Source of the DNA: Terebella lapidaria
Lineage: Eukaryota > Annelida > Polychaeta > Terebellida > Terebellidae
Reading direction: 5' to 3'
Assembly: GCA_949152475.1 (NCBI GenBank)
Contig: OX424555.1
Location: 63,903,977 to 63,967,976, forward strand
Length of the DNA: 64,000 nucleotides
Below are positions 1 to 64,000 of this stretch, piece by piece (the first letter of the stretch is position 1; every line of letters begins with the position of its first letter). A program made the position numbers and the translations under genes. The notes beneath the pieces were generated by a model. That model was not told where the DNA came from, did not search any database, and saw nothing but the letters and a program-made list of their open reading frames with translations.

Positions 1-2724
1 CACATCGGTAAAACAGAATGAATGGCCGAGGGTTTGCAGGGCATTGACACGATGCCTGGGTCAGTCTGTTTTTAGATAACACGCTGCAGTTATATCCGTA
101 GGAAGCGCTCACATTTCCAAGTATTCCACTTCAGGTTGGCAGGCGATGGTCGCACTTCAAAGCACTGCAATTTAGCCGGATCCTTTCATAGGGATTCCCT
201 TGCCATTAGCGAAGCATTCGCACAAAATATTTTACAATATTATAGAAATATATTAGAGCTTGCAGATGGTGACATAGTGTGTTGTTACTTGATTGAGAAA
301 TTTGGTTGTATCATAACTATGGGTTTGGCAAAACTGGTGTCTCACGGAATATAGTGCCTATATTTTGCCCGTATCTGCGGTGCTTGTGGTAATCCATCGA
401 GAGGAAGATTTTCAGCACTCGGCCACGAGTGTTTTTTTTTTCTTGAAGGAAAAAATGATCTCGCGCTTTAATGATAAAAATTGGCATAACGAGTACGAAT
501 CAGACGTACCAGATAACTAAAGAACGGATACCAGCTTTAAAGACACACTTAAATGTACATGTACAAATGAGAAGGGGCCGTTGTCCTTTGTGTCGATGAT
601 TACATACACTTAAGGAAACATGTCTATGGCAATTTACTAACGAAATTTTGAAGTGAAGTTACATTTCTCCGTTTTGTGATTCTTTCGAGGTTTTAAAAAT
701 AACTGTGAAGTGATTTCCCGGTGATGATATCGGTCGTGTCAACTTCGGTGACACCACAAAAGCTTCCTGGTCCATTACTACAAGTTCTGGTGTGTTAGAA
801 CTACTAAAGGTTCTTCACATATCTAACTTCGATCATGTGATGGTTATTCAAAGAACCTTATTAACAATTTCGAAGTTTTCTATAGAACTCTCGATGGTTC
901 AATAGCGAACCTGCAAAAAGTAAAGGTTCGCTGAAAATGGGAAAATAGTTCAATATTGGACTGATTAATTAAGGTTTTACGGAGAAGGTTAAAAAAAACT
1001 TTCAAAAAGGTTAAAGGTTCTACCCAAAACTTATTTTCTGAGATTGTCAATTGTACGATCTTAACATGTTGAAATACTTTGGATACAGTTTGCAATATCT
1101 GAATTCCAATTCCCTTTTCGTGGGCTCCAAAATGATAAATTTGCAAATGTACTGGTAGCATCCTTGTACGTATTAGAGTGAGTTTGCCCATCTCTCGCAA
1201 TGTTCCTTACCGTCTGAAAAAGTACAACCTTGAAATGCTACCAACCACATCCATATTGATGTGCTTAATGGTGAAAAATTGACACAAGACGAGCGGGAAA
1301 AAAGTATCCAATGCTTGAGTCAATATCGACCTTGTATGAACAGATGGGAACCCTCAGTAGGTGACCACCTACCTATGTTTTGGAAATAACCATACGCACC
1401 ATGTGTATGAACTGGATTGTTATTGGAATTTTCATTAATTTTGTTTGCACATATATTACTGCACGAATACGCTACTGAAAATACAACAAGCGACAATATA
1501 AATTGATTGTTCAGACAAAGGTCTGCCTAGCACCATGAAGAAATAAGGAGATTGGCGTCGTATTACGCCCCGTACCTAAAATGCACATATGTATTTTTTC
1601 TAACACCACCCCACATCATTTCTGACGTGGTAGCATGTGTTGTTAAACATGATGCGATATTTTGTTTATGCTCCGGTGGGAAGATCACACGGATTACAAA
1701 CCAGACGGCACCAGGACTGAGTGTCTTCTTACACTGCGTCCCTTCCTTTTAAATCATTCTGCATTTTCTGTGCTTCTGTCACTGCACGCTGTCCATGTTA
1801 TTATCAAGCATCTATACATGAACACAGAGACACGCACACCTAAAATGCACCCGATAAGCACTTGATGTTTTGTGTATTGAATTCAGATATTTGACTTTGG
1901 ACAATTTAACGCTACCTGCAATCGGAGTGTGTGTATATGTTGTGATATCAGGATATGCATATCGGTATTACTGTAGTAAATTGCCATGGGAAAACATGTT
2001 TAATATATTAGAATACCAATGTATCATTATCATATATAGTTCACAAAATAATGTGTGCCTAATCAAGTGCAACCATATGTAAAAAATATCTTAACCTATT
2101 TAACTTTCAAATGGACTAGTTTTTTTAGGATATATTATGATGTGTAATGTTTCGTATTATAATATCAAGCTTCAAGCCGCGGATACACGTTGATCTATGA
2201 CACCGTATAATAGTTTTGTGAAGTATGGCGCTAGTGTCTACACGGTATACGTGAGTGTCGTTTACCTCCAATTTGAATCTTTTCCGGGTAAAGAAAAACA
2301 ATATCTGAACAATTATCATGTTTCATGGAGAGTGGGAAGGAATTTGAGCGATTCACCAGTTAGCTGTCCAGGCAAACGTCTATGAGCTGTGTGAAAATAT
2401 CTTATCATACTTTATAGTTATCAGATCAGTTCAGGGTTTTTTGTAAACCAATGTCTGCAGCTAGGAGTTGAAGGTTGAAGGAAAATGCACACATAACGTA
2501 GGTCCATTGAACGAACGGTCCCTGACCAGACACCCCCTCGCCTATCACATTGAAATCAATTTTCCAAGGATGTTTTATAATACAACTTTTGCCTGTTGAC
2601 CCAGGACTGGTACTAGACCAAAATATTATATACTGGGTGAACATTCTTCTTCGCGCTGGATAAACAATATTCCAATTAATTATTCCTGTGCTAACGGTAT
2701 TCATAAAGATGTTCTGTAGCATAT
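1..2724. other. AT-rich intergenic DNA, no gene recognised
   Basis: All open frames here are short and match no family I recognise; the longest, about 106 codons on the minus strand near 880-1200, is low in complexity. AAGGTTCTT around 810 faces AAGAACCTT around 852, a weak inverted repeat that may mark an old transposon. No splice-bounded conserved exon was seen. Confidence 0.5.
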
Positions 2725-3149
2725 TTAAGGTAGTTCGCTCCAAACAGTGAGGGGAGGGGGTCAAAGATTTTTTTTAAATAAATAACTGTGTCAACATAAT
2801 CTAGAGCTTCAAAATGATATATGTTATAGAGTAACTGTTCGGCATCCTAAAACTGAAAAGAAAATAGGGGGTCACCGTATCCGTTCTCACGGAAAACACG
2901 ATGCAAGATGTGAATATGGACGCAAAAATGTGCAAAAATGCCAGAATTTATGTCATTTTAGGTAAATATGTGTGATTTTGATCGAATATGTAGAAGAAAC
3001 GAGCACGGTGACCCCCTATTTTCTTTTCAGTATTAGAATGCTGATCATTTACTCTAATAAATAATGTCATCTTGAAGAGATAATATTCAAGAAATGACTT
3101 TTAAATTTTGACTCTCCGTTACCTCCATGTTTGTAGCGGACTACGTTAA
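2725..3149. mobile_element. TTAA-flanked fold-back MITE (piggyBac-like target site)
   Basis: The element is bounded by TTAA at 2725-2728 and TTAA at 3146-3149. Its left end reads GGTAGTTCGCTCCAAACA and the reverse complement of its right end reads CGTAGTCCGCTACAAACA. The inverted arms extend about 200 bp with mismatches; the best conserved block, GAAAATAGGGGGTCACCG, is at 2860-2877 on the left and in reverse complement at 3006-3023 on the right. There is no room for a transposase, so it is non-autonomous. TTAA duplication is typical of piggyBac and also of Kolobok elements; the superfamily is inferred from the target site only. Confidence 0.8.
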
Positions 3150-5545
3150 TAGACTATGTATGTGCTCTCTGGAGCTGGAGGATGTATAACTGTAAGCATG
3201 CCCCATTGGGCTTCGATTGGCTTAAATGCATTGTAAATTTTACAAAATTCGAAACTACCAGTGAGACCAACCTCATTTGGGGAGTAGAGCACACCATAGT
3301 GCATTTATCCTGACAATTGAATCGTGAAGTAGGCCTATAAATTACATTTCAACGCCAGTAGAAAGAGGCTGGTTGATCAGGTATATTCCGGTCATGTGCC
3401 TGGAATGTTTTACCTTCAGGGACGATAGTCTTGTCTACTTTCTGATTACACTTCCAGAAGTTGATATGAATTTATAAAAATATGATCGATTTATCATGGG
3501 TTAGCCTTTTCTAATACACATTGTTGCGCCACTACTCTCGTATTGCTGCTGCAACAAAGTCAATAACGAAGACTGCACTCATCAACATTGGAGTCCTTCA
3601 TTTAATTTATGTCGTCGTTATCCCTAGATTGATGGTTATCACAGATGTGCAACGATGGTTCACACATGAATCACATAGATAGTTCCGTTTCAGGCGCTAA
3701 GCAGTGGCGTTCATAAATATGCACCCCGACAGAGTTACGATTGCCATCTAAAGTACGGAAAAGCGAGTTTGTGAATATATGATCCCTTAATATTTGATAA
3801 CCATGATGAATATAATTATACAAGGCAGTGCACAACAAGACAATATGTCAGATATAATATTATATCATTGTAGTTCGAGAGATTCGACCTAATATATCAT
3901 TATTCGCCAAGTTATACGTGAAAAACCATCTATGGACATAATGCTAAATTAATACATGAATAAACGGGATTTCGCTCGTATCTTAGTTGCCTGCCAGTGG
4001 ATATGAAATAAAAAAAAAACATTTCGTACTCGTTTAGTAGACACTGAACAAATGACTTTATTCAATCATTACGTTGGATTATATGCAATCTATTTATAAT
4101 ACTGGTATTTGCCCGTGCGTATTCTTGCCGAATCCAGAATGATGTGTTCGTTTAAACAGGAGGATACTACAGAAAGAAAAAAAAGGAGATCATAAAGCGC
4201 AAGTTAGGCGTCAGTCGCGGTTCCAAACACGAGACGAACTGCGGTTTATGGTGTCACAAATGACCATCATATACCATTTTTATCATGACAAGTGTTCACC
4301 TACCATGCCAATCCTTGACTAGTTGAGGACCCATCTGCCGTACACGTGTAGCTTGGTGAGACAAATAGAACATGACATTCGATTTATCTCCAGAAGGAAA
4401 AAAAAACTTAGTTACATTTTCTTTTGTTGTAGATCTATTTGTCTAAAATAAGAGTGAAGTCTAGTGTTGTTACACGTGTTGGTGGCACTGTGTATTTTTC
4501 ACCAATGCTTTACCAGAAATGTCTCTCGTATCGCGGTAAAACAACTGTAGCACGGTGGATCAAGACTAACCCATTTTCCCATGATGTAACGTCAATATTG
4601 CGAGGTGAATTGTCGGCATATGTACACGTGTTTAGCCTTCATTTCTTGATTGTGTAGAATCGACCATATGTGTACTTTTGTTTTTCTCCGTCTTGTAACC
4701 CATGTAAATGTGTGTTTTTTAATGTACATGTATGATCAAAGCCAGTTATAGTGTAGTGTGCATAATAATTTAGAATCGCGTGTATGGTGAATTATCTATC
4801 GTTACATATCGCTGTGTAGATTATTATCGTATACCAATACATGTCAAACCCAGCATCTGTGTGTCATCTTAAATGATCGGCTACATGAAAACACTTATTA
4901 CGATTCAAACGTGTCTGTTTTCCGAGTGGATATATTTGGATACAGTGATGTCATTTAGATCATGTCAGTGATGATAAACCTGTCGTAGTCACAAGTTGAG
5001 AACTTTGATGGTGATGAAAGTGGCTCGCTCACTCTCTGAACCAACTACACTATCAAGTGCAAATTGGATTCTGCACCAAATACTGTCATTCAGTTGTTCT
5101 CCCTGCGGATGTCGAGCGCAGTAGTGTCAGGTGCATCGGACGTGGTGATCACAGCGTATTCTGCCCAGGTGAAAACGTGATTTGTGAGTCTAATTGCCGG
5201 GAGGCGGTTGCCGTCGGAATCACAGTCTATTATTGTCTCTTGTAACCGACTTTGCTGTCGAGGGACGTCGGTGATGGTCAACCCCCAATTACAATCCTTT
5301 GTCCACTGTGGGTTCTATTATAATGTGGCTAAAACGTGTTTGTTTTTGTCGTTACAGTGTTTGGACGTGCGCCAAGGTCACGAGCTACTGACCAGGAAGA
5401 GGCTGGCACCGCCCGAAAGAGCAGTGTCCACAATGTCGTCCAGTTCAAACACACGGGTCTCGCAACTCACTTAACGCTCAGAGATTGAACTGAACATCTG
5501 GGTTGACAACCGATGTCAAACAAGATATAAATCAAATTTAACAAG
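3150..5545. other. Intergenic DNA and probable 5' flank/leader of the first receptor gene
   Basis: No conserved protein is seen. A pyrimidine-rich acceptor-like site ends in TTACAG near 5357, so the DNA from about 5358 to the ATG at 5546 may be a transcribed leader in the same exon as the start codon. A TATAAAT at about 5526 lies too close to the ATG to be a convincing TATA box. Transcript data are absent, so leader and promoter remain unplaced. Confidence 0.35.
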
Positions 5546-5939
5546 ATGTCAGGAGTGTCGGACTTTGGGGCCGGTTGCAACGTTACTGGTTGTGGCGTTT
5601 CGCTGGAGGCAAGTTGGTCGCCGGGTCGCCACTGGCAACCACCGGGGGATGCTTACCTCAGCTCACCGCCACCATCGGAAAACTTGTCATTTTTCAACAA
5701 TGCCACGGCTACGAAAGAGTACCTACGGCAGCCTATGGGCATGATCGTGGTCCTGACGATCGCGTACCTGGTGGTGTTCATACTGGGAGTAGTCAACAAT
5801 ATCCTGGTAGTCACGGCCATCTGCAGGTGTCCTCAACTGCGAACTGTAACCAACATCTTCATTGCCAACCTAGCGGTAGCCGACATTCTTGTGTGCATCG
5901 TTGTGTTGCCGATCACCCTACTGTCCAATATCTTCATGG
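5546..5939 (+). CDS. Exon 1 of the NPFF/SIFamide-like receptor
   Basis: It encodes the N-terminus, TM1 and TM2 (131 codons plus one base) and ends at the consensus donor ATGG/GTGAGT, phase 1. The open frame runs on a few codons into the intron before a stop, which should not be annotated as protein. Confidence 0.88.
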
Positions 5940-8900
5940 GTGAGTCAACATAATGCCTACAATGTGGTTATTTTATGATGACACAGAGGTTAATTAAATA
6001 ACAGCCGTCCAATTATAATATGAAACTAAATTCACCAATTAAGAGGGAAATCTAACTGATAGTTGTTAATTGTTGTACAATCAATAACGCCTAAAAATTA
6101 GGTGAGGCCAAGCAGGTATTATAGAAATTAAAAGTTATAAATATATTCACTGATTCGCACTTGTGTCATGTCGTTCAGACTTAGATCCATTCTTGTTCTA
6201 TCACTAAAAACTTTTGCAGAGCATTTTTCCAGAATATGCACATATACATCAAGCACCTATTAACGGTTTATTGATCTAGTTCAATTAATTCCATTTATTA
6301 CCTTTCAAATAATGTTATGAGGTAAAATTGCTCAACACGACTTGCCGCATGTGTTCGCAATTGACTGTGCTGATGAGTGAGTACCATTGCCTGTGAGTCT
6401 GCCACAGTCACGTCAAGAAATCGACTTTGTCAAGCTGCCGCCTCAAGGCTATCAGTTATAATGTAACCAGGACACACAAAAGCTCCAATTATATTTAAAC
6501 TGTCTGCCATTACGGAACGTTACAATTGACGTATTCACTTATCCCACACGTCAACAATGTTGATGGTGCTACAGTGACGCTGCGTTGAGTTACGCCGGTT
6601 CAAAACCGCTGAGCTGCAAAGTCGAGTGTTGTCTTGCCCTAGCGATGAAGGTGAATCGATGGCATGAAAAATGACGACACTCGGACACAAGGCCAAATTG
6701 GAGTATTATTATATGGCCAATCCTCCTACGACAATTAAGCCAAATACATTTATAATAGTTGCGGCAATGCACTGTTGCTGATAAATCGAGCGAAATTAAC
6801 AATAGCCCCAAGACTACTAAAACACAATTGACGTACAATCCTTAAGAAAGTGAATAAGCCTGGGACAAATTTCATTCTGATGTAACCATTTGTACTGGTA
6901 CTACCGGTATCACGAGTTGGTGTTGATTCATGAGCTATCCATCTTTGATTCCCAAGTCATGCATTATTTATTAACTGTTTGATCAAGTGTTGGTGTTCAC
7001 TATACTCTTGGGAAATAATAGACTGAAACCAGTGCTGTGCTTTGGAAGATATTTCGAGATGAGTGCTGCGCTTTGGAAGATATTTCAAAATGAGTGCTGC
7101 GCTTTGGAAGATATTTTGAGATACCAGTTGCAACTTTCACCACTACTGGCGACACTTATTGTAACCTCAGTTCGTAGCTGAAGAGAAATGGGAAATCGAT
7201 ACAAGCTAATATACTCCATAAAACCATTAGAGAATCTCGCTTCCTCTTGGGGATCCCTTTGATTTGTGTATTTGACATCATTTTCCAGGCCAGAATTTAT
7301 ACGATCTAAGACGAGGTATATTCGCATGTATAGTTGGTGCGCTTTCGCGTCCGATTTTCCTATTCTATTAGGTATCTGGGGATATGAGACGTAGCACTTC
7401 TCAACACTTTCAGAGCAGTCACCATTGAGATGAAATCGTCAGCCATCTGATACCAGCAATTTCAGATGTGCAGTGCACGAATAATTTATGTAATAATATC
7501 TGGAAAGTTGGCCTTCAAAACCTATACTACAAACAATCGGAGTGGCTCATGGTGTCATGCTCATATTCAGTTCTCAGATTGAATTTCATATACCATGACA
7601 AACGCCAACAAATTTCATATCTCACACCAACCACTTGACATTTATTCACTCGTGTAATTGCTTGGAATCGTTCGTGTTTCAAATTTTCTTAAATTGCTCT
7701 GCGTTTTCAGTGTACATGCACTGCGTGTTCTTCGCAGTATTTCGTCAAACTACCATAAAAGAATAGTATATGAAATTTTGAAGTGTGTAGTAGATTTGAG
7801 ACGTACAATGAATGAATTGCAACGAGAAGGGTAGAATGTCACACTCAAGCAATGGCTCAACGCATTGAAAAAAATGAGAAGAGACTGGAGTCACCTACTA
7901 AATAAACTTACTAATGACCTACTATCATATATCGACTTGTATACACATATATTACTCTATTTCAGAGTGGTACTACGGGCTGTTCTTGTGTAAGGCTATT
8001 CCATATCTCCAAGGTGTGGCTGTTGGCGCTTCTGTCAACACTCTCGCGGCAGTGGCGATTGAAAGGCGAGTACATGTAGATGGTCGACCCACATTGATAA
8101 AGTCGTCATTAGCTTCTAATGACATGAGGATATACAATATCCACATGGATTGTACACATGCGAAGAGTAAATTCTGAACACTTTTCTAAACGTATAATTT
8201 GGAAAGAAACTGGAATAAACTAACCAATATTTTCCGACAGTGGGGTATTTCGGTGGTGCGCAATATTGCGCAGGAATTTCTAGCGACAAATTCGTGCTGT
8301 TGGCTCACCCTCGGACATGCAATAACATTTTATAGCAGAGGAAATATATCAGGACTTGGGGACGTAAAGTGCACTCGTCACTACTCCCGCAGTGTTCTTT
8401 ATGGTCACCAGGCAGGCCTCAGGGACTGGTGTCTGTGATGCCAAGCGAGAGTAATTTTGTTAAGCATGTCTCAACAGCTTTGTGTTGTTTTTACCATAAA
8501 ACAACATCCAATTTAGAGGCCTCAGGCATTCAAAACTTTAATTATGTCTTTGCGTCATTTGCATAAATCATGGCTCCCTATATTCAAATGTATTAGTATT
8601 GGAAATACCAACCAGGTTGGTCGCATACAAATTGCAGTCCATCTTATGCAGTGCGCTACATGTACATGTAAATGTGTGTTGGTCTGAATATTAGTAGTAT
8701 ATATTGACGATCCAACGTGGGATGTGTACTGTATATTGCGAGGCTGGTGCATCATGGGTGCACGTAGCACGATTTCCAAAGATTCCTCTGTATAGTAAGC
8801 AGGTCACAATTACCTACATGTAGATGTCGATAGTGCCTGTTTATTTTTCGAAATGTACGTGGGAATTTGAAGCAGACTGTCCTTGTTGGACAAGCCAGGA

Positions 8901-11900
8901 TTTTAATTTTTTGTGAATATATCGATATGATATTACACTCCACATCCTGGTCACCGTTGAGATTTATGAATATATGGTAAAGGACCATTCCAAACAGCTA
9001 CATAAGCAAGATTCTGAAATACTACCAGGGCACAAGGACGCGTGCCGGTTACACAATCATGAATTATGCATGATGACCAACAAGGCCCAGTGTCGATTCA
9101 TTGGATCGCCTGCGCATCTTATCAACTTTAGCCATTTTGGGGGTAAATTCGACGTGATTTGAAGGCGATTTGCTCGTGAGTTATTAAAAATCACGGTCGC
9201 CTCACCAGACCAAAAACGATTGCGTTATGATGGCCAAACAGAGATCTCGCAGCCATTCTCAACAGACATTCTTAATGTCGAAGTGTATCATTAACTTAAT
9301 GATACACTTCACCTTCAGGGGGAGAATTTGTCTTTCATGACACAATAATGTCTGTAAGCGAGATTTAAAACGTCACGTTATTCTGCGTTATTTCGAATTT
9401 CCCGCCAAATTTTCGGTCCAATCATGTAAGTTGGATACACGCGGTTTTACACTATATAAAAGCAATTTATCGGAAATACACAAGAAACCCACTTCACAAA
9501 TTTCAACAGATACTAGTTGGTATGAACTGGTCTATTTAGAGTTTTATTGAATATTTCCTGCTTATTATAATGTGTGAATATGCTGTGTTTGTATATTTCA
9601 GACACATAATCTTTTATAGAGGAAAGGTGTTATTAATTGTGACAAGTTGTAGTAGTATACTACTCATCAACAGGTTCGTGGGCCGCACGTGTTGTCGTGT
9701 ATTTTGGGCACCATTTATATCATAACATCACCAATAAAATTTAATCAGGTTTTTAAGGGACGAAAATCACACTATGAAACACCATGTAATTAAGAGGCAA
9801 TTTGAGTCATTCAAATCATATCTATCGTTCCATCAGGTGTACAGTAGAAACAACTACATTATCCACACTGTCTGCCCCTGATGACAATAGTGTGTCTTTT
9901 GATGAAGTATTTGGTTGCGCCCTGCTTCTATTGCAAAATGTTGTATTTTACGTTTGTTATTGGAATCATCAAAGTTTGGCTGTATTGGTGGTAATAGATT
10001 GTTATTTACATTCAACACAAATAAGTAAGGGAGAGTTATTTTGTGGAACATAAACAAGAAAATGCAGCTAACTGCGGGAGATGACATTAGAGCTCGAGCA
10101 CATCATCAGCACCACGACAGCTGAATGTATCTTACACAACGTTACCCCCACCCCCCACCTGCAAAAAATATGAAAACTGAACCATATCATGCCCCCACAT
10201 GATTCCAATTCATTCCTTATATTATGATGAAACACATAATCGTACTTCAATCATATTCCTAATAAGTAAACATTTATTTTGAACTCAATGAAACAGATAC
10301 GCCTGATTAAATGATATTGAAGCTCAATAAAATATCCTTAAAATATTGGGAACTATGAGGAATATCTGCATCTGATATCATGATATAGATAACACATGCA
10401 TACTGAGCAAATTGAAAGACCAGTTTAAAATAAAACGGTTTCGCAACCCAGCAAGCAACAACTTATCAAGTGATAAAATATGTCAAATTACGGTAAATGT
10501 AGTCGTGGTACCGCAGACGAATCGTTGTGTTTACTTGATAACGCCAAAAAAAGGCCACACGCAAAGTTACATGTACATGCATGCACAAAATGCTGCACAG
10601 AAAATTGTGCGTTCCAAAGTACGCGTCATTGCGGTAAAATTTGCTTTGCATTCTGGGAACGTGAATTTCCATCGGCTCCGCCATTTTGACGTTTTTCAGA
10701 CGAGCTGACCATTTTGCGTAATTTTCTCAAACCTAACACATCGATATATGCATTATATATCTGTGGAATATTCAAAGCTTGCCATCAAATCGAGAGATTT
10801 TATGTCAAGGACGAAGAAAATCCTTATTTGAAGTAGGTGTACAAAGGTTTACATGCCAAAACGGACGTTGATAGGTTGGTATGAAACTTCCATAAAAAAG
10901 TCAGCACATAGACATGTAGAGAGTTGGGGGCTTCGCCCCCAACGCTCTAATGTCAAAAAGTTTATTATTCTATTCCAAATCATCTTTTTCTACGGGCCTT
11001 CTGAACTCACGGAAATCCTGCAAAAATGACCACGTGGCATTGATTGGACCCGGAAGTACTAGATTACGTACCCTATTACGTTATTTGACGACATAAGAAG
11101 AACGAGATTTACACAGCCTATTTTATGAAATAGATACAGTTCCCGAATAGATCATAATATAGGTGGAAAGAGAGCTAAACACGTGTTATTTACCGATTAG
11201 ATTGATTTGCTTGAATTCATAACTGTTTCGTCAAAATGCAAGAATTTGTTGTGTATGGTTGCCGTATGACAGTGAAACGGAAAATCATAACGGTTTATTC
11301 ACGCACAACATAAGCCGTCTTCCACCATTGTGTCAACAGTTTGTACTTCGCACTGAAAAGATGTTTAAAAAATCATCATAGTTCATTGTAACAGTATGTA
11401 ATGTCCAGGGCAGAAGTATAACAAGAAAACGGTGAACGTCAATGAAGTATACATGTCACCGTAATGCGTGTAACATTGCGTGTCATGACATGTATTGCGT
11501 GTAATACTTATGCCATGCTGATAAATATTATGTGCTCTCCCGAGTGGAGGTAATGAATACATCGATAAATACAGTCTTTTTCCTATTAACATTTATACTT
11601 GTGAACGTTATTATCAAACAGATATCGATACATTTCTTTGTCGTTCCTATGTCTTGCAGGTACCTAGCGATATTTTTCCCACAGACGACAAAGCTGACGA
11701 CACGTGGAGCTAGCATCATGATCACAGTCATCTGGGTGATCCCGAGTATTATCTTCATTCCCTGGATCGTGGTTTACACGACATACAACCACCTGTCACC
11801 ATCAGACCAACAAGTCTACCTGATCTGCTGGGATGTCTGGAATACTGAGTATGACCGCCGCACGTTTTTCCTAGCCGTCCTGTTCCTCACCTGCTATCTC

Positions 11901-12365
11901 ATACCGCTGGTATTCATCGCCATCTTCTACCTGCTCATCGGTATCCGCGTCTGGAAGAGGCGCGTGCGAGGCATGAGAGGCACACGGGCCGAGAGAAACA
12001 TCCACAAATCCAAGGTGCGCATTTTGCGAATGCTGGTCGTCGTGTTCCTGGTGTTCGTGATGTCGTGGCTACCATTATATTCGATCCGCTTGCGAATATT
12101 GTACGGACCTGCCATGGGCGACTTCGAGCGCCAGATCGTGACAGTGTACCTGACCCCGCTGGCCCAGTGGCTCGGTAGCTCCAACAGCTGCATCAATCCG
12201 TTCATCTATTGCTACTTCAGCACCAGCTTTCAGCGCAGCATAGCGGCAGTGGTTAAGTCGGGACTACGTTCCTGCTGCCAGACTATCTATGCAGACTGTG
12301 AGTGCCCTGCGCCAACGGCCACGGAAGAGCCGTCAGGTCACCGAAGAATGAGCACAAGGACGTAA
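5546..12365 (+). CDS. Class A (rhodopsin-like) neuropeptide GPCR, NPFF/SIFamide-receptor-like, three exons
   Basis: Exons 5546-5939, 7966-8065 and 11660-12365 join in frame into 399 codons plus stop. The product is a seven-helix plasma-membrane receptor expected to bind a secreted neuropeptide and signal through G proteins. Visible landmarks: N-glycosylation sites in the N-terminus; TM1 about residues 64-93; TM2 with NLAVADILV (Asp113); Cys140 at the start of TM3, pairing with the Cys of LICWDVW in ECL2; ERYLAI at 164-169; SWLPLY in TM6, where Ser replaces the usual CWxP Cys; NPFIY in TM7; and a CC pair in the tail that could be palmitoylated. The block RTVTNIFIANLAVAD and the PYLQGVAV-ASVNTL stretch of TM3 are typical of the NPFF/SIFamide/orexin-related group. 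Exact ligand class is not assignable from sequence alone. The start is the only ATG giving a plausible N-terminus. No disabling change was seen. Confidence 0.88.
5940..7965 (+). other. Intron 1 of the NPFF/SIFamide-like receptor
   Basis: A 2026-bp GT-AG intron (GTGAGT to TATTTCAG), phase 1. It contains the 31-bp triplicate at 7031-7123 and otherwise AT-rich unique-looking sequence. Confidence 0.8.
7031..7123. repeat. 31-bp tandem repeat, three copies
   Basis: Three successive units begin at 7031, 7062 and 7093, each opening AGTGCTG and containing CTTTGGAAGATATTT; few bases differ. The unit is not a multiple of three, so the open frame across it changes phase from copy to copy and is unlikely to be coding. 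Confidence 0.85.
7966..8065 (+). CDS. Exon 2 of the NPFF/SIFamide-like receptor
   Basis: A 100-bp exon encoding ECL1 and TM3, from EWYYGLFLCK to the Glu-Arg of the ERY motif. The acceptor is TATTTCAG/AG. The donor is AAAG/GCGAGT, a GC rather than a GT donor. It ends in phase 2 inside the Arg codon. The next GT (8070) would put exon 3 out of frame. Confidence 0.85.
9280..9310. repeat. Perfect 31-bp palindrome
   Basis: GAAGTGTATCATTAA, one C, then TTAATGATACACTTC form two perfect 15-base arms. It could be a cruciform, a transposon tip pair or a dyad binding site; nothing else in the sequence decides. Confidence 0.9.
9831..10011 (+). repeat. Interspersed repeat family A, copy 1
   Basis: It opens CATCAGGTGTACAGTAGAAA and ends near GGTGGTAATAGATTG. 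The same order of blocks (CTGCCCCTGATGA, GTGTGTCTTTTGAT, GCAAAATGTTGT, GGAATCATCAAA) recurs at 12848, 32212, 36360 and 53011. Open frames inside it are shared because the DNA is repeated, not because a protein is conserved. The class of element is unknown. Confidence 0.8.
10923..10943. repeat. GC-rich perfect hairpin
   Basis: GTTGGGGGC, a TTC loop, then GCCCCCAAC give a 9-bp perfect stem in AT-rich intron DNA. It would be a very stable hairpin in RNA or single-stranded DNA; its role is unknown. Confidence 0.85.
11660..12365 (+). CDS. Exon 3 of the NPFF/SIFamide-like receptor
   Basis: The acceptor GTCTTGCAG precedes G, which completes the Arg codon, then TAC CTA GCG (Tyr-Leu-Ala). It encodes ICL2, TM4 to TM7 and the C-terminal tail, ending at TAA 12363-12365. 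ICL3 is basic (RVWKRRVRGMRGTRAER), as usual for G-protein coupling. Confidence 0.9.
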
Positions 12366-12610
12366 CAGGGACAAGTTACAACTACGCGCAGTCACATGCG
12401 CAGTGTACTGAGTATTGTGTTCTAGAGGTGCATTGTGATACCTTGTTAAAATGGATGCTGAACATGGCACATCGTTGAACTTTGGCAGTAAATTCCCCAC
12501 GTGAATGTGATGTGTTCCATGTTTGTTTGTCAGAATCAACCGGTGCGGCATTATGTGACCAGATTTGCAAATTACAGTCAGGGGTGCCTTTTATAAATCT
12601 GTTGTGTACC

Positions 12611-12616
12611 AATAAA
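12611..12616 (+). terminator. Poly(A) signal AATAAA of the first receptor
   Basis: AATAAA lies 245 bases after the stop, followed by the GT-rich ATGTTGTGT about 20 bases on, as expected of a downstream element. This implies a 3' UTR of about 260-270 nt. Confidence 0.65.
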
Positions 12617-12847
12617 TGTTGAGTGAATCCAATGTTGTGTATAGTTCAGACAAATAGTGCACAAAATATTACAAGTCACGAAGGATGACTTGCTAACACT
12701 CCATGTGCATATCTTATCGGTCAAAATACCCATGTTTTTAAATCTCAGATTTAAAAACACCTCAGATTTAAAAACCCCATCAACTCAGTAGCCTTTGGGG
12801 TTAGGTACTCATGTACTTATATCTCATATATCTATTCCATGGGGTTA

Positions 12848-13082
12848 GTTTAGGATTTCTAAATTATTTTTATAGGTTGTTGGGCAGTTGTATACTAATT
12901 CCATCAGGTGTACAGTAGAAACAACTACATTAACCACACTATCTGCCCCTGATGACGCCAGTGTGTCTTTTGATAGTATTTGGTTGGGCTTTGTTTCTAT
13001 TGCAAAATGTTGTGTTTTACGTTTGTTATTGGAATCATCAAAATTTGGCTGTATTGGTGGTAATAGATTGATACTTACATTT
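12848..13082 (+). repeat. Interspersed repeat family A, copy 2
   Basis: A fuller copy than copy 1: it includes the leader GGATTTCTAAATTATTTT and GTTGGGCAGTTGTATAC before CCATCAGGTGTACAGTAGAA. It ends near ATTGATACTTACATTT. Confidence 0.8.
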
Positions 13083-14182
13083 GTACGTTGTACTGATAGG
13101 AGGTACATCTTATACACTTATCATCCTAAGTTGATCAGTAATGAAATGTGTGAGCATTTGGTAAGTAAAGTGATTACAAACGACATCGAAGCACATCATG
13201 TGGTTGTGAATCATGATTAGTGATGACGAAAGCATTGTGAAACATCTGAGCAAATACATGTACCAACACCAAGCAGGCCGAAGCAATATGAACAATCAAG
13301 TAAAAAAAATTGCAATGAATGAAAAATAGAGTAGAGTAGTGCACCGAACAATGAAACAATCGGCAACTCAACAGCATTACATTCACGTCACAACTGTACA
13401 TACCGGTAGCCCTATCAATCAATTAGAAAAAAAAATACTGAAGAGAATTGAAGAACAGGAATGCCTAAATCCAAAACGGAGTATTTCTTAATTAAATGGC
13501 CGCCTTTATCTGCTCATGAATCATTTAGGGAACAAATGTTAGATGAACAGATGTTATTTATATTTTGTATCCAACTCAAGTCAGATGGAAATTATGCCTA
13601 CATCCACTGCGTGAGAATCTTTAATCAATTTTGTGTATTTAGTTTGCTGTTAGTTAATTAGTTGTATTGACAGGATTGTTGTTTACCTCACACAGAAGCC
13701 CTAACAATGACAGTGGTCACCATGGGATGCGAAATAAGATGAGAGTGTCACCGGGAGGCATTATTTTTGTGGGGATATCATGATCATATATTCTCCTACT
13801 CTTTTTGATTAAGTTTCAGGGTATGAGCTGTTCTCCACTTGCTAATAGAGTCAACCTGTGGCTCTAGGGATAATATAATCTCGTAGGCTTTACTTGATAT
13901 ATCTTTGACACGGAATCTCAATGGCCCGGATCAACATAAGCAGGCTATACAACGCAAAGAATGAACAGTCAATTATGATTAGTACCTCGGAAGAAACCAG
14001 ACATTGACAATCCACACGTACAGGTGATAGATTCAGGTTCAGATGTAATTATGCTAAAAGGTGGCGAGGGTATATAATTGGTACGGATGATTCGTATCGT
14101 TTCAGTTCATACAAATGCCAAACATACGAGACAGCGTACCTCTGTGAACACAAAGTTTGAAAACGCGCTTTTCCTAATAGCA
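13083..14182. other. Intergenic DNA upstream of the second receptor
   Basis: No conserved protein is seen. The stretch includes the probable promoter/leader of the next gene, but no clear TATA box or splice acceptor decides the 5' end. Confidence 0.4.
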
Positions 14183-15229
14183 ATGGAGAACAACACGTGC
14201 TGTGGCCTGAACCAGCCAATTGCTGCTGATCTGAACAAAACATTTAAACAAGCGGAGGAGCACATGCCACCGCGAATGAGCGAAGGCGTGGCTATACTTA
14301 CCATGTACGTATTGCCAGCTATTTGTTGCTTCGGTGTAGTCGGTAACTCCGTGTCGTTCTTCGCGATGTTGACTGAGCGGATGCGAGGAACTAGCTACTC
14401 AGTCTACATCATAGCCACCGCGGTACTAGACCAGGTTAACCTGGTGATTATTCTGGCATTGCATTACTTTCGCGTCATCTTCGGTTTGAAGCCGCCTGGT
14501 CTGCTTGACATCTGCAATGCTGCTAACTGGTTTATGTCTGGATCAAAAACAGCAGCTGCTTGGGTTATACTTGCCATGACATTTGAACGTCTACTGGTTA
14601 TCTGCCGCCCAATACAGTCAAGAATTGATTTCACCGTCAAGCGAGCAGTGTACATAGTTTCAGGTATAATCACAGCAGCTTACGTTGTGTATGTACCAGA
14701 TCTATTGGTGTACAGTTCGACTGAACGGTGCGGGGAGCGTGGGGAGTTCTTCCCTGGACTGATCACATGGAAGTGGTACACCAACGTTGGCCACTTTCTA
14801 TTGTACACACTTTTCGGTACTTTTCTGCCTGCTATCGTGGCAATCATTCTGAACTCTCTCATTTTCCTCAAGCTCAAACAACAATACAACGTGAATCAAT
14901 CGCTTGGTGTAACAGTAGGAAGAATCACGCAGAAATACCAGGACATTGGCAAAATGGTCATCACGGTCTCTGTTGCATATGCAATCCTTACGATTCCATT
15001 TGCTATTAATGTTCTCTATCAGAGGTTTAGTGGGAAAGGAACGCCGGACGACGTTTTGACGAATTTGGGTCATGCTCTCATCACGCTTATGTACGACTCG
15101 AATCACTGTCTGAGTTTCGTTCTCTACATCGCATCATCCAAGTCGTTCAGGGCAGTCATATGTTGCGCATCCAAGGAATCACACATAACCAGCACGAGCG
15201 TGAACAGCACGAGCACGGACAGAGCATGA
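14183..15229 (+). CDS. Class A peptide-type GPCR, single exon
   Basis: 348 codons from the ATG at 14183 (MENNTCCGLNQ). The frame is open from 14078, but the extra 35 residues are basic with no receptor character, so the internal ATG is preferred. Landmarks: N-glycosylation sites NNT and NKT in the N-terminus; TM1 with VVGNSVSFF; TM2 with TAVLDQVNL; Cys before TM3 (DICNAANWF) and Cys in ECL2 (TERCGERG); FERLLVICRP as the E/DRY region; a Pro in TM5 (TFLPAIVAI); and TM7 NHCLSFVLY in place of NPxxY, followed by SSKSFRAVI as helix 8. The TM7 pattern resembles the FMRFamide-receptor-like and related orphan groups of invertebrates. The ligand is unknown. No intron is needed and no frame break is seen, so it could be a retrogene or belong to an intronless receptor clade. 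Confidence 0.85.
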   Translation: MENNTCCGLNQPIAADLNKTFKQAEEHMPPRMSEGVAILTMYVLPAICCFGVVGNSVSFFAMLTERMRGTSYSVYIIATAVLDQVNLVIILALHYFRVIFGLKPPGLLDICNAANWFMSGSKTAAAWVILAMTFERLLVICRPIQSRIDFTVKRAVYIVSGIITAAYVVYVPDLLVYSSTERCGERGEFFPGLITWKWYTNVGHFLLYTLFGTFLPAIVAIILNSLIFLKLKQQYNVNQSLGVTVGRITQKYQDIGKMVITVSVAYAILTIPFAINVLYQRFSGKGTPDDVLTNLGHALITLMYDSNHCLSFVLYIASSKSFRAVICCASKESHITSTSVNSTSTDRA

Positions 15230-15631
15230 GTGACGCACGGAGAAAATAATACGCAGTATTTAATCCATTGTTTTTATTCACGTTGTATAATTCATAGTCG
15301 AAGAGTTTACTTATCGACGGGGGTGAATGAAAACATGCCTTAATTATGTATTTTACAGGTTCCTCCAGACAAATATTTCCATTGAAATTAGACTGTCCTC
15401 GTAGTTTCATTCACTTTGAATTTTACCCACATGGCCATGTTTTCACAGCTAAATAGTTTCAACCGATAGTTGTCTATATGGACTAATTTCCCAGGAATAT
15501 TTTTTCCACAAAACATGGCCTTTCACACCGGTTTTAATATTGCACAAGTAACCTACAGTGGAGAGGATTATTTTTGTGGCCATCGGAAATATGTTGAGAT
15601 GGGAAAGTTTATATATAATATAAATCCATAT

Positions 15632-15637
15632 AATAAA
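15632..15637 (+). terminator. Candidate poly(A) signal of the second receptor
   Basis: AATAAA about 400 bases after the stop codon in AT-rich DNA. It is the first exact hexamer seen downstream; an AATAAT at about 15245 is a weaker alternative. Confidence 0.35.
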
Positions 15638-16229
15638 CGAAGAATAACATATCTATAGATGTATATCCGAGCACAGACATTCAATGGTTTCAATGTTGCC
15701 CAATGTTTTGGGTCAAATTGATAGTTTATGCGTCTATTTTGGTGTGAAGAAAATATTCATAACATTTTATCACTTTTTATCACTTTTATATCGTAAACTA
15801 TAAAAGGTGGCAACCTTTCGTAATTGTTCTGCCAACATCAAAAATTTAGCACAAAATTTTTGTTGCGCTACTGTATGCGTTTGTATTTCGGTAAATCAAC
15901 AAATATCGCAAAGCTCTCATAGTATTTGCGTTTATTTACAAGATTAAATTGTAAAACCTTAATATGGAAACATTCAGAAATATTATTTTTGAAAGTGTTG
16001 TGATCCTTTTGTTGAGATACCTATTTTTAACAAATGATAGCAGGACCGGGGCCGCCCATGCCTACCCTCCGTGGGTCTGTTTTTACTCAAACTTAGGTCT
16101 GTTTTTACTCAAACTTAGACCATCGCGACGCGCTGGCCAATAAACACAGCAAATCTAAGCGAAACACCAGAGGCTCATCAAGCACATACTTCATCGTGTA
16201 TAATAATTCGAATGAATTTGAATCAAGCT
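15638..16229. other. Intergenic DNA with a 22-bp duplicate
   Basis: No gene is seen. A 22-bp unit starting GGTCTGTTTTTACTC is tandemly duplicated at 16074-16117. Confidence 0.5.
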
Positions 16230-16600
16230 GGCTCTTGTAGTGTAGTGGTTAAGCTGCAACTCAAAGAAGGGAGATAGTGAGTTCGAGTCTCATCGGTGGC
16301 CCAGGGATTTGGCAATACTGCCCCCTCCCTACTCAGGATGAATGTGGTATGTGCTCAGCCGTGAGTTACTGTATTTACGAGTACGCTATTCCAGATGACT
16401 TCTTGATGTTGTGACTGGGAAATGGGGATGATTACACCACAATATGCTATGCTCTTTGGGTCTCGGGACCCCAGCATAGCTTTATGTTTGGGAAGGGACA
16501 TGCCCATGTCAAGTTCACAATCGGTGTAATGTGAAGCATGTGAAATAACCCTGCACTAGCGCTGTCAAGCATTCCTAAACCGGAATGGAACTGCACAGTT
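16230..16600 (+). mobile_element. tRNA-derived SINE
   Basis: The head contains a Pol III box A (TAGTGTAGTGG, 16238-16248) and box B (GTTCGAGTC, 16281-16289) at tRNA-like spacing. The acceptor arms do not pair, so this is not a working tRNA. The body that follows includes a dyad GCTATGCT...AGCATAGC with an inner GGGTC/GACCC stem (16446-16480). The 3' end is approximate because no poly(A) tail or target duplication was found. Confidence 0.65.
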
Positions 16601-16873
16601 ATATAATATAGCACACCTCTTAGTAAAGTTGCACAGCAAAATAATAATTAGAATGAAATGTTCATTTACCACATAAATATTACATTCACTGATCCGCTAG
16701 CCCTGTTGCCTGCTTGTGAATATTAAACTGGTCCACGAGGACTCATACACTCATTCAAGCAGGATTGTTTTAGAGTATATTTTGTTTCATTTATACAGCT
16801 GTGTACTATTCTATCTGGTATATATTTTAGTGTGCTGGCGTGACTTCAAAGATATATGCTCGTCATGTTTTTC

Positions 16874-18060
16874 AGGTTGCCGAACCTATGGTCCGATAAC
16901 CTATTGCCGTGGCGTTGCGTCCGTCGTCCGTCCGTCCGTCGTCGTCGTCTGTCCACATTTTTATCTTTAACGTTTACGGTCCAATCTTTCTGAAAATTTG
17001 GGAAAAGATACCTTGAAATAATTTGAGGAGGTATTTTTTTATTTTTTTTATTTTTTTTTTCAAAATGGCGGCCGTTTTCGTCGAAAAACGGTCAATTTTG
17101 AAGTTTGGCGGCCATTTCCTCAAAAACTGTCTGATCAGATTTGAGATTTTTGTTTCAAAAAATTCTCGTTATGTACCTCTGAGATGTGTATAAGTTTGGT
17201 TGCTCTTGAATCGCCGATCTGCGTAGGGCGGCCATTTTGAATTTTCAACAGGTTGACGAAAAAAAATTTTTTGGGCCCAAATTGCATTACTGGCCATTTC
17301 TAGACAAAAAAATTTCACTCTTTGAAAAAAATTTTGGACTTGAAAGAAAGTTTTCGGCACTATTTTTCCTTCATAATGGGAGCAGCCAGGACTGTACTCA
17401 TAGAACGCTTGAAGATAGAGCTTAGAAATTGGCACTTTCAAATGAGAAGTCATATATTATGACAATTTGTGTGGTGACCTTGAATTTGACCTTTGATGAC
17501 CTTGAAAGGTCAAAACAGCCATTTTGGGGTAAAAAATGCCCAGATTTGCCTCTACAGATGAAATGTTTGTAGATAGAGCTTAAGTTTGCACTATGAGCAT
17601 ATATGATGTCATATATGGAACAACTGATGATGACGTTGCCCTTAACCTCAGACTGATGACCTTGAGTGCTAAATGTCCGATATGAAATGTGTAAATTAGC
17701 CTCCGAGGCTTAAACGCTTCTTGCACATACAGGTTAGTATTGTGTATAAGCTTACAAGAAGTCATGTATTTATAGCACATCTCTTGGAGACCTTGAATAT
17801 GACCCTATAGATGACCTTGAAATCCAAATCTCACAACCTTGCCTGACCTGACATGTGTAAATTGGCCTCTACAGACAAAATACTTGTTGATAGAGCTTAC
17901 ATGTTTGCATTATGAACATATATGAAGTCGTATGCAGCATACCTAATGGTGAAATTGCAGTTCACAAAGATGACCTTGATTGATAAATCTCAAAGTCATA
18001 TGTCACTTGCAATGCTTAAAGCCAAAATTGTCCGGTAACCTATCTTGGCCCTTGGGCTAA
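16874..18060 (+). mobile_element. Hairpin-ended satellite element, copy 1 (diverged)
   Basis: It starts AGGTTGCCGAACC with a GGTCCGATAACC partner, has a GTCCGTCGTCC-rich stretch, then 'tgacctt' repeat units, and ends GTCCGGTAACCT followed by the dyad GGCCCTTGGGCTAA. Its terminal repeats are less perfect than in copies at 37405 and 42836. It contains TGACCTTGAAAGGTCA (17497-17512), an everted pair of nuclear-receptor half sites. No transposase is encoded. Confidence 0.75.
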
Positions 18061-19573
18061 TTTTTTTTCCATTTTATCGAACGGCGAGGTCGTAGTATTC
18101 TGTAATACATCGATACGTTTACCGGCTGATGCAGCCAGAGGATTGTGGGTATTCTGACCCCAACCCTATATTTCTCAGAATCGTTGTGCAGTAATACAGC
18201 TGCAAAATCGAGGCAGTGTGATTGTTCTTCCTCTAGAGCTTGGGCAAATCTCGTAGGGATGTTGGCGAATTTGTTGTACTCCCTGTAAACTGCATATTCT
18301 GTCGTACATGTAGTCTCTAAATGTACCGTTGTGTTCCTTGTGGTGTTTGATAATGTTGGTAAATAATGTCCCGGCGATAACAGACCAACACATACAGTGC
18401 ACACATTCTGTCCCTGATGTAGATAGTTTTGCATTCATGGTGGGACACCTTCTCTGTAAGGCGTCCACCTCCGACAACTATTGAAAAACTATACTAATCA
18501 CATCCGACAAACAAATACACGTGATTTTCTCGGACGGTCAATAGAAGCAAACTTACGAACCGAACATACTCTAGTGTTTTTATTTGTGTATGTAAAATAT
18601 TGTTTCAACTATCAACTCCTGGGCTTTACTTTCTAATCTGACTAAATGGCATTCATTTAGAGGGTGAGTAGTATTAAGCCGCAGCGTACGATAGATGAGC
18701 CAATCAATCGGTTACGATAGCTGTTCAACCTGTGGATCAAAAATCGATAACGATAGGTATTCAACTAAAATAATGCAACCTGTATCACATCCTATGTTTT
18801 CAAGAAGCCATCACATGAAAAAAACCTATCATCGTGTTGCAATATTTTCCTTGTACATATATCGCTTTGTATATGGTAATATAATTGTAGATAAATACTT
18901 GTAAATGTTCCGGATATTGTGGTTCGAACATATTGTAAGTGATGTTTTGTATAACGTGGTTATTATCTATATGAGAGTCATAGTAACAGATTATGATGTT
19001 AACCGAATACTGGTCTTCAATTGGAAATTACGAATATCAGCTAAAACGCCATGCCTCTGCTACGGGCAGAACGCACCTGATGTGCATGACCTTCGAAATT
19101 GAAACCAGAAATTCCTTCATTCAAACGTGTCTTGTAACTACTATAAAATATGTACATCGGTTTATTCCATAAATATGTGTACATATATGTATGTCAGTAT
19201 AACATGATATTGTTGTCATATATATCGTCTCGTATTTACACTATTATGCACTTATGTACAAATGCACTAGCAGAGATCTTAGGACTCGTCCTGCTGGTCG
19301 ACGCATCGTTCTCGAATAAGTATGTTTGATCCAAAATGTGTCGTGGAGAATTGTGAATAATACCTTGCTAGAAAATCTAAGTTTGACAACACCGACATCT
19401 CCAGAACCTGGTCACCATTCATACTGGTGTTAGATTAACTGAGGACATCAGTTAATCTAACTGTTTACTATATGTCATTGAAAGTCCTGTTGGTAGTGGA
19501 CGTGTTGAGATTTACAACGACATCCACTTATTTACACAGACAGACACCAACCTGCATTTCCCGTTGAAGAGAA
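18061..19573. other. Intergenic DNA, nothing recognised
   Basis: Short open frames only, on both strands, none with recognisable motifs or splice-bounded coding character. Confidence 0.4.
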
Positions 19574-20240
19574 TTAGGGCCACCCAATCTAGAAGTTTCT
19601 AGATAAATTTACTTTTTATCTCGATAAATCAAGATTTTTCACCTTGATAAAGACTTATCTTGATAAATCTATTTACATATCTCGATTAATCGAATTACCT
19701 GACTCGACGAATTGACTTATAGTCTTGATGAATTGAGATAGTTATGACTATAGTTATGACTAAGACTTTGAACTTATAAGTAAAATGAATATATCTTTCG
19801 AACAATAATAAGACAAACTACAGAAACTGATAACTCATGATAAAAACTCTATGGAATATATATAATCAACAATCATGACATTAACGATGAAACAATAGAT
19901 AGCTAACTGCCCCATTGAAGAAGCCATCCCGAATGACGAATATACCCCCATTCGCTTCTTGATTAGCCGAATTAAAAAAAAAATATCATACCCATTACAT
20001 TTAAATGAAAAACTTTGAACATATTAGGATATAGTGATTTACTGTAGATTTTGATTCGGTAGTTTGGTCTTTGTTTGCTTAGGTCATAATTCAATTCATC
20101 GAGATATGGAAGTCGATTTATCATGATAGATAAGTCGATTTATCTGGATATTATCTCGATTTATCGAGTTACATAAGTCGACTTTTCAAGATACCTAAGT
20201 GGACAAACACGACAAAAATGTTTTAGTTGGGTGGCCCTAA
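19574..20240. mobile_element. 667-bp MITE with 14-bp perfect terminal inverted repeats
   Basis: The ends are TTAGGGCCACCCAA (19574-19587) and TTGGGTGGCCCTAA (20227-20240). The interior is AT-rich and built of many variants of a TCGATAAATC / GATTTATCGA dyad, in both orientations. A TA or TTA target duplication is possible because TTA/TAA lies at the outer edge. There is no transposase, so it is non-autonomous; the superfamily is undetermined. Confidence 0.8.
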
Positions 20241-21620
20241 ATCTTCCGTAATTTACAGACTGAGAATTCACAATATTAAGAGAACATATTGTATAGTGTG
20301 TCGTGTCTCTAAATTTGGTTCTCTCTATATATCTAATTTACCAACATGAGCATAATACTACATATTCACATACCATATAACAATAAATACTCGGTGTCAC
20401 GACCTGTATTGCTTTTTCGGTGGTCGATTGTATAATACATGCTCTCCGTCTGATATGCACTGTCGGAAGAATAAGATCAGTCCGAAGTGTGTAATATCGG
20501 TATTGCAACTAGTGAATCAGGCACAGCAACCTCCCGGATATCACCGGAAGTTCAAGCTTCAGCATGCATGCTCATGCAGTACAGTTTGTGTCAGTCGTGA
20601 CAGGATTGGTTTCCGCGGGTGACCAATCCACAAGTGAATTGTGCTTCCTGTAGGAATGACCGACTTCAATGAGATTCCGTGTGCAGTTTGCTGGATTCGA
20701 TCCAATTGGCATGGCGAGTCTCACCCCATTCTTTTTCACATGGCATCGACTCCTCGAACTGGAAGTAAATTGATTATTAAAAGAGGCACCATTTGATATA
20801 AATGTATAATTAATGTGTATATACATGTATGTTCCTATTCATATGAACTGCAAATTTTTACATACATTATGTACATCACAAACTTCATTAGAACCATCGA
20901 GAAGAGGATTTAAACCACAAGTACGAACAGATATCAAAGACAACAAAAAAACATTGTACATATGGCGATCGCGAATAAATTTAGAAGTCTTTCAGATAGT
21001 AAACATGCATGTATTCTACAATTCTCATATAATTCTGCAAAAGTAATTTCCCATCACCGAAACCGGAAATAAGGTAACGTATATTTATATACAATAGTGT
21101 ATGAATTACATGATTTGATAATATTTCATAAAATATCTACGTGGATGATCTGGAGGTATGTTTTTCAGCTCTTGAAGTTGTTTTCTGTGAAATGAACGAT
21201 TCCAAAACATTATTTTCACATGCTTCAAAGTAAAAGACACTTATTATTGTGAATATTTGATCAATAATAATGAATATATATAATTGATATAGATTATAAT
21301 ATAACTACAAAATATTGAAAGGTTGATGGCAACAATATAAGTACAACACATATACATGTGATGATATCACTCCGAAACCAACAGACACATGCTAGCATGA
21401 AACAGTGAAAACTAAATTATGAAGACAAAACAACCACGATTAAGTAACACAGAAAGTGCGAAAGATTCATAACGTTACCCGACGTTTTACGACCGTGACG
21501 TTGAAAAGCAGGCACAATGTCGCAGAACGTTGTATACGATGCCGTTATGAAAACAATGTGCTGACGACCAAAATATCATAACAAAAATATATCCACCAAC
21601 ATCCATATATAACGGCGACA
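20241..21620. other. Intergenic DNA and 3' flank of the minus-strand receptor
   Basis: AT-rich, with no conserved ORF. The 3' UTR of the receptor at 21621-22844 must lie at its right edge, but no exact minus-strand AATAAA was found close to the stop codon. Confidence 0.4.
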
Positions 21621-22844
21621 TTATAACCTTGTAGATAAGCTAGTCAGGCTAGTGGTGGTTGATAGGTGGCGTCGTGGTCTTCTGCGTCCAAGGCGTTTCC
21701 AGTGACACGTGATAATATCAAGGAAGGATTTCCGAAAGGACACGTTTATCGCGTAATACAGTACGAAATTGAGGGAGAAGTTACACGCCTGTAAGGTGTT
21801 AACAATGGCCACGACCAGGTTGACAGCGTCTGTGTCTTCCATGTATTCTTTCCGTAGACTGTTCACGAACTCGGCAGGTGACACTAACACTATGTACATT
21901 ACAACGATTATGATCAGAACAAACGTCATGTTGTGGTTCATCTCGTTAGGTTCGTTAGCAGGTGCCCCCAGTTGATGGCGAACGAGATGGGTATGTCGAA
22001 GTGCACACGTCAAGTGCCAGTTACAAAATATGAGCAAAACAAGAGGCAGGAGAATGGCAAATATCAGATACATCCAGAGATATGTAGTGGCAGCTGTCAT
22101 GCTGGTCTTCATGTATCCATGATACTTGAAAATCAACGCTTCTCCGTTCTCGCAGATGATTTTTTGTATTGAAAACTCCCAGAATCTAGGCAGATTGAAC
22201 AGTACACAGCATGACAGAACACAAATCAAAGACCTTCTCGCAAACGTCATTCCAATTATCTGGCGAGCTCTAAGAGGGTGGCATATAGCAAGATATCGCC
22301 CCAGGGCCAAGGCCACCGTAATCCATGTGCTGCATAATACGGTCATGTTTATCAGAGCGTAATTGTATGTGTCGTAGAGAAGCTGAAAGGTGATATTGCT
22401 GAAAATCACGGTGTCCATGTCCAGACAACTGTGGAGTAATATCAGCAGACAGAACATCATGTCTGATACCGCTAACGATATGAGGCCAGAGTAGGAGAAT
22501 TTCTCGATCCTCCCAAGCGTGCAATGCATGCCCTTCGGTATCAGAATTACAAGGTTCAAAATATTACCAACTAGTCCGAATGCACATATGGCTACCATGA
22601 CTTTCGTGTGAAGTATTTTTGAAGTTTCCTCATATACACTGTAACAAGTGTAATCATCAGATCCGTAAACATAATCGGTGGAATTCTGAGGCCACATGTC
22701 TGTTGTGGTGCTGTTGGATGCTTGGTCCACGAAGCTGTCAGTTACATTGGCTGTGGACTCGTTAACTGTACCAAATGGCGTCCCACAAGCATCCTGTCGG
22801 AGGTCTAGTAGTGTGGCATCTTCGTAACTGTTGTTGTTCCCCAT
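21621..22844 (-). CDS. FMRFamide-receptor-like class A GPCR, single coding exon
   Basis: 407 codons. The N-terminus carries five N-glycosylation sequons (Asn 4, 28, 33, 44, 54). TM1 has LVGNILNLVI (Asn94) and TM2 LISLAVSDMM (Asp128). TM3 runs into TWITVALALGRYLAICHPL, so the E/DRY motif reads GRY (182-184). TM7 has LNFVLYYAINVSFRKSF in place of NPxxY, typical of the FMRFamide/myoinhibitory-peptide receptor neighbourhood. The usual Cys at the start of TM3 is not evident, while ECL2 has one Cys (KIICENG). On the minus strand CATTTCAG directly precedes the ATG, so a 5' UTR intron may end exactly at the start codon. The tail is Arg- and Ser/Thr-rich. Expected at the cell surface; ligand unknown. 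Confidence 0.85.
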   Translation of the reverse strand: MGNNNSYEDATLLDLRQDACGTPFGTVNESTANVTDSFVDQASNSTTTDMWPQNSTDYVYGSDDYTCYSVYEETSKILHTKVMVAICAFGLVGNILNLVILIPKGMHCTLGRIEKFSYSGLISLAVSDMMFCLLILLHSCLDMDTVIFSNITFQLLYDTYNYALINMTVLCSTWITVALALGRYLAICHPLRARQIIGMTFARRSLICVLSCCVLFNLPRFWEFSIQKIICENGEALIFKYHGYMKTSMTAATTYLWMYLIFAILLPLVLLIFCNWHLTCALRHTHLVRHQLGAPANEPNEMNHNMTFVLIIIVVMYIVLVSPAEFVNSLRKEYMEDTDAVNLVVAIVNTLQACNFSLNFVLYYAINVSFRKSFLDIITCHWKRLGRRRPRRHLSTTTSLTSLSTRL

Positions 22845-25390
22845 CTGAAATGATTACATAATCCACGAAATCTTTGCTTGAATAGCTTTCGCGTGTATCA
22901 TAGCAATGCACGTTATAGTACTCAGGTATATACATTAATGCTTACAATTAACTGCTAATGTTTTATTGTCATTTGTAATAACGTGTAATTCCCTGCATAG
23001 TTCACAAAATCATCGCATGAACGTCGTGATTGAAACGAATACTACTGGTACTCCGTTATTAAAATAATTAATTCTTACAATCAAATGTACGGAGCCCCTG
23101 AGGTGACATACCAGATATATTTATTAATCCGTGCGCACGAAATAGTAAACTGTGCGCACGAATTAATAAATAATTTCGGTATGTCACCTCATGGGCTCCG
23201 TACAAATTGTAAAATATTGCCCAGATAATTTTTTTAAGATTATCTAATTCCCTGGTGTGATGACGACAAACATCGCGCTCAGGGAAAAAAACATTCGCGA
23301 TCTTGCACAAATCATATTGACATTAGATCGCTATACTGATAGACACATTTTGTTCACAACCAGACGAAGAATATTTTGAACGGTACACTTGTTCATTTGT
23401 TTGAGTGACAGATGGTGATATGGGTATTCAATCCCACATGAAAGACGAACTGAAAGAAGAGTGTCATCAAGTGACATCTAGCATTACTAACACCTTCTGC
23501 ATTATTCAACAATATGGCATTTAGCACCTGCATACGCAAAATGTTGATGTGACCTCCCTGTCGGAGTGCATCAATCGACAATATACCGCCACTCGAAAAG
23601 AAAGCAATTAATTCCCCCAAAACGCGTACTAATATTCCTCAAGAACAAAATGCATTTAACAATGCGGGTAGGGCGAACCCCAAGTGTCATTTGTACCATA
23701 AAATAATGGGAGGTGACCACTGTCCGAACCCTGACCACCGTAAAGTTAGGGCAACCAGCAAGACAGTCAACTCGGGTTCGCTCTGCTTAGTGATTAGAAC
23801 TTGTGCAGAAGGAACTTGTATTGAAGTAAAAGTTGTAACGATGGTGTATTTGTGACTGCGTATAATCTAGTGACAGTAATAACTGGGCACGTAAATTTGC
23901 GTTTGCTTTGGTAAGTTGCTATCACCATTTTGGGTATGTCTACGTTACCTTCCTCACCAGAATTACGTAACTTGATGTCTTTAGACTTGTGCACATCTAC
24001 CGTGAAGTGAATGAATAGTGTGGTCGACGCTCACGACTCAGTTTTTATTCTGGGAATCAAACACGCCCATATATGTCATTGATCAACTTGAACGTGAAAA
24101 TGTAAATGGAGTTTGACCCTAAATGTTATTTTCACTACATAATGGCGATACTCATCTCCAAAAACGGAATAGAGGAGACGAAAATTTCAATGACATTATC
24201 CGATATCCGACCACTGTGTGTGTAAATAGCTTCGCGTGCTACTTGAATGGGTAAAGTAAATGACGGGGCGGATTAAGAGATCCGTATATTTGGTATTGAC
24301 ATCTTCGAAGGTGGAAGTCTCAGTAAATTGCTCCAGTCATCACGTCTTCATTGCAAACAGGGCTTTGGGTCGTGCCCCATCTCGTGCTCTTCCCCATCCA
24401 ATACTTGGCTAGACATTTCAGACAAAACGACTGCAGCATCTAACATAACGTTAAATCTCATCACATTAAGCCAAGCATGTGCTATTATCAAGTAATCTAT
24501 CGTGTATCTGCCGCAACTACAAAACTTTTTAGATGCGTGTCTGTCCCGTGGCACATCATACCCGTAATCGTTAATATTAACATAGACATAGAACAGAGAT
24601 ATTAAACACGTCGTCAACGTCGTTTGGTTTTCAAGATTACCATTTTTGGCCATCTGAATTTCATTTTAATTCCATCGACATTAGATCGATGGCACTGCAG
24701 ACCAGGGGACATAATTTTTCATCAATAAAGGTATATAATTATCTCATCAATAAAGGTATATGCTTTTCTGATACCCTCATTTATTGTAGTTCTAAACAAG
24801 CCACAATAATTTTTGTTTGATTTCCTTTACCATAATGGCGTACAATCAAACAGATTAGAGTATCATACCCAGATTGTCAAGCACAGTTTCCATTTATGGC
24901 TTCTTATTTCCTCCAAGTTCAATCCACTCTTTTTGTGAAATACATTTGCAGTTGGTGACTCAGGGTAATCTGAGTCAAAATCAACGTCACCAGCGCTGAT
25001 TTTCCGATTTCTTCCAATTGTTTGTCTCCGAGGACCAAATTAAGTATTTTGTGAGCTACATGGTCCTGAGTTTGAACACTCATTGTGACCTCTTTCCAAA
25101 TTCAATGTCACTAAGTTATGCCTAATATATTGCTTTGTGGATGTGCTTAATATGCCTACGCCGATCTTCAAGTAGTGTTTCTTCAGAGGCCGCCTGTCCA
25201 ATTCCAGGACTGACGTTAAAACACACACGGTCATCCAAGGTCGATTTCATATTCTCTGTTAAGAGGCGTGTACGTTATTTTGTATCCTTCCTTAATACAG
25301 ACTTCACATGTACATGTACATGAAATCTGTAACCGTCTTTTGACTCTCTAATTATAAGTTAATTACAGTGTTCAAGAATTGACTGACAGG
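22845..25390. other. Intergenic DNA with one palindromic element
   Basis: No gene is recognised. It contains the 119-bp palindrome at 23086-23204 and a duplicated CATCAATAAAGGTATAT near 24720 and 24745. If the minus-strand receptor has a 5' UTR exon, it lies here but was not located. Confidence 0.4.
23086..23204. mobile_element. 119-bp near-perfect palindromic MITE
   Basis: The arms begin TGTACGGAGCCCCTGAGGTG and, on the other strand from the right end, TGTACGGAGCCCATGAGGTG. They fold almost to the centre, where GTGCGCACGA occurs twice. It is all arm and no body, the form of a very short fold-back MITE or an arm-only solo end. Confidence 0.8.
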
Positions 25391-25789
25391 TTAAAGTGAT
25401 ATTGGGAGAAAGTTATGGTCGGTGCTTTAAATTTTTGACCGAACGAAGAAAACATTATAGTTATATATATATCTGCACTTGCATGCCCAAACAGATACCC
25501 CTATCACATTGATTTAGTTGCCAGTTTTTTATGGAGATGGTTTGAGTTTGTAGACATTACCGCCATTCTAGGTGTTTTGTATCACTTGATGCGATGCGAT
25601 TCCAGCTTTCTGGTTCGAACCAATCAAGCGTGAACTAGGTCAGATCAGAGTTAACGCTGCGTGGTGCACGAAACGAAAGAAAAGCGGTTGCTAGTCATAT
25701 GCTGGATTTATCAATATTTTTTTAATTGGACCACAGGCGTATTTATAATTGGTTTGGAACAAAAGGTTTTCCTCTGAATATCACTTTAA
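25391..25789 (+). mobile_element. TTAA-flanked MITE, family B
   Basis: TTAA at 25391-25394 is followed by AGTGATATTGGGAGAAAG. The right end reads CTGAATATCACT followed by TTAA at 25786-25789. The internal blocks ATCTGCACTTG, CCCAAACAGAT and GCGATGCGATTCCAGCTT recur in reverse orientation at 46440-46645, proving an interspersed family. Confidence 0.8.
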
Positions 25790-26186
25790 CGTCTGTGCTT
25801 CAAATATAAAGCAAACAATGGAGATGGCATACCAATTTTTGTCAAGTTACACACCAAATCAGATAATATCAGGTTAAGTACTTTCGGGGGAGTCGCTGAC
25901 AGCTAGAGACCATTGGTATAACAAAACATCCAATTATATGTTAATTGCAACGTTTCAAAGTGATAACAATACCATTAAACAAATTATCTTCAAACCTTAA
26001 AGTAGTATATTCGGTTGTGCGTGTGAAAGTGATCAATTGCCGTCTCAGAGCAGCTGAACAGTTCAAAATTTCCAATGCACACACACATTTTTCTGAATTT
26101 GTCATTGAGAATTTCATTTTTCAAAAAGTTTTCCACGGAACAGTTCCCATGCAGTGATGCAAAAATAACAAAAATATAGAGAATAC

Positions 26187-28735
26187 TCGTGTATATATAC
26201 TCTGATTTTTTGTTTGCACCGGTTTTTGACGATATTTTTGCGATGCTAGATGCTATTGTTCTATCACTTGGAACACTTCACGTGGGAGTCGAACGGCAAT
26301 CTTCTGTCAAATTTCAGAATTTGGCAATCTACCTCAATGTTAACTTTCAGCGCAAAACGGGATCTCGAGAATCTGAACTCGAGGATTTGGTCCTGTTTAT
26401 ATCCATCAAGTCTTGAAATATTATTGCAATTTTGGACCAGAAGACACATTGTGTACTCTACACAAATATGTTGATTTCGAAAGATTGTTCAGCTACAAAG
26501 CCGAACGAAAGCGCAAAATTGTGCGCGGACGCAGAAATTCAATGACAAGGCTAAATTTAAGGGTGGGAATCGCCTAGCATTTAGCCTAGGAATATCTTTA
26601 ATTTGTACCGATCCATGTTTCTCTTTATAACTTCGCCATATAAACACCAAATTGTCCCAAAATTTTACCATAGCTGCATGTTCTAACCATGGTCAATGAA
26701 TATTTTGGCAACAAAGTTAAACTTTGTTCGATCACGCAATGAATACATACATCAATGTTAGTGATTGAACATCACTAATAGATAATAAGGTAGATCTTCA
26801 ATACCTTTACATGGGCAAACTTCTGGGATAGTGGGGCGACATGATATAGATCACTAACCGAGACTAACTTTTTTTAGGATGTCCATGTAGTATTTATCGG
26901 ATTAGTACAAGCAAATTTAGCAGATGTAGCAAATTTGTCGGTGAAGGCATGCGGCATTCATAATGTCTCACTCGCTGTAGCGGTCGGTGCATACGAGCGA
27001 ATTACGTTGTATGCGTGACCAAGACCAAGACTCTACTCGAGCGAACTAAAAGTCCTTTCATAATTAAAAGACGCCAATATGTGGTGTAATATCTCCAGTT
27101 GTATGCACTTCACATTTTCTAGACTTGAAGCAAAGTGAAAACGAAGCACTGACCAACAGAATTAGTCGTATATCAATATTGTTTTCAATGACATGGCAGT
27201 TAAATTATTAAATTTAACAATATAAATGGGATTTTACAATGGTAAAACGAAGGTGGGAAAGCCAACCGTTTCACACAGCAGGCGATAGAAAGGACAGCGG
27301 CAATATGCATGATGTAGCTGACCAATACGACGCCGCTAGGAAACGACCAGTCTGAACCTACCAGCCCCGAAACACATGTATTCACAAAAGTATTGTAGGT
27401 GGTATTTTTTATTCATTTACTTAAAAATTAACCAGCGACAGTCCACGTCATGAGCGAACAGATTTGTTAGGATCGTGCTAATATGTCTAGTATATGATGC
27501 GTAGTACAATTCTTTATAAACTAACAAATTTAGTGTGTTATCATCATCCTCGCTCTACTTGTGTATCTGGTAAAGCATTTATTTTGAAAAGCATACATTA
27601 GTTATGCATGCTTATTGGTCACAGGAAGGAGATTGGTCAGGGCATGTGTTCAACCAAGTGGAATAGCTCAGGGGACCGTTACAAAATATTGATGTGGGCT
27701 TGAAGCTTGTTGACAAGAATTGTGCGCAATAAATTTACTGACAGTGTGCAATCAGTGCCAATGCAAACGAAACAGTAGTACATGCATATACATTCATTGA
27801 TTCTATATATATGTACACAACTATCCGTTGTATAGTTTGCTTTTAAATATTTCAACAATACAAGTATTTGTGATATGCCTGTGCCTGTACTATTGGTGAG
27901 ACGGTCCCTCAGGCATTCTTGCATAATCAGGCTGTTCCATTTCAAAAACCCAACCAACAGGGAATCAGAATTGGTCGCGACAAAACCCATGTTAAATATC
28001 CACTTAAAATCACATATTTTTATATTACAAATGACCCATTGCTTTTCATATTAGCAAAACACCATTAAATCCGATTTTGGTCAAAGGCTTGCTTCCTCTT
28101 TGTTTGTGGTCTGGTAAAATTAAAGTGCATACAACTGGAGATTTTACACCAAACTTTGGGGTCTTTTAATTATGAAAGGACTTTAGGCCTGCTAAAAATA
28201 GAAGCATCTGATTGAACTTACTTGTATATTGTACATTTTCACATCATTGCAGTAGACTTGAAAAAAAATATTTCTCGGAACGAACATATGAACTTATTGT
28301 TGTGCGAGTATCATTGTATACAACACCGTCATGATAAAGTTCTACCTTGTTATCTGTTGCGTACATTCAGTGATCTATACCCATAGACTATCATAACAAA
28401 TCCTCGTTTTAACATAGTGTATTCTAATAAACAGACACGTAGCAACTCGGGCCAAATTTTGAATAAATTGGATAAAAATTCGCGGAGATATGGACAAAAA
28501 CGTACACCGGTATGGTTTGTGTGACGATGAAAATTCCTAGGCGATTCCCCACCTTAGCATTTAGATGGATTGCCTTTTTTCCGATTCTCACGATTGAAGT
28601 CTAGAATTCGGTAGAAAATTGCCGTTTGACTCCCAGATGAAGTATGCTAAACTATAGAACAATACCATTTAGCCTCGCAAAACTATCAGCGAAAACAGGT
28701 GTAAACAAGATAGAAAAATCAGAGTATGGTATATA
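26187..28735. mobile_element. About 2.5-kb fold-back element
   Basis: Matching blocks occur in the same order inward from both ends: ATATATACTCTGATTTTT left against the reverse complement of AAAAATCAGAGTATGG right (near 28717); GGGAGTCGAACGGCAAT (26285) against ATTGCCGTTTGACTCCC (28619); GTGGGAATCGCCTAG against CTAGGCGATTCCCCAC; and AAGTCCTTTCATAATTAAAA (27050) against TTTTAATTATGAAAGGACTT (28163). The arms are imperfect and several hundred bases long. The unpaired centre (about 27.1-28.1 kb) has a 103-codon minus-strand frame with no recognisable motif. No transposase is visible. Confidence 0.7.
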
Positions 28736-28771
28736 TGATTGAGATCAGTCGGGATTGTCGTGTGCTTGCAG

Positions 28772-28926
28772 TGGGCTCCTCGACATGTCACTGGTGTCAC
28801 GTGATGGAGAGAGAGTCCTTCCAGAACCAAGAAATCGGCAAACTTCTCAACGACAACTTTGTGTCTATCAAAGTAGACCGAGAGGAGAGATCTGATGTGG
28901 ACAGAGTTAACATGACTTTCATACAG
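28772..28926 (+). pseudogene. SPATA20: Isolated SPATA20-like exon (DUF255, thioredoxin-fold)
   Basis: A 155-bp block encodes [20 protein letters not shown] and then [23 protein letters not shown], the hallmark of the SPATA20/YyaL N-terminal thioredoxin-like domain with its CHWCH motif. It is flanked by GTGCTTGCAG and CAG/GTCATG, so it looks like an intact internal exon, phase 1 in and phase 0 out. The next expected exon (Gly/Trp-Pro-rich, YFPP motif) is not seen downstream in this window, nor a first exon upstream, and fold-back and duplicated DNA lie on either side. It is most likely a displaced gene fragment; a gene with very long introns is the alternative. Confidence 0.65.
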
Positions 28927-29082
28927 GTCATGAAGAAACCATAGATATTCATATTGATTCTTAAATAAGGGCACTATAAGGAAATGTATGTATTTGTTAA
29001 TGTTAATGCAAATTCTAAACAATTCGTACACATCGTGCTTTTTTTCGTTGTGTTAAACTCCGTTGCATGATCATGTGGACGT

Positions 29083-32000
29083 ACTTTAGAGGTTTCAACG
29101 GTGCTCTGCCATCAAATATATGCTAGCGTATTGGTATATAACAAATTTCAGAAACAAAATATGCTACTTTAAACGTGCTAGTAAAAAGCAGCAAAGGAAT
29201 CTACATACCAGATCTACCACTAACAAAGTGTACTGGGATATATACTCAGTGGGAATCGGTAATAGCAAGAGACCGAGGGTACACAAAGACAACGACACAG
29301 ACGCTAGCCAACCTATCCCAAAAACTTTCGGCTTATGCTTGCTGAGATGCAAGTATCTTTGTTTGAGAGGGATATAGTTTTTCAAATGTCAAGTCTGCAT
29401 CATACAATACCTGGTTATGCTTACTGTTTTCCGTCATATATAATTTAACCAGAATATGTACAGCAAAATGACTTGTGTCTGTATGTAGTTGTGATTGTAT
29501 TCAAATTTATTGATTACATTTTAAGCAAAGGATATCAACCCAGTAATACAACAGACCACATATGTGCGTATATTTCATTGATCAGACACAGTACAAATGT
29601 TTCGTATTTTTTAAAAAAGAAACAGTTTTGTTGAGCATCGCCACTGTGCCATTTCTCGTGTTTTCACAATTGAAAATATTGCTCAGCACGTAAATGACAA
29701 CCGTGACTAATAAATCAGCATCCGATTCAGATTTGCATACCAAGGGTGGCAGCTTGGATGAGGTAACGCAGAGATTGTGTGATACACGTAATGACGGTTT
29801 CCATCATTCCACGTAATTCCAAGGGACTTAAAATTCTTCTATTTGTTGGTCCCAAATTTCCAAATAGAAATACAATTTATCAGAAGCGAAGCGAACTCGT
29901 GATTGTATATTCAAGAATTTCACATTGCAGCTGAATTTCACATTGCAGCGTGCGTATTTTCGTTCTTTTTACAACCCCACTTTAGTTTTTTTTAAATATA
30001 AAATTAAAGTATCGTGCATTTCAATTTTTCGAACCTCTGGTCATAAACACATTATATATATGATCATATAATGTCACATTTATAAGGCAACGTTATCGAT
30101 AGTTTCATCCACAAAAAAATGTTTGAGTGGGAAATCATTTATTCTTAAACTAAAACACAATACTAACACTAATGAATGAGTACATCATTATGAACAGGTT
30201 ATATGGCTACTATATTTATAAATATACTATGCCATTATGTTTATGATAGGCGCTCGATCATAGTTATTTGGCTGGATAGTATAGGCTTGTTATTTTACTG
30301 AAACATATAAAAGCCTGAAGAAATGAAACAGTCAGTGCACAAACGCTCAATATGTCACTCAAAAACTGTGGAAAATCGTGTAAAACAGACGTAATATGTG
30401 AATATTTTGTAATGTTTTTTTATTTTATTTTTTTTTGGTTTCGGGAGTTCCGCAACTCTCCAGAATCTCTTTGTACTGTGCTCAAGACGTGATCGTGATG
30501 TGATATAGCGTCCGCCAAATCAATGGTAGGTGTGTCCCTATTACTGTGAGTGCCGACCCTTGTCGTTCCTCCTAAATCAGTGTTTCTTTTATGTTGGGAT
30601 CCCGAACCTACAGAATCCCCGGCTCGCTGTCCGTTGTCACACCGGAGTCAAGCTACGTAGTCAACAGGCGACACATGTCTATTGATGCCTTTCACTTATT
30701 TGCTGTAGCTTGTAAAGTATTTCTTGCACTGAGCGTATCACTCGGATTTGGCCATTATTTTAGCTTGTGATATGGTACCTATATATATCAAGAGGTAACA
30801 CGTGATATTAGTGATGTCAACATATGGTATTGCATCGTAAGAGATCTTGTCCAGAACATTAATTATGTGAACATGTTTAATCATCATTAAAACGCAGGCA
30901 AGAAATTGTCCAGAAAAGCCCATTTTAACAGAAGTCATGCAGCTAGTAAAAAGCTGCTGTTTCTCACGCCATCAAACCTTGACAGCTCCGGGTGTTTTGG
31001 GGTCTAGCACAAGCACATAGCAGTCTATTACCTTCACTGAACAAGCATGTTTGTTTTCTATTTCGACTAAGATTTGAAATATGGGAATGTATATGAGTCG
31101 CACGACTGCTTATTTTTCCTGTACCCAAATAGAGATATGTACACAGGGTGTGGTTACACATCTGTTGTCCATTTCTGTAGAAATGTACTATACTTGCAAT
31201 ATCTTTGTACGGCAGCGTGCGAAGAGCAGAATTCTAGAATTTCGCAAGCGCCTTAAAAACAGACAGGACACTTCACTACAGCATGACGTGAATATCCGTT
31301 TTCTGTTGATTAGCACCATTAGGGAACCGAGTCCATTTTCTCGAGAAATACCCAAATCGTGATGCAACGTAGACCAACGTTTATGTCAGTACACTTGCGT
31401 CATCAGCGGCAACACATGATGAGTATGTCGTTGTTTGTACTGTACGCCAGATGGAATTATACGTGGTGCTTAACTGTCGGACAAGTTATTTAAACAATCG
31501 GAGCAATTTAGAGATCCAGAACGAACCCGGGCCCTTGAATAATTGTAAGACTGGTATCTGAGTAGCAGATTAGGCTAGAACTAGAAGGCTAATGGATCAA
31601 ATGATGAATGATAAGTCAAAATGATTGATTGACTTCACTTCTGAATTCCTGAATGTTTTTACTTCTGGGTGTATTAAAAAGGTCCCATGTAGGATTTTAC
31701 TGTGCATCACTTCATTAATTCGAAAATAACTTGCGTATTTAATGCACACAAACAAGGTCAATTGAGACAATAGCCGTATGTTTGCAATTTGCAGTATATA
31801 GATGTAGAAATTCTGCATTGTATGTTTCTTGTGAGGGCAAATTGAGATAAAAAATTGGTTCTGATAGAAGTGTTTGTTGCCTATGAATATACGTGTTAGT
31901 ATTAAACAACCGTGGTCATCCATGAACATATATATGTTTAAATAATGATATAAATCTCTTGTTGCATATGGATATACCCGTAGGTTCTGTATGGTTTGAT

Positions 32001-33175
32001 GTGTTTATCAAACATGGACATATGCGTAGGATTGATTGGTAAAAACGGAAACGAGAATCAGGCCATTCTTACATACCAATCTCCTTGGAAATGATATCCC
32101 GGCGCTGGCCGCTCAGTGATCAACGACTCCGACTATAATTGTCAATCATTGTGCCGGAAACCCAGTAGCCTTTTGACTTGCGTACTTGTCATACTTCTGT
32201 TCCATGAGGTTTGTTTCGGATTTCTAATTTTTTTTTGCATAGGTTGCTGGGCAGTTGTATATTAATTCTATCAGGTATACAGTAGAGACGACAACATTTC
32301 ACACACGGTCTGCCCCTGATGATGTCAGTGTGTTTTGGATTAACTAATTGGTAGGGCTTTGTTTCTGTAATGCAAAATGCTGTACTCAAAGTTTGCTATT
32401 GGCATCATCAAAATCTAGTTGTATTGACCAGTGGTAATAGATCGATACCTACATTGTTGCATACATACACCAGACGTATACGAGCATCCTTATCTGGAAG
32501 TGCACTGCAACAAATGACACCATTAACAAAACACCATTGTACGAATGATGTAGGCGTTGATAAGTACAAGCTTCATTCATCATGTTCATGTCTAAATTCA
32601 TAACGAGCAGAAGTCCTTTAACTACCAGAATTGGTTGCGACCTACGTACTTCACGACGGCAGACTGGAAATAACTAACTTTCACTGTTGAAGGATAATAC
32701 ATGTGCAATTACAACCACAATCAGTGAATATTCCATACTCCAGTCAGGCAAAGTGTTATCTTATATAAAGCTATTTTTGATACATCAAAACACATGAAAT
32801 ACATGGCAGATTCAAACGTGAATACATACAAATATTATTCGAATTTGGAGGTAGGTAGATTGCAAAACATGAAGCACGTTTCCGGTGGAATCTAGATTTA
32901 CATGTATCTGGAACATTTTAGATTACGCTGTATCTCAAACGAAATCCTAAATGATAACTAAATCAGACATATAGATTTTGATACACCTTCAGGTTAATGT
33001 ATTACGAACACTGACTACGAAAACAATCAATAAGTATGTCACAACGTCTTCGTCTTCGGGGAGAACATTTATGTTCTTTTCACACTTGGAGTGGGATTAG
33101 AAAAAAAGTGTGCAAGTCGCGCTGTGTCTCCGACAATATTTCCGAAGATGTACATAGATACCACGCATATATTCA
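29083..33175. repeat. Tandem duplication unit, copy 1 (about 4.1 kb)
   Basis: ACTTTAGAGGTTTCAACGGT begins both this copy (29083) and the next (33176), and both end with ACCACGCATATATTCA, so the copies abut head to tail. No complete gene is visible. A splice-bounded open block at about 29151-29349 (after AACAAATTTCAG) has coding-like composition and is kept in both copies, but is unidentified. A family-A repeat lies at its right end. Confidence 0.9.
32212..32455 (+). repeat. Interspersed repeat family A, copy 3
   Basis: Same block order as copy 2, beginning GTTTCGGATTTCTAATTTTT and passing through ATCAGGTATACAGTAGAGAC. It lies inside duplication copy 1. Confidence 0.8.
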
Positions 33176-36100
33176 ACTTTAGAGGTTTCAACGGTGCTCT
33201 GCCATCAAATATATGCTAGCGTATTGGTATATAACAAATTTCAGAAACAAAATATGCTACTTTAAACGTGCTAGTAAAAAGCAGCAAAGGAATCTACATA
33301 CCAGATCTACCACTAACAAAGTGTACTGGGATATATACTCAGTGGGAATCGGTAATAGCAAGAGACCGAGGGCACACAAAGACAACGACACAGACGCTAG
33401 CCAACCTATCCCAAAAACTTTCGGCTTATGCTTGCTGAGATGCAAGTATCTTTGTTTGAGAGGGATATAGTTTTTCGAATGTCAAGTCTGCATCATACAA
33501 TACCTGGTTATGCTTACTGTTTTCCGTCATATATAATTTAACCAGAATATGTACAGCAAAATGACTTGTGTCTGTATGTAGTTGTGATTGTATTCAAATT
33601 TATTGATTACATTTTAAGCAAAGGATATCAACCCAGTAATACAACAGACCACATATGTGCGTATATTTCATTGATCAGACACAGTACAAATGTTTCGTAT
33701 TTTTTAAAAAAGAAACAGTTTTGTTGAGCATCGCCACTGTGCCATTTCTCGTGTTTTCACAATTGAAAATATTGCTCAGCACGTAAATGACAACCGTGAC
33801 TAATAAATCAGCATCCGATTCAGATTTGCATACCAAGGGTGGCAGCTTGGATGAGGTAACGCAGAGATTGTGTGATACACGTAATGACGGTTTCCATCAT
33901 TCCACATAATTCCAAGGGACTTAAAATTCTTCTATTTGTTGGTCCCAAATTTCCAAATAGAAATACAATTTATCAGAAGCGAAGCGAACTCGTAATTGTA
34001 TATTCAAGAATTTCACATTGCAGCTGAATTTCACAATGCAGCGTGCGTATTTTCGTTCTTTTTACAACCCCACTTTAGTTTTTTTTAAATATAAAATTAA
34101 AGTATCGTGCATTTCAATTTTTCGAACCTCTGGTCATAAACACATTATAGATATGATCATATAATGTCACATTTATAAGGCAACGTTATCGATAGTTTCA
34201 TCCACAAAGAAATGTTTGAGTGGGAAATCATTTATTCTTAAACTAAAACACAATACTAACACTAATGAATGAGTACATCATTCATATATTTATAAATATA
34301 CTATGCCATTATGTTTATGATAGGCGCTCGATCATAGTTATTTGGCTGGATAGTATAGGCTTGCTATTTTACTGAAACATATAAAAGCCTGAAGAAATTA
34401 AACAGTCAGTGCACAAACGCTCAATATGTCACTCAAAAACTGTGGAAAAACGTGTAAAACAGACGTAATATGAGAATATTTTGTAATGTTTTTTTTTTTT
34501 TTTTTTTTTTTGGTTTCGGGAGTTCCGCCACTCTCCAGAATCTCTTTGTACTGTGCTCAAGACGTGATCGTGATGTGATATAGCGTCCGCCAAATCAATG
34601 GTAGGTGTGTCCCTATTACTGTGAGTGCCGACCCTTGTCGTTCCTCCTAAATCAGTGTTTCTTTTATGTTGGGATCCCGAACCTACAGAATCCCCGGCTC
34701 GCTGTCCGTTGTCACACCGGAGTCAAGCTACGTAGTCAACAGGCGACACATGTCTATTGATGCCTTTCACTAATTTGCTGTAGCTTGTAAAGTATTTCTT
34801 GCACTGAGCGTATCACTCGGATTTGGCCATTATTTTAGCTTGTGATATGGTACCTATATATATATCAAGAGGTAACACGTGACATTAGTGATGTCAACAT
34901 ACGGTATTGCATCGTAAGAGATCTTGTCCAGAACATTAATTATGTGAACATGTTTAATCATCATTAAAACGCACGCCAGAAATTGTCCAGAAAAGCCCAT
35001 TTTAACAGAAGTCCTGCAGCTAGTAAAAAGCTGCTGTTTCTCACGCCATCAAACCTTGACAGCTCCGGGTGTTTTGGGGTCTAGCACAAGCACATAGCAG
35101 TCTATTACCTTCACTGAACAAGCATGTTTGTTTTCTATTTCGACTAAGATTTGAAATGTGGGAATGTATATGAGTCGCACGACTGCTTATTTTTCCTGTA
35201 CCCAAATAGAGATATGTACACAGGGTGTGGTTACACATCTGTTGTCCATTTCTGTAGAAATGTACTATACTTGCAATATCTTTGTACGGCAGCGTGCGAA
35301 GAGCAGAATTCTAGAATTTCGCAAGCGCCTTAAAAACAGACAGGACACTTCACTACAGCATGATGTGAATATCCGTTTTCTGTTGATTAGCACCATTAGG
35401 GAACCGAGTCCATTTTCTCGAGAAATACCCAAATCGTGATGCAACGTAGACCAACGTTTATGTCAGTACACTTGCGTCATCAGCGGCAACACATGATGAG
35501 TGTGTCTTTTTCTGTACTGTACGCCAGATGGAATTATACGTGGTGCTTAACTGTCGGACAAGTTATTTAAACAATCGGAGCAATTTAGAGATCCAGAACG
35601 AACCCGGGCCCTTGAATAATTGTAAGACTGGTATCTGAGTAGCAGATTAGGCTGGAACTAGAAGGCTAATGGGTCAAATGATGAATGATAAGTCAAAATG
35701 ATTGATAACTGATGGCGGACGATTCCTTGGATTTCGAAATGCTAACGGCGCCACACCATCATGGCAGCGGTGCACTTCTGAATTCCTGAATGTTTTTACT
35801 TCTGGGTGTATTAAAAAGGTCCCATGTAGGATTTTACTGTGCATCACTTGATTAATTCGAAAATAACTTGAGTATTTAATGCACAAAAACAAGGTCAATT
35901 TGGACAATAGCCGTATGTTTGCACTTTGCAGTATATAAGATGTAGAAATAGTCTGCATTGGATGTTTCTTGGGAGGGCAAATTAAGACGAAAAATTGGTC
36001 CTGATAGAAGTGTTTGTTGCCTATGAATATACGTGTAGGTTCTGCATGGTTTGATGTATTCAACAACCGTGGTCACCCATGAACATAAATATCTGTAAAT

Positions 36101-37320
36101 AATGATATAATTTTTTTGTTGCATTTGAATATACCCGTAGATTCTGTATGGTTTGTTGTATTTATCAAACATGGCATATGTGTAAGAATGATTGGTGAAA
36201 ATGGAAACGACAATCAGTCAATTCTTACACACCAATCTCCTTGGAAATCATATCCCGGCGCTCGCCGCTCAGTGATCAACGACTCCGACTATAATCGTCG
36301 ATCGTGGTGCCGGAAATCAGTAGCCTTTTGAATTGCGTACTGGTCATACTTCTACTCCTTGAGGTTTTCTAAATTAGTTTCATCGGTTGTTGAGCAGTTG
36401 TATATTAATTACATCAGGTATACAGTAGAGACGGCAACATTTCACACACTGTCTGCCCCTGATGATGTCAGTGTGTTTTGGATGAACTAATTGGTTGGGC
36501 TTTGTTTCTGTAATGCAAAATGTTGTACTTTGCTATTGGCATCATCAAAATCTAGTATTGACCAGTGGTAATAGATTGATACCTACATTGTTGCAAACAT
36601 ACATCAGACGTACACAAGCATCCTTATCTGGAAGTGCACTGCAACAAATGACACCATTAACACAACACCATTGTACGAATGATGTAGGCGTTGATAAGTA
36701 CACGCTTCATTCATCATGTTCATGTTTAAATGCATAACGAGCAGAAGCCCTTTAACTACCAGAATTGGTTGCTACCTACGTACTTCACGACGGCAGACTG
36801 GAAATGACTAACTTTCACTGTTGAAGGATAATACATGTGCAATTATAACCACAATCAGTGAATATTCCATACTCCAGTCAGGCAAAGTATTATCTTATAT
36901 AAAGCTATTTTCTTACATCAAAACACATATGGCAGATTCAAATACATGGCAGATTCAAACGTGAATACAAACAAATATTATTCGAATTTGGAGGTAGGTA
37001 GATTGCAAAACTTGAAGCACGTTTCCGGTGGAATCTAGATTTCCATGTATCTGGAACATTTTACATTACGCTGTATCTCAAACGAAATCCTAAATGATCA
37101 CTAAATCAGACATATACATTTCAATACACCTTTAGGTTAATGTATTACGAACACTGACTACGAACACAATTAATAAGTATGTCACAACGGCTTCGTCTTC
37201 GGGGAGAACATTTATGTTCTTTTCAGTTTATACTTGAAGTGGGATAAAAAATGTGTGCATGCGCGCTGTGTCTCCGACAATATTTCCGAAGATGTACATA
37301 GATACCACGCATATATTCAA
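33176..37320. repeat. Tandem duplication unit, copy 2 (about 4.1 kb)
   Basis: It repeats copy 1 with an offset of 4093 bp at the left end, shrinking to 4077 in the middle. Differences include loss of about 20 bp near 34282, a longer T-run near 34491, and an extra segment near 35706-35770 (beginning AACTGATGGCGGACG) absent from copy 1. The first 2.5 kb is almost identical to copy 1; the last 1.3 kb is visibly more diverged. Confidence 0.9.
36360..36592 (+). repeat. Interspersed repeat family A, copy 4
   Basis: The counterpart of copy 3 inside the second duplication unit, with small deletions (for example in GTACTTTGCTATTGGC) that break frames open in copy 3. Confidence 0.8.
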
Positions 37321-37404
37321 GTCGTTGAGTACGACTGTGTTACTCCTTTCTTACGAAAAATTGCAGTTGGAATGCTCGACGGAAACATACCCGCCGCTGT
37401 TTTT

Positions 37405-38256
37405 AGGTTACCGGACCTTAGGTCCGATAACCTATTGCCGTGGCGTTGCGTCCGTCGTCCGCCGTCGTCGTCCGTCTACATTTTTATCTTAAAAGTTTAC
37501 AATCGATTTTTTTCTGAAATTTTGCACTAAAATGCATGAAAATATTTCAAGAGGGAGGTTTTAAACGGCGGCCATTTTTGACGAAAAACGACCAATTTTG
37601 GACTTTGATGGTCGTTTTCTCAAAATCAGTTCAGTAACTTTTCTTGTTATTGATGCATAACACTCCTCATATATACCCCCATAATGTGTATAAGTTTCGT
37701 TGCCCTTGAATCGCTCGGAGTGGGCCATATCGGGCCCAAACTCTGCCCAAATTGGACTTTCCCATGTCAAATTCTCCTATGCTTTATAATGGGGCACATA
37801 TTTTCCAAATATCTCACTTAATATTGAGATTAGAGATTAGCAATCAAATGTGGACATATAGGGAATGATATTTGCTGAATATTCTCACGACCTTGAATTT
37901 GACCTTTGACCTAATTTTCAAGGTCACAGGACAAAATTGCTAATATCTCGCATATTATCGACTTCACAGCTTAGGAATCAATTATGAACATATAGGAAAT
38001 GATATATTCAGAAAATTGTTGTGACCTTGAATTTTACCTTTGATCTCGTTTTCAAGGTCACAGGACAAAATGGCTTATATATCGCTCATTATCGACTTTA
38101 CAGCTTAGGAATCAATTATGAACATATAGGAAGTGATACATACAGATTATTCTCGTGACCTTTAATTGACCAATAACCTTATTTCCACGTCACGGGACAA
38201 AAGGCTAATAATGAAAATATATAGTGTCCGGTAACCTTCCTTAGCCCTTGGGCTAA
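37405..38256 (+). mobile_element. Hairpin-ended DR1-satellite element, copy 2
   Basis: It starts AGGTTACCGGACC with the hairpin GGACC-TTA-GGTCC, continues with TGCCGTGGCGTTGCGTCCGT and a GTC-rich stretch, then AAATGGCGGCC-like blocks and units of the about 131-bp satellite. It ends GTCCGGTAACCT followed by the hairpin TTAGCCCTTGGGCTAA and a T-run. T-runs flank both ends, so a target duplication cannot be resolved. Confidence 0.8.
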
Positions 38257-40594
38257 TTTTTTGTTATTTCGATATCGAATATGACAGCTTGTTTGTAAAT
38301 AGGCGATTAGATCGGCATTATGTGACTGCGTTTCACCATCGCGCTATTTGTTCCACTACAGATTTGTGACAGGGTACGGTCACCGTGTCATATGATCTGT
38401 AGATCATTTTAAACGTCAGTAATATTTTACACATCACCCGCCCGATGCATGGCATATTAGGTTTGAATGATTTTATATGGTGAAATCCTATTATGTGATT
38501 GTGTCTAGAAATTCATGCACATTTTCTCTATATCATGAATATATCTTTTTTTTTGCAAAACAAAATAAGTACTCTGGTGATATCAGCTCTGTTCATAGAT
38601 GCCCATGACTATCCTTCTCTTCTCAGATATAGCCAGAATATACTCGCCGATGGGGCTATGACATTTGCAAAGGTAGATAATGTTTTATTAAAAAAAAGTA
38701 TCATACCTTGTAGGCCGTACGCGTATCCGCTAATAGTATCCTTCTGTTACGTTCTTTATCGGTCGCATGCGTTGTGGGCACTGAGAGCCAGTGAAAGGCG
38801 CAAGCGGTGTCTTTCCAGGCTTTTTGAGATCCACGCAGTGAAAAGAGAACCCACTCGCTTGAGCTGTAGAGGAACAGATGTGAGCCAATGTCGCTTCCTC
38901 TGTGAATCCTGTACCCGCATGTCACAACAAAACTCGTTACGAATGAACAGAATCAGCTTCACGAAGCTCCTCTAATGGACCGATTCACACGTGTTTTTTC
39001 CCCTGGGTAGTTCATTATTATGGAATTTTTTTGCAATGTGTTCTCATGCCTGATGACACATGAACGACTGCGATATATAGAATTCATTCTACACCGTAAA
39101 TAGGTTATTATTGATCAATAACATGAAAGGGAAAATCACTTTATTTGATGTGAGGAGTATTTCAAAAGTATGTTTTCCCCGTTATATACATTTTCTGTTG
39201 GAAACTTGCCTGTATTACTATAAGACCTACTAATCCCAAGGACGGTGTACGGACAGCATAATACTTGCTAACGAGCAACACGTCCGGATTGATTAGTGGG
39301 GCGTGCACATGTCATTCGTCAGACTACAAGTGCCTTTGTTTTTTTTTTTGTTTTTTTTTGTGTCGAGAGTTTTAGTAGTCAGCGCACACAATTCACATCT
39401 AGGACCATGTCGTGCACTGCATTACTTTCCTCATATTTGAACTATAACCAATCGCCTGAAATACTAGTAGCATTGATGAATCATAGGTTAGTAGACCAAG
39501 ATATGTCGCACCATGCCATCTGTCATCATTTTTCATGCAAGCATGATTTGACTTCACGCATTGTAATTAATCAGGAGTCAGTAGTGTGCATAATGAACCA
39601 GTCGTATGTTTAATACTCGAACAAAGCCGCTGCAGTGTATCGTGGATAGGATAACATGATTATCAATAACATAGCACAAAATGCTATCAGCATTCGACAC
39701 CGAATTCTCTCGCAGTGACAAGAATTGTTTCTGTATGAATGACCACTATCAATTCTACGATATTATTTTATTAGTACACACAAACGGGGTCTGGAAGAGA
39801 TACACACACATGAGCAATGTTCCCAAATCAGGAACATCCCAAATCAGGAACATATTTGGGTGTTAAAAACATAAAGACGTGAATACGCGATTGTTGGATA
39901 TACTTTGGTCGGCAGTCCAGACTGCATGTTACCCTTACGCATATGTTGACCATGAAATTGGTCAGAAAGAGAGTCAGGGCAACTTTGGCACAGGTGTTGA
40001 ACGTAGAATGTGAATGATGTCCAATTACCAATAGGAGTAGGCTAGCATACACAATTGTAAGTAGGATCGAGAGATGGGTCCAGGGTAAGAATCGGGACAT
40101 CGATGGTACTGGGCCACCGTCAGAGCACCGTTCCCGACATTGCTTACGATTTACTGACAGTAGCCTACATGTATGTGATTTTTTTCGCCCAGATAATGAC
40201 GTGTCTAAGAAAAGTAACTTTATTTTTCGTGAGAATATATTATTATGAAACGCGATTAACACTTCTATAGGTATTCAGAACCAGTTTGACAACGGAAATA
40301 ATAACATCGATTGAACGCCTATCACCAATTCAAAACATGAAGCAGTTACACATGTATTTGTCTTTGTCTCCATATCATACCTCGTCACAAGATGTATGTA
40401 TCCCAGATATAATATAGGCCTACGACACAGGTCTCCGTGAAGTGTGGTAAAGTTTGTTCGTATACCCGGATATGACTTACTTCTGGCAAGTTATGCCTCA
40501 CATTGGATGCGCCCCGAATATTGACGGATTTTTACTTTCGTTAGATAATAATTCTTTCAAACACTTCAATGTCTATTCTTCAGAAATTAATTTC
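38257..40594. other. Intergenic DNA, no gene recognised
   Basis: A 158-codon plus-strand frame (38499-38975) has no recognisable domain and mixed coding character. T-rich runs near 39340 and a duplicated CCCAAATCAGGAACAT near 39824-39852 are the only structures seen. Confidence 0.4.
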
Positions 40595-42685
40595 CTGGTC
40601 ACCCCCTGTTCGCGGCACAGCGGTAAATCAATTCTTGACGTTATCGGTTTTAAATTCTTGACGTTATGCGCAAAATTCTTGACGTTATGCACGAAATTCC
40701 TGACGATATACTTTTGTGTAGCAACAGAATGGACAATTGAGTACGTTTAATAATGAAGTAAACCTGATATGGAACAATGAATATCGTGATAGTTATGCGC
40801 ACAGTACGCAGATACTATATATATCTTGATATGTAGTCCAACTGTGGGTTCAAGCAGCATTGTAAGTAATATACAACGAGCGTTCGATGGTTAACTCTGA
40901 ATATTGTTCTCCAGCTCTCGAAAAACGGTCAATAAGTATGTGTAATGACTATTTGATTCATCAGTAATTTGTACGATGATGTTACATGCGGAACAGTGTG
41001 GTTATTAATAGGGAAACCTACGATTCCACAATTTTGCACGGCGCTGAAATATTGACGTTATGATTACACAAGTTAATCATTCTTGACGTTATATCACAGA
41101 GAAGTTCGTCATTATTGACGATATTGGTTTTTATTGATTTAAAGAAAAAACATGTTTATAAAAGAAAGAAAAATGTAATTATAGTATTAAATGTATTATT
41201 GATAAGTATTTATCATATGTTGACGTTTAACCCGTTATAAAGCGTCATGGTGCTACATAACAACCGTGTACTCATTTCATGGCTCAGAAATCTATTATGT
41301 ACGCAACAGAAATGTTTTTCCCTGCGTGAAGAAAGTCCTTTGGGGTATATGACCGATGGTCGTTAACATCACCCTATGTGTATTTTGTTGTTTTCCGACT
41401 TCTCCGACGACTCTTTTAGATTCAGCATAGGCCTACATTGGTGTAGATTACGCGGACTTGCAATAAAAGCCGAGACATTTCGATAATTTCATACAAATAT
41501 ACTGCTAATATTAATGTCTTGAATTTGGTGACAAAATTAAGTGCTTTTTTAAATTAGTTTGCAGCTGGTATGCGACAGTTCCTTAATGTATTCTCATGCC
41601 AGTTATTTATTTCAATTATTTATTTCAATATTAATCAATTTGCGTTATATAACTACGCCAACAAAGTTACCACTAGAAATGTGTTGTATTGTAGCGATGG
41701 ACAGTAATACATTGGTTTTGAGCATGAATTTATTAGGATGTTTTCCTAACAGAATTGCCGACGGCTACGAAAGCTCAGGCCCAAAACCCAGTACTGGCGG
41801 TCTGGCAAGCAAATGGTACATCTAAGTAGTCTTTGGGGGAGATAATTTGGCTGAGGGTGTTCACAATTTGCCGTGTCATTTACTTTGATTTGACTGATTG
41901 TATGACGTTCTATATGAACTGTATATATATTGGTGTGGCGCTTTCGTATTGGAATAAACTGTGTACCCAAGTTTTCTGCATATTATATGACATCTTAGAG
42001 TGGCTCAGGATGTTCATTTCTTGCATGTTGTAATACGTCATTTTTTTTACATACATTTGTTTTTACATATGTAGCATCGTATATTTGTCATCTCGATTAT
42101 CTGCAAGAGAAAACCACTCTTTAATTCAATTTTACTACTTAATTAAATCGCCATCATGCGTCAAAAATAACGACAAAAATTTCTAACATGGCTTTCAATA
42201 ACGTCAAGCATGACGAACTAACGTCAATAATACCGAACTTATCATTGTTGGTGGAAAACGACTGACAGCTATGTTTAATTTAACATCTGGGCTCTGAACC
42301 TTTCAATGCTTAATCATAAATGAGCTGCCAATATGCTAACGCTCATTTTCAGTACATAGCTGATGCATTGCATGGAAATAAAATGCATTTAGTACATTCG
42401 GATAAGTGCAAGGCACGATCTTCAACTTTTCTGACATCTCAGCGCGTGACTGGGATGCCATATGCTTCGTCTAACTCATAAATCGAATATATAGTCACCC
42501 TCTTACTAATTACTTGAACAAAGTTAGATAATCTATGCTGAGATCGCGACAGAACAAAACATAAACAAAGATATCGTTAAGAATTTCGCGCATAACGTCA
42601 AGAATTTTGCGCATAACGTCAAGAATTTAGAACCGATAACGTCAAAAATTTACTTACCGCTGTGCCGCGAACAGGGGGTGCTGGT
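40595..42685. mobile_element. 2.1-kb TIR element with TGACGTTAT subterminal repeats and CTGGT target duplication
   Basis: The left end at 40600 reads CACCCCCTGTTCGCGGCACA and the reverse complement of the right end (42680) begins with the same 20 bases. The repeats match for about 110 bp. Each arm carries ATTCTTGACGTTAT-type units spaced about 25 bp, three per arm near the tip, and further copies occur internally (about 41055, 41095 and, inverted, about 42190-42225). CTGGT flanks both sides (40595-40599 and 42681-42685). The longest internal frame is 88 codons without motifs, so the element is non-autonomous. Superfamily unknown; 5-bp duplications are not diagnostic. Confidence 0.85.
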
Positions 42686-42835
42686 GGTAAATGTGTTTGA
42701 TTACTAAATAAAAAATGACCAAATCCGCCAACATCGTATTATGATGCTTTGTGTGAATATTACGCTAAGTGGCACACGGTCATCAGAATACTGTCGAAAG
42801 TCGGACCGGGAAGGGATGAACCAGACATTTTTTTT

Positions 42836-44466
42836 AGGTTACCGGACCTTTGGTCCGATAACCTATTGCTGTGGCGTTGCGTCCGTCGTCCGTTCACATT
42901 TTTATCTTTAAAGTTTACAGTCGAATCTTTTTTAAATTTTGCAAAAAAATACCTAAAAATATTTCCAGGAAAAGTTTTTTTCAGTTTTTTTATTTTCGCA
43001 TTTTTTTCAAAATGGCGGCCGTTTTTGACGGAAAATGTCTGATTTTCGACTTTGGCGGCCATTTTCTCAAAATCTGTTCAGTAACTTTTTTTCTTTTTGA
43101 TACATAACACTCCTCATATGTGTTCATGTGATGTGTATAAGTTTCGTCGCGCTTGAATCGCCCAAACTTGGCCAAAATAGGACTTTCCCATGTTAAATTC
43201 TCCTATGCTTTATAATGGGACACATTATTGCTAATATCTCACTTAATATTGCGATTAGAGACTAGGAATCAATTGTGGACATATAGGAAATGATATATGC
43301 TGAATATTGTCGTGATCTAGAATTTGACCTCTGACCTCATTTCCAAGGTCAGAGCATAAAATGGCTGATATCTCTCTTATTATCGACTTTACAGCTTACA
43401 AATCAATTGAGGACATATAGGAAGTGATATATGCTAAATCAGTCTTGAACTTGACCTTTGACCTCAATTTCAATGTCAGAGCATAAAATGGCTAATACCT
43501 CGCTTATTATCAACTTTACAGCTTAATAATCAATTGTGGACATATAGTGAACGATATATGCTGAATAGTGTCGTTACCTTGAATTTGACCTTTGACCTCA
43601 TTTTCTAGGTCAATTCACAAAATGGCTGATATCTCGCTTATTATCGACCTTACAGCTTACAAATCAATTGGGGACATATAGGAAGTGATATATGCTGAAT
43701 CAGTCTTGAACTTGACCTTTGACCTCATTTTCAATGTCAGAGCATAAAATGGCTAATACCTCGCTTATTATCAACTTTACAGCTTAATAATCAATTGTGG
43801 ACATATAGTGAACGATATATGCTGAATAGTGTCGTTACCTTGAATTTGACCTTTGACCTCATTTTCTAGGTCAATTCACAAAATGGCTGATATCTCGCTT
43901 ATTATCGACCTTACAACTTTGCAATCAATTGAGCACATATAGGAAATGATATATGCTTAATATTGTCTTGAAATTGACCTTTGACCTCATTTACAAGGCC
44001 AAAGCACAAAATGGCTGATATATCGCTTATTATCGACTTTGCAGCTTGGGAATCAATAGTGATCATATAGGAAACGATGTATGTTGAATGTTGTCATGAC
44101 CTTGAATTTGACCTTTGACCTCACTTTCAAGTTCAGAGCACAAAATGTCCAATATCTTACTTATTATCAACTTTAAAGCTTAGGAATCAATTGTTGACAT
44201 ATAGAAAGTGGTATATGCTGAATATTCTCATGACCTTGAATTTGACCTTTGATCTCATTCCCAAGGTTAGAGCACAAAACGGTTAATATCTTGCTCATTG
44301 TCGATTTTGCATCTTAGGAATCAATTATGGATATGAAAAGACATATGCTGAATAATCTTTTGACCTTGAATTTGACCTTTGACCTTGTTTTAGGGTCACG
44401 GGACAAAATGGCTAATATCTAAGATGTAAAATATTGTCCGGTAACCTTTCTTAGCCCTTGGGCTAA
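42836..44466 (+). mobile_element. Hairpin-ended DR1-satellite element, copy 3 (longest)
   Basis: The left end is AGGTTACCGGACC-TTT-GGTCC and the right end is GTCCGGTAACCT plus TTAGCCC-TT-GGGCTAA. The body is a satellite of about 131-bp units, each with TGACCTTGAATTTGACC or a variant, CAAAATGGCTAATATCTCGC, TTATTATCGACTTTACAGC and GACATATAGGAA blocks. Exact TGACCTTTGACCT occurs at 43452, 43586, 43713, 43847, 43975, 44109 and 44373. Alternate spacings (134, 127, 134, 128) show a two-unit higher-order repeat. No protein is encoded. Confidence 0.85.
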
Positions 44467-44480
44467 TTTTTCTTGTACTT

Positions 44481-45020
44481 GTGTCCACTTGTCCAGAGTG
44501 AGATGCTCAAAATATCATCCACAAATATGCTGACTAGAGCATAAGCTGACCGGAGCATGTCGGCCATTATTGCCTTTTGTATCAAATCGTCACAACATTT
44601 TTCTCTTATTAGCACAGATATCAGAGAGCTGACTGTTAGTTTCCGCCACAGTTAGTTTATGTTGTTGTCATGAGTGACCGTATTTCTTTTTTTCAGATGT
44701 GAAGCAGTTAAAATGATGTCTATCGAAAAAGCTTGTGTCCACTTGTCCAGAGTGAGATACTCAAAATATCATCCACAATTATGCTGACTAGAGCATAATC
44801 TGACTAGAGCATATCGGCCATAATTGCCTTTCCTGGTAACCTTTTGTATCGAATCGTGAAAACATTTTTCTCTTATCAGCAGAGATATCGGGTCAGATGT
44901 CGCACCAGAGAGCTGACTGTTAGTTTCCGCCACAGTCAGTTTATGTTGTATTCATTAGTGACCGTGTTTATTTTTTTTTCAGATGCGAAGAGGTTCCAAT
45001 GATGTCTACCGAAAAAGTTT
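44481..45020. repeat. About 254-bp tandem duplicate
   Basis: GTGTCCACTTGTCCAGAGTG occurs at 44481 and 44735, followed in both by AAAATATCATCCACAA, GAGAGCTGACTGTTAGTTTC and a TTTTTTTCAGATG block that resembles a splice acceptor. The units differ by small indels. No reading frame is conserved across both. Confidence 0.8.
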
Positions 45021-45361
45021 ATATGGACATTGTATATACAGCCACACATATGTACTGTCGTTTTTTCAAACCCCTTCTATAATACATACCATGGCCAATT
45101 TATCCAATGTTTTTTTTTGCCAGTGTCCTTCTTAAAGTCATAGTAGCGAGGTACCATTATGTGGTTTTATTCTTGTTCAGAAAAAGCTATTGTTGACATT
45201 TGGTAATAAATAAAGATGTTCACGTTAATTGGTAACTAATAACTGCGACATGTAATCGAGTATATTGATCCAGTATTACAATCGCCTTCTCATGTCCATG
45301 ACGAAACAAGCTTCGGCAGTTTCTGTAAACGTGACGTCAGTTGAGGCAAATTTGTGCTTTG

Positions 45362-45514
45362 ATGGCTCGCCAAAAACGTGAAATGCGTAATTTGGGCGGT
45401 CAGCTCAAAGATGGAAAATCTCTTTAAAATGCATGTGATTCAACGGAAACCACGCTAAAACCAACAAATACTGGACATCTTGCAGTTCAACAAACCTCCG
45501 TTCTGGGTGAATAA
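45362..45514 (+). pseudogene. Small ORF in the left fold-back arm, one nonsense codon
   Basis: ATG 45362 to TAA 45512 is 50 codons, with TAA at codon 22 (45425-45427). It is collinear with the intact minus-strand ORF at 49225-49377, including the shared stop. It opens MARQKREMRNLGGQLKDGK. Function unknown. Confidence 0.35.
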
Positions 45515-46439
45515 ATAGTACTGATTCCAAATATCAAGACAAGAAATGCCGTATTCCCCGGCTATCTCACCCGTTCACTTGAACTGTCAAACATACACCA
45601 GGGAAATTAATATGTGTTTACGTTGCTGGCTTCATGTACTTTCACTTCTGCCTCAACTGACGTCACCAACCACGTGACCCACACTAGAGTCGGGATCGAA
45701 ATCTTCGCCAATTTACGGAAGGAGTGCGTATTTGATTCAATATCTCGAGACCAATTGATTGTATTTGTAAAATCCGTTCGGAATTATTGAAAACTATTGA
45801 TAATAGACTAAATGAAAAGTACTTTAATCGGCATGCTACTAGGTCTTTATCCTGTTTGATTCAATACCTCGAAACCAATTATTGTATTTGTAAAATCCTT
45901 CGAAATTATTGGAAACTATTGATAATAGACTAAATGAAAAGGACTTTAATCGGCATGCTACTAGGTCTTTAAGGATATTATTCGAATATTCAACATCGTT
46001 CGTACGAAACATTCTCGGACGATCCTCAATCATGCCACATATTCGGAGGCGCATGTGTTCTTTACATCCCCTCGCTTTAAACGACTTGAACTATGTGCTG
46101 AAGCAGTGTTTTTGCATCAATGTCTGTCTCAGAGGCTCCTTGAGACATTTCTTCAAAGCACACAGCATTTGAAATCACGAGAACAGATAATAACGTCACC
46201 CAGTTTTCCCGCTAGCATGGCGAACGACGTCTCGTTGTGAAACTGACCAGCGTATTGATTTGGTAGACAAGAGTTTAAGAACAATTTTTTCCCCAAATCA
46301 AACACATGCTTGTGGTCTCAGAAAAATAGGTTACAAAACAATGTATACTGGATCAGATGGATAAATCAAGCATATTACATTGCTAGCAGCCGCATTTCTT
46401 TTGTGCGCCACTCAGAGTTACCTCTGACTTAACCTAGTT

Positions 46440-46645
46440 CACTGGCTCGAACATGTTTGAGTAAGCTGGAATCGCATCGCATTGCATCGAACTCTAACGC
46501 AAAGTCTCCACCAGGAACTCGCAACAAAATCAATTAGAAATGGGCATCTGTTTGGGCATACAAGTGCAGATATATAACTATTATGTTTTCTTTGTTCGAT
46601 CAGAAAGGCATGACAAAATCCATAACTTTCTGCCAATATCACTTT
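46440..46645 (-). mobile_element. Family-B TTAA MITE, partial copy, inverted
   Basis: Its right end reads GCCAATATCACT followed by TTAA, matching the left end of the 25391-25789 element on the other strand. It shares AAGCTGGAATCGCATCGCAT, ATCTGTTTGGGCAT and AAGTGCAGATATATAACTA with that element. The distal end with the second TTAA was not found. Confidence 0.7.
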
Positions 46646-47072
46646 AACACAGACCGTAAGCATTTACAAAGCGGTGATAAGTCAAAAGAACAAATCCAAT
46701 CGGTGACCTATAGCCAAATGCTGGCATATCACCTGGTCCAGGTCTTGCAATCATGAGCATTCACGTAGTGCAGCTACGGGACACAAAGGGTGACCAGGAA
46801 TTTAGATTGCGATTGATATTCGATTGCGATCACGGAAAATTTTCTGTGGATGATACGAACAAAAAACTTCACTTGCAGAGTCAATAACCAATTTTTTCTA
46901 CGAAGATAGTGATCATTTTCCGTACTTTTCAAAAATAACTTGTCTAAAAATGTATAGAAAGCAACCAAACATACACTAAAATGCTGACCAATATGGAGCT
47001 GATAGGTCTAACATGCAAACAAATTTCCTCAAAATGTCTAATGGAGAGGGCTTGTTTGACAATCACCTTGCT

Positions 47073-47980
47073 AGGTTACCGAGCCTTGCCGTGGTGTTGC
47101 CATTTTTGATCTCATTCTCAAGGTTAGAGCACAAAATGGCTAATAATTCGTTTTTTGTCGACTTTGCAGCTCAAGAATCAATTGTGAACGTATAGGAAAT
47201 GATATATTCTGAATATTGCCATGACCTTGAATTCGACCTTTGACCTCATTTTCAAGGTCAAAGGACAAAATGACTAATTTCTTGTTTTGAAGCTTAGGAA
47301 TCAATTATTGACATATAGGAAGTGATTTTCGCTGAATGTTCTCGTGACCTCGAATTTCACTTTTGATCTCATTTTCAAGGTCAGAGCACAAAATGGCTAA
47401 TATTTTATAATGTCGACTTTGCAGCTTCGGAATCCATTTTGCACATATACATATTTATGTATCAATTCCAAAGCTTAGGAATCAATTGTTGACATATAGG
47501 AAGTGATTTTCGCTGAATGTTCTCGTGACCTCGAATTTCACTTTTGATCTCATTTTAAAGGTTAGAGCACAAAATGGCTAATATTTCGCTTATTGTCGAG
47601 TTTGCAGCTCAGGAATCAATTTCGGACACACACATGTATAGGAAATGTTATATGCTGAATATTCTCATGAACCTGTCAACTTTATTTTCAATGTCAGGGC
47701 ACGAAGTTGCTAATATCTCGCTTATTATCGACTTTGCAGCTTAGGAATTAATTATGAACAAATATGAAACAATATATGCTGAATGTTGTCATGACCTTAA
47801 ATTTGACCTTTGACCTCATTTTTTAGGTCAGAGCACAAAATTGCTAATATTTTTTTCTATTATTTAATTTACAGCTGAGCAATCAATTGTGGACTCATGA
47901 GAAATGATATATGTTGAAGATCTTGTCACCTTGAACTGGTTTGAGTATTGACCTCATTCTCAAGGTCACGGGACACACCC
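47073..47980 (+). mobile_element. Hairpin-ended DR1-satellite element, degenerate partial copy
   Basis: It begins AGGTTACCGAGCC then TGCCGTGGTGTTGCC, as the full copies do but with the GC-rich stretch deleted, and continues as about seven diverged satellite units. GACCTTTGACCTCATTTT occurs near 47239 and 47806. The right end with GTCCGGTAACCT is missing. It sits inside the 45-49.6 kb fold-back element. Confidence 0.7.
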
Positions 47981-48189
47981 GTGACTCACAGCTTAAGCTC
48001 TGTAGTGTTGTTCATATGTGAGTGAGGACGACTAATGAAATTCATTCAGATCAACAAACTGAAGGTATTATGCTTCGTTAGATATAATCCGAGAGCAAGG
48101 TTTTATGCAAGTTGAGGGCACTATGAGGTCTGACAGTAGGAAATGAAAGTTTCGTAACCTAAATGTATGTCTATCTTTTTCCAATATCT

Positions 48190-48356
48190 TGAGAAGATAT
48201 GCATATGGCACTGTTTTACATGCGGTATGGGTGTTTCCCGGCATGAGTCACCTCATCCAGACTGAGTCTTCAGGCGAGGCCCGGATCATGAGGTGACAGT
48301 GCCGGGAAAACCCATACTGCACACAAAACAGTTCCATATGCATTTTCTCGCACGCT
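48190..48356. mobile_element. Palindromic MITE, about 167 bp
   Basis: GCATATGGCACTGTTTTACA then GCGGTATGGG, TTTCCCGGCA and GTCACCTCAT on the left are matched by ATGAGGTGAC, TGCCGGGAAAA, CCCATACTGC and CAGTTCCATATGCAT on the right. It is nearly all arm, like the palindrome at 23086, and shares with it the core ATGAGGTGAC. Confidence 0.75.
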
Positions 48357-49224
48357 GATACAGAGTTAAAGGCTTTTCCATGACATTCTACAACATATGC
48401 ATTTGCGTAAACAAAAAAAGTGTGCGGTATGCGTTTTTTCCGGGACTTGGTCTCTCAATGATGACAACAAATCAGCGTGCTATACAGCTAAAAAGGATGA
48501 AGTTTCCAAATATAAGCTTTTTGGTCAAGGCACATGATTATGCGATTTTAGGCCTGTGGATGTAATTATTGTATCGATGGACCAAACAAGCACTGGAGAT
48601 ACTGCGGTTTAGGTCATGTTACCACCGTGTCCGTGTTTTCTCAAAATCACTACACAGGCCACAATTTCGCATACATTATTTTATACTTCAACTGGGTTAT
48701 TGTGTGATTAAATGTGATTGGCTATTGATTTTCATGGTGATCAGTCACTTCTTCACAATATCCTAACTAAATATGGTGAAGATATTAAAATGGGTATGAA
48801 ACATTACTAACGTTGGTTGTTTGTACAGTATGTTGTGATTTTGAGTTGAACATTAGAAGACCGTTTGAAGTAAACAATGGTTTTAAAGACCTAGTAGCAT
48901 GCTGATGAAAGTGCTTTTCATTTAGTCTATTATGAATAGTTTTCAGTGAATTCGAACGAATTTTACAAATACAATTAATGGGTTTCGAGATATTGATCCA
49001 AATAGGCACTCCTTCCGTAATTTGCCGAAGATTTTGATCACGATTTTAGTGTGGGTCACGTGGTTGGTGACGTCAGTTGAGGCAGACTTGAAAGTACATG
49101 TAGCCAGCAAGGTAAACTGCATGTCGCATATTCATTCCCCTGGAGTATGTTTGACAATTCAAATGAACGGGAGAGATAGCGGCATTATGGCATTTCTTGT
49201 CTTGATATTTAGAATCAGTACTAT

Positions 49225-49377
49225 TTATTCACCCGGAACGGAGGTTTGTTGAACAGCAGGATGTCCAGTATTTGCTGGTATTAGCGTGTTTTCATTTGAA
49301 TCTAATGCATTTTGGAGTGGTTTTCCATCTTTCAGCTGACCGCCCAAATTACGTATTTTACGTTTTTGGCCAGCCAT
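49225..49377 (-). CDS. 50-codon small ORF in the right fold-back arm, function unknown
   Basis: It starts MAGQKRKIRNLGGQLKDGKP and ends in VPGE followed by TAA. The upstream frame is open to 49509, adding 44 residues that are not clearly protein-like. The copy in the left arm keeps the same length and stop but has one nonsense codon. The ORF follows a TGACGTCA site about 25 bases upstream. It could be a first exon of the element's lost transposase or a chance frame. Confidence 0.25.
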   Translation of the reverse strand: MAGQKRKIRNLGGQLKDGKPLQNALDSNENTLIPANTGHPAVQQTSVPGE

Positions 49378-49608
49378 CGAAACACTTTCTGCCTCAACTG
49401 ACGTCACGATTACGGAAACTGCCGAAGTTATTTTTTTCATCGGCATGAGGAGGCGATTGCAATACTGGCTCAATATAATCGATAACATGTCGCTGTTATT
49501 AATTACCAATTAACGCGAACATCTATTTTATCACCAAATGTTCACAATTGCTTTATCTGGACATGAATAAAACCATATAATGGTACCTTGCTACTATGAC
49601 TTTAATAC

Positions 49609-51189
49609 AGTTCATTTTTAAAATGGGGTGTAAGATTTGAAGGATTTTATATATAGTCTATACTAGTATTGAAAACTTATAGGATGCCTTATTTGACTTT
49701 GAATTTGACCTTGCATCACCTTCAGAAGAGACACTGACGATCTAGTGAAACATGGAATATTTGATGTTTAGCATATTTCATGTTTTTCTATGCTATGTTC
49801 AACGACCATTCTGTCAGACTGCATGACAAACGAGCGATGATTAGGTGTGTGATGAGAAGAAACAGCTTTGTCATTGGCAGGGACAAAATGTCTTGTTGAT
49901 ATGATTACAAGGCCTCTCAAATTAGTTCCTTTGAACTGTACTGGAGGCCATGAATGGTGTAAATACTAGCTACTCGGGAGCCCATGAGTTATGGAGGGAT
50001 TTGTGAGAATGTCAAATGACCTTGGTGCAGGTTAACTCCAACTGAGACCAAAATTAAAAAAATATCATGACGTGGTATTATTTGTTTTGTGATATGTTGA
50101 TTTTCGGATCAAATTATCTTGCCGCATTGTCGAACAAGCGCAATCATGTTCATCCACGATCTTGATGGACCAATATTTTAGTACTGAGTCGGTGAAAAAA
50201 ATTCGTCCTGAACTCAACTCTTTTGATTACGCAATGATATCCATGACGACAGTGGCATCCGAAAAAAACACAATTTGTTCATAGAGGATGTACGGGACCC
50301 TGTTCAAATTTTCCATGACTCACACATGACAATGACTTGGCTAATTGACATCAGTGTTGAGCACTACGGACTGCCACAGTGAAAGTATTACGTATATTAT
50401 TGACGTTACCAGTGACAGCCATATTGCGTTGACATACACATATTCATACTTTTCCAGCGAAAAAAGTCTTGTTTCGCGAATTTCCAAGGGTCATCAACAG
50501 ATGACGCATCAAGATATTTCATGACATGCATAGTTTTTGGAAGATGATCAGTATGGAGAGGTGAATCTTCCTTGGTGATCCACAATTTTGACATACAATG
50601 CTTTCTCCTCCTTTCCTCAGGCTGTTCTGTTTATGGTCCTTGGTTACCGAATGTTCCTGCAATGCACATGGCTTAAAGTTGGAATCAATTTCAAAATCAG
50701 CCAAATTTAGCATTCTTGTTTGTAATCCAAACTTGAAAGTACATCTCGAGATAGTCGGGAATATATAGGAAATATGCACAGTTCGACAACAGATACTTAG
50801 AAAATTGCCGTTAATCGTGTATGAAAACAGCGGATAGAGAATGGCCTGTCCACATTGCCGGTTGCCACAGTATCTAGACAAATACCAATGACGTCATGAG
50901 ACCGTGTGTAGAACTCGCCCGCAAGGCGGGCCGCTTTAAGGAAAAAAAATGATGCGAGATTGACTAGCTCGAATTTGATACTTGATTTGGCAACTCAATT
51001 TAGGCACGTAATACACATTTTCAGATCCAAATGTGTACGATTTCTCATTTCATAGAAAAAATAAAGCTACCGCAGAATAAATTTTGTCAATTCTAAAAGT
51101 GATTATAACTTTAACACTGGAATTTGCTGTTACACATTGTCACATATAACATTTTATACTAATCAATTGCAAGTCCGTTTTATGTGTAC
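49609..51189. other. Intergenic DNA, no gene recognised
   Basis: Overlapping minus-strand frames at 50406-50881 lack motifs. Nothing else was identified. Confidence 0.4.
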
Positions 51190-52870
51190 TCTCAGCTGTG
51201 ATGGCATTTTCGTTTTTCTTATCCTGGATTATACCATGTACGAGGTATTATTGCCATCGTGATCTCGACATTCACAGTGCAGGTACAACTCAACTATCGA
51301 TTAATCTGTCGATAGTTTGATCTTCTGGATAATATTAAGCAAGTAGGCTTGCTGATCGTGAAGCGTGTCATACGAAAGTCAACTTCGGTATCCTCGTGAC
51401 TGAACTTGAAAAATAGTGCTCTTGATCACTTTCTAATCTGAATTTGACCAAATGGTCAGAAATTGTGGTTTACCTTTGTAGGGCAATGTGGAGGACATGG
51501 AACATAATTATTATGATTTGTTTTAACAGCTACGGTATCGAAATTACCAGACAGACGAATTGCGCTGGTAATAATACATCAAACATTGTTGACCTGTCGA
51601 TCTTTTCCAGTAATGCTGCCGTTTTGACCTTTTGAAGTCATGAAACATTGATGACATCTCTTCCAAGAAGTATCCTATGAGTTTACTCTTTGCAGCTCAA
51701 ATTAGGAAGGAAAACATAAGAAGTTTCAACGGCGCAAATGGCTCAAAGCGCATTATAACTCGATTGCGGATTCCAAAATTGGTCGGTGACCATTTGTTGC
51801 CAACGCAGCATACTTCATCACTGTCCTCCGTTACTAGTGCTTTGGACGAAACTGGAGGTGTCTTACAAGATGTCCCCGCTCTAGAGAACAGGCTCAAGGT
51901 TCTCGACTGTAAACTTGACTCTTGATATTCTCTCATTTAAGATGTAGAATAATATTCTCCTTATCCGCAGTTGATTTCCTTGTATGTCACATTTCTTTCC
52001 TGGTGGATGAGATTTCCTGGTAGTCGAGGATATTTCAGTTCTTTTTTATATGGACTCCCACCTGTTCTGGCATTTTCGTTGTTCTCATCCTCGACTTTAA
52101 CATGTGCGAGTTATTATCGATACCGTGATCTCGAAATTCACAGTGCAGGTACAACGACTATCGATCATTCGATTTTTGTGTAATATCACCAATTTCCCCA
52201 ATTTTGGGGGTGGAAATAAAATAAATGAATAAAAATTACCTGGAGGATTGGTGATCGTGAATCGTGTCATAAGAAAGTCAAATTTGGTAGTTTGGTAGTT
52301 GACTGTACTTGTAAAATAGTGCTCTGGATTATTTTCTGATCTGGATATGAATATTAGCAATGACATGCGAATTGCAGTGGTAATAAGTTCATGTTTAATC
52401 CAACATTGATAACCCAAAGCGTTAAGAGTCCTGAATATATCTCTCTCTTCCAGTAATATTGCCGATTTCACTGTTTGAGGTCATGAAACATTGATGACGC
52501 CTCTTCCTAAGAAGTATACTGGGAGTTTACTCTCTGCAGCTCCTAATGAGAAGGGTAGTTTCAGTAGCGAAAATGGCTTAAAACACATTATATCTCGAGT
52601 TAGGATTTCAAGCTATTGGTGACCATTTATTACCAAAGCAGCAGGTTTCATCATCACTGTCCTCAGTTACTAGTGCTTGGCACAAAACTGGAAGTCTGTT
52701 GCCAGATGTCCCCGAAACAGGCTCTAGGGTCTCAACAGCAAATTTGACTCTTAGTAGTCTGTCCTTTGAGATGCAACATGATTTTCTCCTTATCTGCAGT
52801 TGATTTCCTTGTGATGTCACCTGTCGTTCCTGGTGGATGAGATTTCCTGGTAGTCGACGAGGATGATAAT
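51190..52870. repeat. Diverged tandem duplication, unit about 830 bp
   Basis: Blocks of 51190-52050 recur in order at 52070-52870. Examples are GGCATTTTCGTT, TTCACAGTGCAGGTACAAC, GTTACTAGTGCTT, AGTTGATTTCCTTGT and GGTGGATGAGATTTCCTGGT. On the minus strand both units encode ALVTEDSD followed by CC and GNKWSP, so an old reading frame may have been duplicated, but neither unit is open throughout. Confidence 0.75.
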
Positions 52871-53010
52871 CAAGTTGATTTTCTCTCCAAGAAGGCTTGC
52901 AAAGGTGTTGTGATGTTGCCAATTTCCTGGGTTTAGGTTCGATGGTTTGCTGTCAGGCTTGGTGAGAGCTGCGAACTGGTGGTGGCCTCATGGCTGAAGG
53001 GATAAATTCG

Positions 53011-53235
53011 TTTCGGATTTCTAAATCATTTTCACAGTTGTATATTAATTCCATGAGGTGTACAGTAGAAACAACTACATTTAGAGCACACTGTCTGCCC
53101 CTGATGACGCCAGTGTGTCTTTTGATAAATTATTTGGTCGGGCTTTGTTTCTGTTGCAAAATGTTGTATTTTACGTTTGTTATTGGAATCATCGGGATTT
53201 ACTGTTTTGGTGGTAATAGATTGATACTTTCATCC
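53011..53235 (+). repeat. Interspersed repeat family A, copy 5
   Basis: It begins GTTTCGGATTTCTAAATC, lacks the TTGGGCAG block, and continues through GAGGTGTACAGTAGAAACAA to GGTGGTAATAGATTGATAC. Confidence 0.8.
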
Positions 53236-53299
53236 CTGTCCCCTTAAAGGACGCAAGTATGTTGGATGTATTGTATATCAGCTGGCACAATCAGTCATG

Positions 53300-53690
53300 C
53301 TATATCTTGTAATAGACAACCCAGAGTTGTCAGACATGTACGTCTTGCACTCAATGTAGTAGACTGTCTTCACTGTTCCCAAAAACCCTGCTGTGTCAAG
53401 TGGGGTGTATGGGGTGGCAACACAACCAGAAGTGTGCACTCCACCTGTCACTGTTGGATCTTCCGAGCACTGTCCACAAGCAATCACACCCCAGGTCGGT
53501 AATTTCTACTCTTATAGCTTGTGTGAATCCTGTAAATCAAGCTCTACCACCCTTCATCATCTTCAAGGGCAAACATGACAGAGTATGGAAAGGTGCCACT
53601 CCAGGAATGCAGGTTACTCATCCGTGTTGTTGGATTCATCAACAACCACTTTCTGGAGTGCTCACTGTTGAATCCGGATTCACCAAAATT
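53300..53690 (+). pseudogene. Decayed pogo/Tigger-like DDE_1 transposase fragment
   Basis: Across two to three plus-strand frames the translation recalls the middle of a DDE_1 transposase: a TVPKNP-like block (about 53370), GVATQPEVCTPPVTVGSSEH (about 53415), then ALPPFIIFKGKHDRVWKGA (about 53545-53600) and PGMQ-THPCCWIHQ. The PPFIIFKGK and PG...GWI order is the family signature. Frame changes and absence of the N-terminal helix-turn-helix and the other catalytic blocks mark it as dead. Assignment is from pattern only. Confidence 0.5.
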
Positions 53691-53799
53691 GTATATTTGA
53701 CAGAGTTTTACCAGAAATTTATGCTCTTTTATTATGGCCTTGAGACTAGTGTGGTAGGAATAAAATAGGGTTACCCCTCTGCTCGTGCCAAGGAAAGGG

Positions 53800-54501
53800 G
53801 TCAAGGTTTTCTCAACCTAAATGCTTGCCAGCGCTTTATGAAAATTTTAAATTTGTATTGTACATATGTTCAATCATATTGATTGCTGTTATAAAAAACT
53901 AGTCACTAGTCACCATAAATCACCGATGTGTGATACATGTACATACACAATAGGCAGTTTTGTTCCCCCAGCAATTAACGCCGTGACTGGTAACTAATAG
54001 ACAAAACAACCAGGCACTTAATGCAGATTCACGGCGCTATTGATTGTTAAAAGGCATGTTTATTGCTTTCTATTTAGTCACTGCATTATGCATATACCTT
54101 TTACTTTCTCCATATCCGCATGGAATATGAGGTCTGTAATACAATACAGTACGGACAGTAATTAACTTGCTTGTCTTTCGATTTCGTTCAACATGTTCAT
54201 TGATCGGTGATCGTTATACTCAGCAGGTACGCGTAATAAACACGTGATCATATTCTGGTTCTGGTTTCTTTCCATTACACCGTATGAGAATTAATGGGCC
54301 TATCCTCATAGAGCAAACCAGGGATACCTCAGTGATATGAGGTCACGATGAAGAGGTCACGATGCCTGAAAAGTATGAAATTTGGCCATTCCCGCCGGTC
54401 ATTCGCCAAGCGCCAGAGGGTCATCTGTGACACTCGAGCAACAATTGGACATCGGGGAGACGTCGATGGGGGCATCAGGAGAAAGCCCTTCACGTGCCCT
54501 T
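53800..54501. other. Intergenic flank of the Gypsy insertion
   Basis: No gene is seen. The last five bases, CCCTT (54497-54501), are one half of the target duplication of the element that follows. Confidence 0.5.
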
Positions 54502-54658
54502 TGTAGTGTAGTAATCACGCAGTTCGTATTTTATGTTGATGTGTTGAACGAGATAATTATTGACGGTTCGGAAATGATAGACTCGATCGGTACTTCCGGT
54601 AGCGAATAGAAGTTCTGAAAACGTGTTCATTGTTATATTCGAGTCAATAAACATTACA
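54502..54658 (+). repeat. 5' LTR of the Gypsy element
   Basis: It runs from TGTAGTGTAG to AAACATTACA, 157 bp, identical to the 3' LTR. It contains AATAAA at 54646-54651, near the end, a poly(A) signal in the R/U5 position. The termini are TG...CA as usual. Confidence 0.93.
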
Positions 54659-54661
54659 TTT

Positions 54662-54675
54662 TGGCGACGAGATGG
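54662..54675 (+). other. Primer-binding site
   Basis: TGGCGACGAGATGG starts three bases after the LTR; the leading TGG complements a tRNA CCA end. The gag ATG (54672) lies inside or immediately beside this site, so the untranslated leader after the LTR is almost nil. The tRNA species is not assigned. Confidence 0.75.
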
Positions 54676-55832
54676 CAGAATCTTTGCCTACATTCCCTCG
54701 TTTTGATGTCAGTTACGATGCTGGTGACGTCGCTGTCCGCTGGAAAAAGTGGATCGCCCGCCTGAAAAATCTGATGCTGGCTGTCAACATCGATGACGCT
54801 CGCAGACAAAAAGCACTGCTGCTGCACTATGCTGGCGAGGAAGTTCACGATATATTTGACACTCTGGCAAATACTGAAGCCGCAGACGGTGAAAATGCGT
54901 TTGACAAAGCAGTAACAGCCCTGACGGCACATTTTGCGCCAAAACAAAACAAAGAATTTGACATCTACAAGTTTCGTCAAGCCTCACAGCAAAAAGGTGA
55001 AAACATATCACAATTATGCACTCGCTTGAGGCAGTTGGCCACAACTTGTGACTTTACAAACACTGACGCAGAAATAAAGAGTCAAATCATTCAGCAGTGC
55101 TCCTCAAACAAATTGAGAAGAAAAGCCCCGTCAGATCCAGACATGACTCTTCCCAAACTCCTCGAAATTGCCAAAACCATGGAGGAGACCGCTGTACAAG
55201 CCAAAGGTATTGAATCACATACCGAGAGAACCAAGAGTGTCAACAAGCTCTCTCAAAGTTCACAGAGACATGGACAGAGACACCCCCAAGCAAGCTCACA
55301 CAAACCAAACAGTGTTAGTACCAAACACAGAAGCGCTCACAGTAACAAAACAACCTCAAACAACCTGTGCTTCAACTGTGGACAGTCCTGGCCACATGAG
55401 GGTGGTCAACAGAAATGTCCAGCGAAGGGACATGTGTGTGAAAACTGTGAAATGAAAAATCACTTCGGGTCATGCTGTCAAAATGTACCTGAAGGACAAC
55501 AAAGTCGTCAGACACTCCACAAACGCAGAAGACATAGACGGAGGAATCCAAATTCGTCTGTAAGGAGAGTCAAGGCAGAAAGTACAGAATCAGACAGTGA
55601 TGAGTACGTATACACACTCCACCTCAATACACTGGGGAAGTCACTGGGGCACACAAACTCCAAGCGTCCCACATTCGCAGTCACCGTGAACAGTCAAACA
55701 CTCACACTCACAGCTGATACTGGGGCAGAGGTGAACGTGATGGATGAACGGGACTTCGCAAAACTGTCCCCACGTCCAAACCTGGAAGCTACAAACTCCA
55801 GAATATTCCCATATGGTTCAAAAAGCCCTTGA
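54672..55832 (+). CDS. gag: Gag plus N-terminal protease of the Gypsy element
   Basis: 386 codons. Residues 1-200 are an alpha-helical capsid-like region (RWKKWIARLKNLM, EEVHDIFDTL, FDIYKFRQASQ). Residues about 233-269 contain a Cys/His cluster ending in a standard CX2CX4HX4C knuckle (CENCEMKNHFGSCC), which binds nucleic acid in the particle. A basic linker follows. Residues about 348-352 are the aspartic protease active site DTGAE, so the protease begins in this frame. The frame closes at TGA 55830-55832, while pol continues in the -1 frame. Confidence 0.9.
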   Translation: MAESLPTFPRFDVSYDAGDVAVRWKKWIARLKNLMLAVNIDDARRQKALLLHYAGEEVHDIFDTLANTEAADGENAFDKAVTALTAHFAPKQNKEFDIYKFRQASQQKGENISQLCTRLRQLATTCDFTNTDAEIKSQIIQQCSSNKLRRKAPSDPDMTLPKLLEIAKTMEETAVQAKGIESHTERTKSVNKLSQSSQRHGQRHPQASSHKPNSVSTKHRSAHSNKTTSNNLCFNCGQSWPHEGGQQKCPAKGHVCENCEMKNHFGSCCQNVPEGQQSRQTLHKRRRHRRRNPNSSVRRVKAESTESDSDEYVYTLHLNTLGKSLGHTNSKRPTFAVTVNSQTLTLTADTGAEVNVMDERDFAKLSPRPNLEATNSRIFPYGSKSP

Positions 55833-58786
55833 AAATTAAAGGAACTTTTCAAGCTGATGTTCGGTACAAAGAAACACAAACGAGCGAGAAGTTCTATGTC
55901 ATTGGAGGCTTCGGTGGATCTCTGCTCAGCTACAACGCATCGTTAAACCTCCAGCTCATCAAGATTATCCAACAGACATCAGTGGAGCATGAAAACAGTA
56001 ACAATGACTTCATCACCAAGTTGGTATCTGAACATAGAGAGCTATTCACAGGGCTTGGAAAGCTAAAGAACTTCAAAGTCAAGCTACATATCGACTCAGA
56101 GGTGCAACCTGTTGCGCAACCCCACCGGCGAGTTCCATTCCACGTCAGAAAGCAGCTACAGGAACAGCTAAAGCGGGATGAAGAACTCGGAGTGATCGAG
56201 CGAATCGAAGGACCAACGCCGTGGGTATCTCCGCTGGTCGTAGTCCCCAAACCAAAAAATCCTGACCAGATCCGTGTCTGTGTGGATATGCGACATCCAA
56301 ACGAAGCTATCATGAGAGAGAGGCACATCACGCCAACCATCAATGAACTGGTGAGTGACCTCAATGGCGCATCTGTGTTCAGCAAATTAGATCTCAACCA
56401 AGGGTACAACCAACTGGAACTTGACCCAGAATCAAGGTACATAACAACCTTCTCGACCCACCTAGGCCTGTGGCGGTACAAGCGACTGAATTTTGGAGTG
56501 TCAAGTGCCGCAGAGGTGTTCCAAAATGCCATTCGCCAGACTTTGACTGACTTGCAAGGCACAATCAACATCAGTGATGACATCCTGGTGTATGGGTCAT
56601 CACAAGAAGAACATAACAAGAATCTGAAAGCCACTTTTCAGCGACTCAGTGAAGTTGGCCTGACACTGAATGAAAGCAAGTGTGTGTACAACAAAACCAC
56701 TCCAGAATTCTTTGGACATGTGTTCTCAAAAAATGGCTTGTCAGCTGACCCAAAGAAGGTACAAGCTATTGACAACATCAGCACGCCAACAAACACAACT
56801 GAGCTCAGAAGTCTGCTGGGCATGCTCAACTTCTGCTCCAGGTTCATTCCAGGGTATGCAGCTCTAACCCAGCCGCTGCGTGACCTCACCAGAAAAGGTG
56901 CCCCGTGGAACTGGACCTCGAAATGTGAGGCCGCACTGAAGTCACTAAGAGACTCACTGAGTGCTGCTCCAGCCCTTGCATATTTCGACACCACAAAGCA
57001 CACAGAGCTCTACGTGGACGCAAGTCCCATCGGATTAGGTGCTATACTAGTCCAGAGAAATGCCGGGGACAAAAACCACAACATCATTGCATATGGAAGC
57101 CGTGCTCTCACACAAGTCGAACAGAGATATTCACAAACTGAAAGAGAGGCACTTGCAGTGATCTGGGCCTGTGAGCACTTTCACTTGTACATCTATGGGC
57201 AGCCAATAGTGATCTACACCGATCATCGCCCCCTGGAGTCAATCTACGGAAACCCAAACCTGAAACCTCCTGCGAGAATCGAACGCTGGACTCTCAGACT
57301 TCAGCCCTACAATGCTAAAGTGTGCTATCGACCTGGCTCAGAAAATCTGGCTGACTTCTTATCGCGACACCCCTGTGTATCCACCAAAGTAACATCTCGT
57401 GAAGAGAAGGTGGCAGAAGAATATGTGAACTATGTTACGACAAACGCTGTCCCAAAAGCCATGAGCGTTGACATGATCAAGCAAGAAACTCTACGAGATC
57501 CAACTCTACAAGCTGTCAAAGGAGCTATACTCTCCGGCAAATGGCGCCTGCCACAGTCACATGACGTAGATGCAGATGCATATCGACAGTTTGAATGCCT
57601 CAAAGGCGAGCTCACAGTGTCCCAGGAAGGAGACATGATACTCCGTGGATATAGACTGGTGATACCAAAAATGCTACAACAACACGCCATCCAGTTAGCG
57701 CATGAAGGACATCAAGGTATCATCCGGACGAAAGCCCTGCTCAGACAGAAGGTGTGGTTCACTGGGATCGACAAAATGACAGAACAAGCAATAAAGTCTT
57801 GTATTGCCTGTCAAACAGCAGTCCCAGAAACAAAACGTGAACCGTTGAGGATGTCAGAACTACCACAATGTGCTTGGGAGCAAGTCAGTGTTGATTTCGC
57901 AGACATCCAAACTGGACAATACCTCCTTGTATTTATGGATGACTACTCACGATTTCCGATAGTTGAAGTTGTCGGATCAACATCCGCAAGCACAGTGATA
58001 CCCAAAATCGATAAGGTATTCTCAGAGTACGGAATCCCCAAGGTGCTTCGATCAGACAATGGACCTCCATTCCAGAGCCGAGACTTTGCGAACTTTGCAG
58101 AAACTCTAGGATTCCACCACAGGAAAATTACACCATACTGGCCCAGAGGCAATGCCGAAGTAGAACGGTTTATGTGCACGTTGAAGAAGGTGATCAAGAC
58201 ATCGATCAGTGAACAAAGAACCTGGCGAAAGGAAATGCATCAATTTCTGCGAAACTACCGCGCCACACCTCATTGTACGACAAATCAGTCACCATCACAC
58301 CTCATGTTTTCACGACCATTCAAGGTAAAACTTCCCGAAAAACCTGGAGACTGTTCGACGAGGAACCAGGAAGAGCTAAGGAAGCGTGATCGAGTCCAAA
58401 AGGAAAAGATGAAAGCACACTCGGATGCAAAAGTGTATGTCAAACCCTCAAACATCCAAGTAGGAGACACCGTCCTTGACAAACGCACCAGAATGTACTC
58501 AAAGGGACAGACTCCGTATGATCCAAGACCATGCAAGGTCATCAAGATCAAAGGATCGATGATCACTGCAGAAAGGGGTGACAGTTCAACAGTAACAAGG
58601 AATTCATCGATGTTCAAGAGGCTGGATCTCCAGGACATCTCAACACTTGATGACTCAGACGACTCAGACGACTCATTGCCGGAAAATGAGCCACAGGTTG
58701 TACCTGAGCCTGATGTTCCTCCTGCTCGTCGGATTCAGAGAGATCGTCACAGACCCCGCTACTTGGATGATTATGTTGAACATTGA
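55829..58786 (+). CDS. pol: Pol polyprotein (protease C-terminus, RT, RNase H, integrase)
   Basis: About 985 codons in the -1 frame relative to gag. There is no ATG at the overlap (the first codon counted is TTG), so expression needs a ribosomal shift, or the element carries a one-base lesion. From the overlap: residues 1-45, rest of the protease; RT with KLDLNQGY (Asp188) and ISDD (Asp250-251) in place of YVDD; RNase H with YVDAS (Asp397), TERE and TDHRPL (Asp465); integrase zinc module with H625/H628 and C658/C661; catalytic triad Asp689, Asp743 and Glu779 with 35 residues between the last two. An acidic Asp/Ser repeat (about 940-949) precedes the C-terminus. No internal stop is present. 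Confidence 0.92.
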   Translation: MKIKGTFQADVRYKETQTSEKFYVIGGFGGSLLSYNASLNLQLIKIIQQTSVEHENSNNDFITKLVSEHRELFTGLGKLKNFKVKLHIDSEVQPVAQPHRRVPFHVRKQLQEQLKRDEELGVIERIEGPTPWVSPLVVVPKPKNPDQIRVCVDMRHPNEAIMRERHITPTINELVSDLNGASVFSKLDLNQGYNQLELDPESRYITTFSTHLGLWRYKRLNFGVSSAAEVFQNAIRQTLTDLQGTINISDDILVYGSSQEEHNKNLKATFQRLSEVGLTLNESKCVYNKTTPEFFGHVFSKNGLSADPKKVQAIDNISTPTNTTELRSLLGMLNFCSRFIPGYAALTQPLRDLTRKGAPWNWTSKCEAALKSLRDSLSAAPALAYFDTTKHTELYVDASPIGLGAILVQRNAGDKNHNIIAYGSRALTQVEQRYSQTEREALAVIWACEHFHLYIYGQPIVIYTDHRPLESIYGNPNLKPPARIERWTLRLQPYNAKVCYRPGSENLADFLSRHPCVSTKVTSREEKVAEEYVNYVTTNAVPKAMSVDMIKQETLRDPTLQAVKGAILSGKWRLPQSHDVDADAYRQFECLKGELTVSQEGDMILRGYRLVIPKMLQQHAIQLAHEGHQGIIRTKALLRQKVWFTGIDKMTEQAIKSCIACQTAVPETKREPLRMSELPQCAWEQVSVDFADIQTGQYLLVFMDDYSRFPIVEVVGSTSASTVIPKIDKVFSEYGIPKVLRSDNGPPFQSRDFANFAETLGFHHRKITPYWPRGNAEVERFMCTLKKVIKTSISEQRTWRKEMHQFLRNYRATPHCTTNQSPSHLMFSRPFKVKLPEKPGDCSTRNQEELRKRDRVQKEKMKAHSDAKVYVKPSNIQVGDTVLDKRTRMYSKGQTPYDPRPCKVIKIKGSMITAERGDSSTVTRNSSMFKRLDLQDISTLDDSDDSDDSLPENEPQVVPEPDVPPARRIQRDRHRPRYLDDYVEH

Positions 58787-58981
58787 GTTAAATGTGTTGA
58801 ACGTTGGTGATGAACATGTTTGAAATTTGATCAGGTTACATTGAACGATTTTGATTATGTCGACTTTGATGATGCTTATGTTTTTTTAAAATTGATAAAC
58901 ATTGACCATTGCTGATGCTTATGCTTTTTAAAAATTTATGATGTTTGTGATATATGCCATGACATAATATATGTTCTAAAT

Positions 58982-58991
58982 GAAGGAGGGA
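58982..58991 (+). other. Polypurine tract
   Basis: GAAGGAGGGA directly precedes the 3' LTR; it would prime plus-strand DNA synthesis. Confidence 0.85.
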
Positions 58992-59148
58992 TGTAGTGTA
59001 GTAATCACGCAGTTCGTATTTTATGTTGATGTGTTGAACGAGATAATTATTGACGGTTCGGAAATGATAGACTCGATCGGTACTTCCGGTAGCGAATAGA
59101 AGTTCTGAAAACGTGTTCATTGTTATATTCGAGTCAATAAACATTACA
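58992..59148 (+). repeat. 3' LTR of the Gypsy element
   Basis: 157 bp, base for base identical to the 5' LTR by eye. It is followed by the second CCCTT target copy. Confidence 0.93.
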
Positions 59149-59244
59149 CCCTTCAGATTTGTGCATATCGTATGGCTACCGAGCAAGTATCGGTAGGGTA
59201 TGGTGCAGTCTACGGCACATTGTTGGTTGTCTGGTCTTTCTTAC

Positions 59245-59450
59245 AATTCTCCATATTTGCACGGACAATATCGAAACGTAGGTAAATCTGGCGCGCAATA
59301 CTCTGTGGTTTCATGACCAATCATAAGATATGGAAAAGGTGCTTGGAAAACCACGCCGGCGGCCTGAACATCACTGAAAACCACCGATGTTCCCAGATCT
59401 GCAGGCGAACGGTGCAAATGTGACTGGGGCATCACCAGAACGGTGCACAT
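59245..59450 (-). CDS. Candidate internal exon, unidentified protein
   Basis: On the minus strand an open block of about 68 codons is bounded by TTCATGTTTTCAG and AGAATT/GTAAGA, good acceptor and donor matches. The translation (CTVLVMPQSHLHRSPADLG, then APFPYLMIGHETTEY, then FRYCPCKYGE) has balanced composition and two Cys-rich turns near its end, unlike the AT-rich flanks. I do not recognise the family. It could be one exon of a host gene lying on the minus strand, or chance. Confidence 0.3.
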
Positions 59451-59698
59451 CTGAAAACATGAATTTAAGAGAAAAACGAATATTCTTTTCATTTGATATT
59501 CCATTCACATATTATATCATTTTATTGTGAATCTTTATCGTTCACAGGCAATTGAGGAAGGAAGAAAAGAGGAAAGAAACTTCCGAGCAGACAAAATTGC
59601 AGTGGTAGCAGTTTTATGTTCAAATACTGCACACTACTTCGACAAGAATCCCATTGAGTTACGGAAGGCGTGACGCACCGTATGCACTGATTGCTGTA

Positions 59699-59704
59699 TT
59701 TATT
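59699..59704 (-). terminator. Candidate minus-strand poly(A) signal
   Basis: AATAAA on the minus strand about 280 bases past the stop of the zinc-finger ORF at 59987-60394; it could end that transcript. Confidence 0.3.
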
Positions 59705-59986
59705 TTTCAAATAATTTGAACAACTCCATTTCCATAATGTATTATACCATATTTTTAAGTTAACGATAATTGGTCTGATAACTCATTGGCATGGTGTGGC
59801 GTCGTCCATCGTTGTCTACATTTAATACTGAATATTCCCGCAAGTTGGAGAACATCAAAATAACAAAACAATGTATCAATGTGCTGTCATTGATCCAGGG
59901 CTGGTAGGAAGCCTCCGCGGCTGTCTTCCCTATTGATCCTGTAAGCTTTCTCCGGCAGAGAAGGGTCCACGAATAGGTTGACTCCA

Positions 59987-60394
59987 TCATATCCTAAAGC
60001 ATACAGTGTTCACTGGATTCTCCCTAGGTGACTGTGTGCAGAATCTCCGGAACCGCCTTCGCCGGGACTGCGTTGCTGTTCCCCGCCAGGCCGAATCGAA
60101 GGTTCCCACATGGTTGAGGGTTGCCTCGTCCTGAGGAGGACGGTTTCCGGAAGGGTACTTCCAGCCGTGCATCTCCCGGAGATGCCGCCTTAGGTCGTTC
60201 GCCCGGTTGCCGTAGAAGGCACACAAACAGCAATGAAATCTCTGGGCTGGGCACACATGCCGTCTCCTGTCCCTCGCACTCTCGAACATCCGGTCACACC
60301 GCTTACACAGCCGGCTATAATCCAGGGGCTGAGGGCTTGCCCAATCTCTGCTCCGGCCGCGATCTTGTCTTTCAAGGAACGCCGCGTAGGCCAT
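59987..60394 (-). CDS. Short two-finger zinc-finger ORF at the 3' side of the minus-strand Gypsy element
   Basis: 135 codons. Finger 1 is CX2C (30, 33), X12, His46, X, Cys48, a CCHC variant. Finger 2 is a standard C2H2, CX2C (55, 58), X12, His71, X4, His76, with HLREMH. The C-terminus is Arg-rich (TQSRRRRFRRF). It is likely nucleic-acid binding if expressed. A promoter-like module ends about 230 bp upstream on the same strand. The high GC matches the neighbouring Gypsy DNA, so it probably belongs to that element (possibly inside its LTR) and not to the host. The last residues may already be in flanking DNA. Confidence 0.45.
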   Translation of the reverse strand: MAYAAFLERQDRGRSRDWASPQPLDYSRLCKRCDRMFESARDRRRHVCPAQRFHCCLCAFYGNRANDLRRHLREMHGWKYPSGNRPPQDEATLNHVGTFDSAWRGTATQSRRRRFRRFCTQSPRENPVNTVCFRI

Positions 60395-61446
60395 TCCGGA
60401 AGGCCGGGAAACTGAAATTGTCGATCTACTGCACCGCTTTTACTGCACCCCTTCTGCACCGCTTCTCCGGACTGGTGGTCTTCCGGGAAACACTTAGTCG
60501 TTTTTCACTGCAAAATCTGCCGCTGCCGGAAAATGCTGGACTTGATTCGATTCCGCCAAACTTTGTCTGCGATGTGCACAGCTCGAGGTCTGCTCTCCAA
60601 CTGCTGTCAGAGCCCGATTTCAAGGCCCTTTTATACCCTTTCTGCTCACGTGATTTGAAAAGCTCCACGCTGATTGGCTGCCTCAGGCGTGACGTCACAA
60701 TTATGCAAAAACTCAACCGTTAACCGAGAGGTGTCCGTCTCCGGCTCAACCGGCTTCTCCGGGTTTTTCCGGCTCCCTTTCAACTGCTTCTCCGAGCGAA
60801 GTATCTGCAATTTTGAAGTATCTCTGCCATCAGGAGGGTTGAATAGAGTCTCAGCCAGTTGAATCTGCCTCTCAGACGAACATCTAGACTGCAAGTTGGG
60901 CGTTTCCGCCATCTGTACTGCTTCGTCAACTGCATATCTGCTCATTGGTATTACTGCTTGTCGACACTGGAAACTGCATACATTCTGTCCAGAAGGAGGC
61001 GCCTTCCTATCTGGGGTGATGTTTCTCCGTTTTCTGTCAATCTGCAGTCGGTTTACTGTCTCTGCTAAGTGGAAACTCCGGTCGGATGTCTACAGCCGGA
61101 AAACTTTTCCGTCTTAATTCTCCGAATACGGAAGACGTGTAGCTGCTTCTCTGGAGACACTAGACCGCTAACCCAGGTTCTTCTGGACCCCTGGCCGCTA
61201 CCCTGGACTGGTTGACTATGCGCTCAACCCAGTCAGAACCTCTAGGATGTCCCTTTCCGGTCTCTGCACCGCGTTCCGCTCTGCTTCCTTTCTCCGCCCT
61301 GTTTCCGGAACCAGCACTTGCTCACTGTTCCGACTTCTTGCGGTCGCTCTCTGCCGGAACTCAACGTTTTACCAGGGTCTCAGCTATCTCCTTCTCCTGC
61401 TCTACAGCTCACTCCGTCTTCTCATATTTCTGCGTCCTCTGCGGCT
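60395..61446 (-). other. GC-rich 3' region/putative LTR of the minus-strand Gypsy element
   Basis: It lies downstream of pol on the minus strand, is rich in CCGG/TTCCGG, and contains a promoter module but no conserved protein. It is the expected place for the 3' LTR, but with the 5' copy outside the window its ends cannot be set. An LTR end near 60007 (minus-strand GAACA at the edge of AT-rich DNA) is a guess. Confidence 0.4.
60626..60708 (-). promoter_or_regulatory. Pol II promoter module: octamer-like, CRE, CCAAT, E-box, TATA
   Basis: Reading the minus strand 5' to 3': TTTGCAT (60702-60708), TGACGTCA (60690-60697), CCAAT (60673-60677), CACGTG (60647-60652) and TATAAAAGGG (60626-60635). All lie within 83 bp at spacings typical of a core promoter. 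Start of transcription would be near 60600-60605. It is likely the U3 promoter of the Gypsy LTR; it could also drive the zinc-finger ORF. Confidence 0.6.
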
Positions 61447-64000
61447 TTACTCCGAGTCCGTATCCGACTCAGAGACCGTCGGTTCCGTCTCCGGAACACT
61501 ACTCTGCTTCGGCGGCTCCGTCTGCCTCCAGGAATCCGCCATTCTCCGCTTCATCCATCTCGGATGCTTGACACCATTATACGGTTTCAGCAAATCGAAG
61601 TGAACCACCTTCTGTCGAGTTTCACTCTCTGCAATCTCGTAGGTCACGTCGGTAAATCTGCTCAGCACTAGCTTTGGACCGCTCCACTTCCTCTGCAACT
61701 TGGGAGCTTTGCCCTTCTTCCGTGTTTTGACCGCCATCCACACTCGGTCTCCTGGCTGGAACTGATTGTCGACCTTCCTCCGGTCGTACAGCTTCTTCTG
61801 CCGTTCCATTTCTCTGCCAGATTTCGCTCGAACCGCCTTGTATACCGCTTCTAGTCGCTCCCGGAGCTGACTGCCATACTCTGTTACTTCTGCTGTTGAT
61901 TCTCCCGGCGGTCTGCCAATCAGTAACTCTACCGGAGTGTTGACTTCTCTGCCCAGCATCAGCAAGTTGGGACTCTGCCCGGTTGTCTCCTGCGGGGTAC
62001 TCCGGTAAGCTGCCATCGCCAACGGTACTAGCTGATCCCAGTTGGTCTGCCGCTCGCTTACGTACAGGCTCAGGATCTGCTGCAGCGTCCGGTTGAATCG
62101 CTCAATGAAACCGTCCGACTGAGGTCGGAAAGCGGTTGTCCGTGTCTTGTGAATCCCCAGGATTCTGCAAACATTTCTCAGCAAATCGGACTCGAAATTT
62201 CTGCCTTGGTCGGTGTGTATCTCCATCGGGATGCCGTACCGCGCTGCAAACTGGTTGACGAATATGTCCGCAACCGTCACCGCTTCCTGATTCGGCATCG
62301 GGTAAGCCTCTACCCACTTGGTGAAGTAATCGCCGATTACTAAGATGTACCGGTTCCCCCGGGTGGATTTAGGTAACGGACCCATCACGTCCATTGCCAC
62401 CCTCTCCATGGGCGCTCCAACCCGGTATTTCTGCATCGGAGATCGTTTCAAGTTCTGCATACTTCTTGACGCACATTCGTCACAGCTCAGCACCCACTGC
62501 TTTATGTCCCGCATCATAGCCGGCCAGAAATACCGCCTCCGAATGCTAGCCGCCATCCTTCTGCTTCCGAGGTGTCCTCCCGTCCGGCTCTGATGGGCCA
62601 GACGGAAAATCTCCTGTCTCAGCTCCTTCGGGGTTATTAACTGCATTCGGCTGGTTCCTTCTGCCGTTTTCCATTTCCGGTAGACTACTCCGTCGACTTT
62701 CAGCAAGGTCTTCCGCATCCCGTACAGCACTTTCTCCTCGCTGCTCATACTGGAAAAGTCTGCACTGCCAGCTGTACCGCTCCCGTCGATCAGCGACGTC
62801 ACCAGTGGGTACCAAGGTTCTGCTTGCTGCATTCTCCGCAAATCATCTGGTCGATATTTCTGCCCCAGCACAGCATCCTGGTCCGCATTTTCCGCCAGCC
62901 TAATCTGCTCTGCAACCGCATCCGCTTTCCCTGGAACTGCCTTCTCCGTCACCGCAACCGCAACCGGCTTCCGGGACGCTGCTTTCTCCGCTACTGCAAC
63001 CGCCTTCCTTGGGACTGCTTCCTTCGTCACCGCAACCGGCTTCCGGGACGCTGCTTTCTCCGTCACCGCAACCGCAACCGGCTTCCGGGACGCTGCTTCC
63101 TCCGTCACCGCAACCGCAACCGGCTTCCGGGACGCTGCTTCCTCCGTCACCGCAACCGCAACCGGCTTCCGGGACGCTGCTTCCTCCGTCAGTTCTGCTT
63201 CTCCGCCCGATCTTCGTGACCGCTTCCGGCGTCCCCCCTTCCTTGGCTTGGGCTGAGGAGTTTCTTCACTTCGTGTCTGCCGGATCCTTTCTCCGTAGTT
63301 CCAGGCGTCTATCTTGGCTTGTTTCCAGTCGATTTTTCCGCATTGGCTGCATGGGGATCTGGACAAGGCATCTGCGTTATTATGGATTCGCCCCGGACGA
63401 TGTTCGATGTCGAAATGAAACTCACTCAGGAGCTCAATTCACCGGGCTACCTGCCCCTGGGGCTCCTTGAAATTCATAAGCCAGGTAAGACTGCCATGAT
63501 CTGTGCGAAGAAGGAAGTGTCGTCCCAGCAAGTATTGCTTATTCTTCTGTACCGCGAACACAACCGCCAGGAGCTCCTTCCGGGTGACACAATATCTCCG
63601 TTCTTCTTTGGTTAAACTGCGGCTCAAGTAGGTTATCACCCGCTCCTGGTTGCCCTGCTTCTGTGACAGTACTGCTCCCAGCCCGGTGTCACTGGCGTCC
63701 GTGTCCAGGATATATCGGCCTTGCTCCCTTGGGTACCCGAGTATCGGTGCCGATACTAGGCGGTTCTTCAGCTCTGCAAATGCCTGCTCTTGCTCCGTCT
63801 GCCACCGAAACTGCACCCCTTTTTCCGTCAAGTGATTCAGCGGCGCTGCAATCTCGGAGAACTTCGGCACGAACTTCCGGTAATAGGAGCAAAGTCCCAG
63901 AAAACTGCGCAGCTCCGTCAGGTTGGTGGGTGTCCGCCACTTCCGTACTGCCTCCGTTTTTGCCGGGTCGGTGCGGATACCGTCTCTGCCGACTATGTGA
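61447..64000 (-). pseudogene. pol: Ty3/Gypsy pol (RT thumb, RNase H, integrase), one in-frame TGA, cut by window edge
   Basis: A single minus-strand frame is open from the window edge to the stop at 61447, except for TGA at 63439-63441. It encodes the end of RT (RSFLGLCSYYRKF), RNase H (ILDTDASDTGLGAVLSQ, TRKELLAV, LRTDHGSLTWL), a long repetitive linker, the integrase zinc module (HQSRTGGHLG to CDECA), catalytic blocks (MDVMGPL, HTDQGRNFES, SDGFIERFNRT) and a GPY/F-type module (KWSGPKLVLSRF). The TGA lies just after QGQVAR, where Gypsy RNase H usually has Trp. Codon use is far richer in G+C than in the other Gypsy element or the host genes, suggesting a different lineage and perhaps recent transfer. 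The N-terminal half lies beyond the window. Confidence 0.88.
62913..63195 (-). repeat. In-frame 42-bp minisatellite in pol (14-residue repeat)
   Basis: The segment between RNase H and integrase consists of about seven units of EEAASRKPVAVAVT or close variants. The first three are virtually identical; later ones are shortened or altered by whole codons. The frame is kept throughout. Confidence 0.9.

Follow-up and report, generated by a model that had tools for sequence, protein, structure and literature searches.

Non-autonomous Helentrons (HINEs) with central satellites are already known. The Cg_HINE elements of the Pacific oyster, for which 7,151 arrays in 13 clusters are reported, combine a 5' subterminal inverted repeat (subTIR) and a complementary inverted repeat (IR) with a GTC-type microsatellite, short central arrays, a 3' subTIR with a palindrome and an insertion preference for T-rich sites (PMC7492417). 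Similarly, the DINE-1/HINE elements of Drosophila, a mite and Culex carry subTIRs, a 3' stem-loop and terminal T-runs, with some of them having a tandem or microsatellite centre (PMC4067079). The element described here shares their structural features and is likened to both groups by plan, not by sequence; the oyster unit is mostly 140-180 bp long, compared to ~134 bp here. No mention of a receptor motif was found in the available portions of either description (PMC7492417, PMC4067079), and the terms 'nuclear receptor' and 'transcription factor' occur 0 times in the accessible text of two later oyster papers (PMC8268682, PMC11136912). This locus bears on the question of why Helentrons carry satellites.

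Repeats which carry nuclear receptor sites have been described in other settings. The mouse SINE B1/Alu is a dispersed repeat with TCAAGG[T/C]CA-type sites to which an orphan receptor binds in early embryos, and at the 2-cell stage 73.6 % of NR5A2 peaks overlap it, according to the consulted sections of PMC12848575. SINE B1 is, however, a retrotransposon with the site TCAAGGCCA for which binding was shown, whereas the sites predicted here have T at base 7 and lie in the tandem arrays of a Helentron (PMC12848575). The Alu family has likewise spread consensus direct-repeat receptor sites across a genome, with RAR on the Alu DR2, but the latter arose largely via CpG deamination in AluS, while here a DR1 and half-sites lie within satellite units (PMC1785376, as excerpted). 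The NR2C/F receptors on the variant telomere repeats of ALT cells also bring orphan receptors and tandem repeats together, although these are telomeric repeats in tumour cells, for which a direct correlation between repeat content and binding is lacking according to the part of the review that was available (PMC8905155).

Structure of the element and its related copies

The window, the whole 64-kb stretch of DNA that was analysed, lies on contig C1 of an animal genome assembled into 438 contigs (761.6 Mb). The initial annotation placed a DR1-bearing satellite inside a transposon-like element, and this element (42836-44471), the ends of which agree with the limits drawn for it there, is well supported as a HINE with a central nine-unit satellite (Table 1). 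It is assigned to this class because its subTIRs, IR, palindrome and central satellite match the plan given in the accessible parts of PMC7492417 and PMC4067079. The element ends read AGGTTACCGGAC...GTCCGGTAACCT, and their arms are perfectly complementary over 12/12 bp (42836-42847 vs 44436-44447). The hairpin of the 5' subTIR and internal IR has a DNA fold of -10.6 kcal/mol (z -5.4), and the 3' palindrome (folding z -2.2) recurs in two related copies, at position 18045 with one mismatch and at position 38241. T-runs flank both ends in three copies, which may reflect insertion into T-rich sites without target-site duplication, as is typical of HINEs. The GTC-type microsatellite stretch stands out best in the copies at 16.9 and 37.4 kb. 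The left flanks of two copies incorporate CAAAATGGCGGCC (17061 and 43008), which we take to be YY1-like.

A search for stop-to-stop frames of at least 150 aa within 42836-44471 found none, and the Rfam and tRNA scans of the 64-kb window were empty. Relatives were sought with three patterns in the public virus collection (0 matches), and no match was found among phages. A single match in the prokaryote genome contigs (two patterns), of archaeal origin, represents the word inside an open frame with no longer similarity to the element, and was taken as chance. The long homogeneous arrays of a classical heterochromatic satellite were not seen in the position-chosen stretches, where the twelve arrays of the 134-bp family comprise 2-15 full units each; longer arrays may occur elsewhere in the genome.

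Table 1. Positions of the HINE features, the receptor-type sites and the related copies in the window
Feature	Position	Strand	Remark
5' subTIR, AGGTTACCGGACC	42836..42848	+	T-run precedes
Internal IR, complementary to the 5' subTIR	42852..42864	+	one mismatch; pairs as hairpin with TTT loop
Left flank	42875..43228	+	short GTC-type stretch, then segment common to the 16.9- and 37.4-kb copies
Central satellite array	43229..44420	+	nine units of ~127-134 bp
DR1 with one mismatch, unit 1	43325..43337	+	mismatch at spacer base
Exact DR1, unit 2	43452..43464	+	AGGTCAAAGGTCA on the minus strand
Exact DR1, unit 3	43586..43598	+	
Exact DR1, unit 4	43713..43725	+	
Exact DR1, unit 5	43847..43859	+	
Exact DR1, unit 6	43975..43987	+	
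Exact TGACCTTGA, unit 7	44097..44105	+	TCAAGGTCA on the minus strand
Exact DR1, unit 7	44109..44121	+	
Exact TGACCTTGA, unit 8	44231..44239	+	
DR1 with one mismatch, unit 8	44243..44255	+	
Exact TGACCTTGA, unit 9	44361..44369	+	
Exact DR1, unit 9	44373..44385	+	
3' subTIR, GTCCGGTAACCT	44436..44447	+	
3' palindrome, TTAGCCCTTGGGCTAA	44451..44466	+	followed by T-run up to 44471
Related HINE, same end type	16874..18068	+	diverged ~158-bp-unit array; TGACCTTGA in 4/4 units; no DR1
Related HINE, same ends	37405..38262	+	three 134-bp-type units; one exact DR1
Related HINE, truncated	47073..47976	+	5' end eroded; no 3' end detected; six more complete units plus fragments; single exact DR1

The word TGACCTTTGACCT, which reads AGGTCAAAGGTCA on the minus strand, matches the DR1 consensus exactly. 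As the initial annotation had claimed, the exact DR1 occurs seven times at a spacing of about 131 bp; these copies lie in 7/9 units within 43230-44420 and, taken together with the two one-mismatch sites, are spaced at 127-134 bp. Across the 64-kb window there are sixteen DR1 matches with up to two mismatches, against 1.86 expected. The dimeric higher-order repeat proposed in the same annotation was overstated, being confined to a recent 261-bp duplication of units 2-3 into units 4-5 (97 % and 100 % identical); the remaining pairings among the nine units share 73-86 % identity. The accompanying TGACCTTGAA, said there to occur often, is exact in just 3/9 units. Related copies with fewer DR1 sites do exist at 37.4 and 47.1 kb; that at 16.9 kb, however, has no DR1 at up to two mismatches and comprises a different array of longer units. 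In the consensus ~134-bp unit, two extended half-sites TCAAGGTCA are found in inverted orientation on either side of the DR1.

The 16.9-kb copy represents a diverged second family of ~158-bp units, which is homologous to the 134-bp family (upstream of the motif, 0/1000 shuffles score as high). The four units in the window are 56-72 % identical and share one invariant run of 11 bp, GATGACCTTGA, the next longest being 3 bp; with the units anchored on the word, and the self-alignment phase agreeing within 3 bp, a run of this length was reached by 12/100,000 column permutations. A third family, with 147-bp units, occurs at L025:8700-9700 and L024:1-760, where it is bounded by other, AAATGCC-type ends that appear HINE-like by eye. 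Its consensus holds TGACCTTTGACCTTGACCTT, and outside the motif no similarity to the 134-bp unit was detectable (289/1000 shuffles score as high).

Abundance of the receptor-type words and of Helentron machinery

The genome scan for the family which the initial annotation had proposed revealed that the sites are hugely amplified, with 59,461 exact DR1 copies compared to 49 for the reversed-word control, and 11,255 copies of the HINE 3' end (up to two mismatches) compared to 0 for its control. Furthermore, TGACCTTGAATTT occurs 95,835 times (control 17). Helitron_like_N matches were scored for 150 of 234 candidates, and 104/150 are located in open frames of >2,000 aa; Helitron/Helentron machinery is therefore present in the genome. 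Many of the listed matches, which are spread over numerous contigs, have equal scores and frame lengths, which suggests recent Helitron/Helentron activity.

Word counts were obtained from twenty 10-kb stretches of a single contig, taken every 3 Mb along C1 and set before looking. After low-complexity filtering, TCAAGGTCA is the top 9-mer in these 200 kb, with 165 copies in 12/20 stretches, against a Markov-1 expectation of 2.2 and a single copy of the reversed word. These copies are distributed among the 134-bp family (109), other tandem arrays (20) and elsewhere (36), with eighteen of the last group forming pairs of the 22-bp kind that characterises the 158-bp-type family. The 9-mer CAAAATGGC is also part of the 134-bp unit, and has 60 copies in the same sample. 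Since DR1 copies are denser in the sample than in the genome (160 vs 78 per Mb), the genome total for TCAAGGTCA of ~3x10^5 was extrapolated with a correction for this density ratio. Among the one-base neighbours of the motif (n=168), the two core G bases were changed most (34 and 33). The variant with C at base 7, TCAAGGCCA, has just seven copies, equal to TCAAGGGCA and exceeded by six other one-base neighbours, and NR5A-type tolerance of C at this position was thus rejected.

Conservation of the half-sites and the DR1

Units of the 134-bp family were detected by profile with the whole site block masked (114 hits including the window), and 79 full-length units from the position-chosen stretches were retained, partial units and those of the window being left out. 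In these 79 units, which derive from twelve arrays in seven stretches of one contig and are thus not independent, mismatches to the consensus amount to 35/697 (5.0 %) in the left TGACCTTGA and 44/711 (6.2 %) in the right TCAAGGTCA, compared to 100/1010 (9.9 %) in the DR1 and 854/6992 (12.2 %) in the rest. The base-matched rest for the left arm mismatches at 13.2 %. Among 124 9-mer windows, the left arm takes first place in conservation and the right arm sixth; the windows ranked second to fifth overlap the arms. Base-matched p values are 5e-5 for the left arm, 0.001 for the right arm and 5e-5 for both together; when CpG-prone columns are omitted, those of the left and right arms become 1e-4 and 0.002. 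The constraint is about even across the G/C and A/T sites of the word.

The initial annotation had proposed to test whether the DR1 is more conserved than its neighbours. The DR1 does fall below the base-matched rest in 11/12 arrays, as do the left and the right arm, but it ranks only 33rd of 120 13-mer windows, with p 0.083 (0.16 without CpG-prone columns), and is exact in 23/79 units. Support for the DR1 as the best-conserved core is weak. The window alone supplied 18 units, or 15 when three recent duplicates are counted once each; here the DR1 has a raw rank of 15/121, a joint highest exact-match count among 121 and a base-matched p of 0.026, and the half-sites change more slowly than the rest while the linkers do not. 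The initial annotation picked the less conserved half of the site block; the commoner and better-kept word is TCAAGGTCA/TGACCTTGA, without the DR1. Since the test is weak for the DR1 and strong for TCAAGGTCA, the idea of a receptor site survives as a lead, with an ERR/NR5A-type monomer word as the better-kept unit.

A search for the second family with the word masked yielded 31 units, which come from the window and five of the stretches. Their mean mismatch is 23.4 %, while that of TGACCTTGA is 1.9 %, joint first of 146 windows; an exact copy is found in 27/31 units, and the second copy of the word mismatches at 7.3 %. The iterated profile for this family drifted into the 134-bp family, and the combined 129-unit run is taken only as supporting. 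Constraint is weaker in the 147-bp family, ten units of which place TGACCTTGA eighth among 139 windows and the adjoining TGACCTTTG 64th.

Timing of the constraint

Motif differences were compared among unit pairs of increasing divergence, in a contrast that matched only G/C vs A/T classes and kept the CpG columns. Twelve recent mutual-nearest pairs of the first family (median distance 4.5 %) show 11 motif differences against 11.1 expected, and 13 against 8.1 at the DR1; eight recent pairs of the second family show 5 against 7.6. Among all pairs, the bins of which are not independent, the observed/expected ratio at the motif in the first family is 0.39-0.53 for units 10-30 % apart and 0.72 for the eleven deepest pairs, while the second-family bins above 10 % give 0.20-0.52. 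In total, 9/10 bins above 10 % divergence lie at 0.20-0.53 of expectation in the two families; the closest bins (0-10 %) are at 0.53 and 0.25, respectively. In both families the motif is poor in variants common to several stretches (p 5e-5) but not in singletons, the counts of which are blunted by saturation. The pattern, with small numbers of recent pairs, suggests purifying selection on TCAAGGTCA in spreading element lineages and near-neutral decay of settled copies. As recent pairs differ as expected, selection on the element fits better than a maintained host platform.

Candidate receptors and explanations for the retained word

The genome contains 65 zf-C4 matches, and the identities of DNA-binding exons were derived from 26 small stretches. 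The exons at C7:598 kb have ERR structures as best match (1e-41), those at C13:29.49 Mb NR5A2 (9e-41) and those at C11:35.77 Mb HNF4-alpha (5e-42). COUP-TF, RXR, TR2/4, NR4A and ROR-like exons, named by eye, are also present. In the accessible text of two reports (PMC8451941, PMC6459935), the consensus given for ERR/Esrrb is identical to TCAAGGTCA; at base 7, Esrrb is favoured by T and Nr5a2 by C.

The reading we prefer, tentatively and with a little less than even confidence, is that of a HINE with a selected ERR/NR5A-type half-site in its satellite and receptor-aided mobilisation. The element would presumably depend for its mobilisation on Helitron/Helentron proteins encoded in the same genome, and an ERR- or NR5A-type orphan receptor, present where Helentrons move (the germ line or early embryo), would bind the sites. 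Such binding may keep the element in open chromatin, with the result that copies with intact site clusters would be mobilised more often. In the spreading lineages TCAAGGTCA would be kept by purifying selection, and settled copies would decay approximately neutrally. The DR1 could add RXR/HNF4/COUP binding, as a secondary and weakly kept feature. The frequent changes of the core G bases count against a receptor reading, since receptor contacts alone would not predict them, although G/C sites change faster everywhere.

The word may alternatively be a neutral passenger, incidental to the HINE satellite, with its low divergence stemming from shared ancestry, homogenisation of units and chance among many windows. 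The near-average divergence of the DR1 agrees with this, as do the word not being the best window of the 147-bp family, the motif deficit that is also seen in the close all-pairs bins, and AATCAA, which is retained in the window as often as TGACCT (14/15 units each) and which to our knowledge is not a receptor word. It is nevertheless an unlikely explanation, given that the same 9-mer is best or joint best in two diverged families under masked ascertainment and base matching, that the signal stays without CpG columns (first family) and in 11/12 arrays, and that the tests within the window agree, with slower half-sites, linkers that are not slower and the 11-bp invariant run of the 16.9-kb copy. 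With a similarly low probability, TGACCTTGA may have another reader, either a CENP-B-like satellite-binding host protein or a Helentron/host factor that acts in repeat amplification or rolling-circle replication, in which case the match to a receptor site would be a coincidence. In CENP-B box satellites a short protein-binding word is kept across diverse satellites; that box is a different word from TCAAGGTCA, and the likeness is one of a short word kept in satellites. The location of the word within tandem repeats would suit such a reader, including the 147-bp satellite with its other ends and lack of similarity outside the motif, and so would the even constraint over G/C and A/T sites and the core G bases that are not spared. 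However, the word is exactly the ERR consensus in the available parts of the published reports (PMC8451941, PMC6459935), ERR and NR5A exons are encoded in the genome, and the copies are located in the array, at a distance from the transposition signals that the accessible text of PMC4067079 proposes, namely the subTIRs and the palindrome.

The initial annotation's proposal, in which DR1 sites would serve the host as multimeric hormone-receptor platforms or as a sponge, appears very improbable. The genome-wide DR1 count, the sampled units with an exact DR1, the HNF4 exon and the RXR-like exon named by eye would accommodate it, but the DR1 drifts at near-average rates and the recent pairs are unprotected both at the DR1 and at the half-sites. 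It is also highly improbable that DNA structure explains the word, through inverted arms forming a hairpin relevant to rolling-circle replication. Folding of four unit segments as DNA gave z of -3.5 to -4.0 in three of them and -1.0 in the other, the arms are most often arranged as inverted pairs at a distance of 30 bp (26 pairs), and double changes in the arms are slightly above expectation (6 vs 2.3). Against this, only three of the six double changes, among 774 arm pairs, are compensatory, and in the second family the word is retained as direct pairs at a distance of 22 bp (14 pairs). Selection on the hairpin is thus not supported, with no compensatory excess in the paired cells (84.5 % vs 84.0 % shuffled) and a covariation score that was reached by 49/500 shuffles.

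A wider scenario, which we regard as possible though rather doubtful, is that a Helentron-borne satellite 'library' has raised the ERR/NR5A monomer site to an extrapolated ~3x10^5 copies, which would place it among the most frequent words in the genome. Elements with intact site clusters would have spread because an orphan pioneer receptor opens them in the germ line or early embryo, and HINE-like families of unrelated ends would have come to share the word, as SINE B1 did in mammals. If TCAAGGTCA is indeed a receptor site selected in the spreading lineages, the satellite would be a working part of the element, a multi-site landing pad and not filler, and would parallel SINE B1/NR5A2 in a different animal and with a different class of transposon. 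The genome would have been seeded with potential receptor sites in the hundreds of thousands, and a testable protein-DNA pair is predicted. The open-access literature searched yielded no HINE satellite in which, across two diverged families, the monomer site of an orphan receptor is the word kept best, although a mention may have been overlooked.

Other features of the window

A 122-bp unit at 45731-45971 is duplicated with 94 % identity and does not contain the receptor word. Minisatellites with related 21-bp units occur at 40652-40709 and 42571-42652, and both contain a AACGTCAAGAATT-like stretch, in one or the other orientation. The window further encodes three rhodopsin-family GPCR frames (11505-12365, 14078-15229 and 21621-22853) and two Ty3/Gypsy-type elements (54651-58786 and 61447-63438), the second of which incorporates a 42-bp minisatellite in frame (62912-63191).
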